DNA of 48,276 nucleotides from Bacteroidota bacterium (GCA_028873925.1 JAPPNA010000111.1:1-48276), one strand, 5' to 3'; positions 1 through 48,276 are shown, counted from the first letter of the stretch. Made by a program: numbers and translations. Notes: a model not told the origin generated them from the sequence alone.

Positions 1-63
1 TCCCGTCCGCGGAGCACCTGGTCCGGCCACCTCACTAGTTTACCATACGGATACATTACTACG

Positions 64-78
64 GCGATGCAGCATCGC
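64..78. repeat. Short perfect inverted repeat in left-edge intergenic DNA
   Basis: GCGATGC and GCATCGC flank a single A, a 15-base near-palindrome. It lies downstream of the leftward PspB-like pair, in 161 bases with no gene. It could be an operator or a small hairpin. There is no T-run next to it, so I do not call it a terminator. Confidence 0.3.
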
Positions 79-161
79 ACCGCCCAATATAATATGCCGT
101 AAGAAGATTAAAAGGTTTCAGCTAAGAATTACTCCCTCAACAGGGGGCTGCCTGGCAGGGA

Positions 162-392
162 CTATTTCGCCCGCTCGGGGAGCTGGCCGGCGGTGGCGAT
201 AGCCTCCAAGTCTTCCACGCGTTCGCGCAGTTGTGCAGCCTCAGTCTCGGCCGCCTTGAGCCGAGCGGCCAATTCGTCCACACTCCGGTCGTCAGCCATT
301 CCGCGTAAGCGTCGGTCAATCTGAAGCCAGACCAACACCAGCACACCAATCACCCCGACCGTGGCCGCACCCAGCAAGAGAAAAATCGGCAT
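162..392 (-). CDS. Small PspB-like membrane protein with coiled coil
   Basis: A 76-residue protein with one hydrophobic N-terminal helix (about residues 3-24) and a charged coiled coil (about 38-68) containing RVEDLEAI. This is the layout of phage-shock protein B: a single membrane anchor and a short cytoplasmic helix ending in R-x2-LE. PspB helps sense inner-membrane stress with PspC and PspA. No pspA or pspC is visible here, so the function is inference from architecture only. It starts 3 bases after the stop of the upstream gene (396-671), so the two are almost certainly cotranscribed. The two proteins look like tandem paralogues. Confidence 0.6.
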   Translation of the reverse strand: MPIFLLLGAATVGVIGVLVLVWLQIDRRLRGMADDRSVDELAARLKAAETEAAQLRERVEDLEAIATAGQLPERAK

Positions 393-395
393 AAC

Positions 396-671
396 TCAAA
401 CGGCAGACTGGTTGTGCCTGGAGCCTGCTGCAATGGCCGCCGGTTCCGCAGGCGCATCCAACAGTTGATCCACGACCACCGCCTCAAGCTTTTCAATCCG
501 CTTCTCCGTGGAAGCCAGCGCGGTCTCCGCCTCAGCAAGTCGCCTCTGAAGATCAGCTCCACCCTGCGCCTCGGCCAGTTTAACCCGGTAGTCCATCCAT
601 TTGCCGGCGATCATAAAGGCAAAGGGAGCCGCGATGGCAATTATGGGGACGACCACCCATATCCAATTCAT
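396..671 (-). CDS. Second small PspB-like membrane/coiled-coil protein
   Basis: A 91-residue product starting at MNWIWVVVP. The reading frame extends further upstream, but residue 1 placed here puts a clean transmembrane helix at the N-terminus (about 3-22). A coiled coil follows (about 32-65, with KRIEKLEAVVVD), then an Ala-rich tail. The arrangement matches the downstream neighbour at 162-392, including R-[VI]-E-x-LEA, which suggests a duplication. It diverges from rnc, whose start is only 58 bases away, so the two promoters must lie in or overlap 672-729. A role in envelope stress is inferred from PspB-like shape. Sequence identity is too low to be sure. Confidence 0.55.
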   Translation of the reverse strand: MNWIWVVVPIIAIAAPFAFMIAGKWMDYRVKLAEAQGGADLQRRLAEAETALASTEKRIEKLEAVVVDQLLDAPAEPAAIAAGSRHNQSAV

Positions 672-729
672 ATCCGTCGTAATTTGGTGCAGCCAAACCA
701 ACAATACCGTAAATGCCGGTCGGGGCTGC

Positions 730-1470
730 ATGATCCGGTGGGTGGGTCAACTGCTGAGGCGTGTCAGTCGCCGCATGAACCGTCCTCCGGTCCTGGTCAA
801 ACTGGGGATCCGCACGCGGAACCCACATCTCTATGAGCAGGCGACGCGGCATATTTCCGCCGCCAATACGATGACCCATGGCGGGGACACATCGTACGAG
901 CGCTTGGAATTCCTTGGAGATGCCGTACTGGACTGCGTCATCGCGGAGCACCTCTATGATGCATTCTCCGATGAAAATGAGGGCTTTCTGACAGCGCTCC
1001 GCGCCAAACTCGTCAGCAAATCCGCTTGCGCACAAGTGGCCCGCTCGCTTGATCTTGGATCCATCGTTCAATTGAGTGCTGAATTTGAGCGCGATGGCGG
1101 ACGCGCAAGTGATTCAATCCTGGCGGACTGCCTGGAAGCACTGATTGGAGCGGTCTACTTGGACATGGGTATGGCCCAGGCCCGCGCTTTTGTAAATGAG
1201 CATATGCTAAGCGGGGTGGACCTGCAGGCGCTTGCGGAAAGGGAGAGCAATTTCAAGAGCGCGCTCCAGGAATACGCACAGGCGCAGGGTCTGGAACTGC
1301 CCTGTTACCATTTTGTGAGCGTTACCGGACCGGCTAGAAGGCAGATATTTACCATTGAGGTTGCGCTCGATGGAGAGACCCTGGGGACCGGTCGAGGGCG
1401 CACTAAGAAAAAAGCTCAGCAGCGCGCCGCTCAGGAAGCCCTGACCAAAATCAGGTCCGGCTCATCATGA
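730..1470 (+). CDS. rnc: Ribonuclease III
   Basis: Endoribonuclease that cuts double-stranded RNA in rRNA processing and mRNA turnover, acting as a dimer with Mg2+. The 246-residue product carries the RNase III signature ERLEFLGDAVLD (about residues 57-68) and the second acidic patch DCLEALIGAVYLD. A C-terminal double-stranded RNA-binding domain begins near ESNFKSALQEYAQ and ends in a basic KKKAQQRAAQEAL helix. The frame is open back to position 601, but I place the start at ATG 730. The earlier codons overlap the divergent gene at 396-671, and the extra 43 residues have no counterpart in the family. ATG 775 (MNRPPVLVK) is a possible alternative. No Shine-Dalgarno sequence is visible. Confidence 0.92.
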   Translation: MIRWVGQLLRRVSRRMNRPPVLVKLGIRTRNPHLYEQATRHISAANTMTHGGDTSYERLEFLGDAVLDCVIAEHLYDAFSDENEGFLTALRAKLVSKSACAQVARSLDLGSIVQLSAEFERDGGRASDSILADCLEALIGAVYLDMGMAQARAFVNEHMLSGVDLQALAERESNFKSALQEYAQAQGLELPCYHFVSVTGPARRQIFTIEVALDGETLGTGRGRTKKKAQQRAAQEALTKIRSGSS

Positions 1471-1542
1471 GTCTTCTCGCAGGCCTCACGAACAGCGCCC
1501 CGGAATTCTCGTAGAATTTGCGCGTTTCCCCGCCGTGGGCCT

Positions 1543-4389
1543 ATGGCCATTGATCTTTCCTGCACGGACCGCTTTGTTGAGCGACACATCGGCGTGTCAG
1601 AGCAGGATGTCACAGATATGCTGAGTACCCTGGGAGTGGATTCCCTGGAGGCCCTGGTTGATCGGACTGTGCCGGCATCAATCCGGTCCACCACTCCCCT
1701 GCGCCTGCCGCCGGCCATGAGCGAACCTGCGGTCCTGGATGAGCTGACCCGCAGAGCCGCCAGCAATCAGATCTTCAGATCGTTCATCGGCATGGGCTAT
1801 CACGACACCATCACGCCCCGCGCGATTGCGCGCGCCGTGCTGGAGAATCCCTCCTGGTATACGCAGTACACCCCCTATCAGGCCGAAATTTCACAGGGCC
1901 GCCTGGAGGCCCTCCTCAACTATCAGACCATGGTCATGGACCTGACCGGTCTGGACATTGCGAACGCGTCACTGCTGGATGAGAGCACCGCGGCAGCCGA
2001 GGCGATGATGATGTTCCACCGATTATCGCGCCGGCGAAGCACCGTACTCGTGGCCGATGACTGCCACCCGCAGACACTGTCAGTGATACGCTCGCGAGCC
2101 GAGCCACTGGGAATCACGGTGCAGATCTGCAGCTCCGCCGAATTCGCCTTCACCCCGGACATCTTTGGTGCCATAGTTCAGTATCCGGCCACCGATGGCG
2201 GTATCAGAGACTACGCTGGCCTATGTTCAACAGCGCATCAGGCCGGTGCCTATGTGGCCGTAGCGACCGATCTCTTAGCACTGACCCTGTTGGAGGCTCC
2301 GGGCACCTTTGGGGCGGATGCCGCCGTGGGAAATTCCCAGCGCTACGGGGTGCCCTTGGGGTATGGCGGCCCCCATGCGGCTTTCTTTGCCACACGGTCC
2401 GACTTCAGACGGCAGATGCCGGGCCGGATCATTGGCCTTTCCCATGACTCTGATGGCCAGCCAGCCCTGCGCATGGCCCTTCAGATGCGTGAGCAGCACA
2501 TCAAACGCGCCCGCGCCACCAGCAATATCTGTACGGCGCAGGTCCTTCTGGCCATCATGGCCGGCGCATACGCCATCTACCACGGGCCCCGGGGGCTGCG
2601 CCGAATCGCCGAGCAGGTGCACCATCTGGCTCGGATCCTGGCGCACGGGCTGAATTGGATGGGATGTGACCTCCGCCATAAGGACTTCTTTGACACCCTT
2701 GTTGTCAACAATCCACCGCCAAACCTAAAAGCCCTCAGCGAATCCCACAGCATTAATCTGCGCCACCTGCCGGATGGTGCCGCAGGTATCGCCTTGGATG
2801 AAACCACAACCCCGACCGATGTTGAACAGTTGCTGATGTTGTTTGGAGCCACAGCAGCCGATGTACCTGCGCTGGCCAAGGACATGACCCCCGGGTATCA
2901 GGGCGCTATGCCCCGCACCACACCGTATCTGACCCACCCCGTCTTTAACCGCTACCACTCGGAAACCGAACTGATGCGCTACATGCATCGGCTCGCCTCG
3001 CGGGACCTTTCGCTGACTACCAGCATGATTGCGCTGGGGTCCTGCACCATGAAACTCAACGCGGCCACGCAACTGGCCCCGTTGAGTTGGGCGGGATTCA
3101 ACCGGATTCACCCGTTCGCGCCGCTTGAACAGACATCCGGTTACCAGGCTGTTTTCCGTGATCTCAAGCAATGGCTCGCTGAAGTCACCGGCTTCGCCGG
3201 CGTTTCTCTCCAGCCCAACTCCGGTGCCACCGGCGAATATGCCGGGCTGCTGGTGATCCGCGCCTGGCATGCAAGCCGCGGCGATTCCCACCGCAACGTC
3301 TGCCTGGTGCCGGATTCGGCCCACGGGACCAATCCCGCCAGTGCGGTGATGGCCGGGATGCGTGTGGTCGTGATCAAGACCGACGACAGCGGTGACATTG
3401 ACATTGAAGATCTGAATGCCAAGGCTGCGCGACATACGTCAAACCTGGCCGCCCTCATGATCACCTATCCTTCAACCTTCGGCGTGTTTGAAGAACATGT
3501 CCGGGAAGTTTGTGCGCTGGTGCACGAGTATGGCGGTCAGGTCTATATGGATGGTGCCAACATGAACGCCCAGGTCGGCCTCTGCAAGCCCGGCACCTTT
3601 GGCGCGGACGTTTGCCATCTGAATCTCCATAAGACATTTGCGATTCCGCACGGCGGTGGTGGCCCCGGTATGGGGCCCATCTGCGTGGCGGAACACCTCA
3701 TGCCGTTTCTGCCTGGTCACCCCAATGTGCCGACTGGCGGCCAGCAGGCGATTGGCCCTGTGGCGGCCGCCCCGTTCGGCAGTGCCAGCATTCTGCTGAT
3801 TTCCTGGGCCTATATGGCGCTTTTGGGACCGGATGGGCTGAAACGCGCCTCGCAAATCGCCGTATTGAATGCTAATTACCTGGCACATAAGCTTGAGCCT
3901 TATTACCCTATTCTGTACCGCGGAGAAAAAGGATTCGTGGCTCATGAGTTTATCGTGGATGTTCGGCCGTTCAGGCGAACGACGGGTATTGATGCGGTGG
4001 ACATCGCTAAGCGGCTGATGGATTACGGATTTCATGCCCCCACGATGTCCTGGCCGGTGATAGGTACCATGATGATCGAACCCACCGAAAGCGAGTCCAG
4101 GGCCGAATTGGACCGGTTCTGTGCCGCCATGATCTCCATCCGCGATGAAATCGACGAAATCATCAAGGGTGGCATGGACACCTACCTTAATCCGCTTAGG
4201 CAAGCGCCGCATACCGCCGCCATGGTGTGTGCAGATCACTGGGACCCGCCATACTCCCGCCAGGTCGCGGCCTTTCCCGCCCCCTGGACAAGAGAGCACA
4301 AGTTCTGGCCCTATGTCAGGCGCGTGGATGACGCGTTTGGCGATCGGCAGCTGGTGTGCTCCTGCCCACCGATTGATACTTACGATTGA
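1543..4389 (+). CDS. gcvP: Glycine dehydrogenase (decarboxylating), P protein
   Basis: PLP-dependent P protein of the glycine cleavage system. It decarboxylates glycine and passes the aminomethyl group to lipoylated H protein. At 948 residues it is the long single-chain form, fusing the two subunits found separately in some bacteria. The N-terminus [12 protein letters not shown] is typical. The PLP lysine lies in HLNLHKTF (K697), followed by a Gly-rich [11 protein letters not shown] loop. The C-terminus runs to the family end, so the gene looks intact. The other system genes (gcvT, gcvH) are not in the window. An AT-rich TAGAATTTG stretch about 25 bases upstream could be part of its promoter. 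No ribosome-binding site is seen. Confidence 0.97.
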
Positions 4390-4421
4390 GCGTTTATCCC
4401 CGCTGAACTGACTGTCCACTC

Positions 4422-5750
4422 ATGCTTGAAGAACTCAACTCACGATTTAGACGCTCCATTGGCATCAAGCTTCTGTCAATGACTCTGGTGGCATTCATAC
4501 TGTCTGTGCCGCTGGTGATTGTCTCCAATTTTATTGGTGAACGCAGCGATACCCATGACGAAGCCGCGGAAGACATCAGTCAGTCCTGGAGTGACCGCCA
4601 GACGCTGGCTGGCCCGTTCATCATCGTGCCGTTTGTAGATACGCGCAGCTCCGGGGAGTTGGGGGAGAGATCCGAGGTCCGACACGCGTGGTTTCTGCCG
4701 GATCAGCTGGAGATTGATGGTGAGATAACGCCGGAAATCCGCTACCGCAGCATTTACGAGGTCGCAGTTTACTCAGCAAGCCTGGAGATCGCGGGTGCAT
4801 TCAGCGCACCCGACTTTACCGAATGGAATGTAGAGACAGACAACATTCTTTGGGACGAGGCCCGGCTGATTTTCGGCGTGACCGATATGCGGGGCATCCG
4901 TGAAGCTGTCACGCTGTCCTGGGGTGATGAGGCATTCGGCTTTTCCTCCGGCATCTCCGAGAGCCCGGCGAAGGTGATCCCCACCGGCATCAGCGTGCCG
5001 ATAGAGGCGGAGCAGGCGGGGGATTTTTCCTTTGCGCTGGAGCTAAACGGCAGTCGGGCCCTGCAGTTTGTACCGGTCGGGGGTGAAACCACCGTGGAAC
5101 TGACTTCTCCCTGGCCTGACCCCAGCTTTGATGGTGCCTTTCTGCCGGATGAGCGATCTGTTTCTGAAGAGGGGTTTGAGGCCTCCTGGCATGTGCTTGA
5201 TCTGAATCGTCCCTATGGGCAAAAATGGCGGGACAGTACGGTGGATCTGTACGGATCCGCGTTCGGTCTCTCACTCGCCGTACCGGTAGACCATTATCTC
5301 AAGGCACGCCGGTCCACCCGGTATGCTTTTCTGGTCGTCGTCCTGACCCTGCTGACATTCTTCCTGATTGAGTTGCGTTGCCGAAAGCATGCTCACCCCT
5401 TCCAGTACATTCTGATCGGGCTCGCATTGTGCCTGTTTTATCTGCTGCTGCTCTCACTGTCGGAACACATGCTTTTTGATTGGGCGTACCTCATAGCGGG
5501 CATTTCCACAGTTGGACTGACAGCGCTCTATGTGCGGGCGCTGTTCAAAGACCGATGGTTAAGCGGCCTTACGGCCATTGTGCTGACAGGCCTGTACGGG
5601 TTCGTTTTCGTGCTGATTCAGCTTGAGGATTACGCGTTGCTAGTGGGCACAATCGGGCTGATTTTGCTTCTGGCGTTAACCATGTTCCTGACGCGCAACT
5701 TCAGCGAGCTTGCGGCCGCACTGACCAGCCCGAGGCCGGAAGATGCCTGA
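4422..5750 (+). CDS. creD: CreD-family inner membrane protein
   Basis: A 442-residue member of the CreD (Cet) family. An N-terminal membrane helix (about residues 12-38) is followed by a large extracytoplasmic beta-rich region of about 270 residues and five or six C-terminal helices (from about 302). The LAGPFIIVPF segment is typical of the family. In Escherichia coli, creD is controlled by the CreBC two-component system and overexpression gives colicin E2 tolerance. In other bacteria it is linked to envelope integrity. The biochemical role is unknown. It follows gcvP by 32 bases, possibly by read-through, and converges on the glycosyltransferase gene with 8 bases between stops. Confidence 0.88.
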   Translation: MLEELNSRFRRSIGIKLLSMTLVAFILSVPLVIVSNFIGERSDTHDEAAEDISQSWSDRQTLAGPFIIVPFVDTRSSGELGERSEVRHAWFLPDQLEIDGEITPEIRYRSIYEVAVYSASLEIAGAFSAPDFTEWNVETDNILWDEARLIFGVTDMRGIREAVTLSWGDEAFGFSSGISESPAKVIPTGISVPIEAEQAGDFSFALELNGSRALQFVPVGGETTVELTSPWPDPSFDGAFLPDERSVSEEGFEASWHVLDLNRPYGQKWRDSTVDLYGSAFGLSLAVPVDHYLKARRSTRYAFLVVVLTLLTFFLIELRCRKHAHPFQYILIGLALCLFYLLLLSLSEHMLFDWAYLIAGISTVGLTALYVRALFKDRWLSGLTAIVLTGLYGFVFVLIQLEDYALLVGTIGLILLLALTMFLTRNFSELAAALTSPRPEDA

Positions 5751-5758
5751 CGTTGCGG

Positions 5759-6937
5759 TCAGCCGGACTCGGCCATCTTCTGATACATGGCCAGGGTCTG
5801 TCCGGCAACCGCACGCCAACTGAACTGAGCCTCCACGCGCTGACGACCGCGTTGGCCCATTTCGGTGCAGCGTCCGGGATTCGTCATCAGTTCATTGATG
5901 CGCTCGGCCAGGCGCTCTGGAAACCCATCGCCCTCGGGGGACACCAAATAGCCGGTGGATGCCTCCTTGACAACCATGGGAATGCCGCCAACATCAGACG
6001 CGACCACGGCTGTCTCGCAGGCCATGGCCTCCAGATTGATAATCCCGAACGGCTCGTAGACGGACGGACATACAAACACCAGGGCGTGCGAATACAGGAC
6101 GATCAGGTCCTGCCTGGGCATCATCGCACGAATCCACACAATCCGGTGCCGACCCTCCTGCTGCAGTCGGGCTACCTCCTGCGTCATTTCTTCTTCAATT
6201 TCGGCGGTGTCCGGTGCGCCGGCGGCCAGCACCACCTGCGTGCCCGGGATCAGGTCTTTGATGGCATGCACCAGATGGATGATGCCTTTCTGCCGCGTAA
6301 TGCGCCCGACAAACAGTACGAACGGCCGGTTCGGATCCACTCCATAGCGCCGCAGTACCTCCGCATCAAATGTCGGCCGATACTCATCCGGATCAATGCC
6401 GTTGGGGATAACGGTTACGCGCGCCGGGTCCACCTCGTAGAGATCCACCACATCGGCTTTCATCTGCGGCGAAACCGCCACGATGCCGTCTGCCGACCGG
6501 TAGGCAGTACGCTCAATCCAAGAGCTGGCATGATAGGCCCGTCCCAGCTGCTCAAACTTCCATGGGCGATGCGGCTCCAGACTATGCGTAGTAAGCACCA
6601 GTCTGGCTCCGGTGAGCTGTCTTACCAGGCAGCCTGCCCAGTGCGAGTACCATGTATGGCAGTGAACAATGTCAGCTTCCTGGACTGCCGCAGCCATGTG
6701 CAGATTGCGCTGCAACGTGTCAAACAGCTTGTTGAAACGGGGGTCGGATGCCTGCGGGGCACCCTCGGAGGGCATTCCCCGCACGCGCAGCTGTGTGTCA
6801 TCAATGTGCTGATCTCCGAATGGGTATACCTGCACCGAGCACAGGCGGGCCAGCTCACGCGCCAGATACTCCACATGGACCCCGGCACCGCCGTACACAT
6901 TGGGCGGATATTCGTTGGTCAGAAAAACTACGTTCAT
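5759..6937 (-). CDS. GT4 glycogen synthase / maltose-1-phosphate synthase (GlgM type)
   Basis: A 392-residue GT-B glycosyltransferase. The N-terminus NEYPPNVYGGAGVHVEYLAR closely resembles the actinobacterial GlgA/GlgM group rather than the bacterial GT5 GlgA. The C-terminal nucleotide-sugar domain has IPNGIDPDEY, FVGRITRQKG and the E-x7-E motif EPFGIINLE. GlgM enzymes use ADP-glucose to make maltose-1-phosphate for alpha-glucan synthesis, and some members elongate glucan directly. Choosing between these needs GlgE or trehalose genes, none of which are in this window. It lies 6 bases after the SLC12-like gene and is probably translated from the same mRNA, which hints at linked osmotic and carbon storage control. 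It is cytoplasmic with no signal peptide. Confidence 0.82.
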   Translation of the reverse strand: MNVVFLTNEYPPNVYGGAGVHVEYLARELARLCSVQVYPFGDQHIDDTQLRVRGMPSEGAPQASDPRFNKLFDTLQRNLHMAAAVQEADIVHCHTWYSHWAGCLVRQLTGARLVLTTHSLEPHRPWKFEQLGRAYHASSWIERTAYRSADGIVAVSPQMKADVVDLYEVDPARVTVIPNGIDPDEYRPTFDAEVLRRYGVDPNRPFVLFVGRITRQKGIIHLVHAIKDLIPGTQVVLAAGAPDTAEIEEEMTQEVARLQQEGRHRIVWIRAMMPRQDLIVLYSHALVFVCPSVYEPFGIINLEAMACETAVVASDVGGIPMVVKEASTGYLVSPEGDGFPERLAERINELMTNPGRCTEMGQRGRQRVEAQFSWRAVAGQTLAMYQKMAESG

Positions 6938-6943
6938 GGCCTG

Positions 6944-9169
6944 TTATTCGATGGTTATCCGGCGCGGGGTATGGACGAACAGCACGTCCTTGAGATCACC
7001 GTGATTCGTGAACACCTCTGACGCGCGTTTCTGGAGCCCTTCCACGCTGAACCCGATCACAGTTAGGTCTGCACCCTGGGAGCGCTCGCGCACCTCTGCG
7101 CGGAACACTTCAACATCCTCCATGGGAATGTACTCGATGTTTTTCTCCGATATCGGGAGGCGTCCGTCCTCAATCAGGCGGCTGAAATCCTTATGCATCT
7201 GAACCATGGCCTCCTGGGGAAGTGCAGCGAAAACCCGCACGGAGGCCCGCTTCCAGTCCGGGTGACCCAGAATGATGTAACTCAGGAGGATCATCATATT
7301 AGCGTTGTCCTGGTCATTCCAGGTCAGCCAGATGTGGATGCTCAGCCGCTCGCCGAAATGATAGTCCCCGTGCCTCAATACCAGCAGCGTCGTATTGGTA
7401 TTGGCGGCAAAGCGGGCATATTGCACGACATCACGTACGATTGCCGGGCTGTCATGGTCGGAGAATTCAAACAGAATCCCGTTGTTGGACATGCCCGATA
7501 CCCCGGGCACCTGGAGACTTTGGGCCAGTGCCGAAATCATGGACGGACTGACCACCGTATCCATATAGATGGTGCTTTTCTGGGACTTCGCCAGTTCAAG
7601 GAGGCGGGATTTCATTTCCTGGCTTTCCGCATAGTGCTCCTGGTCCAGCCGACCCTGGATAAAATGCAGATAGGTGCCGAATCCAAACCGGTGGCAGAGC
7701 CAGCGGAGCATGGTCAGCGGGCTGCGCCTGTCAAAGGTCCGGTCATTGACCATGATGATGCTGGGGCGCCACTCGCGATAATCAGTTTCTTCACGCCTGC
7801 GCTGCAGCCGTACGCTCATGTACCGGGTAGCCTGGTTCATGACCCCCTGAAACATATCTGCCAGATCGCCTTCACCGCCCCGCTTTAACGCTTGGTACAG
7901 ACCGCCCAGCACCACAATGGCCAGCATGGCAAATACCGGGTCCATCTGAAACATCATCAGCAGGCACATGATGGCCCCCAACAGGCTGAGATACCATCGG
8001 GACCTGAAGCTGGGGCGATAGCTGGGCCGCGCAGCGAAGTGTTCCAGAAAACTGATGGCGCACAGAGCCCCGTAGGTCACCATAAAGAACATGGAGATCA
8101 GCCGGGCCACAAAGTCCACATCGCCGAGATATACAATCACCAACGCGATGGCCCCGGTCACCAGGGTAGCATTGCGCGGATCGTTAGCATTGCCGACACC
8201 ACGAGCCAGCCAGCGGTTGGATTGAGCTCCGGGGAAAACCCCGTCACCGGCGAGCGCCTGCAATGTTCTGGGAGCCACCAGCGCTGATCCGATCGCACTG
8301 CTCAGCGTGGCACATCCCAATCCAATCAGGATCATGAAGCCCCATCTGGCAATCTGGCGCATGATCAGCTGATCGGAGGCCAGCGCTTCCGCCGGCGCAC
8401 TCCAGGCCAGCTTTACAACAATAAAAACATACACCACCATCCCCGTCAGGGTGGCCCAGATTGTACCGCTGGGTATTGACTTGCGGGGATTGCGGAGGTC
8501 GCCTGACAGTCCCACTCCGGCAGTCATGCCCGTAAAGGCCGGAAACACGATCGCGAAGACTATAAAGAATGTGTCTGGATTACTGGCGGTAGCCGTGAGA
8601 CTCACCGTATCGGGATCAAACCCCTCCACCGGTGTACCCAGAAAGAACGATATCAGCGACAACAGCAGCACGGATGCCACCACATAGAGTATTTTGACAC
8701 CGATTGCCGCTCCCTTGTATATGACGGGGACCAGCAGCGCCACCAGCGCGGGCAGCGACACAAATCGGGGGTCAAAGTTAAATCCGAAGGTTGAGGCAAA
8801 CGCGGCCTCCAGCGGCCGAAACGCTTCTGCAAAGGCGATCAGATAAAAGGCTACCGACACAGCCTGTGAGAGGTACAGGCAGAGTCCGATTACGCCTCCG
8901 ATGGTGGTCCCGAAGGACCGGGATATAATGAAGTACTCTCCGCCGCCTTCCACCTTGCGGTTGGTGGCGATTTCCGCGAGGGCCAGCGCGGTGGGGATGG
9001 TCACCAGATGGCCAAGAAAAATGATGGCCAGTACGCCGAGGAGACCGACATTGCCTACGGCATAGCCGAATCGCAGGAACATGATCGCACCGAGGATGGT
9101 GCTGATCCCTGCCAGGAATACCGGCAGTGTGCCGAAACCGTGGCCTCGCCCGCCGGCTTGCGTGTCCAT
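6944..9169 (-). CDS. SLC12-like cation-chloride cotransporter / APC-superfamily permease
   Basis: A 741-residue membrane protein. The first about 420 residues hold roughly 12 hydrophobic helices of the APC fold, starting with GTLPVFLAGISTILGAIMFL. The unwound first helix (ILGAIMFLRFGYAVG) and the GGEYFIISRSFG segment resemble the SLC12 Na-K-Cl and K-Cl carriers more than ordinary amino acid permeases. The final about 300 residues are soluble and cytoplasmic, with alternating strands such as STIYMDTVVSPS and TTLLVLRHGDYHFGE, as in the C-terminal domain of SLC12 homologues. It probably moves K+/Na+/Cl- or amino acids across the inner membrane for osmotic balance. The substrate cannot be read from sequence. 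It is followed 6 bases later by the GlgM-like gene. Confidence 0.8.
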   Translation of the reverse strand: MDTQAGGRGHGFGTLPVFLAGISTILGAIMFLRFGYAVGNVGLLGVLAIIFLGHLVTIPTALALAEIATNRKVEGGGEYFIISRSFGTTIGGVIGLCLYLSQAVSVAFYLIAFAEAFRPLEAAFASTFGFNFDPRFVSLPALVALLVPVIYKGAAIGVKILYVVASVLLLSLISFFLGTPVEGFDPDTVSLTATASNPDTFFIVFAIVFPAFTGMTAGVGLSGDLRNPRKSIPSGTIWATLTGMVVYVFIVVKLAWSAPAEALASDQLIMRQIARWGFMILIGLGCATLSSAIGSALVAPRTLQALAGDGVFPGAQSNRWLARGVGNANDPRNATLVTGAIALVIVYLGDVDFVARLISMFFMVTYGALCAISFLEHFAARPSYRPSFRSRWYLSLLGAIMCLLMMFQMDPVFAMLAIVVLGGLYQALKRGGEGDLADMFQGVMNQATRYMSVRLQRRREETDYREWRPSIIMVNDRTFDRRSPLTMLRWLCHRFGFGTYLHFIQGRLDQEHYAESQEMKSRLLELAKSQKSTIYMDTVVSPSMISALAQSLQVPGVSGMSNNGILFEFSDHDSPAIVRDVVQYARFAANTNTTLLVLRHGDYHFGERLSIHIWLTWNDQDNANMMILLSYIILGHPDWKRASVRVFAALPQEAMVQMHKDFSRLIEDGRLPISEKNIEYIPMEDVEVFRAEVRERSQGADLTVIGFSVEGLQKRASEVFTNHGDLKDVLFVHTPRRITIE

Positions 9170-9245
9170 GCGTGCGGGATAGCGAGAAAGTACACCCCTA
9201 CCGGGTGGAAGAGGCGTTCAACCCGCCAGCGCCCTACTCAAAGGG

Positions 9246-9602
9246 CTAGGCCGTTTGAGCGGCCCAGATTGAGCACCAGCCATCCGGATGGATGGGGCCT
9301 TTGACCGTGGTGCAGGTGCCGCAGTTGGAACCCGCCTCAGCGATCACATAAAGCTGGCAGTTGTCACAGGTCTGGCCTTCGGTCTCTGACTGATCGGTAT
9401 ACATCAGCGTATTCCGCATCGCGATGTCGGTTTCTTCCAATCCGGTCGTGTCCATGCAGCTGAAGCCGACCTCTGCGTCCGTCGCTCCACCGCCTTCAGA
9501 AGAGCCACCACCGCCGCCGCAGCCCGTCACGGCACCTCCAGCACCCAGCACGCCCAGCAGCGACAACTGCTGCACAAATTTACGTCTTGAAAGATCGCTC
9601 AT
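9246..9602 (-). CDS. High-potential iron-sulfur protein (HiPIP), probable Tat lipoprotein
   Basis: A 118-residue periplasmic electron carrier. The N-terminus SRRKFVQ followed by a hydrophobic stretch is a twin-arginine signal. It ends in VTGC (C28), which fits a lipobox, so the mature protein is probably lipid-anchored through a flexible Gly/Ser linker (residues 29-40). The HiPIP 4Fe-4S cysteines are C79 and C82 (TCDNC), C94 or C97 (NCGTC) and C110 (GWCSIW). C49 is an extra. HiPIPs shuttle electrons between bc1-like or alternative complex III enzymes and terminal oxidases or reaction centres. Tat export fits because the cluster is inserted before export. GGAGAG upstream of the ATG is one of the few plausible ribosome-binding sites in the window. 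Confidence 0.88.
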   Translation of the reverse strand: MSDLSRRKFVQQLSLLGVLGAGGAVTGCGGGGGSSEGGGATDAEVGFSCMDTTGLEETDIAMRNTLMYTDQSETEGQTCDNCQLYVIAEAGSNCGTCTTVKGPIHPDGWCSIWAAQTA

Positions 9603-9630
9603 GATTTCTCTCCGTTTGAGTGTATAGGCC

Positions 9631-9662
9631 CAAAATTAATGCATGCGGCTTCAAGTTACAAA
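9631..9662 (-). promoter_or_regulatory. Bacteroidota-type promoter of the HiPIP gene
   Basis: On the minus strand, TTTG (9662-9659) is followed after 20 bases by TAATTTTG (9638-9631). This matches exactly the Bacteroidota primary sigma consensus of TTTG at -33 and TAnnTTTG at -7. Transcription would begin near 9625, leaving a leader of about 22 bases before the HiPIP ATG at 9602, which carries GGAGAG. No experimental support. Confidence 0.6.
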
Positions 9663-9779
9663 AGGTTGCTCAATAAATGAGCGGCATGACCCAAGCTGCA
9701 ACACGCACCGCGTGAGCGACCCGCCAAGAAAAACCGCAAGGGCGCGGACTTGGCCGAATCTATGCGGTCAAAAGGGGAG

Positions 9780-11671
9780 GTCGCAATCCCCTATTGAGCG
9801 GGGCAGGCCTTGACAGAGTTGATACAGCTCGGTCAGGGTTACCGGACTTGGTCCAAGTAGGGCACATCGCAATCCCCTATTAAGCGAGGCAGGCCCTGAC
9901 AGACGCTACACCTACAAGACCTGGTTCAAAGCCTGGCCTAACGCGTCGCAATCCCCTATTAAGCGGGGCAGGCCCTGACAGAAAGACAACATGCTAATTA
10001 AACCTTCAAAGTTTGATTTAGGGTCGCAATCCCCTATTAAGCGGGGCAGGCCCTGACAGTGGCCGTTTTTGGGCGATCGAAAACTTGAAGGATGTCGAGT
10101 CGCAATCCCCTATTAAGCGGGGCAGGCCCTGACAGTTTTGAGTTTAGACGACGGTGTGAATAATGAAGCAGTCGTCGCAATCCCCTATTAAGCGGGACAG
10201 GCCCTGACAGCCCGAATCACTGCAACACCACTACGCCACACTGGCCGCAGGTCGCAATCCCCTATTAAGCGGGGCAGGCCCTGACAGCTTGTCAAACTTA
10301 ACAGAGACGCAATGTTTTTGTTGATGGTCGCAATCCCCTATTAAGCGGGGCAGGCCCTGACAGCATTGGAGTCTCCCTTGTGGAACCCGAGGGAGGTCGT
10401 CTACAACCCCGAGTCGCAATCCCCTATTAAGCGGGGCAGGCCCTGACAGGCGCGAGATCTATGAGCTGACGGACGACACGTGCGACCTGTCGCAATCCCC
10501 TATTAAGCGGGGCAGGCCCTGACAGGGAAGGCCAAACGGAAATAGTAGTAGGCCATCCGACTTGGTCGCAATCCCCTATTAAGCGGGGCAGGCCCTGACA
10601 GGAGTGGTGTTCAACCCCGACACGATTGCCGAAGCAAGGTCTCGTCGCAATCCCCTATTAAGCGGGGCAGGCCCTGACAGAAACGGAACAAGTAGGCCAT
10701 CCGACCCGCCCCTCTAAGGGGTCGCAATCCCCTATTAAGCGGGGCAGGCCCTGACAGACGTTGCCACAACCTTTGAGGATATCCGGTATGAGCTCCCGTC
10801 GCAATCCCCTATTAAGCGGGGCAGGCCCTGACAGCGAACTGCTGGACGAAGTCTTGAAGATTGTCTACGACAAGTCGCAATCCCCTATTAAGCGGGGCAG
10901 GCCCTGACAGACTCTTAATCTTACTTCGTTACTTCTGTCTGCGTTGTACAGTCGCAATCCCCTATTAAGCGGGGCAGGCCCTGACAGCTGTTCGGGGTCG
11001 TGCGCGAGGTGGAGCAGATCCTCGAGGTCGCAATCCCCTATTAAGCGGGGCAGGCCCTGACAGGTGGGGGACGAGGAGGACGGAGATGTCCTAGAGACCT
11101 GTCGCAATCCCCTATTAAGCGGGGCAGGCCCTGACAGCCGCCCTCCCCCCTTGCCAAGACACCAAAAACCACCGCAGTCGCAATCCCCTATTAAGCGGGG
11201 CAGGCCCTGACAGACAAAATGAGATTTGTCATGCCGCGACACCTGATTGAAGTCGCAATCCCCTATTAAGCGGGGCAGGCCCTGACAGACCTGATAGAGC
11301 TCGAATCCCGGCTGAAATAGCAGGATGTCGCAATCCCCTATTAAGCGGGGCAGGCCCTGACAGGCCGCACCTCCACCCCCATGAGTTGGATGGGGTTGTT
11401 TGTGTCGCAATCCCCTATTAAGCGGGGCAGGCCCTGACAGCTACCACCAGGCTGCCCGACCGCTGAAACGGTACGTGGTGTCGCAATCCCCTATTAAGCG
11501 GGGCAGGCCCTGACAGCTGCCATTCCGACAGCATCCCCAGTGGGATGTCCCGCAAAGTCGCAATCCCCTATTAAGCGGGGCAGGCCCTGACAGATCTGAT
11601 CCTGTTGGTGAAGAACTGGACTTCCGGTGCCCACGTCGCAATCCCCTATTAAGCGGGGCAGGCCCTGACAG
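9780..11671 (-). CRISPR. CRISPR array, 25 repeats of 37 bp and 24 spacers
   Basis: Repeats begin at 9780, 9866, 9945, 10023, 10099, 10174, 10251, 10327, 10413, 10489, 10565, 10644, 10721, 10798, 10874, 10951, 11027, 11101, 11177, 11252, 11327, 11404, 11480, 11557 and 11635. On the plus strand the repeat starts GTCGCAATCCCC and ends GGCCCTGACAG. Spacers are 37-42 bp except the first and eighth, which are 49 bp. The two leftmost repeats carry substitutions, as expected at the old, leader-distal end. The sixth has one. The array is therefore read leftwards from a leader next to cas2. On that strand the repeat holds a CCCC/GGGG hairpin and ends in ATTGCGAC, the usual form of the 8-base crRNA tag left by Cas6. 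Confidence 0.98.
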
Positions 11672-11931
11672 GGCTGTTTTCAGTTACTTCGTCACCATTC
11701 CATGTGGCTGAGCCGCATGAGATAAGCCGAATATAGTGAAATCTTGGCCAAATTGATTCCATCATGCCATCCTTCGGGTCACCGGCAGCTAAATAGCGGC
11801 CCTGACCTAATGGCCAACACGCCTAGAACATACCAATTTTCCGCCGGACAGGCCGAAAGTCTTGATTCATCAGCCATTTGGTTCGTAACCAGTGGACCGT
11901 AGCGGTGACCGGAACGTTACGAATCGATTCC
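11672..11931 (-). promoter_or_regulatory. CRISPR leader region
   Basis: 260 bases between the leader-proximal repeat and the cas2 stop, without a credible gene. Repeat degeneration at the far end and the tag orientation place the array promoter and integration site here. A TATATT box occurs on the minus strand around 11735-11740 and a near-match TCAATTTG around 11750. Neither is good enough to name as the promoter. Confidence 0.7.
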
Positions 11932-12219
11932 TCATACAACAAAGACCGTTTCCTCACCTATCTCGGTGATCCCCTCCACCCTACCCGCATAGACTCGCTT
12001 CGCCTCACATGTGCGACATAGACTGTAGACCGCCACCTTATCCTCTTTCTCGTTGAGCAGTTCCTTCAGCCGCTGCAGGCACTCGTCAATCATTGACCGG
12101 CTAACAACCAACTCAAAGACGCTGTTCTGGACACGATCCCCCAGGGAATCAAGCAAATCCGCTACTTTGCGTCGACGCGAATTGTCCGATATATCGTAAG
12201 CTATGGCGTAGCGCGGCAT
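11932..12219 (-). CDS. cas2: CRISPR adaptation protein Cas2
   Basis: A 95-residue protein starting MPRYAIAYDISDN. The first strand ends in YDISD, with the conserved Asp at residue 9, followed by the R/K-rich helix RRRKVADLL and QNSVFEL, the typical Cas2 ferredoxin fold. Cas2 is the central dimer in the Cas1-Cas2 spacer integrase. The frame is open for 24 more codons upstream, but those overlap cas1. The chosen ATG leaves only 2 bases after the cas1 stop, giving tight coupling. It lies next to the leader, the usual place for adaptation genes. No ribosome-binding site is needed if translation is coupled. Confidence 0.95.
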   Translation of the reverse strand: MPRYAIAYDISDNSRRRKVADLLDSLGDRVQNSVFELVVSRSMIDECLQRLKELLNEKEDKVAVYSLCRTCEAKRVYAGRVEGITEIGEETVFVV

Positions 12220-12221
12220 TG

Positions 12222-13268
12222 TCACACGGTGTAAGCCTCCCCAAGTCTCAGCGAACGGTATTCGCGATGACCGCGTAGATGGGCTGCACACCGGTTAATC
12301 TGGTGCTGGAGAAGAACCTCAACTGCTTCCTCGCTCTTGAGTCCCGGCAGTCGCCTGTCCATGAAGGCTTCCCATTCGCGAAAAAACCGGCGCAGCCCGT
12401 TGCGGGTGAGCCGTACTCCGCCGCGCTTTTGGTCGTCCTCAAAATGCTCCATGCGCATCTGACTGCGATTGCACAACCGCAATACGAACCTGTCCACGAT
12501 AGCGGGCCGCAGTTCCTCCAATATATCCAATGCCAGGCTTGGACGACCCGAACGGCGCTGGTGCAAAAAGCCAACGTAAGGATCAAGATTTCTGGCCTCA
12601 ATCATGCTGGCCAACGAATTGGTTAGAATCACGTACCCGAACGACAACAGCGCGTTTACAGGATCAGGAGGCGGTCGCCGGGCACGACCCGCAAAACGCA
12701 GTCCTCCATCAAAGCCAGCCTGCAGGCCGCGGAAATAAGTGCGGGCACCCGCACCCTCGTACCCAAGCAAGGAGTCCAGGTCTGCCGTACCCACAATTTG
12801 CTCTTGTAGAAGGTTGAGTCGGGCTATCGCGGACCCCAGTTCCGGGTGGTTGGGACGATTTGAACGAAGAGCCGACAACACAGCGATAGAATTGTGAATC
12901 TTGCCAAGCACGAATTCTCTCGCCAGACCGACCGCCCTTTCTGGATCAGTTGCCGCCACATACTGACGCATTCTCAGGTCAGCAGTCCTTGACAGTTCCG
13001 GCACCAACCGACCCAGGAAGTCCCCATTTCGCTTAAACCATGCGACCGGAATCTTATTCTCAAGGCAGAAGCGCGTGGCATGACTTGTAATGTGGATCCG
13101 GCCTACAAGGGCAATGAGCTCAAGCCGATGCGGCTCTACCTCAATGAGCTGCCTGGTCTTGGTCGGCAATGGCCCCCTACCATCAGGATCCTTGGAAACG
13201 GTGACAACAATCGACCCCGTAGAGAAGCGGACTGTAGCACCGGGTTCTGTGATATATAAGGTGGGCAT
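12222..13268 (-). CDS. cas1: CRISPR-associated integrase Cas1
   Basis: A 348-residue metal-dependent integrase that inserts new spacers at the leader end. The N-terminal beta domain runs to about residue 95 and the alpha-helical catalytic domain follows. The metal ligands are E171 in LLGYEGAGARTYF, H236 in VGFLHQ and E251 in LALDILEELRP, so it looks active. No reverse transcriptase is fused or adjacent, so RNA spacers are not expected. The start ATG at 13268 gives the usual N-terminus (MPTLYITEPG, strand-rich). 251 bases (13269-13519) without a recognisable gene separate it from the CARF-HEPN gene. The adaptation pair may therefore have its own promoter. Confidence 0.96.
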   Translation of the reverse strand: MPTLYITEPGATVRFSTGSIVVTVSKDPDGRGPLPTKTRQLIEVEPHRLELIALVGRIHITSHATRFCLENKIPVAWFKRNGDFLGRLVPELSRTADLRMRQYVAATDPERAVGLAREFVLGKIHNSIAVLSALRSNRPNHPELGSAIARLNLLQEQIVGTADLDSLLGYEGAGARTYFRGLQAGFDGGLRFAGRARRPPPDPVNALLSFGYVILTNSLASMIEARNLDPYVGFLHQRRSGRPSLALDILEELRPAIVDRFVLRLCNRSQMRMEHFEDDQKRGGVRLTRNGLRRFFREWEAFMDRRLPGLKSEEAVEVLLQHQINRCAAHLRGHREYRSLRLGEAYTV

Positions 13269-13519
13269 TAGGCCAGTTTACTGTATCCTTGGGGGATCTT
13301 TGGAAGCCGTAGCGGACACCCCACAAACGGGAAGAGACCGGCGTAATTGATGCCCGTTGAGGCCAACGCATGTTGATGCGGACCGCTCGGGAAGGGGGCG
13401 ATGATTCCTGCCTCTGCTGCGGTTCCGCCGCTCCATCACCGGCAGCCCAACCATAGACCCTATAGATCGGCGGTTGCAAAATCGCGATGTGTCCTGCCTC
13501 CAAGTCCGAAAATTGCGCC

Positions 13520-14851
13520 TCATTGCAGGTCCCCATGGTAACCCGAAAAATCCAATGAGCGGGCTGTAGCGAGCCAGCCAGCAGCTTCGGCGCTATCCAT
13601 GACGAGTATTTCCTCCAGATTTCCAGAGATCATCCTGGCAGCACTTGAGGTAACTTTGGAGGCGTTTGCGTCAAAACCGTGGAGCAGGATCCCGAGGTTG
13701 CGATTCTTTACGTATTCCTTATCGTGCTCGCCAAATAGACACGAAGCGAGCGGATCATCAAGATCATCCAGGAATTGCGCCACTTGAAATCGTCCGGCGG
13801 TCAATGTGTCTGGCTTACTGAACCCAAGTGGCTGCTTTCTTGTTCTTTTGAGTCTCGCGTTGAGTTTCCTTACCTTCTGATCGCCAGCTGGGAGCCTTCC
13901 GCTATCATACCCATGAGCAAACAACCCCGCTTGTCCAATCAACTCCAGTACCCGATACCAACGGACACCTGCATCTTCAAAATGTCCGTCACGATATCTG
14001 CGCTCAGCATTGGCCAGAATGTCGCAGGCCAGAAGTCTCAAATAGTCGGCCATCTCCAGGTGGCTATCGCGCGGCGGTCGGTGTGCAAGTTTCTCCAGCC
14101 AATTCTCCATTGAGTCCGTAGGTCTGAAGCGTCCGGCTTCAGCTGCAGCCTCTTTATGCGCCTTAAGCAGTCCGAGTGCTCCGTCAAAGTTAAATCGGTC
14201 CCAAGCTGCGTACACTGCGGCGACATGTTGGTACGCATTCAGTTGAGAGCGCAGAGATTCCGGTAAACCATCAGTGTCTGACAACGCCTCATGGAGCATC
14301 ACACGCGCGGCTTCAAAATTTCCGCGCAGCATGAACCGTTCTGCCAAGCTGATCTGCCACCGAGCACTGGCCACAATCGTTCGGACCTCACGTATCTTCT
14401 CGGTGCCCGGAATGACCATGCCTCTTTCTCCACGCTCGCCCTCTATATATCGCAGTACGGGAATCCCCCTACTCATGCCCGCCAGCACCAGTGCTGCACT
14501 CATGGCTTTGGTTCCACGCGTGAAATCAAGGGTAATGGCACCGGGATCCACACCATCCACATCAATCAGCTTCCCAAGTACCGCATCAAAGTGCGCAAAA
14601 CTGGCATCAGCATCATTTTCATCCCCCGCGCCAGGGATCGCGCAGACTTCTACCGCCAGTCCGTCGACCCTGCGCTGAAGCTCAAATGCCTGTGCCACCG
14701 TACTCTGAGATGGCAACAATACAATCCGGTCCCAATCGCCGCTGCTAATACTCCGTTGTAGCGGCACATAGAGGGAATCCTCCAAATTCTTGGCGTTTCC
14801 TGTCCCGACTGTGAGTACGAGAATCCTGGAATCAACTGCTGTTGTTCTCAT
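13520..14851 (-). CDS. CARF-HEPN ribonuclease of type III CRISPR (Csx1/Csm6-like, TIGR02710-like)
   Basis: A 443-residue predicted ancillary ribonuclease. The N-terminal CARF (Rossmann-like) domain has LVLTVGTGNAKNLE (residues 11-24) and DFTRGTKAMSAALVLAG (109-125), the loops that bind cyclic oligoadenylate. A helical middle with YRDGHFEDAGVRWYRVLEL (286-304) resembles the TIGR02710 group. The C-terminus has NRNLGILLHG, whose R384 and H391 form R-X6-H, the HEPN RNase signature. Expected action: Cas10-made cyclic oligoadenylate binds CARF and turns on non-specific RNA cutting. Upstream frame runs to 14935, but ATG 14851 has GGAGG 6-10 bases before it and overlaps the cmr6-cmr1 stop as ATGA. 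Ring size of the activator cannot be read. Confidence 0.85.
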   Translation of the reverse strand: MRTTAVDSRILVLTVGTGNAKNLEDSLYVPLQRSISSGDWDRIVLLPSQSTVAQAFELQRRVDGLAVEVCAIPGAGDENDADASFAHFDAVLGKLIDVDGVDPGAITLDFTRGTKAMSAALVLAGMSRGIPVLRYIEGERGERGMVIPGTEKIREVRTIVASARWQISLAERFMLRGNFEAARVMLHEALSDTDGLPESLRSQLNAYQHVAAVYAAWDRFNFDGALGLLKAHKEAAAEAGRFRPTDSMENWLEKLAHRPPRDSHLEMADYLRLLACDILANAERRYRDGHFEDAGVRWYRVLELIGQAGLFAHGYDSGRLPAGDQKVRKLNARLKRTRKQPLGFSKPDTLTAGRFQVAQFLDDLDDPLASCLFGEHDKEYVKNRNLGILLHGFDANASKVTSSAARMISGNLEEILVMDSAEAAGWLATARSLDFSGYHGDLQ

Positions 14852-17088
14852 CTCCGCCTCCTTCGGCCGCGGTGGTTGCGATTGGAACGATTGGAGCGTG
14901 CGGCGGCGGATCTGGGCCTTGCCGAGCGTTCCCACTTGAACGACACTTCCTTTCGCGCTGCATGTATCGCGTGAATGAACAACTTCACCCGCTGGCCCGG
15001 AGCAGGCTCCGAGGGTGTGACACCCATGATATGACCGGTCCAGCCGCTATCAATATGCCGAGCCTTCAACCCACCTTTCTTCGTCCTTTCAACCAGGATC
15101 TCAGCTTCCACCTCGTCGCCCGGGTTGGGCATCCCTGCTGGCCTGGGAGGTTCAGGGTGACCGGCAGCTGGTGCAGGTCGTCGCCCGCTTAGCCGGGAAA
15201 TCTCTGTCTCAACCTTCGTTAGAAATCTTCGCAAAATCCCCCTGCTCGCCGACATGGATGGCAGCTTTGGAGACGGTAGTGCCAGCACTCTCACCGATAA
15301 GTTCCCGTTTGAGAGTCGGCCAAGGCTCCATAAAGCAGGAGAGGCATGCCGTTTTAGTCCATACTTACCATCGTGGGAATTGCGCGGAAGCCCCAAGACT
15401 CCACGATCATGCTTGGCAAGAGATAGGGCTGCTTCCTTCATGACCTCGCCGATCATGTGGCAGGCGTACCACGGATTCCCGCTGGCCCATTTGGTGGGTA
15501 AATCAATGTTGAATGCACCGCTAAGCGATGGTCCATATTCCTTGTCAACGGCAGCTTGGATCCCGTGCCTCCTTAGGAAGTCGTCGGCCAGACCGCTAAG
15601 CGTCTCCCATGAATCAATGCCCGGAATCTCAAGGTCCGCAAGTGAGCCGAATCCCTTCCTTGATTTTGCTCCTACCCCTCCGTGCCGGCATAACAACCAC
15701 AACGCAGCCGCGGCCTGGCTGGCTACATCATCCGCCGTGACCGGGCGAACGGGCTTTGTGTTGCCAGGAATACCGGAATTCCGTACGGTGAAGGTTACGC
15801 GCCACCGCGACCCCTCAGGGCGATACCATCTCTTCTCTGCCATCCCAAAGGAGGCATAGTAAAGACCCATCGTCTTGATGTTGCGCGATTGGGCTCGAAT
15901 GCCGTGCTGCTGAAGGAAGAGGGTAGACTCGCTAAACTGCTGCGGAGGATCGCCGGCCAAGTGCTCCAGCGCGATCTGTACCGGGCTGCCGCTTTCGGTA
16001 CTGCCCCATATCGCCGTTTCAAGCCTGCGCAAGTCTTCCAATTTCACCTTACCGGCATATATCATCCGCCACCACCATCGCAATAAACCCCGTAGCGTAG
16101 ATCCGCGCAAATCGCAATCTTTCCGCCCCTGCTCGGCACCGGCCAGAAAGGCTGGTGACACCAGTTCAAGGTTGTACTGCTGTTCATTGGGCGCACTCTG
16201 GGACTTCGCCCGCTGAGTACCGACCAGTGTAAAGCGACCATACCCTGCCGCAGTCTTGGCACCCGCCCCACTGGACACCAACGCGCTTGTGAGCCAATCA
16301 GCCGCCAGTTCGACAGCTCCATCACCAAGACGTTTGCGATCCGAAATCGCAAACTCAAACACTGTCTTGGAGCTGATGCAGAGGAAGTACACCGGTACAG
16401 GATCTTCCCAGTCACCCGGCGCGGCATTCGGGCCGCCGCCGTAGTACTGGGTGTGATGATTGTTGGTAATGTCGACTTCCAGTTTTGGCCATTGCCATGG
16501 CCATGCATCATGAAATACCAGCCTTCCCGCAGCTGATTCTTGCTTCGGAATCAGCCCATCCGGGCGCCAGCCCGGGAGCACCCTATTGGCGGATTTGTAC
16601 TTGTGAGACTCAGAATTCGTGCTACAACCGAACAATTCATCTATGCTGTGCCAAGCCTTCGCCTGGTCCGATTGCTCCTGTGCCCAAACTGTTTCGGCCC
16701 AGCTTCGCACCAGTCCCTTGATCCCGCTGCCCGGCAGGTACGCAAATCCGTAAACCGGATGCAGGCAAATGCTCGCGTTCTCCCAAGTCCCCGCCCGCGA
16801 CACATGTAGGGTAAGCGGACCGGCGGTGGTCATCTGAATGCGGCTCGCTCCAAATTGTGATAGCATGGCTGTGCGCCTTTTGATGAGGCGCTTCAGAAGG
16901 CTACTGTCTCCCCTGCATTGGACTACCTGCTTCAAGGCCTCCTTCTTCTGCTTTTTGACTTCATGGTTCGTGAAAGCGATCCTGGTGAACTTATCCAAGT
17001 GGAGTCCCGGGTTTCTTGACGGGATTGGAAATCTCCCAGCGGTCTGGCGCGTGGTCTCCGGAAGAAAAGGGCCTTCAAGGATTGCCAT
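14848..17088 (-). CDS. Cmr6-Cmr1 fusion with C-terminal S1/OB-like domain and basic tail
   Basis: A 746-residue protein that joins two type III-B RAMP subunits. Residues about 80-292 read as Cmr6, with FAYLPGSGIKGLVRSWAE, GRLVFHDAWP, DITNNHHTQYYGG, then GAGAKTAAGYGRF. Residues about 303-635 read as Cmr1, with LELVSPAFLAGAEQG, LRGSTLRGLLRWWWR, ETAIWGSTESGSPVQI, GVGAKSRKGFGSL and VLGLPRN. A Pro-rich linker (636-655) leads to GDEVEAEILVERTKKGG...GWTGHIMGV...PGQRVKLFIHAI, shaped like an S1/OB fold (656-720), and an Arg-rich tail (721-746). In standard Cmr complexes these are separate end subunits at the 3' region of the crRNA. Neither half is frameshifted. It follows cmr5 by 3 bases. Confidence 0.85.
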   Translation of the reverse strand: MAILEGPFLPETTRQTAGRFPIPSRNPGLHLDKFTRIAFTNHEVKKQKKEALKQVVQCRGDSSLLKRLIKRRTAMLSQFGASRIQMTTAGPLTLHVSRAGTWENASICLHPVYGFAYLPGSGIKGLVRSWAETVWAQEQSDQAKAWHSIDELFGCSTNSESHKYKSANRVLPGWRPDGLIPKQESAAGRLVFHDAWPWQWPKLEVDITNNHHTQYYGGGPNAAPGDWEDPVPVYFLCISSKTVFEFAISDRKRLGDGAVELAADWLTSALVSSGAGAKTAAGYGRFTLVGTQRAKSQSAPNEQQYNLELVSPAFLAGAEQGRKDCDLRGSTLRGLLRWWWRMIYAGKVKLEDLRRLETAIWGSTESGSPVQIALEHLAGDPPQQFSESTLFLQQHGIRAQSRNIKTMGLYYASFGMAEKRWYRPEGSRWRVTFTVRNSGIPGNTKPVRPVTADDVASQAAAALWLLCRHGGVGAKSRKGFGSLADLEIPGIDSWETLSGLADDFLRRHGIQAAVDKEYGPSLSGAFNIDLPTKWASGNPWYACHMIGEVMKEAALSLAKHDRGVLGLPRNSHDGKYGLKRHASPALWSLGRLSNGNLSVRVLALPSPKLPSMSASRGILRRFLTKVETEISRLSGRRPAPAAGHPEPPRPAGMPNPGDEVEAEILVERTKKGGLKARHIDSGWTGHIMGVTPSEPAPGQRVKLFIHAIHAARKEVSFKWERSARPRSAAARSNRSNRNHRGRRRRR

Positions 17089-17091
17089 GTC

Positions 17092-17502
17092 CTATTCCTG
17101 CTTGATCTCAGCCTCAGTAAATCGACCAAGCCACTGCAGGTACTTGAGTGCCTCGTCAGTAGCTCGGCGCAGGAAATCTGAATCTCCGTCAATAATGGCC
17201 TGTAACAGCGCGCTGCGATCAGCGGCACCCTTTGATCTCGCCGCCAGCTTACGATGGTCCAACAGCCAACCTGCCAGGTCTGCTAACAGCTGACTCTTTG
17301 CGTCACGGCCCTTCGCCTTGGATTTCGCGTACAGAAAGCTCAGTGCCTGCCCGAGCCCGGCAGTCTGGATCCGCACGGGAAGCCGCTTGACTTCACGTCC
17401 GTAGTCCTTGGAATAGTCGCCGCCACCCGCTTCAATAACCTCCGTGACCCTCTTCCAGGCCTCCCTTGCCCTGAGCTGATCCAGCGTACGGTGTCTGTTC
17501 AT
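17092..17502 (-). CDS. cmr5: Type III-B small subunit Cmr5
   Basis: A 136-residue all-helical protein, matching the small (Cas11-like) subunit of Cmr complexes. The N-terminus DQLRAREAWKRVTEV and the motif VKRLPVRIQTAGLGQALSFL are typical of Cmr5. Several copies line the inner filament beside Cmr4 and help hold the target RNA. It sits between cmr4 (6-base gap) and the cmr6-cmr1 fusion (3-base gap), so its dosage is set by the same mRNA. The length is ordinary for the family. No catalytic residues are expected. Confidence 0.9.
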   Translation of the reverse strand: MNRHRTLDQLRAREAWKRVTEVIEAGGGDYSKDYGREVKRLPVRIQTAGLGQALSFLYAKSKAKGRDAKSQLLADLAGWLLDHRKLAARSKGAADRSALLQAIIDGDSDFLRRATDEALKYLQWLGRFTEAEIKQE

Positions 17503-17508
17503 TTCGAT

Positions 17509-18396
17509 TCAGTCAGTCGCTCGGAAAAAACGGATGGCACAGATGCCTTTGCCTACGGTTTCGCCACCGCCGATCTGGACATGGCTTAGTTTCAAGCTCT
17601 CCAGTTTCTGCAGCAGCTCACGGCCCTCTATCGGAAACTCGGCCCGATGACTGTCCTGACAGATCACAAGCGAGTACAGCAGGGTCTCCGAAGGCAGGTA
17701 TTCTTCGTAGAACAACGCGGATGGCCGCGCTGTCTTGAGATGGTAGTCAAGCCCAATGCGAGCAACGATTTCGGTGGCATTGCTGACAAAATGGGTGAAA
17801 TCATCATCGTGAAGCACAGCCAGATGACGACAGATGCGTTTCGCTGAAGGCGTGTCCGCTGTCACGCGGTCCGCCACCCAACTGGATATCTCACCCCCAT
17901 CCTCGCTGATGGAAAACTCAAATTCTTCCAAAATTATCTTACCGCCGGCTACCAGCGGACTTGATGATGCGCAACAGGCACTGTTTGGATCAGGTCTCGG
18001 GATTTCGGGAAGTGGTCCTCCGCCCGCGATGGACAAATCACGCTGCAGTCGCTCCAGAACAGCAGGACAGGTGACCCATGCAAAGACACCTGACAATGAT
18101 CTCACCGGGAAGGCAAGAATCCGCGCATCCGAAAGAGTCAGCGCCCCGGCGTGTTCCGATGACGACCCCGTTGGCGGCCCAAACAATGCAAGCACCACGG
18201 GATTCCGGTCCGGTTTTGACCCTACCCTCCGGTTATACTCACTGCGAAGCACACCTTTAAGCGAAGATCCGGGGACAATAGGCCAGTTTGTGTGCCGCTC
18301 GCGCCGAATGGGCAGGTCAATGACCCCTAACGCAGTCCCGCCACCCGGATGCAGGCCGGTCAGGGCGTGAATAAACAGAATGGCTTGATCAGACAT
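17509..18396 (-). CDS. cmr4: Type III-B backbone RNase subunit Cmr4 (Cas7)
   Basis: A 295-residue RAMP protein that forms the repeated backbone on crRNA and cuts target RNA at 6-base steps. The N-terminus ILFIHALTGLHPGGGTALGVIDLPI is the Cmr4 signature, and D27 in VIDLPI is the expected catalytic aspartate. PIVPGSSLKGVLRSEY is the next conserved block, and HVQIGGGETVGKGI near the end is the Gly-rich RAMP loop. I start at MSDQAILF (18396). The frame runs 65 codons further, but that part overlaps cmr3 and has no family match. The start overlaps the cmr3 end by 8 bases, indicating coupled translation. Confidence 0.94.
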   Translation of the reverse strand: MSDQAILFIHALTGLHPGGGTALGVIDLPIRRERHTNWPIVPGSSLKGVLRSEYNRRVGSKPDRNPVVLALFGPPTGSSSEHAGALTLSDARILAFPVRSLSGVFAWVTCPAVLERLQRDLSIAGGGPLPEIPRPDPNSACCASSSPLVAGGKIILEEFEFSISEDGGEISSWVADRVTADTPSAKRICRHLAVLHDDDFTHFVSNATEIVARIGLDYHLKTARPSALFYEEYLPSETLLYSLVICQDSHRAEFPIEGRELLQKLESLKLSHVQIGGGETVGKGICAIRFFRATD

Positions 18397-19471
18397 AACT
18401 CCAGTTGCCCTCCAGATAGTGACCCCACCCGACCAGCGCATCTTCACGCTCAACCAAGGTGCGGGGAATGTGTGAATTCTTCGGCAGATAGTATACCGTT
18501 CCGGCCGGAACCATGAATCTGTTTGGCTTGGGTCCACCGCGCGCCAGATCCCATCCAGAAACGCCCTGCGCGTGTGAAACGGAGGCCGCAATGCACTTCA
18601 TCTTGCGCGGCTTCCAGCCATCAAACCAAGCGGGTGTCGTAAGCAGCACCAATCGCCCGTCAGCTCCTGAGACGGGCATGTTGGACCAAAAAGGCTCTCT
18701 ATGAGTCTTCAGTTCAACATACCGGCCTTCACCTCCAAACTTCATTGCCGTGCCTGATTGGCGAAGAGGCTCGATTAGTTCGTCCCCACCCGTTATCTCC
18801 GCGCAAAAAGCCGCTTCCGGCCGTAGAGCCAGCATTCCCGCGGTATAGATCATGCTCTCTGCCGCGGTCATCCTACGCGGATCAACGGCAATTCCTACCC
18901 TCCGATCAATCTCGTACAAGGTCTCCCTGGTGTGGATCTGGCGCGGACTCGGCATTCCTCCCTCAAGGAAGGCACGCAGACCCGCGGGGGCAAGGAAGCC
19001 GGACACTGATTCAACAGTCTCACGCCCATGGTGCCAGAGCGGCAACATTCCGCGCTCTGGGGGTGACCAGCCGGGGGGCCGCATGCGGCGTGGATCCATC
19101 CGAATGATCGACCTCCCGTGGGGGGGACCAGACTTGGTGATCTTGAGACTGGAGGGTACCGGAACCAGTACCTCTCCCTTCCAACTGATCCAGGGGCCAG
19201 CGATCTTCAAATGCCCTAATTCCGCTACGGGATTACCGTATTTGGCCAGTGCCCTGTCAAATGAACCGGCCTTCCTGACGCGCTCCCCGAACCGCCTAAG
19301 ACTGACTCCATGGGCCTTCAGCAACAGCGTACGAATTGCTCCTGCCAGCGTCTGAGGAGAAGGCAATCCGGAATCTGCATGGACCGACGGGCTGGGTGGG
19401 CGCGCATCACGAAAGAACAAAGTGTCCACCGGTTGAAGCGCGAGCCGAAGCGTTATTCGTTTATCCGCCAT
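18389..19471 (-). CDS. cmr3: Type III-B subunit Cmr3 (Cas5)
   Basis: A 360-residue Cas5-like subunit that caps the complex next to Cas10 and holds the 5' crRNA tag. The N-terminus PVDTLFFRDARPPSPSVHADSG followed by PSPQTLAGAIRTLLL is the Cmr3 signature (two conserved blocks at about residues 13-47). The C-terminal half contains VPAGTVYYLPKNS, another conserved family piece. It overlaps cas10 by 11 bases upstream and cmr4 by 8 bases downstream, placing it firmly in the leftward operon. No catalytic role is expected. It would bind the tag predicted from the repeat (ATTGCGAC). Confidence 0.92.
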   Translation of the reverse strand: MADKRITLRLALQPVDTLFFRDARPPSPSVHADSGLPSPQTLAGAIRTLLLKAHGVSLRRFGERVRKAGSFDRALAKYGNPVAELGHLKIAGPWISWKGEVLVPVPSSLKITKSGPPHGRSIIRMDPRRMRPPGWSPPERGMLPLWHHGRETVESVSGFLAPAGLRAFLEGGMPSPRQIHTRETLYEIDRRVGIAVDPRRMTAAESMIYTAGMLALRPEAAFCAEITGGDELIEPLRQSGTAMKFGGEGRYVELKTHREPFWSNMPVSGADGRLVLLTTPAWFDGWKPRKMKCIAASVSHAQGVSGWDLARGGPKPNRFMVPAGTVYYLPKNSHIPRTLVEREDALVGWGHYLEGNWSYV

Positions 19472-22004
19472 CCTGTCCGCGCGCTACAAATGATGCTCCG
19501 AGACATAAGTCAATGAATTCACTCAGAGGGTTCTCTGAACTCTGGGGGTACCGTCGGTACTGATGCCACCGGTGGTCCATTGATTCGGTTTTGGCCGAGA
19601 TGCCGCTGACCGTTGCCGCCTGTGACCTCCAGATCAGTCGCCTGATGGCAGCATCAACTGCAGCAGATGGCAACTGCGGGTCCGAAAGTGCGGGTGCTTC
19701 ACGCCTCAACTGATAAATCCAGCGATCCGATACTCCTCGGGCAAATTCGTCATGGACCTCCTGAAACCAAGGGGCCATTTCCCACGAAAGGCGGCAGCTG
19801 GGACGTTCGCCCGAACGACGCATAAAGCGCAGGGTGATGCAGTTTTTGCCTCTGTTCTTTGAGGATTTTTCTGCTTCACGGGCTGCGCGAAGCGCGCCGC
19901 GCAGGTCTTCCTTGTAATGGACAAAAGCGATGCCGGCTGAAAGTGTCGCTCTGCCTCCCATTGCCAGCACATGCCTGCCACCATACTCTACCCACCCCTG
20001 TGGGTCAGCATTCTGACCCCGAAATGCCTCCCTTAAAGCGATCGCACAAGGAACAGCGTTCCGGGCCGGCAGCAAGGCCAGCACATCATCACCGCCTGAA
20101 TAGATCAGCGTTCCGCAAAACCGTTCCACCACATCAGGCGCGCCAAAACTGGCAAAGTTATTCAACGATTCGCTGATGGCCGCGTGCAATGCCGGACCTA
20201 CAGGTCGTTTGGCCTGAAGGCCGTCTGAATCCAGTTGCTCAAAGTACTTGCGCAGTTTGGGGTGAACAACATCCTGGACTCGCGGAGCTCTGGCTCCACT
20301 TAGCCATAAACCCATGTCGTCCGCGTCAAGGGCCAATACGGCATAGTACTTCGGAGGGCTGCCCTGGTCCTGAATTGCACCTTGGATCTGATTCCAGATG
20401 TGGTGAGGGACTGATTCTCCGTCTTCCAGGCGGCGACGCTGATGAATCCATCTCCCGTTGAACTGACTTGACGATTCAATTCCTGTTTTCTGCAGCCACT
20501 CGCCGGCTGCAATGGTTGCGGTGTCGGGGAACCACAAATCTGCATCGTCCAGCCCCAATAGGTCACCCAGGAATCTCTCGGGCGCGAATCGCTTGCAGAG
20601 AGCCACCGCGCAGAATCGCTCCGTATTTCTAATTCGAGGAATATTCCTTGATGCAGCGGCCCAGAACTCAGCCGACTCCTGAAAATTGGATGGGCCCACC
20701 TGCTCATACGTTCCCAGCAGACTGCACTTTGGTCCGGCGGGCACATTTGCCGATACCTTCGGCACATGCCTGATAGACCGCTGCGCCGCGGCCAGCCGCG
20801 CAGAAACTTCCATCTCTGCCTGCCACCGACCCGCCCCCTTCTGATTAAATCTTGGGCGTTCTTCCGCGGGAATAACGTCCGCCATTCCGCGGACTTTCCC
20901 GGCATCAGTCCATACCTCTTCAAAGGATTCTTTTCCACCTACCAGCCTGGCCAGATCCGTTTCAGTGATTTCGGATACAGAACACACGGAGGTGGATATC
21001 TCAAAGAAACTCTCAACCTGGTAGGCCCAGTTTCCGGACCAATGCGCATCCAGTTTTGACAAATCCGGGTCCAATTCGGATCGCACTTTGCTGGCCAGAT
21101 TTCTCCAACCGTCTCGGATTGCCTCGCGACTGGCATTTTCAAACTGACGCGCAATCCTGCCCTTCTTGCCGAAGGGAACCAAGGCAACAAACCGGTTCGG
21201 TAGGGACGGGGCCTTACGAGCCTTTGGTGGTGGCTCGGGTATCAGTTTGCCAAGTCCCGGAAATTCCCGTAGCCAGAGATCCGCCAGCGGATTGCCGCGC
21301 AATGCCGGAAAAACCATGACCGTGGGCCCCAAATCACGAACCACAGGGCGAATTCCCTGAAAAATCAGCCACGACAGGAGTGCACTTCCCGACCAGAGAT
21401 CGCGCACACTCCGTGCGGCCTCAATGAAGGTCTGTACCGGGCCGAGACTGACAGACAAGACTGCATAGCCCCGCAATTTTCCCTGAGTTGCCGCCTGAAT
21501 ACCGCTTGCGATGTCCGCATGGTGTATCAGGGAATGGTCCGGGATTCGGGTGTCAGCCGGCAGCAGCGTGAAGTCGAATCCGAACCGCTCCTGCAACCTG
21601 TCAGGCAGCAGCCTCCACACCGCCAGAAATCGAATATGCGGATCCTTGGGTAACCCTTGTACGATTTCCCTGATCACCCCCTTGACAGACCTTTCATCTA
21701 CCATTCTGGCCCGCAAGGTGTGCGAAGCAGCGCTCAATGGATGAAAAACCTGCAGCGAGCCGTTTTCCACACTGACCGCACGGGCTCCGCCGCCGGCAGT
21801 AGGCATGGGTATTCGCTCTGCCTTGGCCGCGATGATGTCGGCAGGCTTGACCCGCTCCTCCATGCGCCGACTATAAGTAGCTTCACCCAATGCAGCGGAC
21901 AGGTAGCGGGCTGCACGAGACTGATGGTCAAAAACCGACAACGCTTTGTCCACCGGATCGTGCATCCAGGCTTGAAGCACTTGCCTCCAGTCTGTTTTGA
22001 TCAT
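19461..22004 (-). CDS. cas10: Type III-B Cas10 (Cmr2), HD nuclease and cyclase
   Basis: An 847-residue large subunit and signalling enzyme. The N-terminal HD domain has WMHDPVDKAL (H15, D16) and a second His cluster, DTRIPDHSLIHHAD (residues 151-164). The palm/cyclase domain has LALDADDMGLW (about 557-567), and LIYSGGDDVLALLP carries the GGDD motif (637-640) that makes cyclic oligoadenylate from ATP. A zinc-ribbon-like cysteine arrangement is not obvious. Both activities appear intact, so target RNA binding should trigger nearby DNA cleavage and second-messenger synthesis. The start at MIKTDWRQVL (22004) places the HD motif where the family has it. Two upstream Met codons (22025, 22079) are alternatives. 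It is the first gene of the leftward effector operon. Confidence 0.94.
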   Translation of the reverse strand: MIKTDWRQVLQAWMHDPVDKALSVFDHQSRAARYLSAALGEATYSRRMEERVKPADIIAAKAERIPMPTAGGGARAVSVENGSLQVFHPLSAASHTLRARMVDERSVKGVIREIVQGLPKDPHIRFLAVWRLLPDRLQERFGFDFTLLPADTRIPDHSLIHHADIASGIQAATQGKLRGYAVLSVSLGPVQTFIEAARSVRDLWSGSALLSWLIFQGIRPVVRDLGPTVMVFPALRGNPLADLWLREFPGLGKLIPEPPPKARKAPSLPNRFVALVPFGKKGRIARQFENASREAIRDGWRNLASKVRSELDPDLSKLDAHWSGNWAYQVESFFEISTSVCSVSEITETDLARLVGGKESFEEVWTDAGKVRGMADVIPAEERPRFNQKGAGRWQAEMEVSARLAAAQRSIRHVPKVSANVPAGPKCSLLGTYEQVGPSNFQESAEFWAAASRNIPRIRNTERFCAVALCKRFAPERFLGDLLGLDDADLWFPDTATIAAGEWLQKTGIESSSQFNGRWIHQRRRLEDGESVPHHIWNQIQGAIQDQGSPPKYYAVLALDADDMGLWLSGARAPRVQDVVHPKLRKYFEQLDSDGLQAKRPVGPALHAAISESLNNFASFGAPDVVERFCGTLIYSGGDDVLALLPARNAVPCAIALREAFRGQNADPQGWVEYGGRHVLAMGGRATLSAGIAFVHYKEDLRGALRAAREAEKSSKNRGKNCITLRFMRRSGERPSCRLSWEMAPWFQEVHDEFARGVSDRWIYQLRREAPALSDPQLPSAAVDAAIRRLIWRSQAATVSGISAKTESMDHRWHQYRRYPQSSENPLSEFIDLCLGASFVARGQDGG

Positions 22005-22231
22005 TCGTGATCCGGCGGTGCCCATAATGGCTGAGCAAGAAATCCAGCGGCTACATTTTCTACCGCCCCAAGATAGCATAATCAGCTCAGACGCTGCACG
22101 GGCATGGGGTCACTCTGGATGACTCTGTGGTAAGCAGCGGCCAAGGTTGCCCCCTGGTCACTGCAGCCGAATACCCTGCAGCTCCCTCATGGTTCCTAGG
22201 ATGGCAAAGAAATATCATCTACAGTTTGGGC

Positions 22232-22237
22232 TATAAT
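22232..22237 (+). promoter_or_regulatory. Possible -10 box for cas6 in the cas10/cas6 divergent region
   Basis: The 272 bases between the divergent cas10 and cas6 starts must hold promoters for both. TATAAT occurs 40 bases before the cas6 ATG, with a T-rich CTATTTTTC just after. No good -35 hexamer is spaced correctly, so this is tentative. On the other strand TATCTTGG (22075-22068) is one mismatch from TAnnTTTG and could serve cas10. Confidence 0.3.
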
Positions 22238-22276
22238 TCCCCTATTTTTCGAGCTACGGCATCAAGACGACCTCCT

Positions 22277-23161
22277 ATGCAACACCTCCAGGACTACCGG
22301 AGACTTGCCCTGACGGAGCAGATCCAGCTGATCATGAGCAAGGTCCAGGTGAGCGCATGGCGGTTGCAGCTGCACACTCCACTTGTGCACGCAACAACTC
22401 CCATGATACGCGGAGTTTGGGGGCACGCACTTAGACAAATTGACCGAAGCCTGTACGACCTGGCTTTCGCAGGCGTAAACAATACCGGGCAGAACCTGCC
22501 GCGCTATATCCTTCGACCGGCTCCACCAGACCCCCTCACCGCTCCTGCGCTGGACTGGATTCTGTTTGGTATAAATCAATCCCATGAGCCCGCTCTCTGG
22601 AGAGCATGGGATAAGGCTTGCGCCATGGGACTGGGCCCGGATCGTGTGCCGTTTCAGATCCGGAAGCGCAGATTGTTGGCACCGGACAACCTGCCAACAG
22701 CCGCAAGGGCATGGTCGCTGCCGGAAGTCACCTGGCCCCTACCCGATGACCCTGCCTCAACGCCGTGTGTCTTGAAGTGTGAGGTTCCAGTCAGATTGAT
22801 AAAGCGTAAGCAGTTAATTGCGGCACCAACGTTTGTGGACCTGATAACAGGTGCAGTGCGCAGAATTGCCGCGCTGGCTGGCCTGCCCCGTAGCGAAGCC
22901 TACGCGGACATCATGCGGGCGGCAAAATCTGTTGCCCGTCGGACACTGGCCGAGCCATGGGTCGGCGAAGACTGCCAGGTGGTTCGCTGGTCGGCAGCAC
23001 AGCAGAAAGAGGTAAAGCTCTACGGCGTAACGGGAGCCATGGCGTTGCCGAATGGCCCAGGATCCTTTTGGCCCCTCCTTGCAGCAGCTCAATGGACCCA
23101 CATCGGAAAGGGAACCGTCTTCGGGATGGGCGAGCTCCGCATTTATCCCCTGTCGCGGTAA
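22277..23161 (+). CDS. cas6: crRNA-processing endoribonuclease Cas6
   Basis: A 294-residue protein whose C-terminal half ends in WPLLAAAQWTHIGKGTVFGMGELRI, the Gly-rich loop and last strand of the Cas6 ferredoxin fold. The N-terminal part contains RLQLHTPLVHATTPMIRGVWGHALR and LPRYILRPAPPD, as in Cas6 proteins that accompany type III modules. It would cut the array transcript at the base of the repeat hairpin. The catalytic residue cannot be fixed by eye because Cas6 active sites vary. The frame opens at 22127. I prefer ATG 22277, downstream of the TATAAT at 22232. ATG 22334 (MSKVQVSAW) is also possible. It is divergent from cas10, so crRNA maturation and effector may be controlled separately. 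Confidence 0.85.
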   Translation: MQHLQDYRRLALTEQIQLIMSKVQVSAWRLQLHTPLVHATTPMIRGVWGHALRQIDRSLYDLAFAGVNNTGQNLPRYILRPAPPDPLTAPALDWILFGINQSHEPALWRAWDKACAMGLGPDRVPFQIRKRRLLAPDNLPTAARAWSLPEVTWPLPDDPASTPCVLKCEVPVRLIKRKQLIAAPTFVDLITGAVRRIAALAGLPRSEAYADIMRAAKSVARRTLAEPWVGEDCQVVRWSAAQQKEVKLYGVTGAMALPNGPGSFWPLLAAAQWTHIGKGTVFGMGELRIYPLSR

Positions 23162-23426
23162 ATGGTGGCAGCGGGCAATTGGTCTGATCGCTGATTGGTG
23201 CGATCCAGCCTTTACAATTCCCTGTTCACCCGCCCCACTACAAGGGTTGTCACATGCCAGGGTCATCATGATTCAGCCCCGCAGTTTCCCACCGGCAACT
23301 GTGCACATCGGTCAGCGCAACATCGGGCAGCATTTCTTCCGCGTTATGCTCCGTCTTCTGGACCGCGGGCAATGCCTCCACGCGCCGGATTTGCCTAATT
23401 TGCCCAAGCAACCGTACCCCCCATCC

Positions 23427-24128
23427 ATGGCACCTGCTGTGCTCATCGTCGATGACGAAGATGATATTCTGGATCTGCTGGCGTATAACCTGAAGCGGGC
23501 CAAGATGACTCCGCTCAGAGCCGGCAACGGGCTGAAAGCCCTCAAAGTGGCTCAGCAGCAGCGGGTAGACCTGATTATCCTGGATGTCATGATGCCGCAA
23601 TTGGATGGCCTGGAAACCTGCCGCCGCCTGCGACGCGATCCAAAGCTGCGGCATATTCCCATACTGATCCTGACCGCCCGGTCAGCCGAGGAAGATCATA
23701 TTGCCGGACTCGATGTGGGAGCGGACAGTTTTCTCCCCAAGTCCGCCGGAGTCGGGGTCATTATTTCGCAGGTCCGCGCCATTCTGCGGGCCGTGCACAG
23801 GCAGAGTCCCGGCGGCCCATCCAGTATTCTCACCGCTAAGGACCTGAGGATCGACCAGGCCTGCTATCTGGTGCATAAAGGCGAGGGCGAAAACCGTGTT
23901 GAAATTCGACTGCCGCGCAAGGAGTTTGAATTGCTGCACTTTCTGGCCTCCGCACCTGGCGTGGTTTATCGCCGAACAGATATTCTCACCCAGATCTGGG
24001 GGGATGATGTGCTGGTATCAGACCGCACGGTGGATGTACACGTACGGAAAATCCGCAAGAAACTGGGCAAGAAGTACATTGAGACTGTCAAGGGAGTCGG
24101 GTACCGCTTCAGGGATCCGGCTGATTGA
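23427..24128 (+). CDS. phoB: PhoB-like response regulator (receiver + winged helix)
   Basis: A 233-residue OmpR/PhoB-class transcription factor. The receiver domain has the acidic pocket DDEDD (residues 9-13), phospho-acceptor D53 in ILDVMMPQLDG and T83 in ILTARS. K105 falls in SFLPKSAGVG, where most members have a TKPF-type sequence. The C-terminal winged helix has PRKEFELLHFLASAPGVVYRR, SDRTVDVHVRKIRKKLG and a final KGVGYRF. Together with the downstream kinase it likely senses phosphate or envelope state. The start is ATG 23427, since the longer frame back to 23052 runs into cas6. 265 bases between cas6 and this start hold nothing recognisable. Confidence 0.88.
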   Translation: MAPAVLIVDDEDDILDLLAYNLKRAKMTPLRAGNGLKALKVAQQQRVDLIILDVMMPQLDGLETCRRLRRDPKLRHIPILILTARSAEEDHIAGLDVGADSFLPKSAGVGVIISQVRAILRAVHRQSPGGPSSILTAKDLRIDQACYLVHKGEGENRVEIRLPRKEFELLHFLASAPGVVYRRTDILTQIWGDDVLVSDRTVDVHVRKIRKKLGKKYIETVKGVGYRFRDPAD

Positions 24129-24170
24129 GCCAACCTGTGCGCATGTTGCCTGTGCGCTAACCTCCAGACC

Positions 24171-25223
24171 ATGAATCTGACCCCACTTCGGTGGCACCGG
24201 CTGAGTTTCCGGCTGGCCTGGCGGGTCAGCGGACTCATGCTGGTGCTGATTGTTCTGGTAGCACTGGCCGGCTATCGTCTTCCCTTGTGGGTCATGGGAG
24301 GAATCAGCATGCTCTCCGGTGTTATGATCTACGGTCTGGTCTACAACCTGGCTGCGCTGCGGCTGACACAGGTGCGAAACACGCTGGACGCGATTGACCG
24401 CGGAGCCTTTGATTCACTGCCGGACAAGGGCGGCCGGGCCGTGGACGAGGTGGACAACCTGCTTCAGCAATCCTTGCACACCGCCGCCAGCATCAGGAGT
24501 CAGATGGAGGAACGGGAGCGGATTGAGCATTACCGCCGTGAATTCCTAGGCAATGTGACCCATGAGCTCAAAACACCCATCTTCTCCATTCATGGCTTCG
24601 CAGAAACCCTCCTGACCGGTGCACTCAAGGATAAGAGCGTGCGGAAATCCTTTGTCAAGCGCATCAGGCGCAATGCCCGACGGCTGGAGAATCTCGCCGA
24701 AGATCTCTCTGTGGTCGCAAGGATCGAAATGGGAGAGCTTGCGATGAATCCGTCGGCCTTCAGTCTGCATGACCTGGCACTGGAGGTCATGCAGACCTTT
24801 GAGCCGCTGGCTACCCGGCGGCAGGTGGACCTGCATCAGACGATTGCCGAAGGTCTACCGCCTGTACAGGCGGACCGGGATCGCATCGGCCAGGTGCTAA
24901 GCAACCTGGTTGACAACGCGATAAAGTACAGCCGGGAAAACGGCCAGGTGGAAATCAGTGCCCGGCTGCTGCCCGGCGGACGTATGGAGGTATCCGTGAT
25001 TGATAACGGGATCGGCATCCCCGAGCAGCTGATTCCCCGCCTGACAGAGCGCTTTTTTCGAGTGGATACGAGTCGGTCCCGTGCTCGCGGCGGGACGGGC
25101 CTCGGACTGGCGATCGTAAAACATATTCTGGGGGCGCATGAGTCTACGCTGGTAATCAGGAGTCAGGAGGGATCCGGTTCAACCTTCGGCTTTACGCTGC
25201 CTACAAGCGCCGGCAGTTCCTGA
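24171..25223 (+). CDS. phoR: Sensor histidine kinase (PhoR-like)
   Basis: A 350-residue membrane kinase. Two close hydrophobic helices (about residues 17-35 and 38-60) are followed by a linker region and the dimerisation domain with phospho-acceptor H131 in FLGNVTHELKTPI. The ATP-binding domain has N box VDNAIKYS, G1 VIDNGIGIP, F box ERFFRVD and G2 GGTGLGLAIVKH. No PAS domain is present and there is almost no periplasmic loop, so input is probably from the membrane or a partner such as a phosphate transporter. The gene is 42 bases downstream of the regulator and the two form one unit. Its last 23 bases overlap the 3' end of coaE on the other strand. Confidence 0.88.
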   Translation: MNLTPLRWHRLSFRLAWRVSGLMLVLIVLVALAGYRLPLWVMGGISMLSGVMIYGLVYNLAALRLTQVRNTLDAIDRGAFDSLPDKGGRAVDEVDNLLQQSLHTAASIRSQMEERERIEHYRREFLGNVTHELKTPIFSIHGFAETLLTGALKDKSVRKSFVKRIRRNARRLENLAEDLSVVARIEMGELAMNPSAFSLHDLALEVMQTFEPLATRRQVDLHQTIAEGLPPVQADRDRIGQVLSNLVDNAIKYSRENGQVEISARLLPGGRMEVSVIDNGIGIPEQLIPRLTERFFRVDTSRSRARGGTGLGLAIVKHILGAHESTLVIRSQEGSGSTFGFTLPTSAGSS

Positions 25224-25881
25224 ATGTGGCACGACAGAGGGGCCGGGCCGATATCGCCAGTTCAAACAGTCGGAGGGCCTTGCTGCGCAGCCGCTGCTTA
25301 CCCACACTATTGTCCACCACAACATCAGCCCGGCACTCCAGCTCCGCTTGGGGCAGCTGGTGTGCCATACGCTGCAGTACCTGCCGCGCGGTAAGACCAT
25401 CCCGCTGCCGCACGCGCCGAATACGCACGTCTTCCGGAGCTGTGACCACCGCTACCGCGTCCAGCCTGTGCTCCAGGCCTGCTTCGTAAATCAGGGCGGC
25501 TTCGTGCACCAACAGCGGTGCCCGGCAGGAAAGTTTCACCTGATCAAACGCATCCCGAACGGCCGGATGCACAATCGCATTGAGCTTTGCCAGGTCTTCC
25601 GCCGCTCCAAACACGCGGGCGGCCAGCCACTCGCGGTCGAGCTGCCCGTCTGAACGATAGCTCCTGGGACCAAACGTACGCTCAACGGACCTACGCACAT
25701 CTCCAGGTTGCTCCATGAGTTGCCTGGCAACCTGGTCAGCCGCAAAAATTTCGGCACCCAACTCAGCAAGGAAGCCGCACACTATCGTCTTACCGCTACC
25801 CATTCCTCCGGTGACCCCCAATGTGTTGGCCGTATGGGCGGACGACATGCGACTCCGTAACTGAGGCAGGTTCTCTTTCAT
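25201..25881 (-). CDS. coaE: Dephospho-CoA kinase
   Basis: Last enzyme of coenzyme A synthesis. It phosphorylates the 3'-hydroxyl of dephospho-CoA with ATP. The 226-residue protein has the P-loop VTGGMGSGKT (about residues 23-32), the FAADQVARQL Asp motif, VHPAVRDAF and the lid-region sequence RIRRVRQRDGLT. About 18 extra residues precede the first strand, so a start at residue 12 (MSSAHTANT) is possible. The C-terminus runs past the usual family end into the phoR overlap. Its start overlaps the stop of the upstream barrel gene by four bases, suggesting cotranscription. Confidence 0.92.
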   Translation of the reverse strand: MKENLPQLRSRMSSAHTANTLGVTGGMGSGKTIVCGFLAELGAEIFAADQVARQLMEQPGDVRRSVERTFGPRSYRSDGQLDREWLAARVFGAAEDLAKLNAIVHPAVRDAFDQVKLSCRAPLLVHEAALIYEAGLEHRLDAVAVVTAPEDVRIRRVRQRDGLTARQVLQRMAHQLPQAELECRADVVVDNSVGKQRLRSKALRLFELAISARPLCRATFRNCRRL

Positions 25882-27905
25882 AGCCTCCAGCTAACCCCCA
25901 GCCTTACCAGTGGAATCAGGCGGCGTGACCCACGGCGTGCAGACTCCCGAATATGCTCACGACTACTTTCAGGCAGGCTGCCGTAGAGAATATGAAAGAC
26001 CCGCTGCATATTAGCCCAGGCATCCAGCCGCAATCGGGCGGTTCCCCGCGTCCAGTTCAGGGCCGCCGCCGGTCCCATCTGGGTGATCCAGCGCTGCGCA
26101 GCCCTTGCAATGCTGCTCTGCAGCACAGCTCCTGACGCGTCCGTTACGGGATTGCCTGATGCATCCAGGCGTGCATACTGTATTCTGGCGACCCGGTCAT
26201 AGTCGCTTCTGACGAATGCCCGCCAGCCCAGCTCACCCCGCAGCCAGCGGCCGGTTTCAAACCTGACCCAAAAGTTGTACGTACGCAGCGTATCAAAAGG
26301 GATTTCGGCAAACGAACTCCACAGCAGCCGGCCAAGCCGCAGGTCCGCAAATGAGGCGGTCAGCCTGAAATCCGAATCCTCAGTCACGGCCTGTTCCCAG
26401 TTGGTTTCCAGTCGCATTTCCCTGGCCGACTGATCTTTGGACGGGCGGCCCGGCAGCACAAAGTCGTCCACCGTATAGGTGGCCCGCACTTCACTGGCCA
26501 GTTCCAGGCGCGTGCGCGCATGCGGATGCCAGCTTACCGCCGGGCGCAGACGCAGGCTGCGCTGCACGCTGTTTTCGGCCGACCGTTCTTGGTTTAGAAA
26601 CACCGCATGATAGTAGGATCCAAACACTTTGACTTCCGCGGTAAGGTGCCGCCTGGGCCGTACCTGTATGCCTAGTTCCATATTGTGCACGACTTCGTCG
26701 CGATCATCCAGATTCGCAATCGGGGTATCGTGACGCACGATGCGCGAGCTTCCGGTAAACATCAGCGTCATCCTGGGTAGAATCACGGCCCTGAACCGGC
26801 CCTGTACACCCAACACCCCTTCATCATAATCCGCCTGCTGCAAGAGCAATGCCCTGCGCGTTGCCTCCGAGGCTGGCAGTTCTTCCCGATTGCTGAGCTC
26901 TCTTCGTTCCGCCGAAATGTCAACCTCCGCGGTAAGCTCCGCACTGACGGACCCGCGATCGTACAGCAGACCGAATTCACCTCCGAAGGCCCGCCGAGCA
27001 AAGTCCGTCTCAAAGTAAATGGACTGCTCCGGCGCACGGGCGGTGCGGATACGCCGGTTATTGGCTATCAGGTCGGCCTGGGCGATGACTCGCAACCCGG
27101 CTGCCACGGGGGCCAACAGCTGAAGTCGGGCATCCAGCGTGTCACTGGTGGTTGCCTCTACCGACTGGGCGGACTGCAACTGATCCCGGTTAAGGAATGA
27201 GGCCGCCTGATACGTGTCGCGCCGCCGGCTGGAAATTCGCATGGCCGAAGATAGCCGGGCTTCTCCGAATGCCCGTTCCGCACTGCTGGCTATGTGCACC
27301 CGGTGTCCGCGACGGGGATTGAGATTTTCCCAGATGCCTTCAGCATCCAGATCCACCAGATAACCGGCCACGGTTCGCGACGAGACCCTAACAGCCCCTC
27401 CGCCGGCAGGTCCAGCATCCGAGTGCTGCACAATGGTGCCGTCCGACTGTGGCGGTCCCGGTCTTCTGTCTACGGCCACACCCGCGAGCGGTACTATTGA
27501 AACAGCCCGCAGGGGCCGGTATGCAATGCCTGCCAGCAGACCCTGAGCCAAGGCCCGGCCGGATCCGAACCAGTCCACATATCCGCGCAGGATAGCATCC
27601 AGCACGGATCCCAGCCGACGCTCCGCGCTGAGGTGCATCCGGTCCTCATCCCTGAACCGAAGCTGATCATCAAACTGAATAAAGGCATCAGAAACAAACC
27701 TGTTGGCCACCGACAGCTGCCATTCAGCCCACCGGGCATCATACCGGGCCGTGGACTGCCACCGATACAGATTGACTTCGCGGTCAAAACCGGTCTCCAA
27801 GTGGAGATTCGTCTGGGCCTGCGCGAGGATCGGGGTGAGAACCGTCATCAGGCAACAGCCAACATACCGATTGACCGCCGCCAACCAAGTGGCGGGCTTT
27901 GCCAT
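25878..27905 (-). CDS. Predicted outer-membrane beta-barrel protein, function unknown
   Basis: A 675-residue protein I do not recognise by family. It has an N-terminal signal (hydrophobic stretch about residues 14-28 ending AQAQ, a signal peptidase I style site). After that almost the whole length is alternating amphipathic strands rich in Arg, Tyr and Trp with short turns, for example RLRLDAWANMQRVFHIL. The C-terminal strand LIPLVRLGVSWRL resembles an outer-membrane insertion signal, although it ends in Leu rather than Phe. No plug or TonB box is evident. It is probably an outer-membrane channel or adhesin. It lies between the HIT gene and coaE on the same strand, with no functional link apparent. 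Confidence 0.6.
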   Translation of the reverse strand: MAKPATWLAAVNRYVGCCLMTVLTPILAQAQTNLHLETGFDREVNLYRWQSTARYDARWAEWQLSVANRFVSDAFIQFDDQLRFRDEDRMHLSAERRLGSVLDAILRGYVDWFGSGRALAQGLLAGIAYRPLRAVSIVPLAGVAVDRRPGPPQSDGTIVQHSDAGPAGGGAVRVSSRTVAGYLVDLDAEGIWENLNPRRGHRVHIASSAERAFGEARLSSAMRISSRRRDTYQAASFLNRDQLQSAQSVEATTSDTLDARLQLLAPVAAGLRVIAQADLIANNRRIRTARAPEQSIYFETDFARRAFGGEFGLLYDRGSVSAELTAEVDISAERRELSNREELPASEATRRALLLQQADYDEGVLGVQGRFRAVILPRMTLMFTGSSRIVRHDTPIANLDDRDEVVHNMELGIQVRPRRHLTAEVKVFGSYYHAVFLNQERSAENSVQRSLRLRPAVSWHPHARTRLELASEVRATYTVDDFVLPGRPSKDQSAREMRLETNWEQAVTEDSDFRLTASFADLRLGRLLWSSFAEIPFDTLRTYNFWVRFETGRWLRGELGWRAFVRSDYDRVARIQYARLDASGNPVTDASGAVLQSSIARAAQRWITQMGPAAALNWTRGTARLRLDAWANMQRVFHILYGSLPESSREHIRESARRGSRRLIPLVRLGVSWRL

Positions 27906-27916
27906 TGATCTGGGAG

Positions 27917-28249
27917 TCAGCCCGGAGGCCAGTCCATCTGACGCCCACCCATAACATGAAGATGCAGGTGGTCCACGCTCTGACCTCCATCAGCGCCGCA
28001 GTTGATCACAACGCGATATCCATCCATAAGCCCTTCCTGCCGGGCCACCGTGCGTGCCGCAAACAGAAGATGCCCGGCCAGTTCCATGCTCAGGTCCCCG
28101 TCCAGTGACGTAACGGGCTTGCGCGGCACTACCAGGACATGCGTAGGAGCTTGGGGGGCTATGTCCCGAAACGCCACGCAATGAGCATCCTCATAGACCC
28201 GCTCAGCGGGAATTTCTCCGCTGATGATCCGCTCAAAAAGTGTAGGCAT
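27917..28249 (-). CDS. HIT family (HINT-like) nucleotide hydrolase
   Basis: A 110-residue histidine triad protein with the active-site sequence QSVDHLHLHVMGGR near the C-terminus (His-x-His-x-His-x-x). The N-terminus TLFERIISGEIPAERVYED is the HINT/PKCI signature. Such enzymes split nucleoside phosphoramidates and acyl-adenylates and are cytosolic dimers. The start is ATG 28249 (MPTLFERI). The frame runs 14 codons further, without family support. The 11 bases after its stop lead to the barrel gene start, so the two may be cotranscribed. It is divergent from the pterin synthase gene. Confidence 0.92.
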   Translation of the reverse strand: MPTLFERIISGEIPAERVYEDAHCVAFRDIAPQAPTHVLVVPRKPVTSLDGDLSMELAGHLLFAARTVARQEGLMDGYRVVINCGADGGQSVDHLHLHVMGGRQMDWPPG

Positions 28250-28335
28250 TCCGGCAGTACTGGAAGGGAAGGGACTTGGGTGGCTGAACAAACCCCTACG
28301 GAATCCGTTCCTAATGCGGAACTTGTTTATAGCGT

Positions 28336-28755
28336 ATGCCCACCGTTTATGTCACGCGCAGGGCCCGATTTAATGCAGCGCACAGGCTACACAATGATGA
28401 GAGGTCCGGCGCGTGGAATCAGGCGACTTTTGGCGCGTGCAACAGCCCCAACTGGCACGGACACAATTATACGCTGGATGTAACCGTTGCCGGTGAGCCG
28501 GACCCTGAAACAGGCTACGTCCTGGACCTGGCCCAACTGAGCCGCCTCATAGAGGATCATGTGGTCCGGCATCTGGACCACAAGAATCTCAATCTGGATG
28601 TGCCCTTCATGCAGGACATTATTCCGTCCACGGAGAACCTGGTTGTCGCGATCTGGGACAGACTGGCCAATGTACTGCCCGCCGGCCGACTGCACCGGGT
28701 GTACCTGGAAGAAACGGAGAAAAACAGTGCAGAGTATTTCGGACCGAATTCATGA
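28336..28755 (+). CDS. 6-pyruvoyl-tetrahydropterin synthase (PTPS)
   Basis: A 139-residue tunnelling-fold enzyme converting dihydroneopterin triphosphate to 6-pyruvoyl-tetrahydropterin. Zinc ligands are H16 (FNAAHRL), H41 and H43 (WHGHNY), with catalytic C35. The motif [11 protein letters not shown] has five residues between Cys and HGH, as in animal PTPS (CNNPNGHGHNY) and unlike bacterial QueD with three. [12 protein letters not shown] and [12 protein letters not shown] also follow the animal enzyme closely. So biopterin synthesis fits better than queuosine. The stop overlaps the folE start as ATGA, so the two steps are translationally coupled. QueD activity cannot be excluded by sequence alone. 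Confidence 0.86.
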
Positions 28756-29360
28756 GCCAGGCAGATCGCCCTGAATTGGAAGCGGATTTGTATTCAGGAT
28801 CCGTTACCGAAGCCATCGCCGAACATGTAACGGGTATTCTGGAGAGCCTCGGTGAGAATCCGAATCGGCCCGGCCTGGTCAGGACTCCGGTCCGCGTCGC
28901 CCGGGCTTATCAGTTCCTGCTTCAGGGCTATCATCAGAACCCCCGCAGCATTCTGGAAGGAGCCCTGTTTGAAGAGGACTACCGGGAGATGATTCTGGTC
29001 AAGGACATTGATGTCTTCAGCCTTTGTGAGCATCACCTGATCCCCTTTTTCGGCAAGGCGCATGTTGCCTATATCCCGGATGGCCGGGTTGTCGGTCTGA
29101 GCAAGATCCCGCGTGTCGTCGATGCTTTTGCCCGCCGGCTTCAGCTGCAGGAGAGACTGACCGTTCAGATTCGCGATGCCATTGAGGTGGTTTTGCGGCC
29201 CAAGGGCATTGCGGTACACATTGAGGCCACGCACTTGTGCGTGTCCATGCGGGGGGTACAAAAGCAGAATGCCGTAACCACGACCAGTTCGTTAGGTGGT
29301 GAATTTCTGTCCAGCGAAACCGCGCGAGCGGAATTCATGCGGCTCATTAACGGCAAGTAG
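28752..29360 (+). CDS. folE: GTP cyclohydrolase I (FolE)
   Basis: A 202-residue enzyme converting GTP to 7,8-dihydroneopterin triphosphate, first step to folate and biopterin. Zinc ligands C92 and H95 ([10 protein letters not shown]) and C163 (THLCVSMRG) are present, and [21 protein letters not shown] is the family signature. It assembles as a decamer in the cytoplasm. Its product is the substrate of the PTPS encoded just upstream, with which it shares the ATGA overlap. The order enzyme 2 then enzyme 1 is unusual but does not affect the pathway. It may also feed FolC (42086) through folate. It converges on algH with a hairpin between the two stops. Confidence 0.95.
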
Positions 29361-29389
29361 GTGAACCGAAGACTGGAGAATTGTCACCC

Positions 29390-29403
29390 GGCCTTACCAG
29401 GCC
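29390..29403. terminator. Small hairpin between convergent folE and algH
   Basis: GGCCT and AGGCC pair around a TACC loop, in the 43 bases between the folE stop and the algH stop. A hairpin between convergent genes can end both transcripts. The stem is only 5 bp and has no T-run, so this is a weak call. Confidence 0.3.
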
Positions 29404-29946
29404 TCAGTTCAGGGACGGATCAAGCGGGAAGTTTGCAAGCATGGCATATTCGCCGCCCATGCGCCGCAGCACTGCGCTCCAGAGGTCCTGCGCGCGAGCG
29501 CTGAATACCAGCTCCCGCACGGCCCGGGTCACAAACCAGCTTCCTTCGCTGATTTCGGAGTCCAGCTGTCCGGGACCCCAACTGGAAAAGCCGGCGAAGA
29601 AGCGGCAGTCGGTGTAGGATGCCTCTTCGTCACGTATCAGGGTCTGGATGTCCTCAAAACGGCCGCTGAAAAACACACCTGGCATCACCGGCAGGGCTGA
29701 GCGCACGCGATCGCCGTGCCGGTGCAGGTAACTGACCACATCTTTCTTGACGGGTCCGCCAAAGTGCAACTGGCTCTTGCCACGCATATCACTGATGAAA
29801 TGGCTGACATCAATATCCAGCGGGCGATTGATCACCAGGCCCACTGCACCTTCTTCCTCTTCCACACAGAGCAGCACCACCGAACGGAAGAAGTTCTCAT
29901 CTCTCAGTACCGGTGCCGCCACCAGAAAATCACCAACCTTCGCCAT
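29404..29946 (-). CDS. YqgE/AlgH family protein
   Basis: A 180-residue UPF0301 protein. MAKVGDFLVAAPVLRDENFFRSVVLLCVEEEEGAVGLVINRPL is recognisably the family N-terminus (given in pieces: GDFLVAAP, FFRSVVLL, GAVGLVINRPL). LHFGGPVKKDVVSYLH and FAGFSSWGPGQLDSEISEGSW are the other conserved blocks. AlgH was named as a regulator of alginate in Pseudomonas, but the biochemical function is still unclear. The protein is cytosolic and single-domain. The frame starts at ATG 29946 without a ribosome-binding site. It stands alone, with no partner. Confidence 0.9.
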   Translation of the reverse strand: MAKVGDFLVAAPVLRDENFFRSVVLLCVEEEEGAVGLVINRPLDIDVSHFISDMRGKSQLHFGGPVKKDVVSYLHRHGDRVRSALPVMPGVFFSGRFEDIQTLIRDEEASYTDCRFFAGFSSWGPGQLDSEISEGSWFVTRAVRELVFSARAQDLWSAVLRRMGGEYAMLANFPLDPSLN

Positions 29947-30444
29947 TTTCCCATTCCGAAGACTTGCGCAATTTACGTATGACAGCGCACTGAATCAGGC
30001 ATTTGCGGTTACCCGTATCGCGGATGGCTTCCACGGCGTAGCCATTCTCTTCGCCGAGCCAGATGCCAGCCTGAAGCAATCCCTCGGCCCCAACTCTTCC
30101 CGTGCAGCACCTCTCCGCCTGCCTGAGTCGTCACCCGGCGGGGAAATCAGACCCAAGCTCGCCGGCCTGGTCCACTTGGGCTCACAGCTGGCTGGGTGTT
30201 TTCTGGAAGAGTCAGGAATAATTCAGTCCCGTACGGAACAGATGCGCATCTTTGACCGAGAGTACTGGTGGCCCAAATGTTCCCATTCTGGAAAGAATTT
30301 GAGGCTTACCATCATACGCACCGACTTCGTGAACTGCAGCCCCCCTGTCGCATATAATAGATGGCGTGTTGTATTATTCGCAGATCAAATCTCGCCAGAT
30401 TCACCGTAGTGGATCGCCTTTCATCCCATACTGCTCAATTCGCC
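29947..30444. other. Intergenic region, algH to Panacea gene
   Basis: About 500 bases with no gene I can support. A long frame crosses it on the plus strand but has no recognisable sequence and overlaps algH. TATAAT at 30353-30358, about 90 bases before the Panacea ATG, could be a promoter element, with a second AT-rich patch around 30385. Confidence 0.5.
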
Positions 30445-30906
30445 ATGCCCAAATCGCCACCCAGCGCCCTCAGGGTCGCCTCCCAGATTCTTTGGATCGG
30501 AAGCCTTCAGAGTCGCCTGTTCACTCCGATGCAGCTGCTCAAGCTGTCTTACATCAGCCACGGTTGGACGCTGGGCCTTTGCGATCACCCGCTGTTTAGG
30601 GACGATGTCGAGGCTTGGAAATACGGGCCCGTAATCCCGAGCGTCTATCACAAGTACAAACGATTCGGCTACTCGCATATCAGGGTCAGACTCAAAGACC
30701 GCCGAAGCTCTTTTGAAGAAACCATGCACGGCATAATGATCCGTGTGGTCAAGGTTTACGGCATGTATGACGGGCTGCACCTATCTGCCCTAACCCACCA
30801 GCCGGATACTCCTTGGGATATTGTGATCAAGGAGTACGGAGAGGGAGCGACAATATCCAGGGACGTAATTGGGAACTATTACAAGAGATTGAGCAAGGGC
30901 ACCTGA
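30445..30906 (+). CDS. Panacea / SocA-like (DUF4065) domain protein, likely antitoxin
   Basis: A 153-residue protein with the full Panacea domain: TPMQLLKLSYISHGWTLGLC, then DDVEAWKYGPVIPSVYHKYKRFG. This domain is known as the neutralising part of PanA antitoxins, which pair with many unrelated toxins, including small membrane toxins. It also occurs in phage proteins such as GepA and in SocA, a proteolytic adaptor. The start ATG 30445 places MPKSPPSALRVASQIL as an amphipathic N-terminal helix. The longer frame to 30361 is possible. The next gene begins 3 bases after the stop, as expected for a toxin-antitoxin pair. No DNA-binding domain is fused. Confidence 0.8.
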   Translation: MPKSPPSALRVASQILWIGSLQSRLFTPMQLLKLSYISHGWTLGLCDHPLFRDDVEAWKYGPVIPSVYHKYKRFGYSHIRVRLKDRRSSFEETMHGIMIRVVKVYGMYDGLHLSALTHQPDTPWDIVIKEYGEGATISRDVIGNYYKRLSKGT

Positions 30907-30909
30907 GCG

Positions 30910-31227
30910 ATGTCCGTTCATGAGAAAATTGAACGCGAGGAGTTCCTCGCCGATCCTGGCAAGAGCTATGCTGATGCCGAGCTACGAAGGCTCTTTGAGC
31001 AGCAGGAAAGCAAGCGCAAGCGTGACCAGTCGGCTCGATGGCACCTGCATACGATATCCGTGATCGGACTTTGGGCCGCCGCCTGTGTGTCCATTAGTCT
31101 TGTGCTTATGTGGACTTAGCATCTCCTGACACCTTGGGACTTTGTCACCCCCATAGAGCTTGATACGATTGAGGCCATCTTGGTTGCCGCCATTGGTTCG
31201 TCTTACTTGGTGGGCTACGTCAGATAA
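30910..31227 (+). pseudogene. Small two-helix membrane protein, interrupted by an in-frame amber codon; candidate PanT partner
   Basis: The first open part (30910-31119) encodes 69 residues: a charged coiled-coil N-terminus (IEREEFLADPGKSYADAELRR), then one membrane helix (ISVIGLWAAACVSISLVLMW). A TAG follows at 31117-31119. The same frame then continues for 35 codons, HLLTPWDFVTPIELDTIEA followed by ILVAAIGSSYLVGYVR, and stops at TAA 31225. The second part holds another membrane helix and a basic end, so the intact protein was about 105 residues with two helices. TGG to TAG is a one-base change and W would fit W-HLLTP. It may be an inactivated membrane toxin, a truncated but still active 69-residue peptide, or a read-through gene. 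Confidence 0.65.
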
Positions 31228-31567
31228 TGGCTGAACCAACACGCCGATTAGTCCGGTGTCGCGGCCACATTAGTTGACAGCGCGGGGCGTGCGACCGATT
31301 GCGCCATCAGTCCGCACAGCTGTCCTGCTGCGCGGTACACTTCATTGCACAATGTGTTGAACACAGCGCCGGGCGGACCAGAATCGGATAATCTGATTTG
31401 CGTATGTGAACCCTCCAGATGGCACATCTGTCATTGACGCTCACGCCGGGGCAGCTTTACGTCCTTTGAGACTGCATCTTTCGGAACCGGGACGCTGGCT
31501 GAACTCGTAACCGACGAAGGGCGGGTTGGGCCGGGATTCAGCGATTGAGGGCTTTCGGCCGTGCACC
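31228..31567. other. Intergenic region, Panacea pair to murJ
   Basis: 340 bases with no gene that I can support. Short frames on either strand lack any family-like sequence. No tRNA and no clear hairpin terminator was found. It separates the toxin-antitoxin-like pair from the convergent murJ gene. Confidence 0.5.
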
Positions 31568-33259
31568 TCAGCGCTTCTTAGGGCCAACCCTCCGTGCAAG
31601 CCTGCCCGACCATGCACGCAACTCCGCCGGACAGTAGCGGGAAGCCAGCAGCAGATACAGCGCTCCAAATACGGCCACCACGCCTACGACCTGGGCCACT
31701 GGCGGCCAGGTGCCCACCAGATGCCATAAGCCCAAAGCCGGCAAGGTTGTGGCAATCGCCATAAGCACCATCACGCCGACCCTGCGCCAGGGCATCACGG
31801 GGCCATCAAGCTTTCGTGCCAAAGCCCGCAGCAGAAATCCGAATTCCACCCAGGCTGCGACTGAACTGCCCAGAGCCAGCCCGGCCGCACCGAAAAACAA
31901 TGGGGACGCACCAAACGCGGACAATCCGGCCAGCGGCAGCGTGTCCAGCAACAGCATCGCCGGCACGGCTACTGCGACAGATACGGCCAGTCGTACCCCC
32001 GCCATACGTGCCGGTGTGCGCGTATCTCCAAGCGCCCAGAAGCCATTGTGCATAAGGCGGCTGCTTACCGTTGCCACCAGACCCAGGCTGTACGTTGCCA
32101 GCACACTGTAGGTAAGGAGCGTGTCATCAGCCCCGAACAAGCCGCCGCCATAAATGCCACCGACGATTGCGTAACCCAGCGTCAGGTACCCCAAAGCCGT
32201 AGGAACTACCAGCAGCAGCCCCTGCCCGAGCCCCTGCTCCAGGCGGCCGGTCAGTTGCTGAAGATTGCTCCGGCCGAATCGGGACAGCTCTGGAAGCTCC
32301 GCCGCCGCCACCGACATCCCGAAAAGGCTGATCGGGAGCAGATACAAGACCTGAGCATAGGCCAGTGCGGCAACCGCGCCCACAACAAGAAAACTGGCCA
32401 GCCACAAATCCATCCAGGCGGACAGCTGCGCCACGCCGCGCCCGGCTATGGCAGGCCCGGCCGCCCGCAGCGCTGTACGTACTCCGTCCAACTGCATAGA
32501 CCAGCTTAATCGGAAACCCCGGATGACACGGGCTACAAATGGCAGTTGGACCAGCAGCTGCAATGCGCCTCCCAGCAGTCCACCCAGGAATGCGGCCTTA
32601 AGTACGCGTGTCAGTGCATCCAGTGAAATCTTCTCTCCAGACACCGCCGCTGTATGAGAAGGATCAAGGCCCGCCATCGTGCCCGCAATGAGCAACGCAC
32701 TGATAATGGCCACATTCCAGGCCACAGGTGCCAGATAGGGCACCAGAAACCTGCGATGACTGTTGAGCACGCCCAAGGCCCATGCGGACAATACCAGCAG
32801 GCCCGCCATGGGGAAGGCCAGACGGACCATGTCGGTCGCAAGGGCCAGTCGGTCAACCGCCGTCGACACCCCAGCGGCATCCTGCGCAAAGCCCCGCATC
32901 AGGATCCAGCAAATGGGATGGGCCAGAACCATCCCCAACAGCACACTGGCCGAGACCACCACCAGCAACAATCCAAAAATGCTGCCGGCGAACCGCCCCG
33001 CATCCCGGGTGCGCCCCTCTTCAAGCATCCGGCTGTAGACAGGGACAAAGGCTGCGGAAAGCGTGCCTTCTCCCAGGAGGTTCTGAAGGAGGTTGGGAAC
33101 GCTGAAGGCCGCTTTCAATACATCCGCATGGGGGCCGACTGCAAAATACCGGGCGATCAGACTCCAGCGCAGCAATCCGAATATTCGACTGATAAATATC
33201 CCGACCGCCACAATGATGGCGCGGCTCCGTCCGCTTGCGGACTCCCTTGATGCCTCCAT
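31568..33259 (-). CDS. murJ: Lipid II flippase MurJ
   Basis: A 563-residue MOP-superfamily membrane protein with about 14 hydrophobic helices. It moves the peptidoglycan precursor lipid II to the outer face of the inner membrane. Family signatures include ISRIFGLLRWSLIARYF at the N-terminus, DVLKAAFSVPNLLQNLLGEGTLSAAFVPVY (split here as FSVPNLLQNLLGEG and LSAAFVPVYS) and RLMHNGFWALGDTRTP. The frame extends 47 codons upstream, but these overlap the divergent ruvA. MEASRESASGRSR (33259) gives a short charged N-terminus as expected. 46 AT-rich bases separate it from ruvA and must hold both promoters. TATAAT is seen on its strand at 33293-33288. Confidence 0.9.
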   Translation of the reverse strand: MEASRESASGRSRAIIVAVGIFISRIFGLLRWSLIARYFAVGPHADVLKAAFSVPNLLQNLLGEGTLSAAFVPVYSRMLEEGRTRDAGRFAGSIFGLLLVVVSASVLLGMVLAHPICWILMRGFAQDAAGVSTAVDRLALATDMVRLAFPMAGLLVLSAWALGVLNSHRRFLVPYLAPVAWNVAIISALLIAGTMAGLDPSHTAAVSGEKISLDALTRVLKAAFLGGLLGGALQLLVQLPFVARVIRGFRLSWSMQLDGVRTALRAAGPAIAGRGVAQLSAWMDLWLASFLVVGAVAALAYAQVLYLLPISLFGMSVAAAELPELSRFGRSNLQQLTGRLEQGLGQGLLLVVPTALGYLTLGYAIVGGIYGGGLFGADDTLLTYSVLATYSLGLVATVSSRLMHNGFWALGDTRTPARMAGVRLAVSVAVAVPAMLLLDTLPLAGLSAFGASPLFFGAAGLALGSSVAAWVEFGFLLRALARKLDGPVMPWRRVGVMVLMAIATTLPALGLWHLVGTWPPVAQVVGVVAVFGALYLLLASRYCPAELRAWSGRLARRVGPKKR

Positions 33260-33305
33260 GTTTGTACTGCGGGCTTTGTAATTTGAGATTATACACAAAT
33301 ACGCC

Positions 33306-33890
33306 ATGTTTGAATACGTCGCCGGCAAACTCGCCAGCAAAAAGCCCACACAGGCGGTCATCGACGTAAAAGGTGTCGGATTCAGACTGCTGATCCCCAC
33401 ATCAACCTATGAGCAGCTGCCTGAACCCGGTGGTCAGGTGCGCCTTTTGGTCGTCCAGCATGTCCGGGAAGACACCTTTCAGCTGTACGGGTTTCTGACC
33501 GGAGGCGAGCGAACCCTGTTTGAGCTTATGGTCAGCGTCCCGGGAATTGGTCCGCGCACGGCCCTGGCTGCCCTCTCCACCATGAAGCCTGCAGAGCTGC
33601 AGCGCCACCTGACGGAAAACAATCCTGCCATGCTGCAGCGTATTTCGGGGGTAGGCCGCAAAACCGCCGAGCGTTTAATTGTAGAACTGCGTGATCGTAC
33701 CCGGCCGCTGGTTCTTGACGATGGGGAATCCCCGGATACGGCCAATATCCATAATGACGCGCTGCTGGCCCTGGAAGCACTGGGGTATGCGCGTGCAAAA
33801 GCGGGAATGGCCCTGCGGCGTGCACTACGCAAGCACCCGGATGCCTCAACTGCCGATCAGCTGATCCGCCTGGTCTTAAGTCAAAGGTAG
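33306..33890 (+). CDS. ruvA: Holliday junction branch migration protein RuvA
   Basis: A 194-residue protein that binds four-way DNA junctions as a tetramer and loads the RuvB motor in recombinational repair. Domain I is an OB fold starting MFEYVAGKL with VIDVKGVGF. Domain II has two helix-hairpin-helix motifs, VPGIGPRTALAAL and ISGVGRKTAERLI. Domain III (after an acidic linker around DDGESPD) has LLALEALGYARAKAGMALRRAL and would bind RuvB. Length and all three domains are complete. ruvB and ruvC are not adjacent. It is divergent from murJ. Confidence 0.96.
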   Translation: MFEYVAGKLASKKPTQAVIDVKGVGFRLLIPTSTYEQLPEPGGQVRLLVVQHVREDTFQLYGFLTGGERTLFELMVSVPGIGPRTALAALSTMKPAELQRHLTENNPAMLQRISGVGRKTAERLIVELRDRTRPLVLDDGESPDTANIHNDALLALEALGYARAKAGMALRRALRKHPDASTADQLIRLVLSQR

Positions 33891-33932
33891 GCGTGTTGTA
33901 CCTTTGACGGACACCTACTCAGCCGCCAGACC

Positions 33933-34976
33933 ATGCGACACGATTTTCTGTCTCGCCGTGATTTTCTAGCCACCGCCGGTGCGGCCTCCCTGGTCGCAGG
34001 CACCCGTCGAGGCGGCTTTGCCCGATCTACCGCCGGGCCCGTAGCCATAGCGAGTAGCAACGGCCTCAATACCGTGGCGCGTGCGGTAGAGGAAATCAAC
34101 AGCGGTGCTGATGCTCTGGATGCCGTTATCGCAGGGGTCAACCTGGTGGAAGAAGACCCCAACGATACCACCGTAGGCTATGGCGGCCTGCCCAATGCGG
34201 AAGGCACGGTGGAGCTGGACTCTGCAGTCATGCACGGTCCGACCGGTCGCGCCGGCGCGGTGGCCAGCCTTCAAGGCATCATGTATCCGTCCAAAGTAGC
34301 CCGACTGGTGCTGGAACGTACCGATCATGTGCTACTGGTCGGTATGGGTGCCCAACGCTTTGCGCAGATGCATGGCTTTGCCATTGAGAACCTGCTTACC
34401 GACCGGGCTCGCGCAATCTGGGTCCGGTGGCGCGAAAACCTTTCCAACCGGGATGATTACCTGCCGCCGCACGGGCCGGACGAGCGGGATCTCGGGGAAG
34501 CTATGCGACGCAATGAGGATCACTGGGGGACGATTCACTGCTCCGCGATTGACCTGAACGGCAATATCAGCAGCGTCACCACCACCAGCGGGCTGGCGTT
34601 CAAAATCCCCGGGCGCGTCGGCGACTCACCCATCATCGGTGCCGGTCTCTACTGCGACAATGAGGTGGGGGCAGCGGGGTCTACTGGCCGCGGTGAAGCA
34701 AATCTGGAGAACTGCTGCAGCTTCCTGATTGTTGAGCGCATGCGCATGGGGGATTCCCCGGAAGCCGCGTGCCTATATGCGTGCGAGCGCATTGCGGACC
34801 ATACCCGGCTGGCACGTCTGCAGAACAGCGCCGGAGAGCCGGCTTTCAATGTTTCGTTCTATGCGGTCAATAAGGCGGGAGAAGTAGGGGGTGCCCGCAT
34901 TCGCGGCACCGGGCGGATGGCGGTGGCAGATGCCCAAGGCGCACGCCATATTGAGATGGCCTGCCTGTACGAGTAG
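33933..34976 (+). CDS. N4-(beta-N-acetylglucosaminyl)-L-asparaginase-like Ntn hydrolase, Tat signal
   Basis: A 347-residue glycosylasparaginase-type enzyme. It has a twin-arginine signal (LSRRDFLATAGAASLVAG) and so is exported folded. The self-cleaved nucleophile is T200 in DHWGTIHCSAID, the canonical G-T-I-x-x-x-A-I-D site. VNLVEEDPNDTTVGYGGLPNAEG is the conserved N-terminal block. The family splits the GlcNAc-Asn bond of glycopeptides or related beta-aspartyl bonds, probably for scavenging outside the cytoplasm. After autocleavage the alpha chain would be about 199 residues minus the signal. The gene ends 4 bases before trmB. No functional link is obvious. Confidence 0.9.
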   Translation: MRHDFLSRRDFLATAGAASLVAGTRRGGFARSTAGPVAIASSNGLNTVARAVEEINSGADALDAVIAGVNLVEEDPNDTTVGYGGLPNAEGTVELDSAVMHGPTGRAGAVASLQGIMYPSKVARLVLERTDHVLLVGMGAQRFAQMHGFAIENLLTDRARAIWVRWRENLSNRDDYLPPHGPDERDLGEAMRRNEDHWGTIHCSAIDLNGNISSVTTTSGLAFKIPGRVGDSPIIGAGLYCDNEVGAAGSTGRGEANLENCCSFLIVERMRMGDSPEAACLYACERIADHTRLARLQNSAGEPAFNVSFYAVNKAGEVGGARIRGTGRMAVADAQGARHIEMACLYE

Positions 34977-34980
34977 TGGC

Positions 34981-35934
34981 ATGCCGCTGCTGCTGAATCC
35001 TGCCCGACTGCCCCTTCCTGCCTCCACGACGACTGTTTTCGACCGTAGCGGGCCCCTTGTGCTGGAGCTGGGGTTCGGAGATGGCCGATTCCTGCAGACC
35101 CTTGCGCGGCAGCACCCCGACTGGAATTTGCTCGGTGCCGACACAGCTCGCGTGTCGGTCACGCGCGCCTGGCATCGTATGCGCGGTCTTTCAAATGTCC
35201 GACTGTACTGTGGCAGCGGAGTGTTTTTGTTGTCCAATCTGGTCCGCCCGGAATCGCTCCACTGCATGTATGTAAACTTTCCAGACCCGTGGCCCAAAGC
35301 CCGGCATGCCCACCGCCGCCTTTTCCAACCAGGGTTTCTGCGCCTATTGGCTGCTCGGCTGGCGGCGGGCGGAGCCCTGCTGCTTACTACGGACGACCAC
35401 CGGTATTTTGCGGAGGCCATCGCGCGGGCGCAAGACTCCGGCCTGTTTGCAGTTGCGCAGCCTGATCCGCCCGCTATTGTGCTGCAGACCCGGTATGCGC
35501 GCAAATGGCGCGGGCTCGGACGAACCTTCCGCCATGCTACCTTGCGTAAATGTGCCGCGCCTGCCGAGCCCGTATTGCCAACCGTATCTCTTGTCCCCGA
35601 CATGTTTCATGCGCTTCTGGCTGGTGACCTGCCCGAACCGGCTGCGTTTACGCCCAATGCCTATCCCTTCAAGGGTGGAAAAGTGGTCCTGCTTCAGAGT
35701 CTACGCACGGAAGATGGCCGCAAAATGGTCGTCCTGGCCCGCACCCACGAAGAAGAGCTTATCCAGGACCTGCTGATCGAGGTTCGACCCACCAAGGCTG
35801 CTCAGGCCGACCTGGTGGTCAATCTCACGCCGTTCGGCCAGCCGCTGGCCACACATGGAGCTCGCGAGGCCGTTAAGGCGGTAACCGGCTGGTTGATCAA
35901 CCGAGGCCTCACGCTGGTTGACACCTACTACTGA
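34981..35934 (+). CDS. trmB: tRNA (guanine-N7-)-methyltransferase TrmB with extra C-terminal domain
   Basis: SAM-dependent enzyme that makes m7G46 in tRNA. The Rossmann domain has LELGFGDGRFLQTLA for SAM and the signature MYVNFPDPWPKARHAHRRLF. The family is usually about 210-240 residues and this one is 317. The extra about 100 residues (from roughly EPVLPTVSLVPDM) include NAYPFKGGKVVLLQSL and a basic region, perhaps a domain that helps bind tRNA. Similar long forms are known in some deep-branching bacteria. I start at MPLLLNPARL (34981), 4 bases after the asparaginase stop. The frame upstream overlaps that gene. All catalytic blocks are intact. Confidence 0.88.
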   Translation: MPLLLNPARLPLPASTTTVFDRSGPLVLELGFGDGRFLQTLARQHPDWNLLGADTARVSVTRAWHRMRGLSNVRLYCGSGVFLLSNLVRPESLHCMYVNFPDPWPKARHAHRRLFQPGFLRLLAARLAAGGALLLTTDDHRYFAEAIARAQDSGLFAVAQPDPPAIVLQTRYARKWRGLGRTFRHATLRKCAAPAEPVLPTVSLVPDMFHALLAGDLPEPAAFTPNAYPFKGGKVVLLQSLRTEDGRKMVVLARTHEEELIQDLLIEVRPTKAAQADLVVNLTPFGQPLATHGAREAVKAVTGWLINRGLTLVDTYY

Positions 35935-35947
35935 TTTTTTATCCGCT

Positions 35948-36658
35948 ATGAGTCGCCACACCCTCAACCTGACCGACGATCTTTACCTCTACAGCCTGAG
36001 TATTGGACTCAGAGAGCATCCGGTACTGACCCGCCTTCGGGAGGCTACCGAGTCGCACCCGATGGCAAAAATGCAGATCTCGCCGGATCAGGGACAGTTT
36101 ATGGCGTTTCTGGTACGCCTTACCGGGGCCCGCCGCATCCTTGAAATAGGCACCTTTACCGGCTATTCCGCGCTGGCTATGGCGCTGGCGCTTCCAGACT
36201 CCGGCAGACTGATGGCCTGTGAGATTGACCCGGACTATGCGCGTATCGCCCTTGACTACTGGGGGCGGGCGCAGGTGGCGCACAAGATTGAGCTCAGGCT
36301 GGCCCCTGCTGCCGAAACCCTAAGCCGACTGCTGTCTGAAGGTGCTGCCGACACCTTTGACCTGTGCTTCGTGGATGCTGATAAGCAGAACTACGACACC
36401 TATTACGAGCTCGGCCTGAAACTGCTGCGACCTGGCGGACTGATGCTGGTTGACAACATCCTGCGCGGCGGCGACTCGGCCAATCCCGCCACCACCAGTC
36501 TGGGAACCCAGGCCATCCGTGCACTGAATACCAGGATGCATGGCGATTCACGTGTGGAGCTGAGCTTCGTTCCGATAGGCGACGGACTTATGCTCGCCCA
36601 GAAGCGTCCCGCCTCAAGCGGACTCCAAACAACCCCCGTCAGTACTGCCTCCGGGTGA
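35948..36658 (+). CDS. Class I SAM-dependent O-methyltransferase (caffeoyl-CoA/catechol type)
   Basis: A 236-residue methyltransferase. ILEIGTFTGYSALAMALALP is the SAM loop, and FDLCFVDADKQNYDTYYELGLKLLRPGG, quoted in parts (FDLCFVDADKQNY, LKLLRPGG), is the divalent-metal part of the active site. LVDNILRGG is also conserved. The family methylates catechol-like or polyhydroxylated acceptors. The substrate is unknown. The start ATG 35948 is 13 bases after trmB. The 3' end overlaps accC on the opposite strand by 20 bases. The length is typical. Confidence 0.88.
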   Translation: MSRHTLNLTDDLYLYSLSIGLREHPVLTRLREATESHPMAKMQISPDQGQFMAFLVRLTGARRILEIGTFTGYSALAMALALPDSGRLMACEIDPDYARIALDYWGRAQVAHKIELRLAPAAETLSRLLSEGAADTFDLCFVDADKQNYDTYYELGLKLLRPGGLMLVDNILRGGDSANPATTSLGTQAIRALNTRMHGDSRVELSFVPIGDGLMLAQKRPASSGLQTTPVSTASG

Positions 36659-38111
36659 GCCACCGATCCGATCCGGGGGGTTCGGGCTGACTCCGAACAT
36701 TGTCCTTTCGGCTGTAGAGGGCCGCCATGGCGGCGGCGGAACGGGCGGGGCGCTGCAACTGCATCAGATTCGGATGGTCGCGCACAAAGTGCGTCGTTAA
36801 CTGCCCGGACTGCCAGGCATCACTTTCCATCACCGCCAGACAGTAGGGCAATGTGGTCTTTACACCGGCGATCCTGTAATCCTTCAGCGCCCGAATCATG
36901 CGGCGGGTCGCCTGTGCCCGATCCTGGCCCCATGTCGTTACTTTAGCAATCATGGGGTCATAATGGATGGGAACTTCACCTGGCCCCCAGTAGGCCGAAT
37001 CCACCCGCACCCCGACCCCCACAGGGGGCAAATGCAGGCTCATGTAGCCCGGATCCGGTACGAATCCCGATGCCGCGTCTTCCGCATATATCCGACACTC
37101 CACCGCATGACCTCGGATACTGATCCCGTCTTGCACAATGGCCAGAGACTGCCCTTCGGCCACGCGGATCTGCTGAGCCACCAGATCCAGCCCCGTAATC
37201 CACTCGGTGATCGGATGCTCAACCTGCAGTCGCGTATTCATCTCCATGAAATAGAAATTGCGGTGGCGGTCCACCAGAAACTCCACCGTTCCCGCTCCGG
37301 CGTAACCGCACGCGGCCGCGGCCCGCAGGGCGGCCTGTCCCATGGCCTCTCTGATCTCGGGTGTCATCAGGCAGGCGGGCGCTTCTTCAATGATCTTCTG
37401 ATGTCGCCGCTGGATGGAACACTCCCGTTCAAACAGGTGCACCTGATGACCGTGCACATCCGCCAGCACCTGGAATTCGATGTGGCGGGGCTCTTCCAGG
37501 TACTTCTCTATGAAGATCCGCCCGTCCCCAAAGGCAGATTGGGCTTCGCTTTGAGCCAGCGAGATGAATTGAGACAGATCCTTTTCGGTATCCACCTTGC
37601 GCATCCCCTTGCCTCCGCCGCCCGCCGCCGCCTTTGCGAGTACGGGATAGCCGATGGCGCGGGCCGCATCCCGGGCCTCCGCGAGGCTCCCAATGGCATC
37701 GGGGGTCCCCGGCACGACCGGCACTCCATGCCCCTGCATCAGTTTGCGGGCCGCAATCTTGTCGCCCATGATGCGGATGGAATCAGCAGAGGGGCCAATG
37801 AATGTGATCCCCTGCTGGTGACACAATTCGGCAAAGGAGGCCTGTTCTGACAGGAAGCCGTAGCCCGGATGGATGGCATCCGCCCCGCTTTTTCGGGCGA
37901 CCTGCAGAATGCGTTCCGCATTCAGGTAGGAATCAGCCGCGGGCGCAGGCCCGATCGGATAGGCCTGATCCGCATAGCGGACATGGGCCGCCGATCGGTC
38001 CGCCTCACTGAACACGGCCACCGTGACGCGCCCCAGTTCCTTGCAGGTGCGCATGATGCGCAGCGCAATCTCACCCCGATTGGCGATCAAAATATTGTTA
38101 ATCTTGGGCAT
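36639..38111 (-). CDS. accC: Acetyl-/acyl-CoA carboxylase, biotin carboxylase subunit
   Basis: A 490-residue biotin carboxylase, the ATP-grasp enzyme that carboxylates biotin on its carrier protein. [19 protein letters not shown] begins the N-terminal domain. [12 protein letters not shown] is the Gly-rich ATP loop, and [14 protein letters not shown] and the metal-binding glutamates follow. There is no fused biotinyl domain, so it works with a separate BCCP. Bacterial fatty acid synthesis or propionyl-/methylcrotonyl-CoA metabolism are both possible. Start at MPKINNIL (38111), because the longer frame lacks family match. It is divergent from the J-domain gene, with about 52 bases between the starts. 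Confidence 0.92.
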
Positions 38112-38163
38112 ACGCACCCAGACCGGGCCGAAAAACGTACGCACAAGATACACCTGTTTGAAC

Positions 38164-38955
38164 GTGGATTTGCACACCCCTATATCCCGGTTGGACTGCT
38201 ACGCCGTACTGGGGGTCTCCGAAGGCGCAACGCTGACCCAGATCAAGGCTGCGTATCGCACGCGTGCGCAGCAGTACCATCCGGACCGCAATCCTGACAA
38301 TCCGGCCGCCGAAGAACAGTTCAAGGCCCTGCAGGAGGCCTATGATGTCCTGTCGGATGAGCGCAAGCGGGCTGTCTATGATCTGCAGAGGCAGGCATCC
38401 CGGCCGCCCAAGCCTGTCCGGCAGTCGGATCTGCTGGAAGAGGTCGTCATCAGGATCAGCAGCATTTTCAGCGAACTGTTCGGCACGGGCCTACCCAAGG
38501 TCCAGATTCCGCTGGAAACCGCCCTGCGCGGCGGACCGGTGCGCATCAAACTCAAGGACGGCACCTCGCTCAGACTGGTCCTGCCAGCCGGCCTTAAGGA
38601 CGGCACTCACGTATGCGTGCCGGAGGTCTCCGAGCACGCCCGGATTATCTTCAAGGTGCGTCCACATCCTGTTTTCACGCGCAAGGGCAAGCATCTGCGA
38701 ATGTCACTGTCCGTAGATGCCCTCTCGGCCCTGTTGGGTACCAGCCGGATGATTGAAGACCCCTACGGGGAGCTGGTGGTTATTGAGATTCCGCCTCATA
38801 CCTACCCCGGAACACGCCTTCGGCTCAGCGGCCGCGGGGTACGAGGGACCACGGGAGACTTGATCGTGGTGCTCAGGATCGAGCCGTTAAGCCGATCACG
38901 TCTGGCCAGACTCCGACAGGCCGCCGTTCAGGCAGGCCTGATGCCGCCTCACTGA
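38164..38955 (+). CDS. CbpA-like J-domain co-chaperone
   Basis: A 263-residue DnaJ-family protein. The J domain contains [21 protein letters not shown] and YHPDRNPDN, with the HPD motif needed to trigger DnaK. There is no zinc-finger domain and only a short linker, so it is a type II/III co-chaperone (CbpA-like). The C-terminal substrate domain has [20 protein letters not shown] and [15 protein letters not shown]. No ATG precedes the J domain closely. I use GTG 38164 ([11 protein letters not shown]). TTG 38191 is another option. The ORF frame open from 38023 overlaps accC. Its role is likely in protein folding and stress. Confidence 0.82.
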
Positions 38956-39818
38956 CCCTGCAGGGAAGTTGTCACATGGTCAACGAAGGTGTCTGCATCC
39001 AGCAGACCCCCGCCCCATACTGCATCGTACCGGGCCGCCGGCCGAGCCGCAATAATGGCCTCTTTGGAGTATCCCCGGGCGATCAGATTTGCCACCGCAT
39101 CCCGAATGCCGCTCATCATATTGCGGTAGGCTTGAAGCTCGGTCCAATCAGAAAGCGCGCCGTGTCCGGGGATGATCCGCGTAGCCTCATCGGAAAGTGC
39201 CAGCACCCGGTCGGCTGCCGCGATCATGCCATCTATGGACCCGCCGGTATCAATATCAACAAACGGATACATCCCGTTGAAATACGTATCCCCCATCTGC
39301 ACGACATTGGCCTGACCGAAGTGCACAATCACATCGCCATCGGTGTGCGCGCTGGCCGCGTGAAATATGTTGATCTGATCACCATTCCAGTGGCAGGTGA
39401 GCGTATCAGTAAAGGTAAAGTCGGGCAGTGCGGCGGGAGGTGAAGCCGGTACCCTGCTTCCGACCGCACCCATAAACTGCTCGGTGCTCATGCGGCTGCG
39501 CGTATTCCGATGCGCTGCAATGAGCGCCCCTTGCGCCTTCATGTTCCCATTGCCGCCAACATGATCCTGATGCCAGTGGGTGTTGACCAGGAGTTTCAGC
39601 GGCCCCTCCGTCCGAGTCCGCACTGCCGCGAGTATTCGGTCGGTCAGCGGGGCAAACTGAGCGTCCACCATCAGCACGCCATCGCTTCCGCAGGACACCC
39701 CGATATTGCCACCTTCTCCTATGAGCATCAGCACATTGGGGGCGGCATCCACGATGTGGATTTCCACATCTGCGAACATGTCCTCGGCCGAGGGCACAAG
39801 GAATTTGGTAACAGACAT
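38949..39818 (-). CDS. MBL-fold metallo-hydrolase
   Basis: A 289-residue metallo-beta-lactamase fold protein with zinc motif [11 protein letters not shown] (H81, H83, D85, H86). Further ligands appear in [10 protein letters not shown] and the GHG of [10 protein letters not shown]. No signal peptide is visible, so it is cytoplasmic. The layout resembles the class B beta-lactamase-related and SoxH/quinoprotein relay groups, but substrate is unknown. It converges on the J-domain gene with a 7-base overlap and lies 8 bases downstream of ferritin on the same strand, so ferritin and this gene may form one transcript. I do not assign a beta-lactam role. Confidence 0.88.
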
Positions 39819-39826
39819 TGGGGTGT

Positions 39827-40348
39827 TTACGGCTCCTCCTCACGCTGACGCTGACTGAGTTCCCGGTCCAGCAAGAACAGACTCGCACCGGAATCTCCCA
39901 CCAGGCGCAAGCTTTCAACAATCTCGCGCGCGGATTCCTCCTCTTCCAGCTGCTCGGTCACAAACCACTGCAGCAGGATTTGCGACGCGTAATCGTTTTC
40001 TTCCACCGCGAGGGCGTACAGCTCGTTAATCCTTCTGGTAATGTACTGCTCATGATGCAGCGCCTGCGCAAACACCTCAAGCGCGGACTGCGCGGCAAAC
40101 GCGGGTTTCCCGAGTGCCTTCAGCTCCACTGCGGCATCACGCTGCAGCAGAAAATCGTAGAGTTTGAGGGCGTGCACGATTTCCTCCTCCCACTGGAGGC
40201 GGAGCCAGTGTGCGAAGCCCTTCAGATTCTGCCGGTCCATATGCGCCGAGAGCGCCAGATACAGGTACGCTGACTCCAGCTCCTCTCTGATCTGCTCATT
40301 CAGCGCGGCCTGCATGCGCGCCGAAACAGTCCCACTGGTATTGCTCAT
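39827..40348 (-). CDS. ftnA: Non-heme ferritin
   Basis: A 173-residue iron storage protein that forms a 24-mer cage. Ferroxidase residues are visible in the four-helix bundle: E in NEQIREELESAYLYLALSAH, E/H in LQWEEEIVHALKLYDFL and E in FVTEQLEEEESAREI. The order EE...EExxHA...EQxxEE is typical of bacterial FtnA. The last helix, with DSGASLFLLDREL, is as in the family. It protects against iron and oxidative stress. It shares a 172-base intergenic region with the divergent porX, which contains a 12-base palindrome. Confidence 0.94.
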   Translation of the reverse strand: MSNTSGTVSARMQAALNEQIREELESAYLYLALSAHMDRQNLKGFAHWLRLQWEEEIVHALKLYDFLLQRDAAVELKALGKPAFAAQSALEVFAQALHHEQYITRRINELYALAVEENDYASQILLQWFVTEQLEEEESAREIVESLRLVGDSGASLFLLDRELSQRQREEEP

Positions 40349-40412
40349 ATGTGTGCCGTTTGCCGCGTGTGGGGCCTGTAAACGATCTGCGCCAAGTGCT
40401 GTTCGTGAAAGC

Positions 40413-40424
40413 TCAATTAATTGA
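40413..40424. promoter_or_regulatory. Palindromic possible operator between ftnA and porX
   Basis: TCAATTAATTGA is a perfect 12-base palindrome in AT-rich DNA between two divergent genes, 65 bases from the ftnA start and 97 from the porX start. It could be a regulator site for either. No regulator is assigned, and palindromes of this size arise by chance in AT-rich DNA. Confidence 0.25.
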
Positions 40425-40520
40425 ATCCTGCCGGCACAAATTGTGTACCAGTTACGGAAATCACCCTCATCGCTGCTGACTTCTCGGCTACCTTGTCTTT
40501 TTCAGTAAAACCAGCCGGTG

Positions 40521-42086
40521 ATGTCCGTTTCTGCACAGATCCTGTGGGCCGATGATGAAATCGAGTTGCTACGGGCCCATATCCTCTTCCTTGAAAGCCG
40601 CGGCTACGGCGTAACCACCGTCAGCAACGGGACCGATGCGGTTGATGCCGTAGTCCGTTCCGACAGGTTTGATGTGGTACTGCTTGACGAGCAGATGCCG
40701 GGGATCGGGGGGCTGGATACGCTGGCCGCCATCAAGCAGGCCCGGCCGGAACTGCCGGTCGTCATGGTCACCAAGAGTGAGGAAGAACAGCTGATGGAGG
40801 AGGCTCTGGGGGGACAGATCAGTGATTATCTGACCAAGCCGGTCAATCCGAGCCAGATTCTGCTGACCATCAAGCGCCTGCTGGAGCGGCAGTCCCTTCG
40901 TCACGCCCGCGTGTCCCAGGACTATCTCCAGCGGTTCAGGGCCATTGCCGCGAGCCTCTCTGATTCACCTGACCACCACGGGTGGGTCTGCCTGTACCGC
41001 GAGCTTGTGCAGTATGATCTGGGATTGGATGGCGATGAAGGGGCACGCCAGATTCTGGGAGACCAGTATCGGGAGGCCAATCGGGCGTTCGGTCGCCATG
41101 TGGCATCCGCTTACCCTGACTGGCTGACCGCCAGCCATTCGGACCGACGGCCCGTGTTGTCACATGAGGTCATACGCACCTGGGTGCTGCCTGCGCTCAG
41201 TGAAAAAAAACCGGTGGTGTTTTTCGTCATTGACTGCCTGCGGTATGACCAGTGGCTTGAATTTGAGCGGCTGCTGGCCCCTGTGTATACGATAGAGAAG
41301 TCTTTTTACTATAGCATACTGCCGACGGCCACCCCATTCGCCCGCAATGCCATTTTCAGCGGTCTGCTGCCACGGGATATTGCCCGTCGGTATCCGCACC
41401 TCTGGCAGGCGGAAGATGACGACGAAACCAGTCAGAACCGGCACGAAGATGAGTTTCTTCAGCTCCTGCTCAAGCGCTTGGGCTGCCGGGAAGTACGGGC
41501 ACGATACCGGAAGCTGATCGGCAACACGGACGGCCGCGCATTCACGCGGGATATTAAGAGCTGCCTTCAGTGGGACCTTAGTGCGGTCGTTGTCAATTTT
41601 GTGGACATTCTGGCCCACAGCCGGGCTGATTCTCAGGTCATCCGGGAACTGGCACCGGATGAACGCGCCTACCGGGCCCTGACGCGTACCTGGTTTGAGC
41701 ATTCCTGGCTGTATCAGGCCCTGCAGACGCTTGCCACCCTTGATTGTACGGTCGTGGTTACGACGGATCACGGGGCCATCCGCAGCCTCCACGGCACCAA
41801 GGTGCGGGGGGACCGTGACACCTCAACTGCGCTGCGTTTCAAATTCGGCAATGCGCTCACCGCCGACCGGCGGCATGCCATTGTGATCCGGGATCCCGCC
41901 GCGTTCGGCCTTCCTGCCAGCCGCCGGGTGAACAGTTATCTGGTGGCCACCGAAGACTTTTACTTCGTGTACCCGACCAATTACCACTATTATCTCAACC
42001 TGTACAGGGACACCATGCAGCATGGCGGGGCCTCCATGGAGGAGATGATTCTGCCGGTGATCACGCTGCGGCCCCGTCGCCCCTAA
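40521..42086 (+). CDS. porX: PorX-type response regulator with PglZ domain
   Basis: A 521-residue protein closely matching PorX of Bacteroidota. The receiver part has ILWADDEIELLRAHILFLE, phospho-acceptor D56 in LLDEQMPGIGG, VMVTKSEEE and K106 in YLTKPVNP. The PglZ (alkaline phosphatase superfamily) domain has FFVIDCLRYDQW, SILPTATPFARNAIFSG and VVTTDHG, the expected metal/nucleophile positions. In Porphyromonas, PorX with PorY regulates type IX secretion, and PorX has been reported to hydrolyse oligonucleotides. A GTG at 40518 gives one more residue. I use ATG 40521. It overlaps folC by one base (TAATG). Nothing here shows a secretion system. Confidence 0.9.
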   Translation: MSVSAQILWADDEIELLRAHILFLESRGYGVTTVSNGTDAVDAVVRSDRFDVVLLDEQMPGIGGLDTLAAIKQARPELPVVMVTKSEEEQLMEEALGGQISDYLTKPVNPSQILLTIKRLLERQSLRHARVSQDYLQRFRAIAASLSDSPDHHGWVCLYRELVQYDLGLDGDEGARQILGDQYREANRAFGRHVASAYPDWLTASHSDRRPVLSHEVIRTWVLPALSEKKPVVFFVIDCLRYDQWLEFERLLAPVYTIEKSFYYSILPTATPFARNAIFSGLLPRDIARRYPHLWQAEDDDETSQNRHEDEFLQLLLKRLGCREVRARYRKLIGNTDGRAFTRDIKSCLQWDLSAVVVNFVDILAHSRADSQVIRELAPDERAYRALTRTWFEHSWLYQALQTLATLDCTVVVTTDHGAIRSLHGTKVRGDRDTSTALRFKFGNALTADRRHAIVIRDPAAFGLPASRRVNSYLVATEDFYFVYPTNYHYYLNLYRDTMQHGGASMEEMILPVITLRPRRP

Positions 42087-43366
42087 TGGCCGCTTACGAA
42101 GCCTATCTGTTGGGTCTGCCCCGATACTCGCAGTTGGGCAACAGGGCTATGAAGCCAGGTATTCGTGGTGTTGGGCATCTGTTGGATGCCATGGGCCATC
42201 CGCAGCGGCAGCTCAGATGCGTGCACATTGCCGGCACCAACGGCAAAGGGTCTACGGCCGCCATGATCGCGGCCATCGCGCAATCCGCCGGCCTGCGCAC
42301 GGCTCTGTTCACTTCGCCGCATCTGATACGGATGAATGAACGTATCCGCATCAATGGCAGATCCGTAAAAGATGCTGTCTTGAACGACGCGGTACGGTGC
42401 CACAGAGCAACTTTTGACCGGCTCCAACCGAGTTTTTTTGAGGCTATAACGGCCTTAGCTTTTCTGTGCTTTGCTGAGGCCGAAGTGGAGCTGGCTGTTA
42501 TTGAGACAGGGCTCGGCGGGCGCCTGGATGCCACCAACATCATTCAGCCGGCTGTCAGCGTCATTACCCAGATCGCCTTGGACCACGAGTCCACCCTGGG
42601 CAGTACGCTGCCCGAGATCGCGCAGGAGAAAGGCGGCATCATCAAGCGGGGCGTTCCTGTTGTCGCCCGACCTGAGCAGCCGGAAGTCCGTGAAACGCTC
42701 CAGGCCCTGGCCTGCGCGCGGGGGGCACCTTGGGAGGATCCCGGCACGGTGAGCAGCCGGGGTGCAAGCACTCGGCTGCGAACGCCCGTTCGTTCCTATA
42801 GGTCTGTCCGCTTGGGAATGCCCGGCCGGCACCAGCAATGCAATGCGTTGCTGGCGCTGCGGGCCGCAGAGCTGGCGGTTGAGGAGCTTGCCTCCGATGC
42901 GTCCTGCGCCCTGGAAGGACTGGCCCGCACTACGCAGCTTACCGGATTGCGCGGCAGACTTCAGCAGCTGCAGGCGCACCCCAAGGTAATACTGGACGTC
43001 GCCCATAATCCGGCCAGCATCCGTGCTGCACTGGCTCATGCAAGCGGTCGCGGGGCTGTTTACGTTGTGTTTGGGCTGATGCGTGATAAGAATCTGGCCG
43101 CCATTGCGCAGCTGCTGGCGACCCATGCCGCGTGGGTATTCACCTGCGACCTGAACAGCCCGCGTGCCTGGCCATCCGAATTGCTGGCAAGGAAACTGGC
43201 AGAACGGGGCGTGCCGATTGGCGGTTTTGGCCCCTTGGAAGGTATCTGGGCCCAAGTCTGTCGCACTGTTCGACCTAACGATACCATACTGATCTGCGGC
43301 TCCCACTACCTGGCCGGTGATTTTCTTTCAAGAAATGAAACCGATCCCCTTGCATTGTGCGTATAA
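42086..43366 (+). CDS. folC: Folylpolyglutamate synthase / dihydrofolate synthase
   Basis: A 426-residue Mur-ligase family enzyme that adds glutamate to dihydropteroate or folates. The ATP P-loop CVHIAGTNGKGSTAAM and FTSPHLIRMNERIRING are the family signatures. IETGLGGRLDATNII and TQIALDHESTLGSTLPEIAQEKGGI (in parts) contain metal and ATP ligands. The C-terminal domain has RGRLQQL and VILDVAHNPAS. It starts within the porX stop (TAATG), so it is cotranscribed and coupled. FolE (28752) supplies the early pathway step but is not linked. The length is normal. Confidence 0.93.
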   Translation: MAAYEAYLLGLPRYSQLGNRAMKPGIRGVGHLLDAMGHPQRQLRCVHIAGTNGKGSTAAMIAAIAQSAGLRTALFTSPHLIRMNERIRINGRSVKDAVLNDAVRCHRATFDRLQPSFFEAITALAFLCFAEAEVELAVIETGLGGRLDATNIIQPAVSVITQIALDHESTLGSTLPEIAQEKGGIIKRGVPVVARPEQPEVRETLQALACARGAPWEDPGTVSSRGASTRLRTPVRSYRSVRLGMPGRHQQCNALLALRAAELAVEELASDASCALEGLARTTQLTGLRGRLQQLQAHPKVILDVAHNPASIRAALAHASGRGAVYVVFGLMRDKNLAAIAQLLATHAAWVFTCDLNSPRAWPSELLARKLAERGVPIGGFGPLEGIWAQVCRTVRPNDTILICGSHYLAGDFLSRNETDPLALCV

Positions 43367-43602
43367 CTTTCCGTAGATTGCGTTTGGTCGGGCGGCGCAC
43401 TGTGAGCTGTACCCTACGGACCCGAGTCTTCATTTGGCCTTGGTGATTCCAACTGGCCGTATCTTCGGCACTGCCGTTTGAACGCTGCAGATTTCCCGGA
43501 ACCCTTATGCATCCACATAGAGCGGGGCCCGCTTGAGATGGCCTGCTTGATAACCTCTAGCGCGGGTCTGATGGCCCGCCGATCCAATTTCTGTATTTCT
43601 TC

Positions 43603-45153
43603 ATGTCCATTTCTGACCTTCAAAACGAGAAACTTTCTACACTCAAGGCGATGGCCCGTGACATGGGGCTGACCGGGTGGACATCGCTGCGCAAACAGGA
43701 CCTTGTTTACTTCATTGATCAGGCCCGGTCCGGCAGTTCCAACGGGGGGCCGGTCAGCCGGCCGGCTCCACCTCCGCCTGCCGCGCCCGAAAAGCCATCC
43801 TCGTCCAAACCTGCCCCCAAACCGGCAGCTCCGGCCGAAGAACCTCGCCGGATCAGTGAGCCCGGCGGCGGCAATCGGCACCGCCCTGCGCGCAATTCCG
43901 ACCATCACAGGCAGCGCCGTTCTTCGCCCGGCCGGCGCCCCAAGCGGGACCGGCAGGGGTACAGGGATTCCCGTCGCAAAGGGCGCGATCCGCAATCCAA
44001 CCCGATGTCCGGTTCACCCGAAATGCGGCGCGTTGATCCGAGCACCATTGTGCAGCGAACCGGATTGCTGGACATTGCTAATGAGAATTACGGATTCCTG
44101 AGGTCGGCCAAGCACAGCTACATGCCGGGTCCGCGGGATATCTATATCTCACAAAGCCAGATCCGGCGCTTCGGGTTGCGGCCCGGGGACACCGTGGAAG
44201 GGGATGCCCGGCCTCCGCGGGATAATGAGCGCTACTTTGCCATGCTGCAGGTCAGGCGCATCAATGGTCAGAAGCCGATTTCTCCGCAGGAGCGAAAGGT
44301 TTTTGAGTACCTCACTCCACTGTATCCGGAACAGCAGCTGAACCTGGAAACGCGCCCCAACGAAATGAGCATGCGGGTGATGGACATGTTTGCGCCTATC
44401 GGCAAAGGCCAGCGCGGACTGATCGTCGCGCAGCCCAAGACGGGCAAAACCATCCTGCTGCAGAAGATTGCCAATTCGATTTCCACCAACCACCCGGAGG
44501 TGCATCTTCTGATTCTGCTGGTGGATGAGCGGCCGGAGGAGGTTACCGACATGCAGCGTCGCGTCCAGGGTGAAGTCATTGCCTCAACCTTTGATCAGGA
44601 GCCCAAGCGCCATGTGGCGGTTGCTGACAAGGTGCTGGACAAGGCCAAACGTCTGGTGGAGGCGGATCACGATGTGGTCATTCTGCTGGATTCGATAACG
44701 CGCCTTGCTCGAGCGCACAATGTGGTGTGCCCCGATTCGGGACGGACCCTGTCCGGCGGGCTGGATGCCAATGCGCTGCGCGGGCCGAAGCGCTTTTTCG
44801 GCGCGGCCCGCAATGTTGAAGAGGGCGGATCCCTGACTATCATCGGCACGGCGCTGATTGAAACCGGCAGTCGCATGGACGATGTGATTTTTGAAGAATT
44901 CAAGGGCACCGGCAACATGGAGCTGGTGCTGAACCGGGACATGGCTGACCGTCGCATTTACCCCGCCATCAATGTCGTCATGAGCGGCACCCGACGGGAG
45001 GAATTGCTGCTTCCGGAGACACGTCTGGGCAAGATCTGGATTTTGCGGAAGCTGCTTGCGGATATGGAGCCGGTGCAGGCGATGAATTTCCTCCTGGACC
45101 GGATGCGCGGAACCCGCGGCAACGCCGAGTTCCTCGTGACCATGCATTCGTAA
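43603..45153 (+). CDS. rho: Transcription termination factor Rho with Arg-rich N-terminal insert
   Basis: A 516-residue hexameric RNA helicase that ends transcription. The N-terminal helical domain starts [21 protein letters not shown] disordered Pro- then Arg/Gly/His-rich insert of about 90 residues follows (about 45-140), before the cold-shock-like RNA-binding domain with [12 protein letters not shown]. The ATPase core has [15 protein letters not shown] (K282), [22 protein letters not shown] and the R/Q loops. The insert is typical of Bacteroidota and actinobacterial Rho and may aid RNA binding. 236 bases between folC and this start hold no gene, and could act as an autoregulated leader. 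Confidence 0.95.
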
Positions 45154-45178
45154 CAGCAGCCATCATTTTGTCTGTGCC

Positions 45179-45928
45179 ATGCCTGCTGCGTCCATAAAGG
45201 CCGTTCTGTTTGACATGGATGGCGTGCTTGTGGACGTATCCGGGTCCTATCGGCGTGCCATAGAGGAGACCGTCTATTACTTCACCGGGCGCAGAGTCCA
45301 TCAGCGTGAGATTCAGCGCTACAAGAACCAGGGCGGGTTCAATGATGACTGGGTGCTTACGCGGGCGATTGTTGTTGACAGCGGCATGGAAGTATCGCTG
45401 CAGCGTGTCATTAATGAGTTTCAGCGGCGCTACCGCGGAGATGACTGGTCTGGATTCATTTGTAAGGAGACGGCCTTGGTTGAGAATGCTACACTGGACG
45501 CACTCAGGAAGCGGGGCCATGTACTCGGCATTGTAACCGGGCGTCCAGAGGCCGAAGCCCGGTGGACGCTTGACCATCTGGGCTGGAACCGGGTGTTTCC
45601 GCTGCTCATTGCGCGTGAAAAGCAGGGTCATCGGAGCAAGCCGGACCCGTTTCCACTGCAGCAGGCTCTTGGCGCGCTGCGTGCCGCCGGGTTGAATCTG
45701 AGGCCGGAAAACGCGGTGTACTTGGGAGATTCCGTTGATGATATGGTAGCTGCGCGTGCGGGAGGCCTTTGGGCCATCGGGGTCGTGCCGCCCTATGTGG
45801 AATACGATCCGCATGCGGAGCTGCTCAGTCAGCGAGGGGCGCATCTTGTCACCAGCGATCCCAACGATCTCGTTGGGTTGCTGGCAAAGCTGACCAGGCC
45901 GATCAGTGATCCGGCCTCGCCGCAGTAA
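45179..45928 (+). CDS. HAD-superfamily hydrolase (phosphoglycolate phosphatase-like)
   Basis: A 249-residue haloacid dehalogenase-like phosphatase. Motif I FDMDGVLVD has nucleophile D12 and acid D14, motif II is IVTGRPEAEA, the lysine is in KPDPFPL and motif IV is LGDSVDDMVAA. A helical cap domain separates I and II. The combination resembles HAD-IA proteins in which sugar phosphates or phosphoglycolate are used. Exact substrate is unknown. It starts 25 bases after rho, likely as part of the same transcript. Last intact gene of the window; only remnants follow. Confidence 0.85.
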   Translation: MPAASIKAVLFDMDGVLVDVSGSYRRAIEETVYYFTGRRVHQREIQRYKNQGGFNDDWVLTRAIVVDSGMEVSLQRVINEFQRRYRGDDWSGFICKETALVENATLDALRKRGHVLGIVTGRPEAEARWTLDHLGWNRVFPLLIAREKQGHRSKPDPFPLQQALGALRAAGLNLRPENAVYLGDSVDDMVAARAGGLWAIGVVPPYVEYDPHAELLSQRGAHLVTSDPNDLVGLLAKLTRPISDPASPQ

Positions 45929-46386
45929 GCTGCGCGTCAGGCCGCCCGCACCGTTGTAGTGGAGGCTAAGCGCCCCTGACTCAGCCCGCATCGCACAACA
46001 GGATGGTGCCATCCGGGACCCATGTGTTCATGCAGGGAAACGGCTACGGACGGGATCTGCACCCGATCGGAGAACGCACACTTCAACGGCTCAATGAGAT
46101 GTGCGGGCTGACGCAAATTCTGGAGCGGCAAACAGATGGCCCGCAGGCGGGCTGTGTTCAATACTCAACCTTGTACACCACGAACATGTCCTCACCGGAT
46201 TCGCCACGCCGGACACCGTAAACGCGGTCATTTGTTCAACGACAATTATTCTGCCTGTTGGTTGCGGCAAATATGGCCACCTCAGCTTGGTTGAGGCAGG
46301 TGGCGTAACTCATTGAGATACAAGGGATTACGGGGTAGCTGGAGTGTCATATGATGATCGGGCCGTTGTCGCCCGGCTTCCAAGAT
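45929..46386. other. Intergenic region right of the HAD gene
   Basis: 458 bases with no supported gene. It contains an inverted repeat, GCCACCT (46276-46282) and AGGTGGC (46298-46304), and two copies of ATTGTCGCCAG near 46390 and 46413, at the start of the decayed zone. Short frames here have no recognisable sequence. Confidence 0.4.
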
Positions 46387-46665
46387 CTAATTGTCGCCAG
46401 CCCCAATTATGATTGTCGCCAGACAGTCATTCGTGATGACATGCAACACGAGGTCCCTTAGCAGCAGTATCTCACTTACCCGTGCACCCTCGGAATCCAG
46501 CAGCTGCCACCGGGCTTCACTCGCAGGTGCCTCTACGTAGTCCTTGACCCAGATATGGTCCCGAACATCAACCACGAATGTCCTGTAGGCAGGCTTTGTC
46601 GCCGGATACTCCCTGCGAATGTCGGCATCCCAAATGTCAGTTTCAGAGGTGTTGCGTTTCGCACT
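46387..46665 (-). pseudogene. Fragment of a 6-bladed beta-propeller protein (C-terminal part)
   Basis: Minus-strand frame from a stop at 46666-46668 to TAG at 46387, lacking a proper start. It reads IRREYPATKPAYRTFVVDVR, then DHIWVKDYVEAPASEARWQL and LLDSEGARVSEILL. The pattern kPay..-VD-...WV..Y...W..-D-.G..v is that of the final blade of 6-bladed beta-propeller proteins common in Rhodothermota and Gemmatimonadota. The end (from LRDLVLHVITND) does not match well. Truncation at the upstream side coincides with the IS4 remnant, suggesting that insertion or deletion broke the gene. It is not expected to be functional. Confidence 0.5.
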
Positions 46666-46671
46666 TCACAA

Positions 46672-47095
46672 GGCGATATACTGGTGCGGGCCAAACATGA
46701 CCGGACCCTGAAGCGCAAGGATGTGGATCAGGTAAAGCTGTTCAAGACGTTGCGTAAGGGTCCGGCGGCGGGTCATGTGCTTATGAGCGTAAGCAGATTG
46801 AGCCATCGTGCGAAGTCGGGGCGGGTGACCAGTGTGGCGCGTATAGCCCGCGATGCGCAATTGGGAGTGCGTTATCGGAAAGTGACCCTGCCGACGACGA
46901 AGGACAAAGCAGATGCAGCGGGCGGATCGGCAGCACCTGGTGATTACGTTGTACATGGTTACAGCCTGGCGCATTCTGCTGATGACGCTGTTGGGGCGGA
47001 TAGAACCCGGCCTGCCAGCAGACATCATCTTCAGCGATATGGAATTGGACGTGCTGCGCGTTTACGCGCGACTACAACGAGCCCGAGCACACTGA
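46672..47095 (+). pseudogene. IS4-family transposase remnant
   Basis: Two frames together give pieces of an IS4-type (Tn5-like) DDE transposase. The first is GDILVRAKHDRTLKRKDVDQ, then ARIARDAQLGVRYRKVTLP (frame of 46555). The second is TAWRILLMTLLGRIEPGLPA and DIIFSDMELDVLRVYARLQ (frame of 46913). In intact relatives the IRAKHDR block and the AWRILYLTMLGR block are separated by the LLTS and Y-R-E-K catalytic region. Here that region is missing and a frameshift joins the parts, so the gene has an internal deletion. Terminal inverted repeats were not identified. It abuts the beta-propeller fragment. Confidence 0.6.
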
Positions 47096-47700
47096 TCTGG
47101 CATCCGCTCGTTTGAAAAACTAAGTTCCGCGCGCACCTCCCCCAGGCTGCAAAATGCGCGGAATTTTGCAGGGCGCGTGCTTCCGGGGTTATGTTGGGGC
47201 ATCGGCTACCGATTATCCATGTCTGCGGTGCGCTCGGTCATGCCTGCTTGCGGATAAACAAGACGGGGTGAAAACGTCCGTTCAACGGCCATGCCCCTTT
47301 ATGAGAGTCCCAGGTCTGTCGCGGCACCAACCGCATCGTGTCATGACTGCCTCAACTGGGATCAGCAGGCACGATTTCGCTGGCCACCATCCTCTCAGCG
47401 TATGGAAAAGCATATTTTCGGATAAACTCCAACATGACCTATCCTCATGGCAGCTGGGCAAGGACTCGTCAAGACCCGGTGTTTCCCCGCCCTGCACCAC
47501 CGGACTTCCCGCTTGCATCCGTCAGGCAGCCCATACGGCATCGCAAGGTGCTATCCTATTCAACCGGCATAGCGAACATTTCCTGTTCTTGACAGACGTT
47601 CCTCTCGCAAAACTCTGGAACCGGACAATTTCCGTCTCATAATAGAACGAACTCCGCCGACCGAGCAGCGAATGCTGCCGGGCAGTCGCACAATGATGCC
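47096..47700. other. Intergenic region between the IS4 and TnpB remnants
   Basis: About 600 bases without a gene I can support. A plus-strand frame of 162 codons (47154-47642) has no family-like sequence. It may hold ends of the mobile elements on either side. I saw no tnpA of the IS200 type, which some IS605 elements carry next to tnpB. Confidence 0.45.
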
Positions 47701-48276
47701 ATGGCCGCTGCTGGAATCAACGCATCAACCGCCGATTGGTGCTACAGCGCCAGCGTGTACCGAATGCGTGCAGGATCGGTCGCGGGCTACTCGCGGCTTG
47801 ACCTGTTGGCCGGTGCCGTCCGCTTTGTTTGGAACTACCTTTTGGGCGAAAACAATGAACAGTACGCTGAGGCAAAAGCAAACAGCACCAGGAAGCCCCG
47901 TACCTCTGCGCAGCACTGCACCCGTTCGGCCTTGCGGTAATGACCCCGAGTTTGCGTGGCTGCAGGACCACAACAGCAACATTGTCGGCAAGACCGTGAC
48001 CGAGCGGTTGGCAAAGGCATTCGTGGCATTCCACCGCAACAGAAAGATCGCAGTGGCACAAGGCAAGCCATTGAAGGACAAGGAAGGCAGGCTCAAGTGG
48101 TTTAAGTCCAAACACGCCCGTAAGTACAGCTTTGATCTGCATCCTGGGCAGTTCAGAATGCAGGATGGGTGCCTGCGCATCCATAAGTTGGGTTGGATAA
48201 CGCTGAAACGCAGGGGTGGAAATCCCTACGCGGGCGAGCATGTGATCAAGGTGGTCTGCAGGTGTGTGGCCGGTCG
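47701..48276 (+). pseudogene. tnpB: IS200/IS605 TnpB, frameshifted and cut by the window end
   Basis: The first 79 codons include LLAGAVRFVWNYLLGENNEQ and YAEAK, matching the N-terminus of TnpB (OrfB), then stop at 47940. The next frame continues from 47942 with DPEFAWLQDHNSNIVGKTVT, RLAKAFVAFHRNRKI, GRLKWFKSKHARKYSF and LRIHKLGWITLKRR, which follow the family order W-L, AF..F, FKSK, L.I.KLGW. So one frameshift lies between about 47880 and 47940, and the gene continues past the edge. TnpB is an RNA-guided DNA nuclease, ancestor of Cas12, but this copy needs a sequence check. Its RuvC domain and guide RNA would lie beyond the window. Confidence 0.65.

What the first reader, a model, noticed from the sequence alone, without database searches (positions are those of the whole stretch)
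14848..17088. Cmr6 and Cmr1 fused in one 746-residue protein with an S1/OB-like tail
The two end subunits of a Cmr complex are separate genes in the well-studied systems. Here Cmr6 (about 80-292) and Cmr1 (about 303-635) are in one frame, and a third part shaped like an S1/OB RNA-binding domain (656-720) and an Arg-rich end (721-746) have been added. A fusion fixes subunit order and 1:1 stoichiometry at the 3' end of the crRNA, and the tail could hold target RNA or the crRNA end. Type III-D and III-E systems show that Cas7 fusions can change function. I do not know this particular arrangement as a described type.
Basis: partly seen in the sequence, partly recalled or inferred. Interest (0 to 1): 0.72.

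Follow-up and report, generated by a model that had tools for sequence, protein, structure and literature searches.

The report
Fused Cmr6-Cmr1 CRISPR cap with S1 tail
Two proteins that normally sit side by side at one end of an RNA-targeting CRISPR machine are made here as a single protein with an added domain shaped like an RNA-binding S1 domain; the same joined protein occurs in bacteria of about 15 phyla, and because the join itself was already reported in a cyanobacterium it is a real, widespread variant rather than a new kind of system.

Summary
The minus-strand ORF 17088-14848 encodes 746 aa: Cmr6 (TIGR01898, E 2e-33), Cmr1 (TIGR01894, E 2e-14), and a C-terminal domain predicted with good confidence to be an S1-type OB fold (Z up to 9.9 to S1 domains), ending in 12 Arg of 26 residues. 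It is the last effector gene of a complete III-B locus, and the genome has no other Cmr1 or Cmr6. About 60 homologous single-ORF fusions were recovered from about 15 phyla; 40 of 55 with a complete 3' end carry the tail. The tail is under purifying selection. A shared origin of the fused systems is not rejected. In some Planctomycetes the same tail sits on an unfused Cmr6, so it is a module of the cap.

Most likely this is a one-piece cap of an ordinary Cmr complex: Cmr6 caps the Cmr4 filament, Cmr1 holds the crRNA 3' end (its RNA-contact W/W/R residues are kept), and the S1 tail adds RNA grip beside the 3' seed. The tail's role is inferred. The fusion itself is not new: a Microcystis Cmr1-6 was purified in 2025 as part of a five-subunit complex. 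New variant of a known kind.

The parts
14848..17088 (-). cmr6-cmr1-S1 fusion gene, 746 aa, stop codon at 14850-14848
16219..17016 (-). Cmr6 part (residues 25-290): Cas7-like subunit that caps the Cmr4 filament
   Evidence: TIGR01898 E 2.2e-33; clade profile 25-290; Z 16.3 to Cmr6 3x1l_H
15166..16179 (-). Cmr1 part (residues 304-641), joined by a linker of about 13 residues; W338, W339 and R477 align with P. furiosus Cmr1 W38, W39 and R154
   Evidence: TIGR01894 E 1.9e-14; clade profile; Z 25.1 to A. fulgidus Cmr1 9l7c_A; alignment
14929..15123 (-). C-terminal S1-type OB-fold domain (residues 656-720)
   Evidence: conserved and under purifying selection
14851..14928 (-). Arg-rich disordered end (residues 721-746, 12 Arg of 26)
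17092..17502 (-). cmr5
   Evidence: TIGR01881 E 1.2e-13
17509..18396 (-). cmr4 (Cas7 backbone; likely start at the ATG of MSDQAIL), keeps an Asp in GVIDLP that I take, from general knowledge, to be the cleavage residue
   Evidence: TIGR02580 E 1.6e-69
18389..19471 (-). cmr3
   Evidence: TIGR01888 E 1.6e-34
19461..22079 (-). cas10/cmr2 with an N-terminal HD motif and the GGDD cyclase motif
   Evidence: TIGR02577 E 2.2e-65; motifs
13520..14851 (-). CARF-HEPN ancillary nuclease (TIGR02710/Csx1-like); its ATG overlaps the TGA of the fusion gene (ATGA)
12222..13268 (-). cas1
   Evidence: TIGR00287 E 8e-76
11932..12219 (-). cas2
   Evidence: TIGR01573 E 9e-16
9780..11671 (.). CRISPR array, 25 repeats of 37 nt, spacers of 37-49 nt (most 38-42)
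22127..23161 (+). cas6 (true start probably internal)
   Evidence: PADLOC Cas6 E 6e-50; Pfam CRISPR_Cas6 E 1.7e-12

Best explanation
This is the cap subunit of an otherwise ordinary, complete and probably active type III-B (Cmr) complex. Cmr6 and Cmr1, usually two chains, are one chain in the physical order they have in the complex: Cmr4 filament, then Cmr6, then Cmr1. Shown here: the domain identities, the operon, the absence of any other Cmr1 or Cmr6 in the genome, the S1/OB fold by prediction, and conservation and purifying selection. Inferred from known Cmr complexes: Cmr6 closes the Cmr4/Cmr5 filament and Cmr1 cradles the crRNA 3' end, where target pairing starts. Inferred with less support: the tethered S1/OB domain with its Arg-rich end adds sequence-independent RNA affinity at this exposed 3' end, either to catch and hold target RNA beside the seed or to cover the protruding crRNA 3' end. 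When target is bound, Cas10 would make cyclic oligoadenylates that switch on the CARF-HEPN RNase encoded next.
For: Family hits for both halves. The Cmr1 part has Z 25.1 to A. fulgidus Cmr1 and the Cmr6 part Z 16.3 to Cmr6. RAMP (PF03787) hits in the whole genome are only cmr4 and the two halves of this protein (genome 98.6% complete). The Pf Cmr1 RNA-contact residues W38/W39/R154 (named in PMC5965380) align with W338/W339/R477 and are invariant or nearly invariant in 38 homologues. The locus is complete, and Cas10 keeps both HD and GGDD. The tail matches S1 domains as a fold and has omega 0.09-0.31 in four close pairs. The tail also occurs at the C terminus of unfused Cmr6 in Planctomycetes, as expected for a module that acts at the cap. 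Published work puts the crRNA 3' end and the seed at Cmr1/Cmr6 and says target binding needs both (PMC8376896). A Microcystis complex with a Cmr1-6 fusion assembled as five subunits and gave 10-fold phage resistance (PMC11855584).
Against: No experiment on this protein or this clade. The tail's sequence is not detectably related to S1: no Pfam hit for the window's tail, one relative at E 0.025 below cut-off, and hhalign probability 5%. OB folds also bind proteins. Some fused homologues lack the tail or carry other small C-terminal sequences, so it is not essential to the fusion.
Confidence: 0.72

Rival explanations
1. The tail does not bind the complex's own RNA. It is a protein- or ribosome-docking OB domain that brings the complex to translating phage mRNA or to a partner such as the CARF-HEPN nuclease.
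For: The closest folds are S1 domains of translation and transcription factors (eIF2-alpha, NusA, bS1, Spt6), some of which dock on proteins. The fusion gene overlaps the CARF-HEPN gene and the two are usually neighbours.
Against: The conserved first loop is Lys-rich (EKTKKGGWKA) and the end is Arg-rich, which fits RNA better. Several tail-bearing loci have no CARF-HEPN hit beside them.
Confidence: 0.17
2. The fusion is only a gene-order accident with no functional meaning beyond co-expression; the tail is a loosely tolerated addition.
For: cmr6 and cmr1 are adjacent and separate in the Lentisphaerota, Kiritimatiellota and Verrucomicrobiota loci, so a simple stop loss could fuse them. Tails are variable or missing in part of the clade.
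Against: The fusion persists across about 15 phyla, and the tail is constrained (omega 0.09-0.31) and present in 40 of 55 complete fusions.
Confidence: 0.08
3. The fused systems are a separate subtype with changed function, comparable to III-E single-protein effectors.
For: Foldseek and VIA also align the protein with Cas7-11 (Z about 12). The fused loci group together in the Cas10-Cmr3-Cmr4 tree.
Against: All other Cmr subunits, Cas10 active-site motifs, Cas6 and adaptation genes are present and separate. The Cas7-11 match is the shared RAMP fold and is far weaker than that to Cmr1.
Confidence: 0.03

Closest known systems
Microcystis aeruginosa FACHB-524 Cluster 4 Cmr1-6 fusion (PMC11855584)
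   Same: Cmr1 and Cmr6 domains in one protein of a III-B locus with cas10, cmr3, cmr4 and cmr5; no separate cmr1. Shown to co-purify as a five-protein complex.
   Different: No S1/OB tail is mentioned in the passages read. A Nostoc fusion (643 aa, L002) ends without one. The Nostoc member is distant from this clade.
Canonical III-B Cmr complexes (P. furiosus, A. fulgidus, T. thermophilus, S. islandicus)
   Same: Subunit families, predicted folds of both halves, RNA-contact residues in Cmr1, Cas10/Cmr4 logic.
   Different: Cmr1 and Cmr6 are separate genes, cmr1 often first in the operon, without this C-terminal S1-like domain.
S1/OB-domain fusions in III-D-like type III systems (PMC3150331)
   Same: An S1/OB domain attached to a type III CRISPR protein.
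   Different: Different host proteins (Csx10/all1473-type systems). Homology to this tail was tested only against TIGR03986 members in the same order, which did not match.
Cmr6 with a CSD domain, PDB 9arw/9z7q
   Same: A Cmr6 named 'CSD domain-containing' in a solved structure; the cold-shock domain is an OB fold.
   Different: About 85 residues precede the Cmr6 match, so any extra domain is N-terminal. Cmr1 is a separate chain, named Cmr1-MntA in 9z7q.

Membership tests
Type III-B CRISPR-Cas | Cas10/Cmr2, Cmr3, Cmr4, Cmr5 and Cmr6 in one operon | tested here: met
   All above NCBIfam cut-offs
Type III-B CRISPR-Cas | Cmr1 present | tested here: met
   TIGR01894 54 bits against cut-off 29, residues 308-483; no other copy in the genome
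Type III-B CRISPR-Cas | CRISPR array and crRNA processing gene | tested here: met
   25 repeats; Cas6
Type III-B CRISPR-Cas | Target-RNA-dependent cOA synthesis and periodic target cleavage | not testable with these tools
   GGDD and HD motifs in Cas10 and an Asp in Cmr4 are present; activity needs experiment
Cmr1 family | RNA-contact residues W38, W39, R154 (P. furiosus numbering) | tested here: met
   Align with W338, W339, R477; invariant or nearly so in A2
S1 RNA-binding domain | Five-stranded OB fold of the S1 type | tested here: met
   Prediction only: pLDDT 81; Z 8.0-9.9 for the 50 best matches, dominated by S1-domain proteins
S1 RNA-binding domain | Sequence match to S1 (PF00575) at curated cut-off | tested here: not met
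   No match for the window's tail; a relative's tail E 0.025, 15.4 bits against cut-off 22; hhalign to S1 repeats of the same genome 5%. So S1-like fold, not filed as a Pfam S1 member
S1 RNA-binding domain | Binds RNA | not testable with these tools
   Needs a binding assay
Cmr6-Cmr1 fusion clade (this report) | Fused systems form one clade | tested here: inconclusive
   One clade not rejected: p-AU 0.67 without and 0.52 with Nostoc; quick LG+G4 tree with long branches; the free tree needs 3 changes
Type III-E (Cas7-11) | Single effector polypeptide without Cas10 | tested here: not met
   cas10, cmr3, cmr4 and cmr5 are separate genes

The most novel reading that the evidence does not exclude
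A broad, largely unremarked III-B branch has turned the crRNA 3'-end cap into a one-chain Cmr6-Cmr1 module with a tethered S1-like domain that acts as a target-RNA catcher at the 3' seed. The domain is also carried by unfused Cmr6, so it would be a general add-on that changes seed affinity or crRNA 3' length of Cmr complexes.
Probability: 0.35. Interest if true: 0.6.

Novelty: new variant of a known kind. Interest (0 to 1): 0.42.

Why it matters
How the Cmr1/Cmr6 end sets crRNA length and seed recognition is not settled, and the 3' trimming step is described as uncharacterised in PMC8376896. A natural one-chain cap with a separable RNA-binding-like domain, found with and without the tail and with and without the fusion, makes those questions directly testable by domain deletion and splitting. 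A single-chain cap could also simplify reconstituted Cmr complexes used for RNA detection. Tools that expect separate cmr1 and cmr6 genes can miss Cmr1 in such loci, as the Microcystis authors reported for PADLOC.

Tried and rejected
A plus-strand reading of the coordinates was rejected (many stops). An assembly-error fusion was rejected (same fusion in many independent assemblies). A second Cmr1 or Cmr6 elsewhere in the genome was not found. The single-protein genome-contig scan gave nothing; the alignment scan worked. No relative was found in viral contigs. The tail profile against PDB sequences gave only chance CD4 matches. Pfam, NCBIfam and PADLOC scans of tails alone gave no significant family. 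The tail in TIGR03986 (III-D-like) proteins of the same order was not found. Rfam found nothing in 9000-24000. No paper on PDB 9arw or 9z7q was found in the library. L087 and L090, first counted as unfused, are truncated contigs and were removed from the count. L098 is counted among the 62 'fused' ORFs by a short hit but has a separate cmr1, so the better figure is 61 (54 with a complete 3' end).

Full report
What is there. The coordinates hold one open frame on the minus strand, 17088 to 14848, of 746 residues without an internal stop. NCBIfam assigns residues 88-287 to Cmr6 (E 2.2e-33) and 308-483 to Cmr1 (E 1.9e-14), both well above the curated cut-offs. PADLOC and the Pfam RAMP model agree. 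Profiles built from the clade extend the two parts to 25-290 and 304-641, with a linker of about 13 residues (median spacing 15 in the homologues). No family model matches the rest.

Setting. The gene is the last effector gene of a complete III-B locus on the minus strand: cas10 (HD and GGDD motifs), cmr3, cmr4, cmr5, the fusion, a CARF-HEPN nuclease, cas1, cas2 and an array of 25 repeats; cas6 lies divergently upstream. The fusion starts 3 bases after cmr5, and its stop overlaps the start of the CARF-HEPN gene as ATGA. In the whole genome the only RAMP-model hits are cmr4 and the two halves of this protein, so the fusion is the only source of both subunits that could be found.

Folds. AlphaFold2 with 38 homologues gives mean pLDDT 81 and pTM 0.77. 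The Cmr1 part matches A. fulgidus Cmr1 at Z 25.1 and P. furiosus Cmr1 at Z 21.1; the Cmr6 part matches Cmr6 at Z 16.3. P. furiosus Cmr1 W38, W39 and R154, listed as RNA-binding residues in PMC5965380, align with W338, W339 and R477 here (allowing for a construct offset of six; residues read), which are invariant or nearly so across 38 homologues. The tail, modelled alone from 19 homologues, is a five-stranded barrel (pLDDT 81). The 50 best VIA matches have Z 8.0-9.9 and are dominated by S1-domain proteins: eIF2-alpha, NusA, bS1, Spt6, Tex, exosome Rrp4. Sequence alone does not show this relation, so I call it S1-like by predicted fold. Beyond it, 723-746 is disordered and Arg-rich.

Distribution. 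Full-length fusions occur in about ten genomes of the same order. A scan of GTDB genome contigs with the alignment returned 71 relatives; 62 are single ORFs with both parts by profile (61 after removing L098), from about 15 phyla including Rhodothermota, Planctomycetota, Acidobacteriota, Pseudomonadota, Bacillota, Binatota, Latescibacterota and Elusimicrobiota. The scan used motifs of the fusion itself, so it favours relatives and gives no frequency. Where the contig is long enough, the gene order is cas10-cmr3-cmr4-cmr5-fusion, often with CARF-HEPN, cas1 and cas2 behind it. Of 55 with their 3' end in the contig, 40 have the same tail; others have no tail or other short C-terminal sequences. 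In four close species pairs the tail has omega 0.09-0.31, against 0.15-0.46 for the Cmr6-Cmr1 body, so it is kept by selection.

Origins. On a Cas10-Cmr3-Cmr4 tree the fused loci cluster. Holding all fused loci together is not rejected, with or without the Nostoc fusion (p-AU 0.67 and 0.52); the tree is a quick one with long branches, and this does not prove one origin. Plausible stages exist: adjacent separate cmr6 and cmr1 in Lentisphaerota, Kiritimatiellota and Verrucomicrobiota loci (L095-L098), and a Defluviicoccus type with cmr1 in front plus a second cmr1-like gene right after cmr6 (L091, L092). In Planctomycetes, canonical operons with cmr1 in front carry the same tail on an unfused Cmr6 (L148-L151). 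The tail is therefore a module of the cap, separable from the Cmr1 fusion.

How it most likely works. In Cmr complexes the Cmr4/Cmr5 filament is capped by Cmr1 and Cmr6, the crRNA 3' end lies there, target pairing begins at a 3' seed, and target binding needs both subunits (PMC8376896; PMC5965380). The fusion joins the two in their physical order and forces 1:1. With the RNA-contact residues of Cmr1 kept, ordinary cap function is expected. The S1-like tail and its Arg-rich end would sit at the exposed 3' end of the guide and add RNA affinity; whether to target or to the crRNA 3' overhang cannot be decided here. The rest would follow the usual III-B route: Cmr4 cuts target RNA, Cas10 makes cyclic oligoadenylates, CARF-HEPN degrades RNA.

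What is known. A Cmr1/Cmr6 fusion in Microcystis aeruginosa was named Cmr1-6, purified with Cas10, Cmr3, Cmr4 and Cmr5, and gave 10-fold resistance to T4 in E. coli (PMC11855584). S1/OB domains forming fusions in III-D-like systems were noted in 2011 (PMC3150331). A solved Cmr6 (9arw) is named CSD-containing and carries about 85 residues before the Cmr6 match. I found no text on the S1-tailed Cmr6-Cmr1 form or on its spread, but most subscription papers and all preprints are outside the library. I therefore rate it a new variant of a known kind, real and well supported in anatomy, with the tail's role open.

Noticed in passing
L148-L151 (Planctomycetes): Canonical cmr1-cas10-cmr3-cmr4-cmr5-cmr6 operons with short Cas10 (about 560-650 aa) in which Cmr6 alone carries the S1-like tail.
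   Followed up: partly
L091 2555-10805, L092 2831-10910: Defluviicoccus III-B loci with two Cmr1-like genes: one in front of cas10 and a second directly after cmr6 that resembles the fused clade's Cmr1 half far more strongly.
   Followed up: partly
L095-L098: Lentisphaerota, Kiritimatiellota and Verrucomicrobiota III-B loci with separate but adjacent, overlapping cmr6 and cmr1, the likely pre-fusion order.
   Followed up: partly
L057, L068, L069, L070, L071, L073, L075, L078 C termini: Fused homologues with other, unrelated-looking small C-terminal sequences in place of the S1-like tail; this position seems to be a place where small domains are swapped.
   Followed up: no
L129 (G365:C432:1-2549): Remnant of a second fusion gene: only the end of the Cmr1 part and the S1 tail remain, next to what looks like repeated array sequence.
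   Followed up: no
L008/L035 and L018/L042 (one genome, G004): One Rhodothermales genome carries two different fused III-B loci about 0.36 Mb apart.
   Followed up: no
L002 360-4831 (Nostoc plasmid pTCL26-01_B): The cyanobacterial fused III-B locus has its cas10 split by an ISKra4-family transposase gene and a SAVED-domain gene as neighbour.
   Followed up: no
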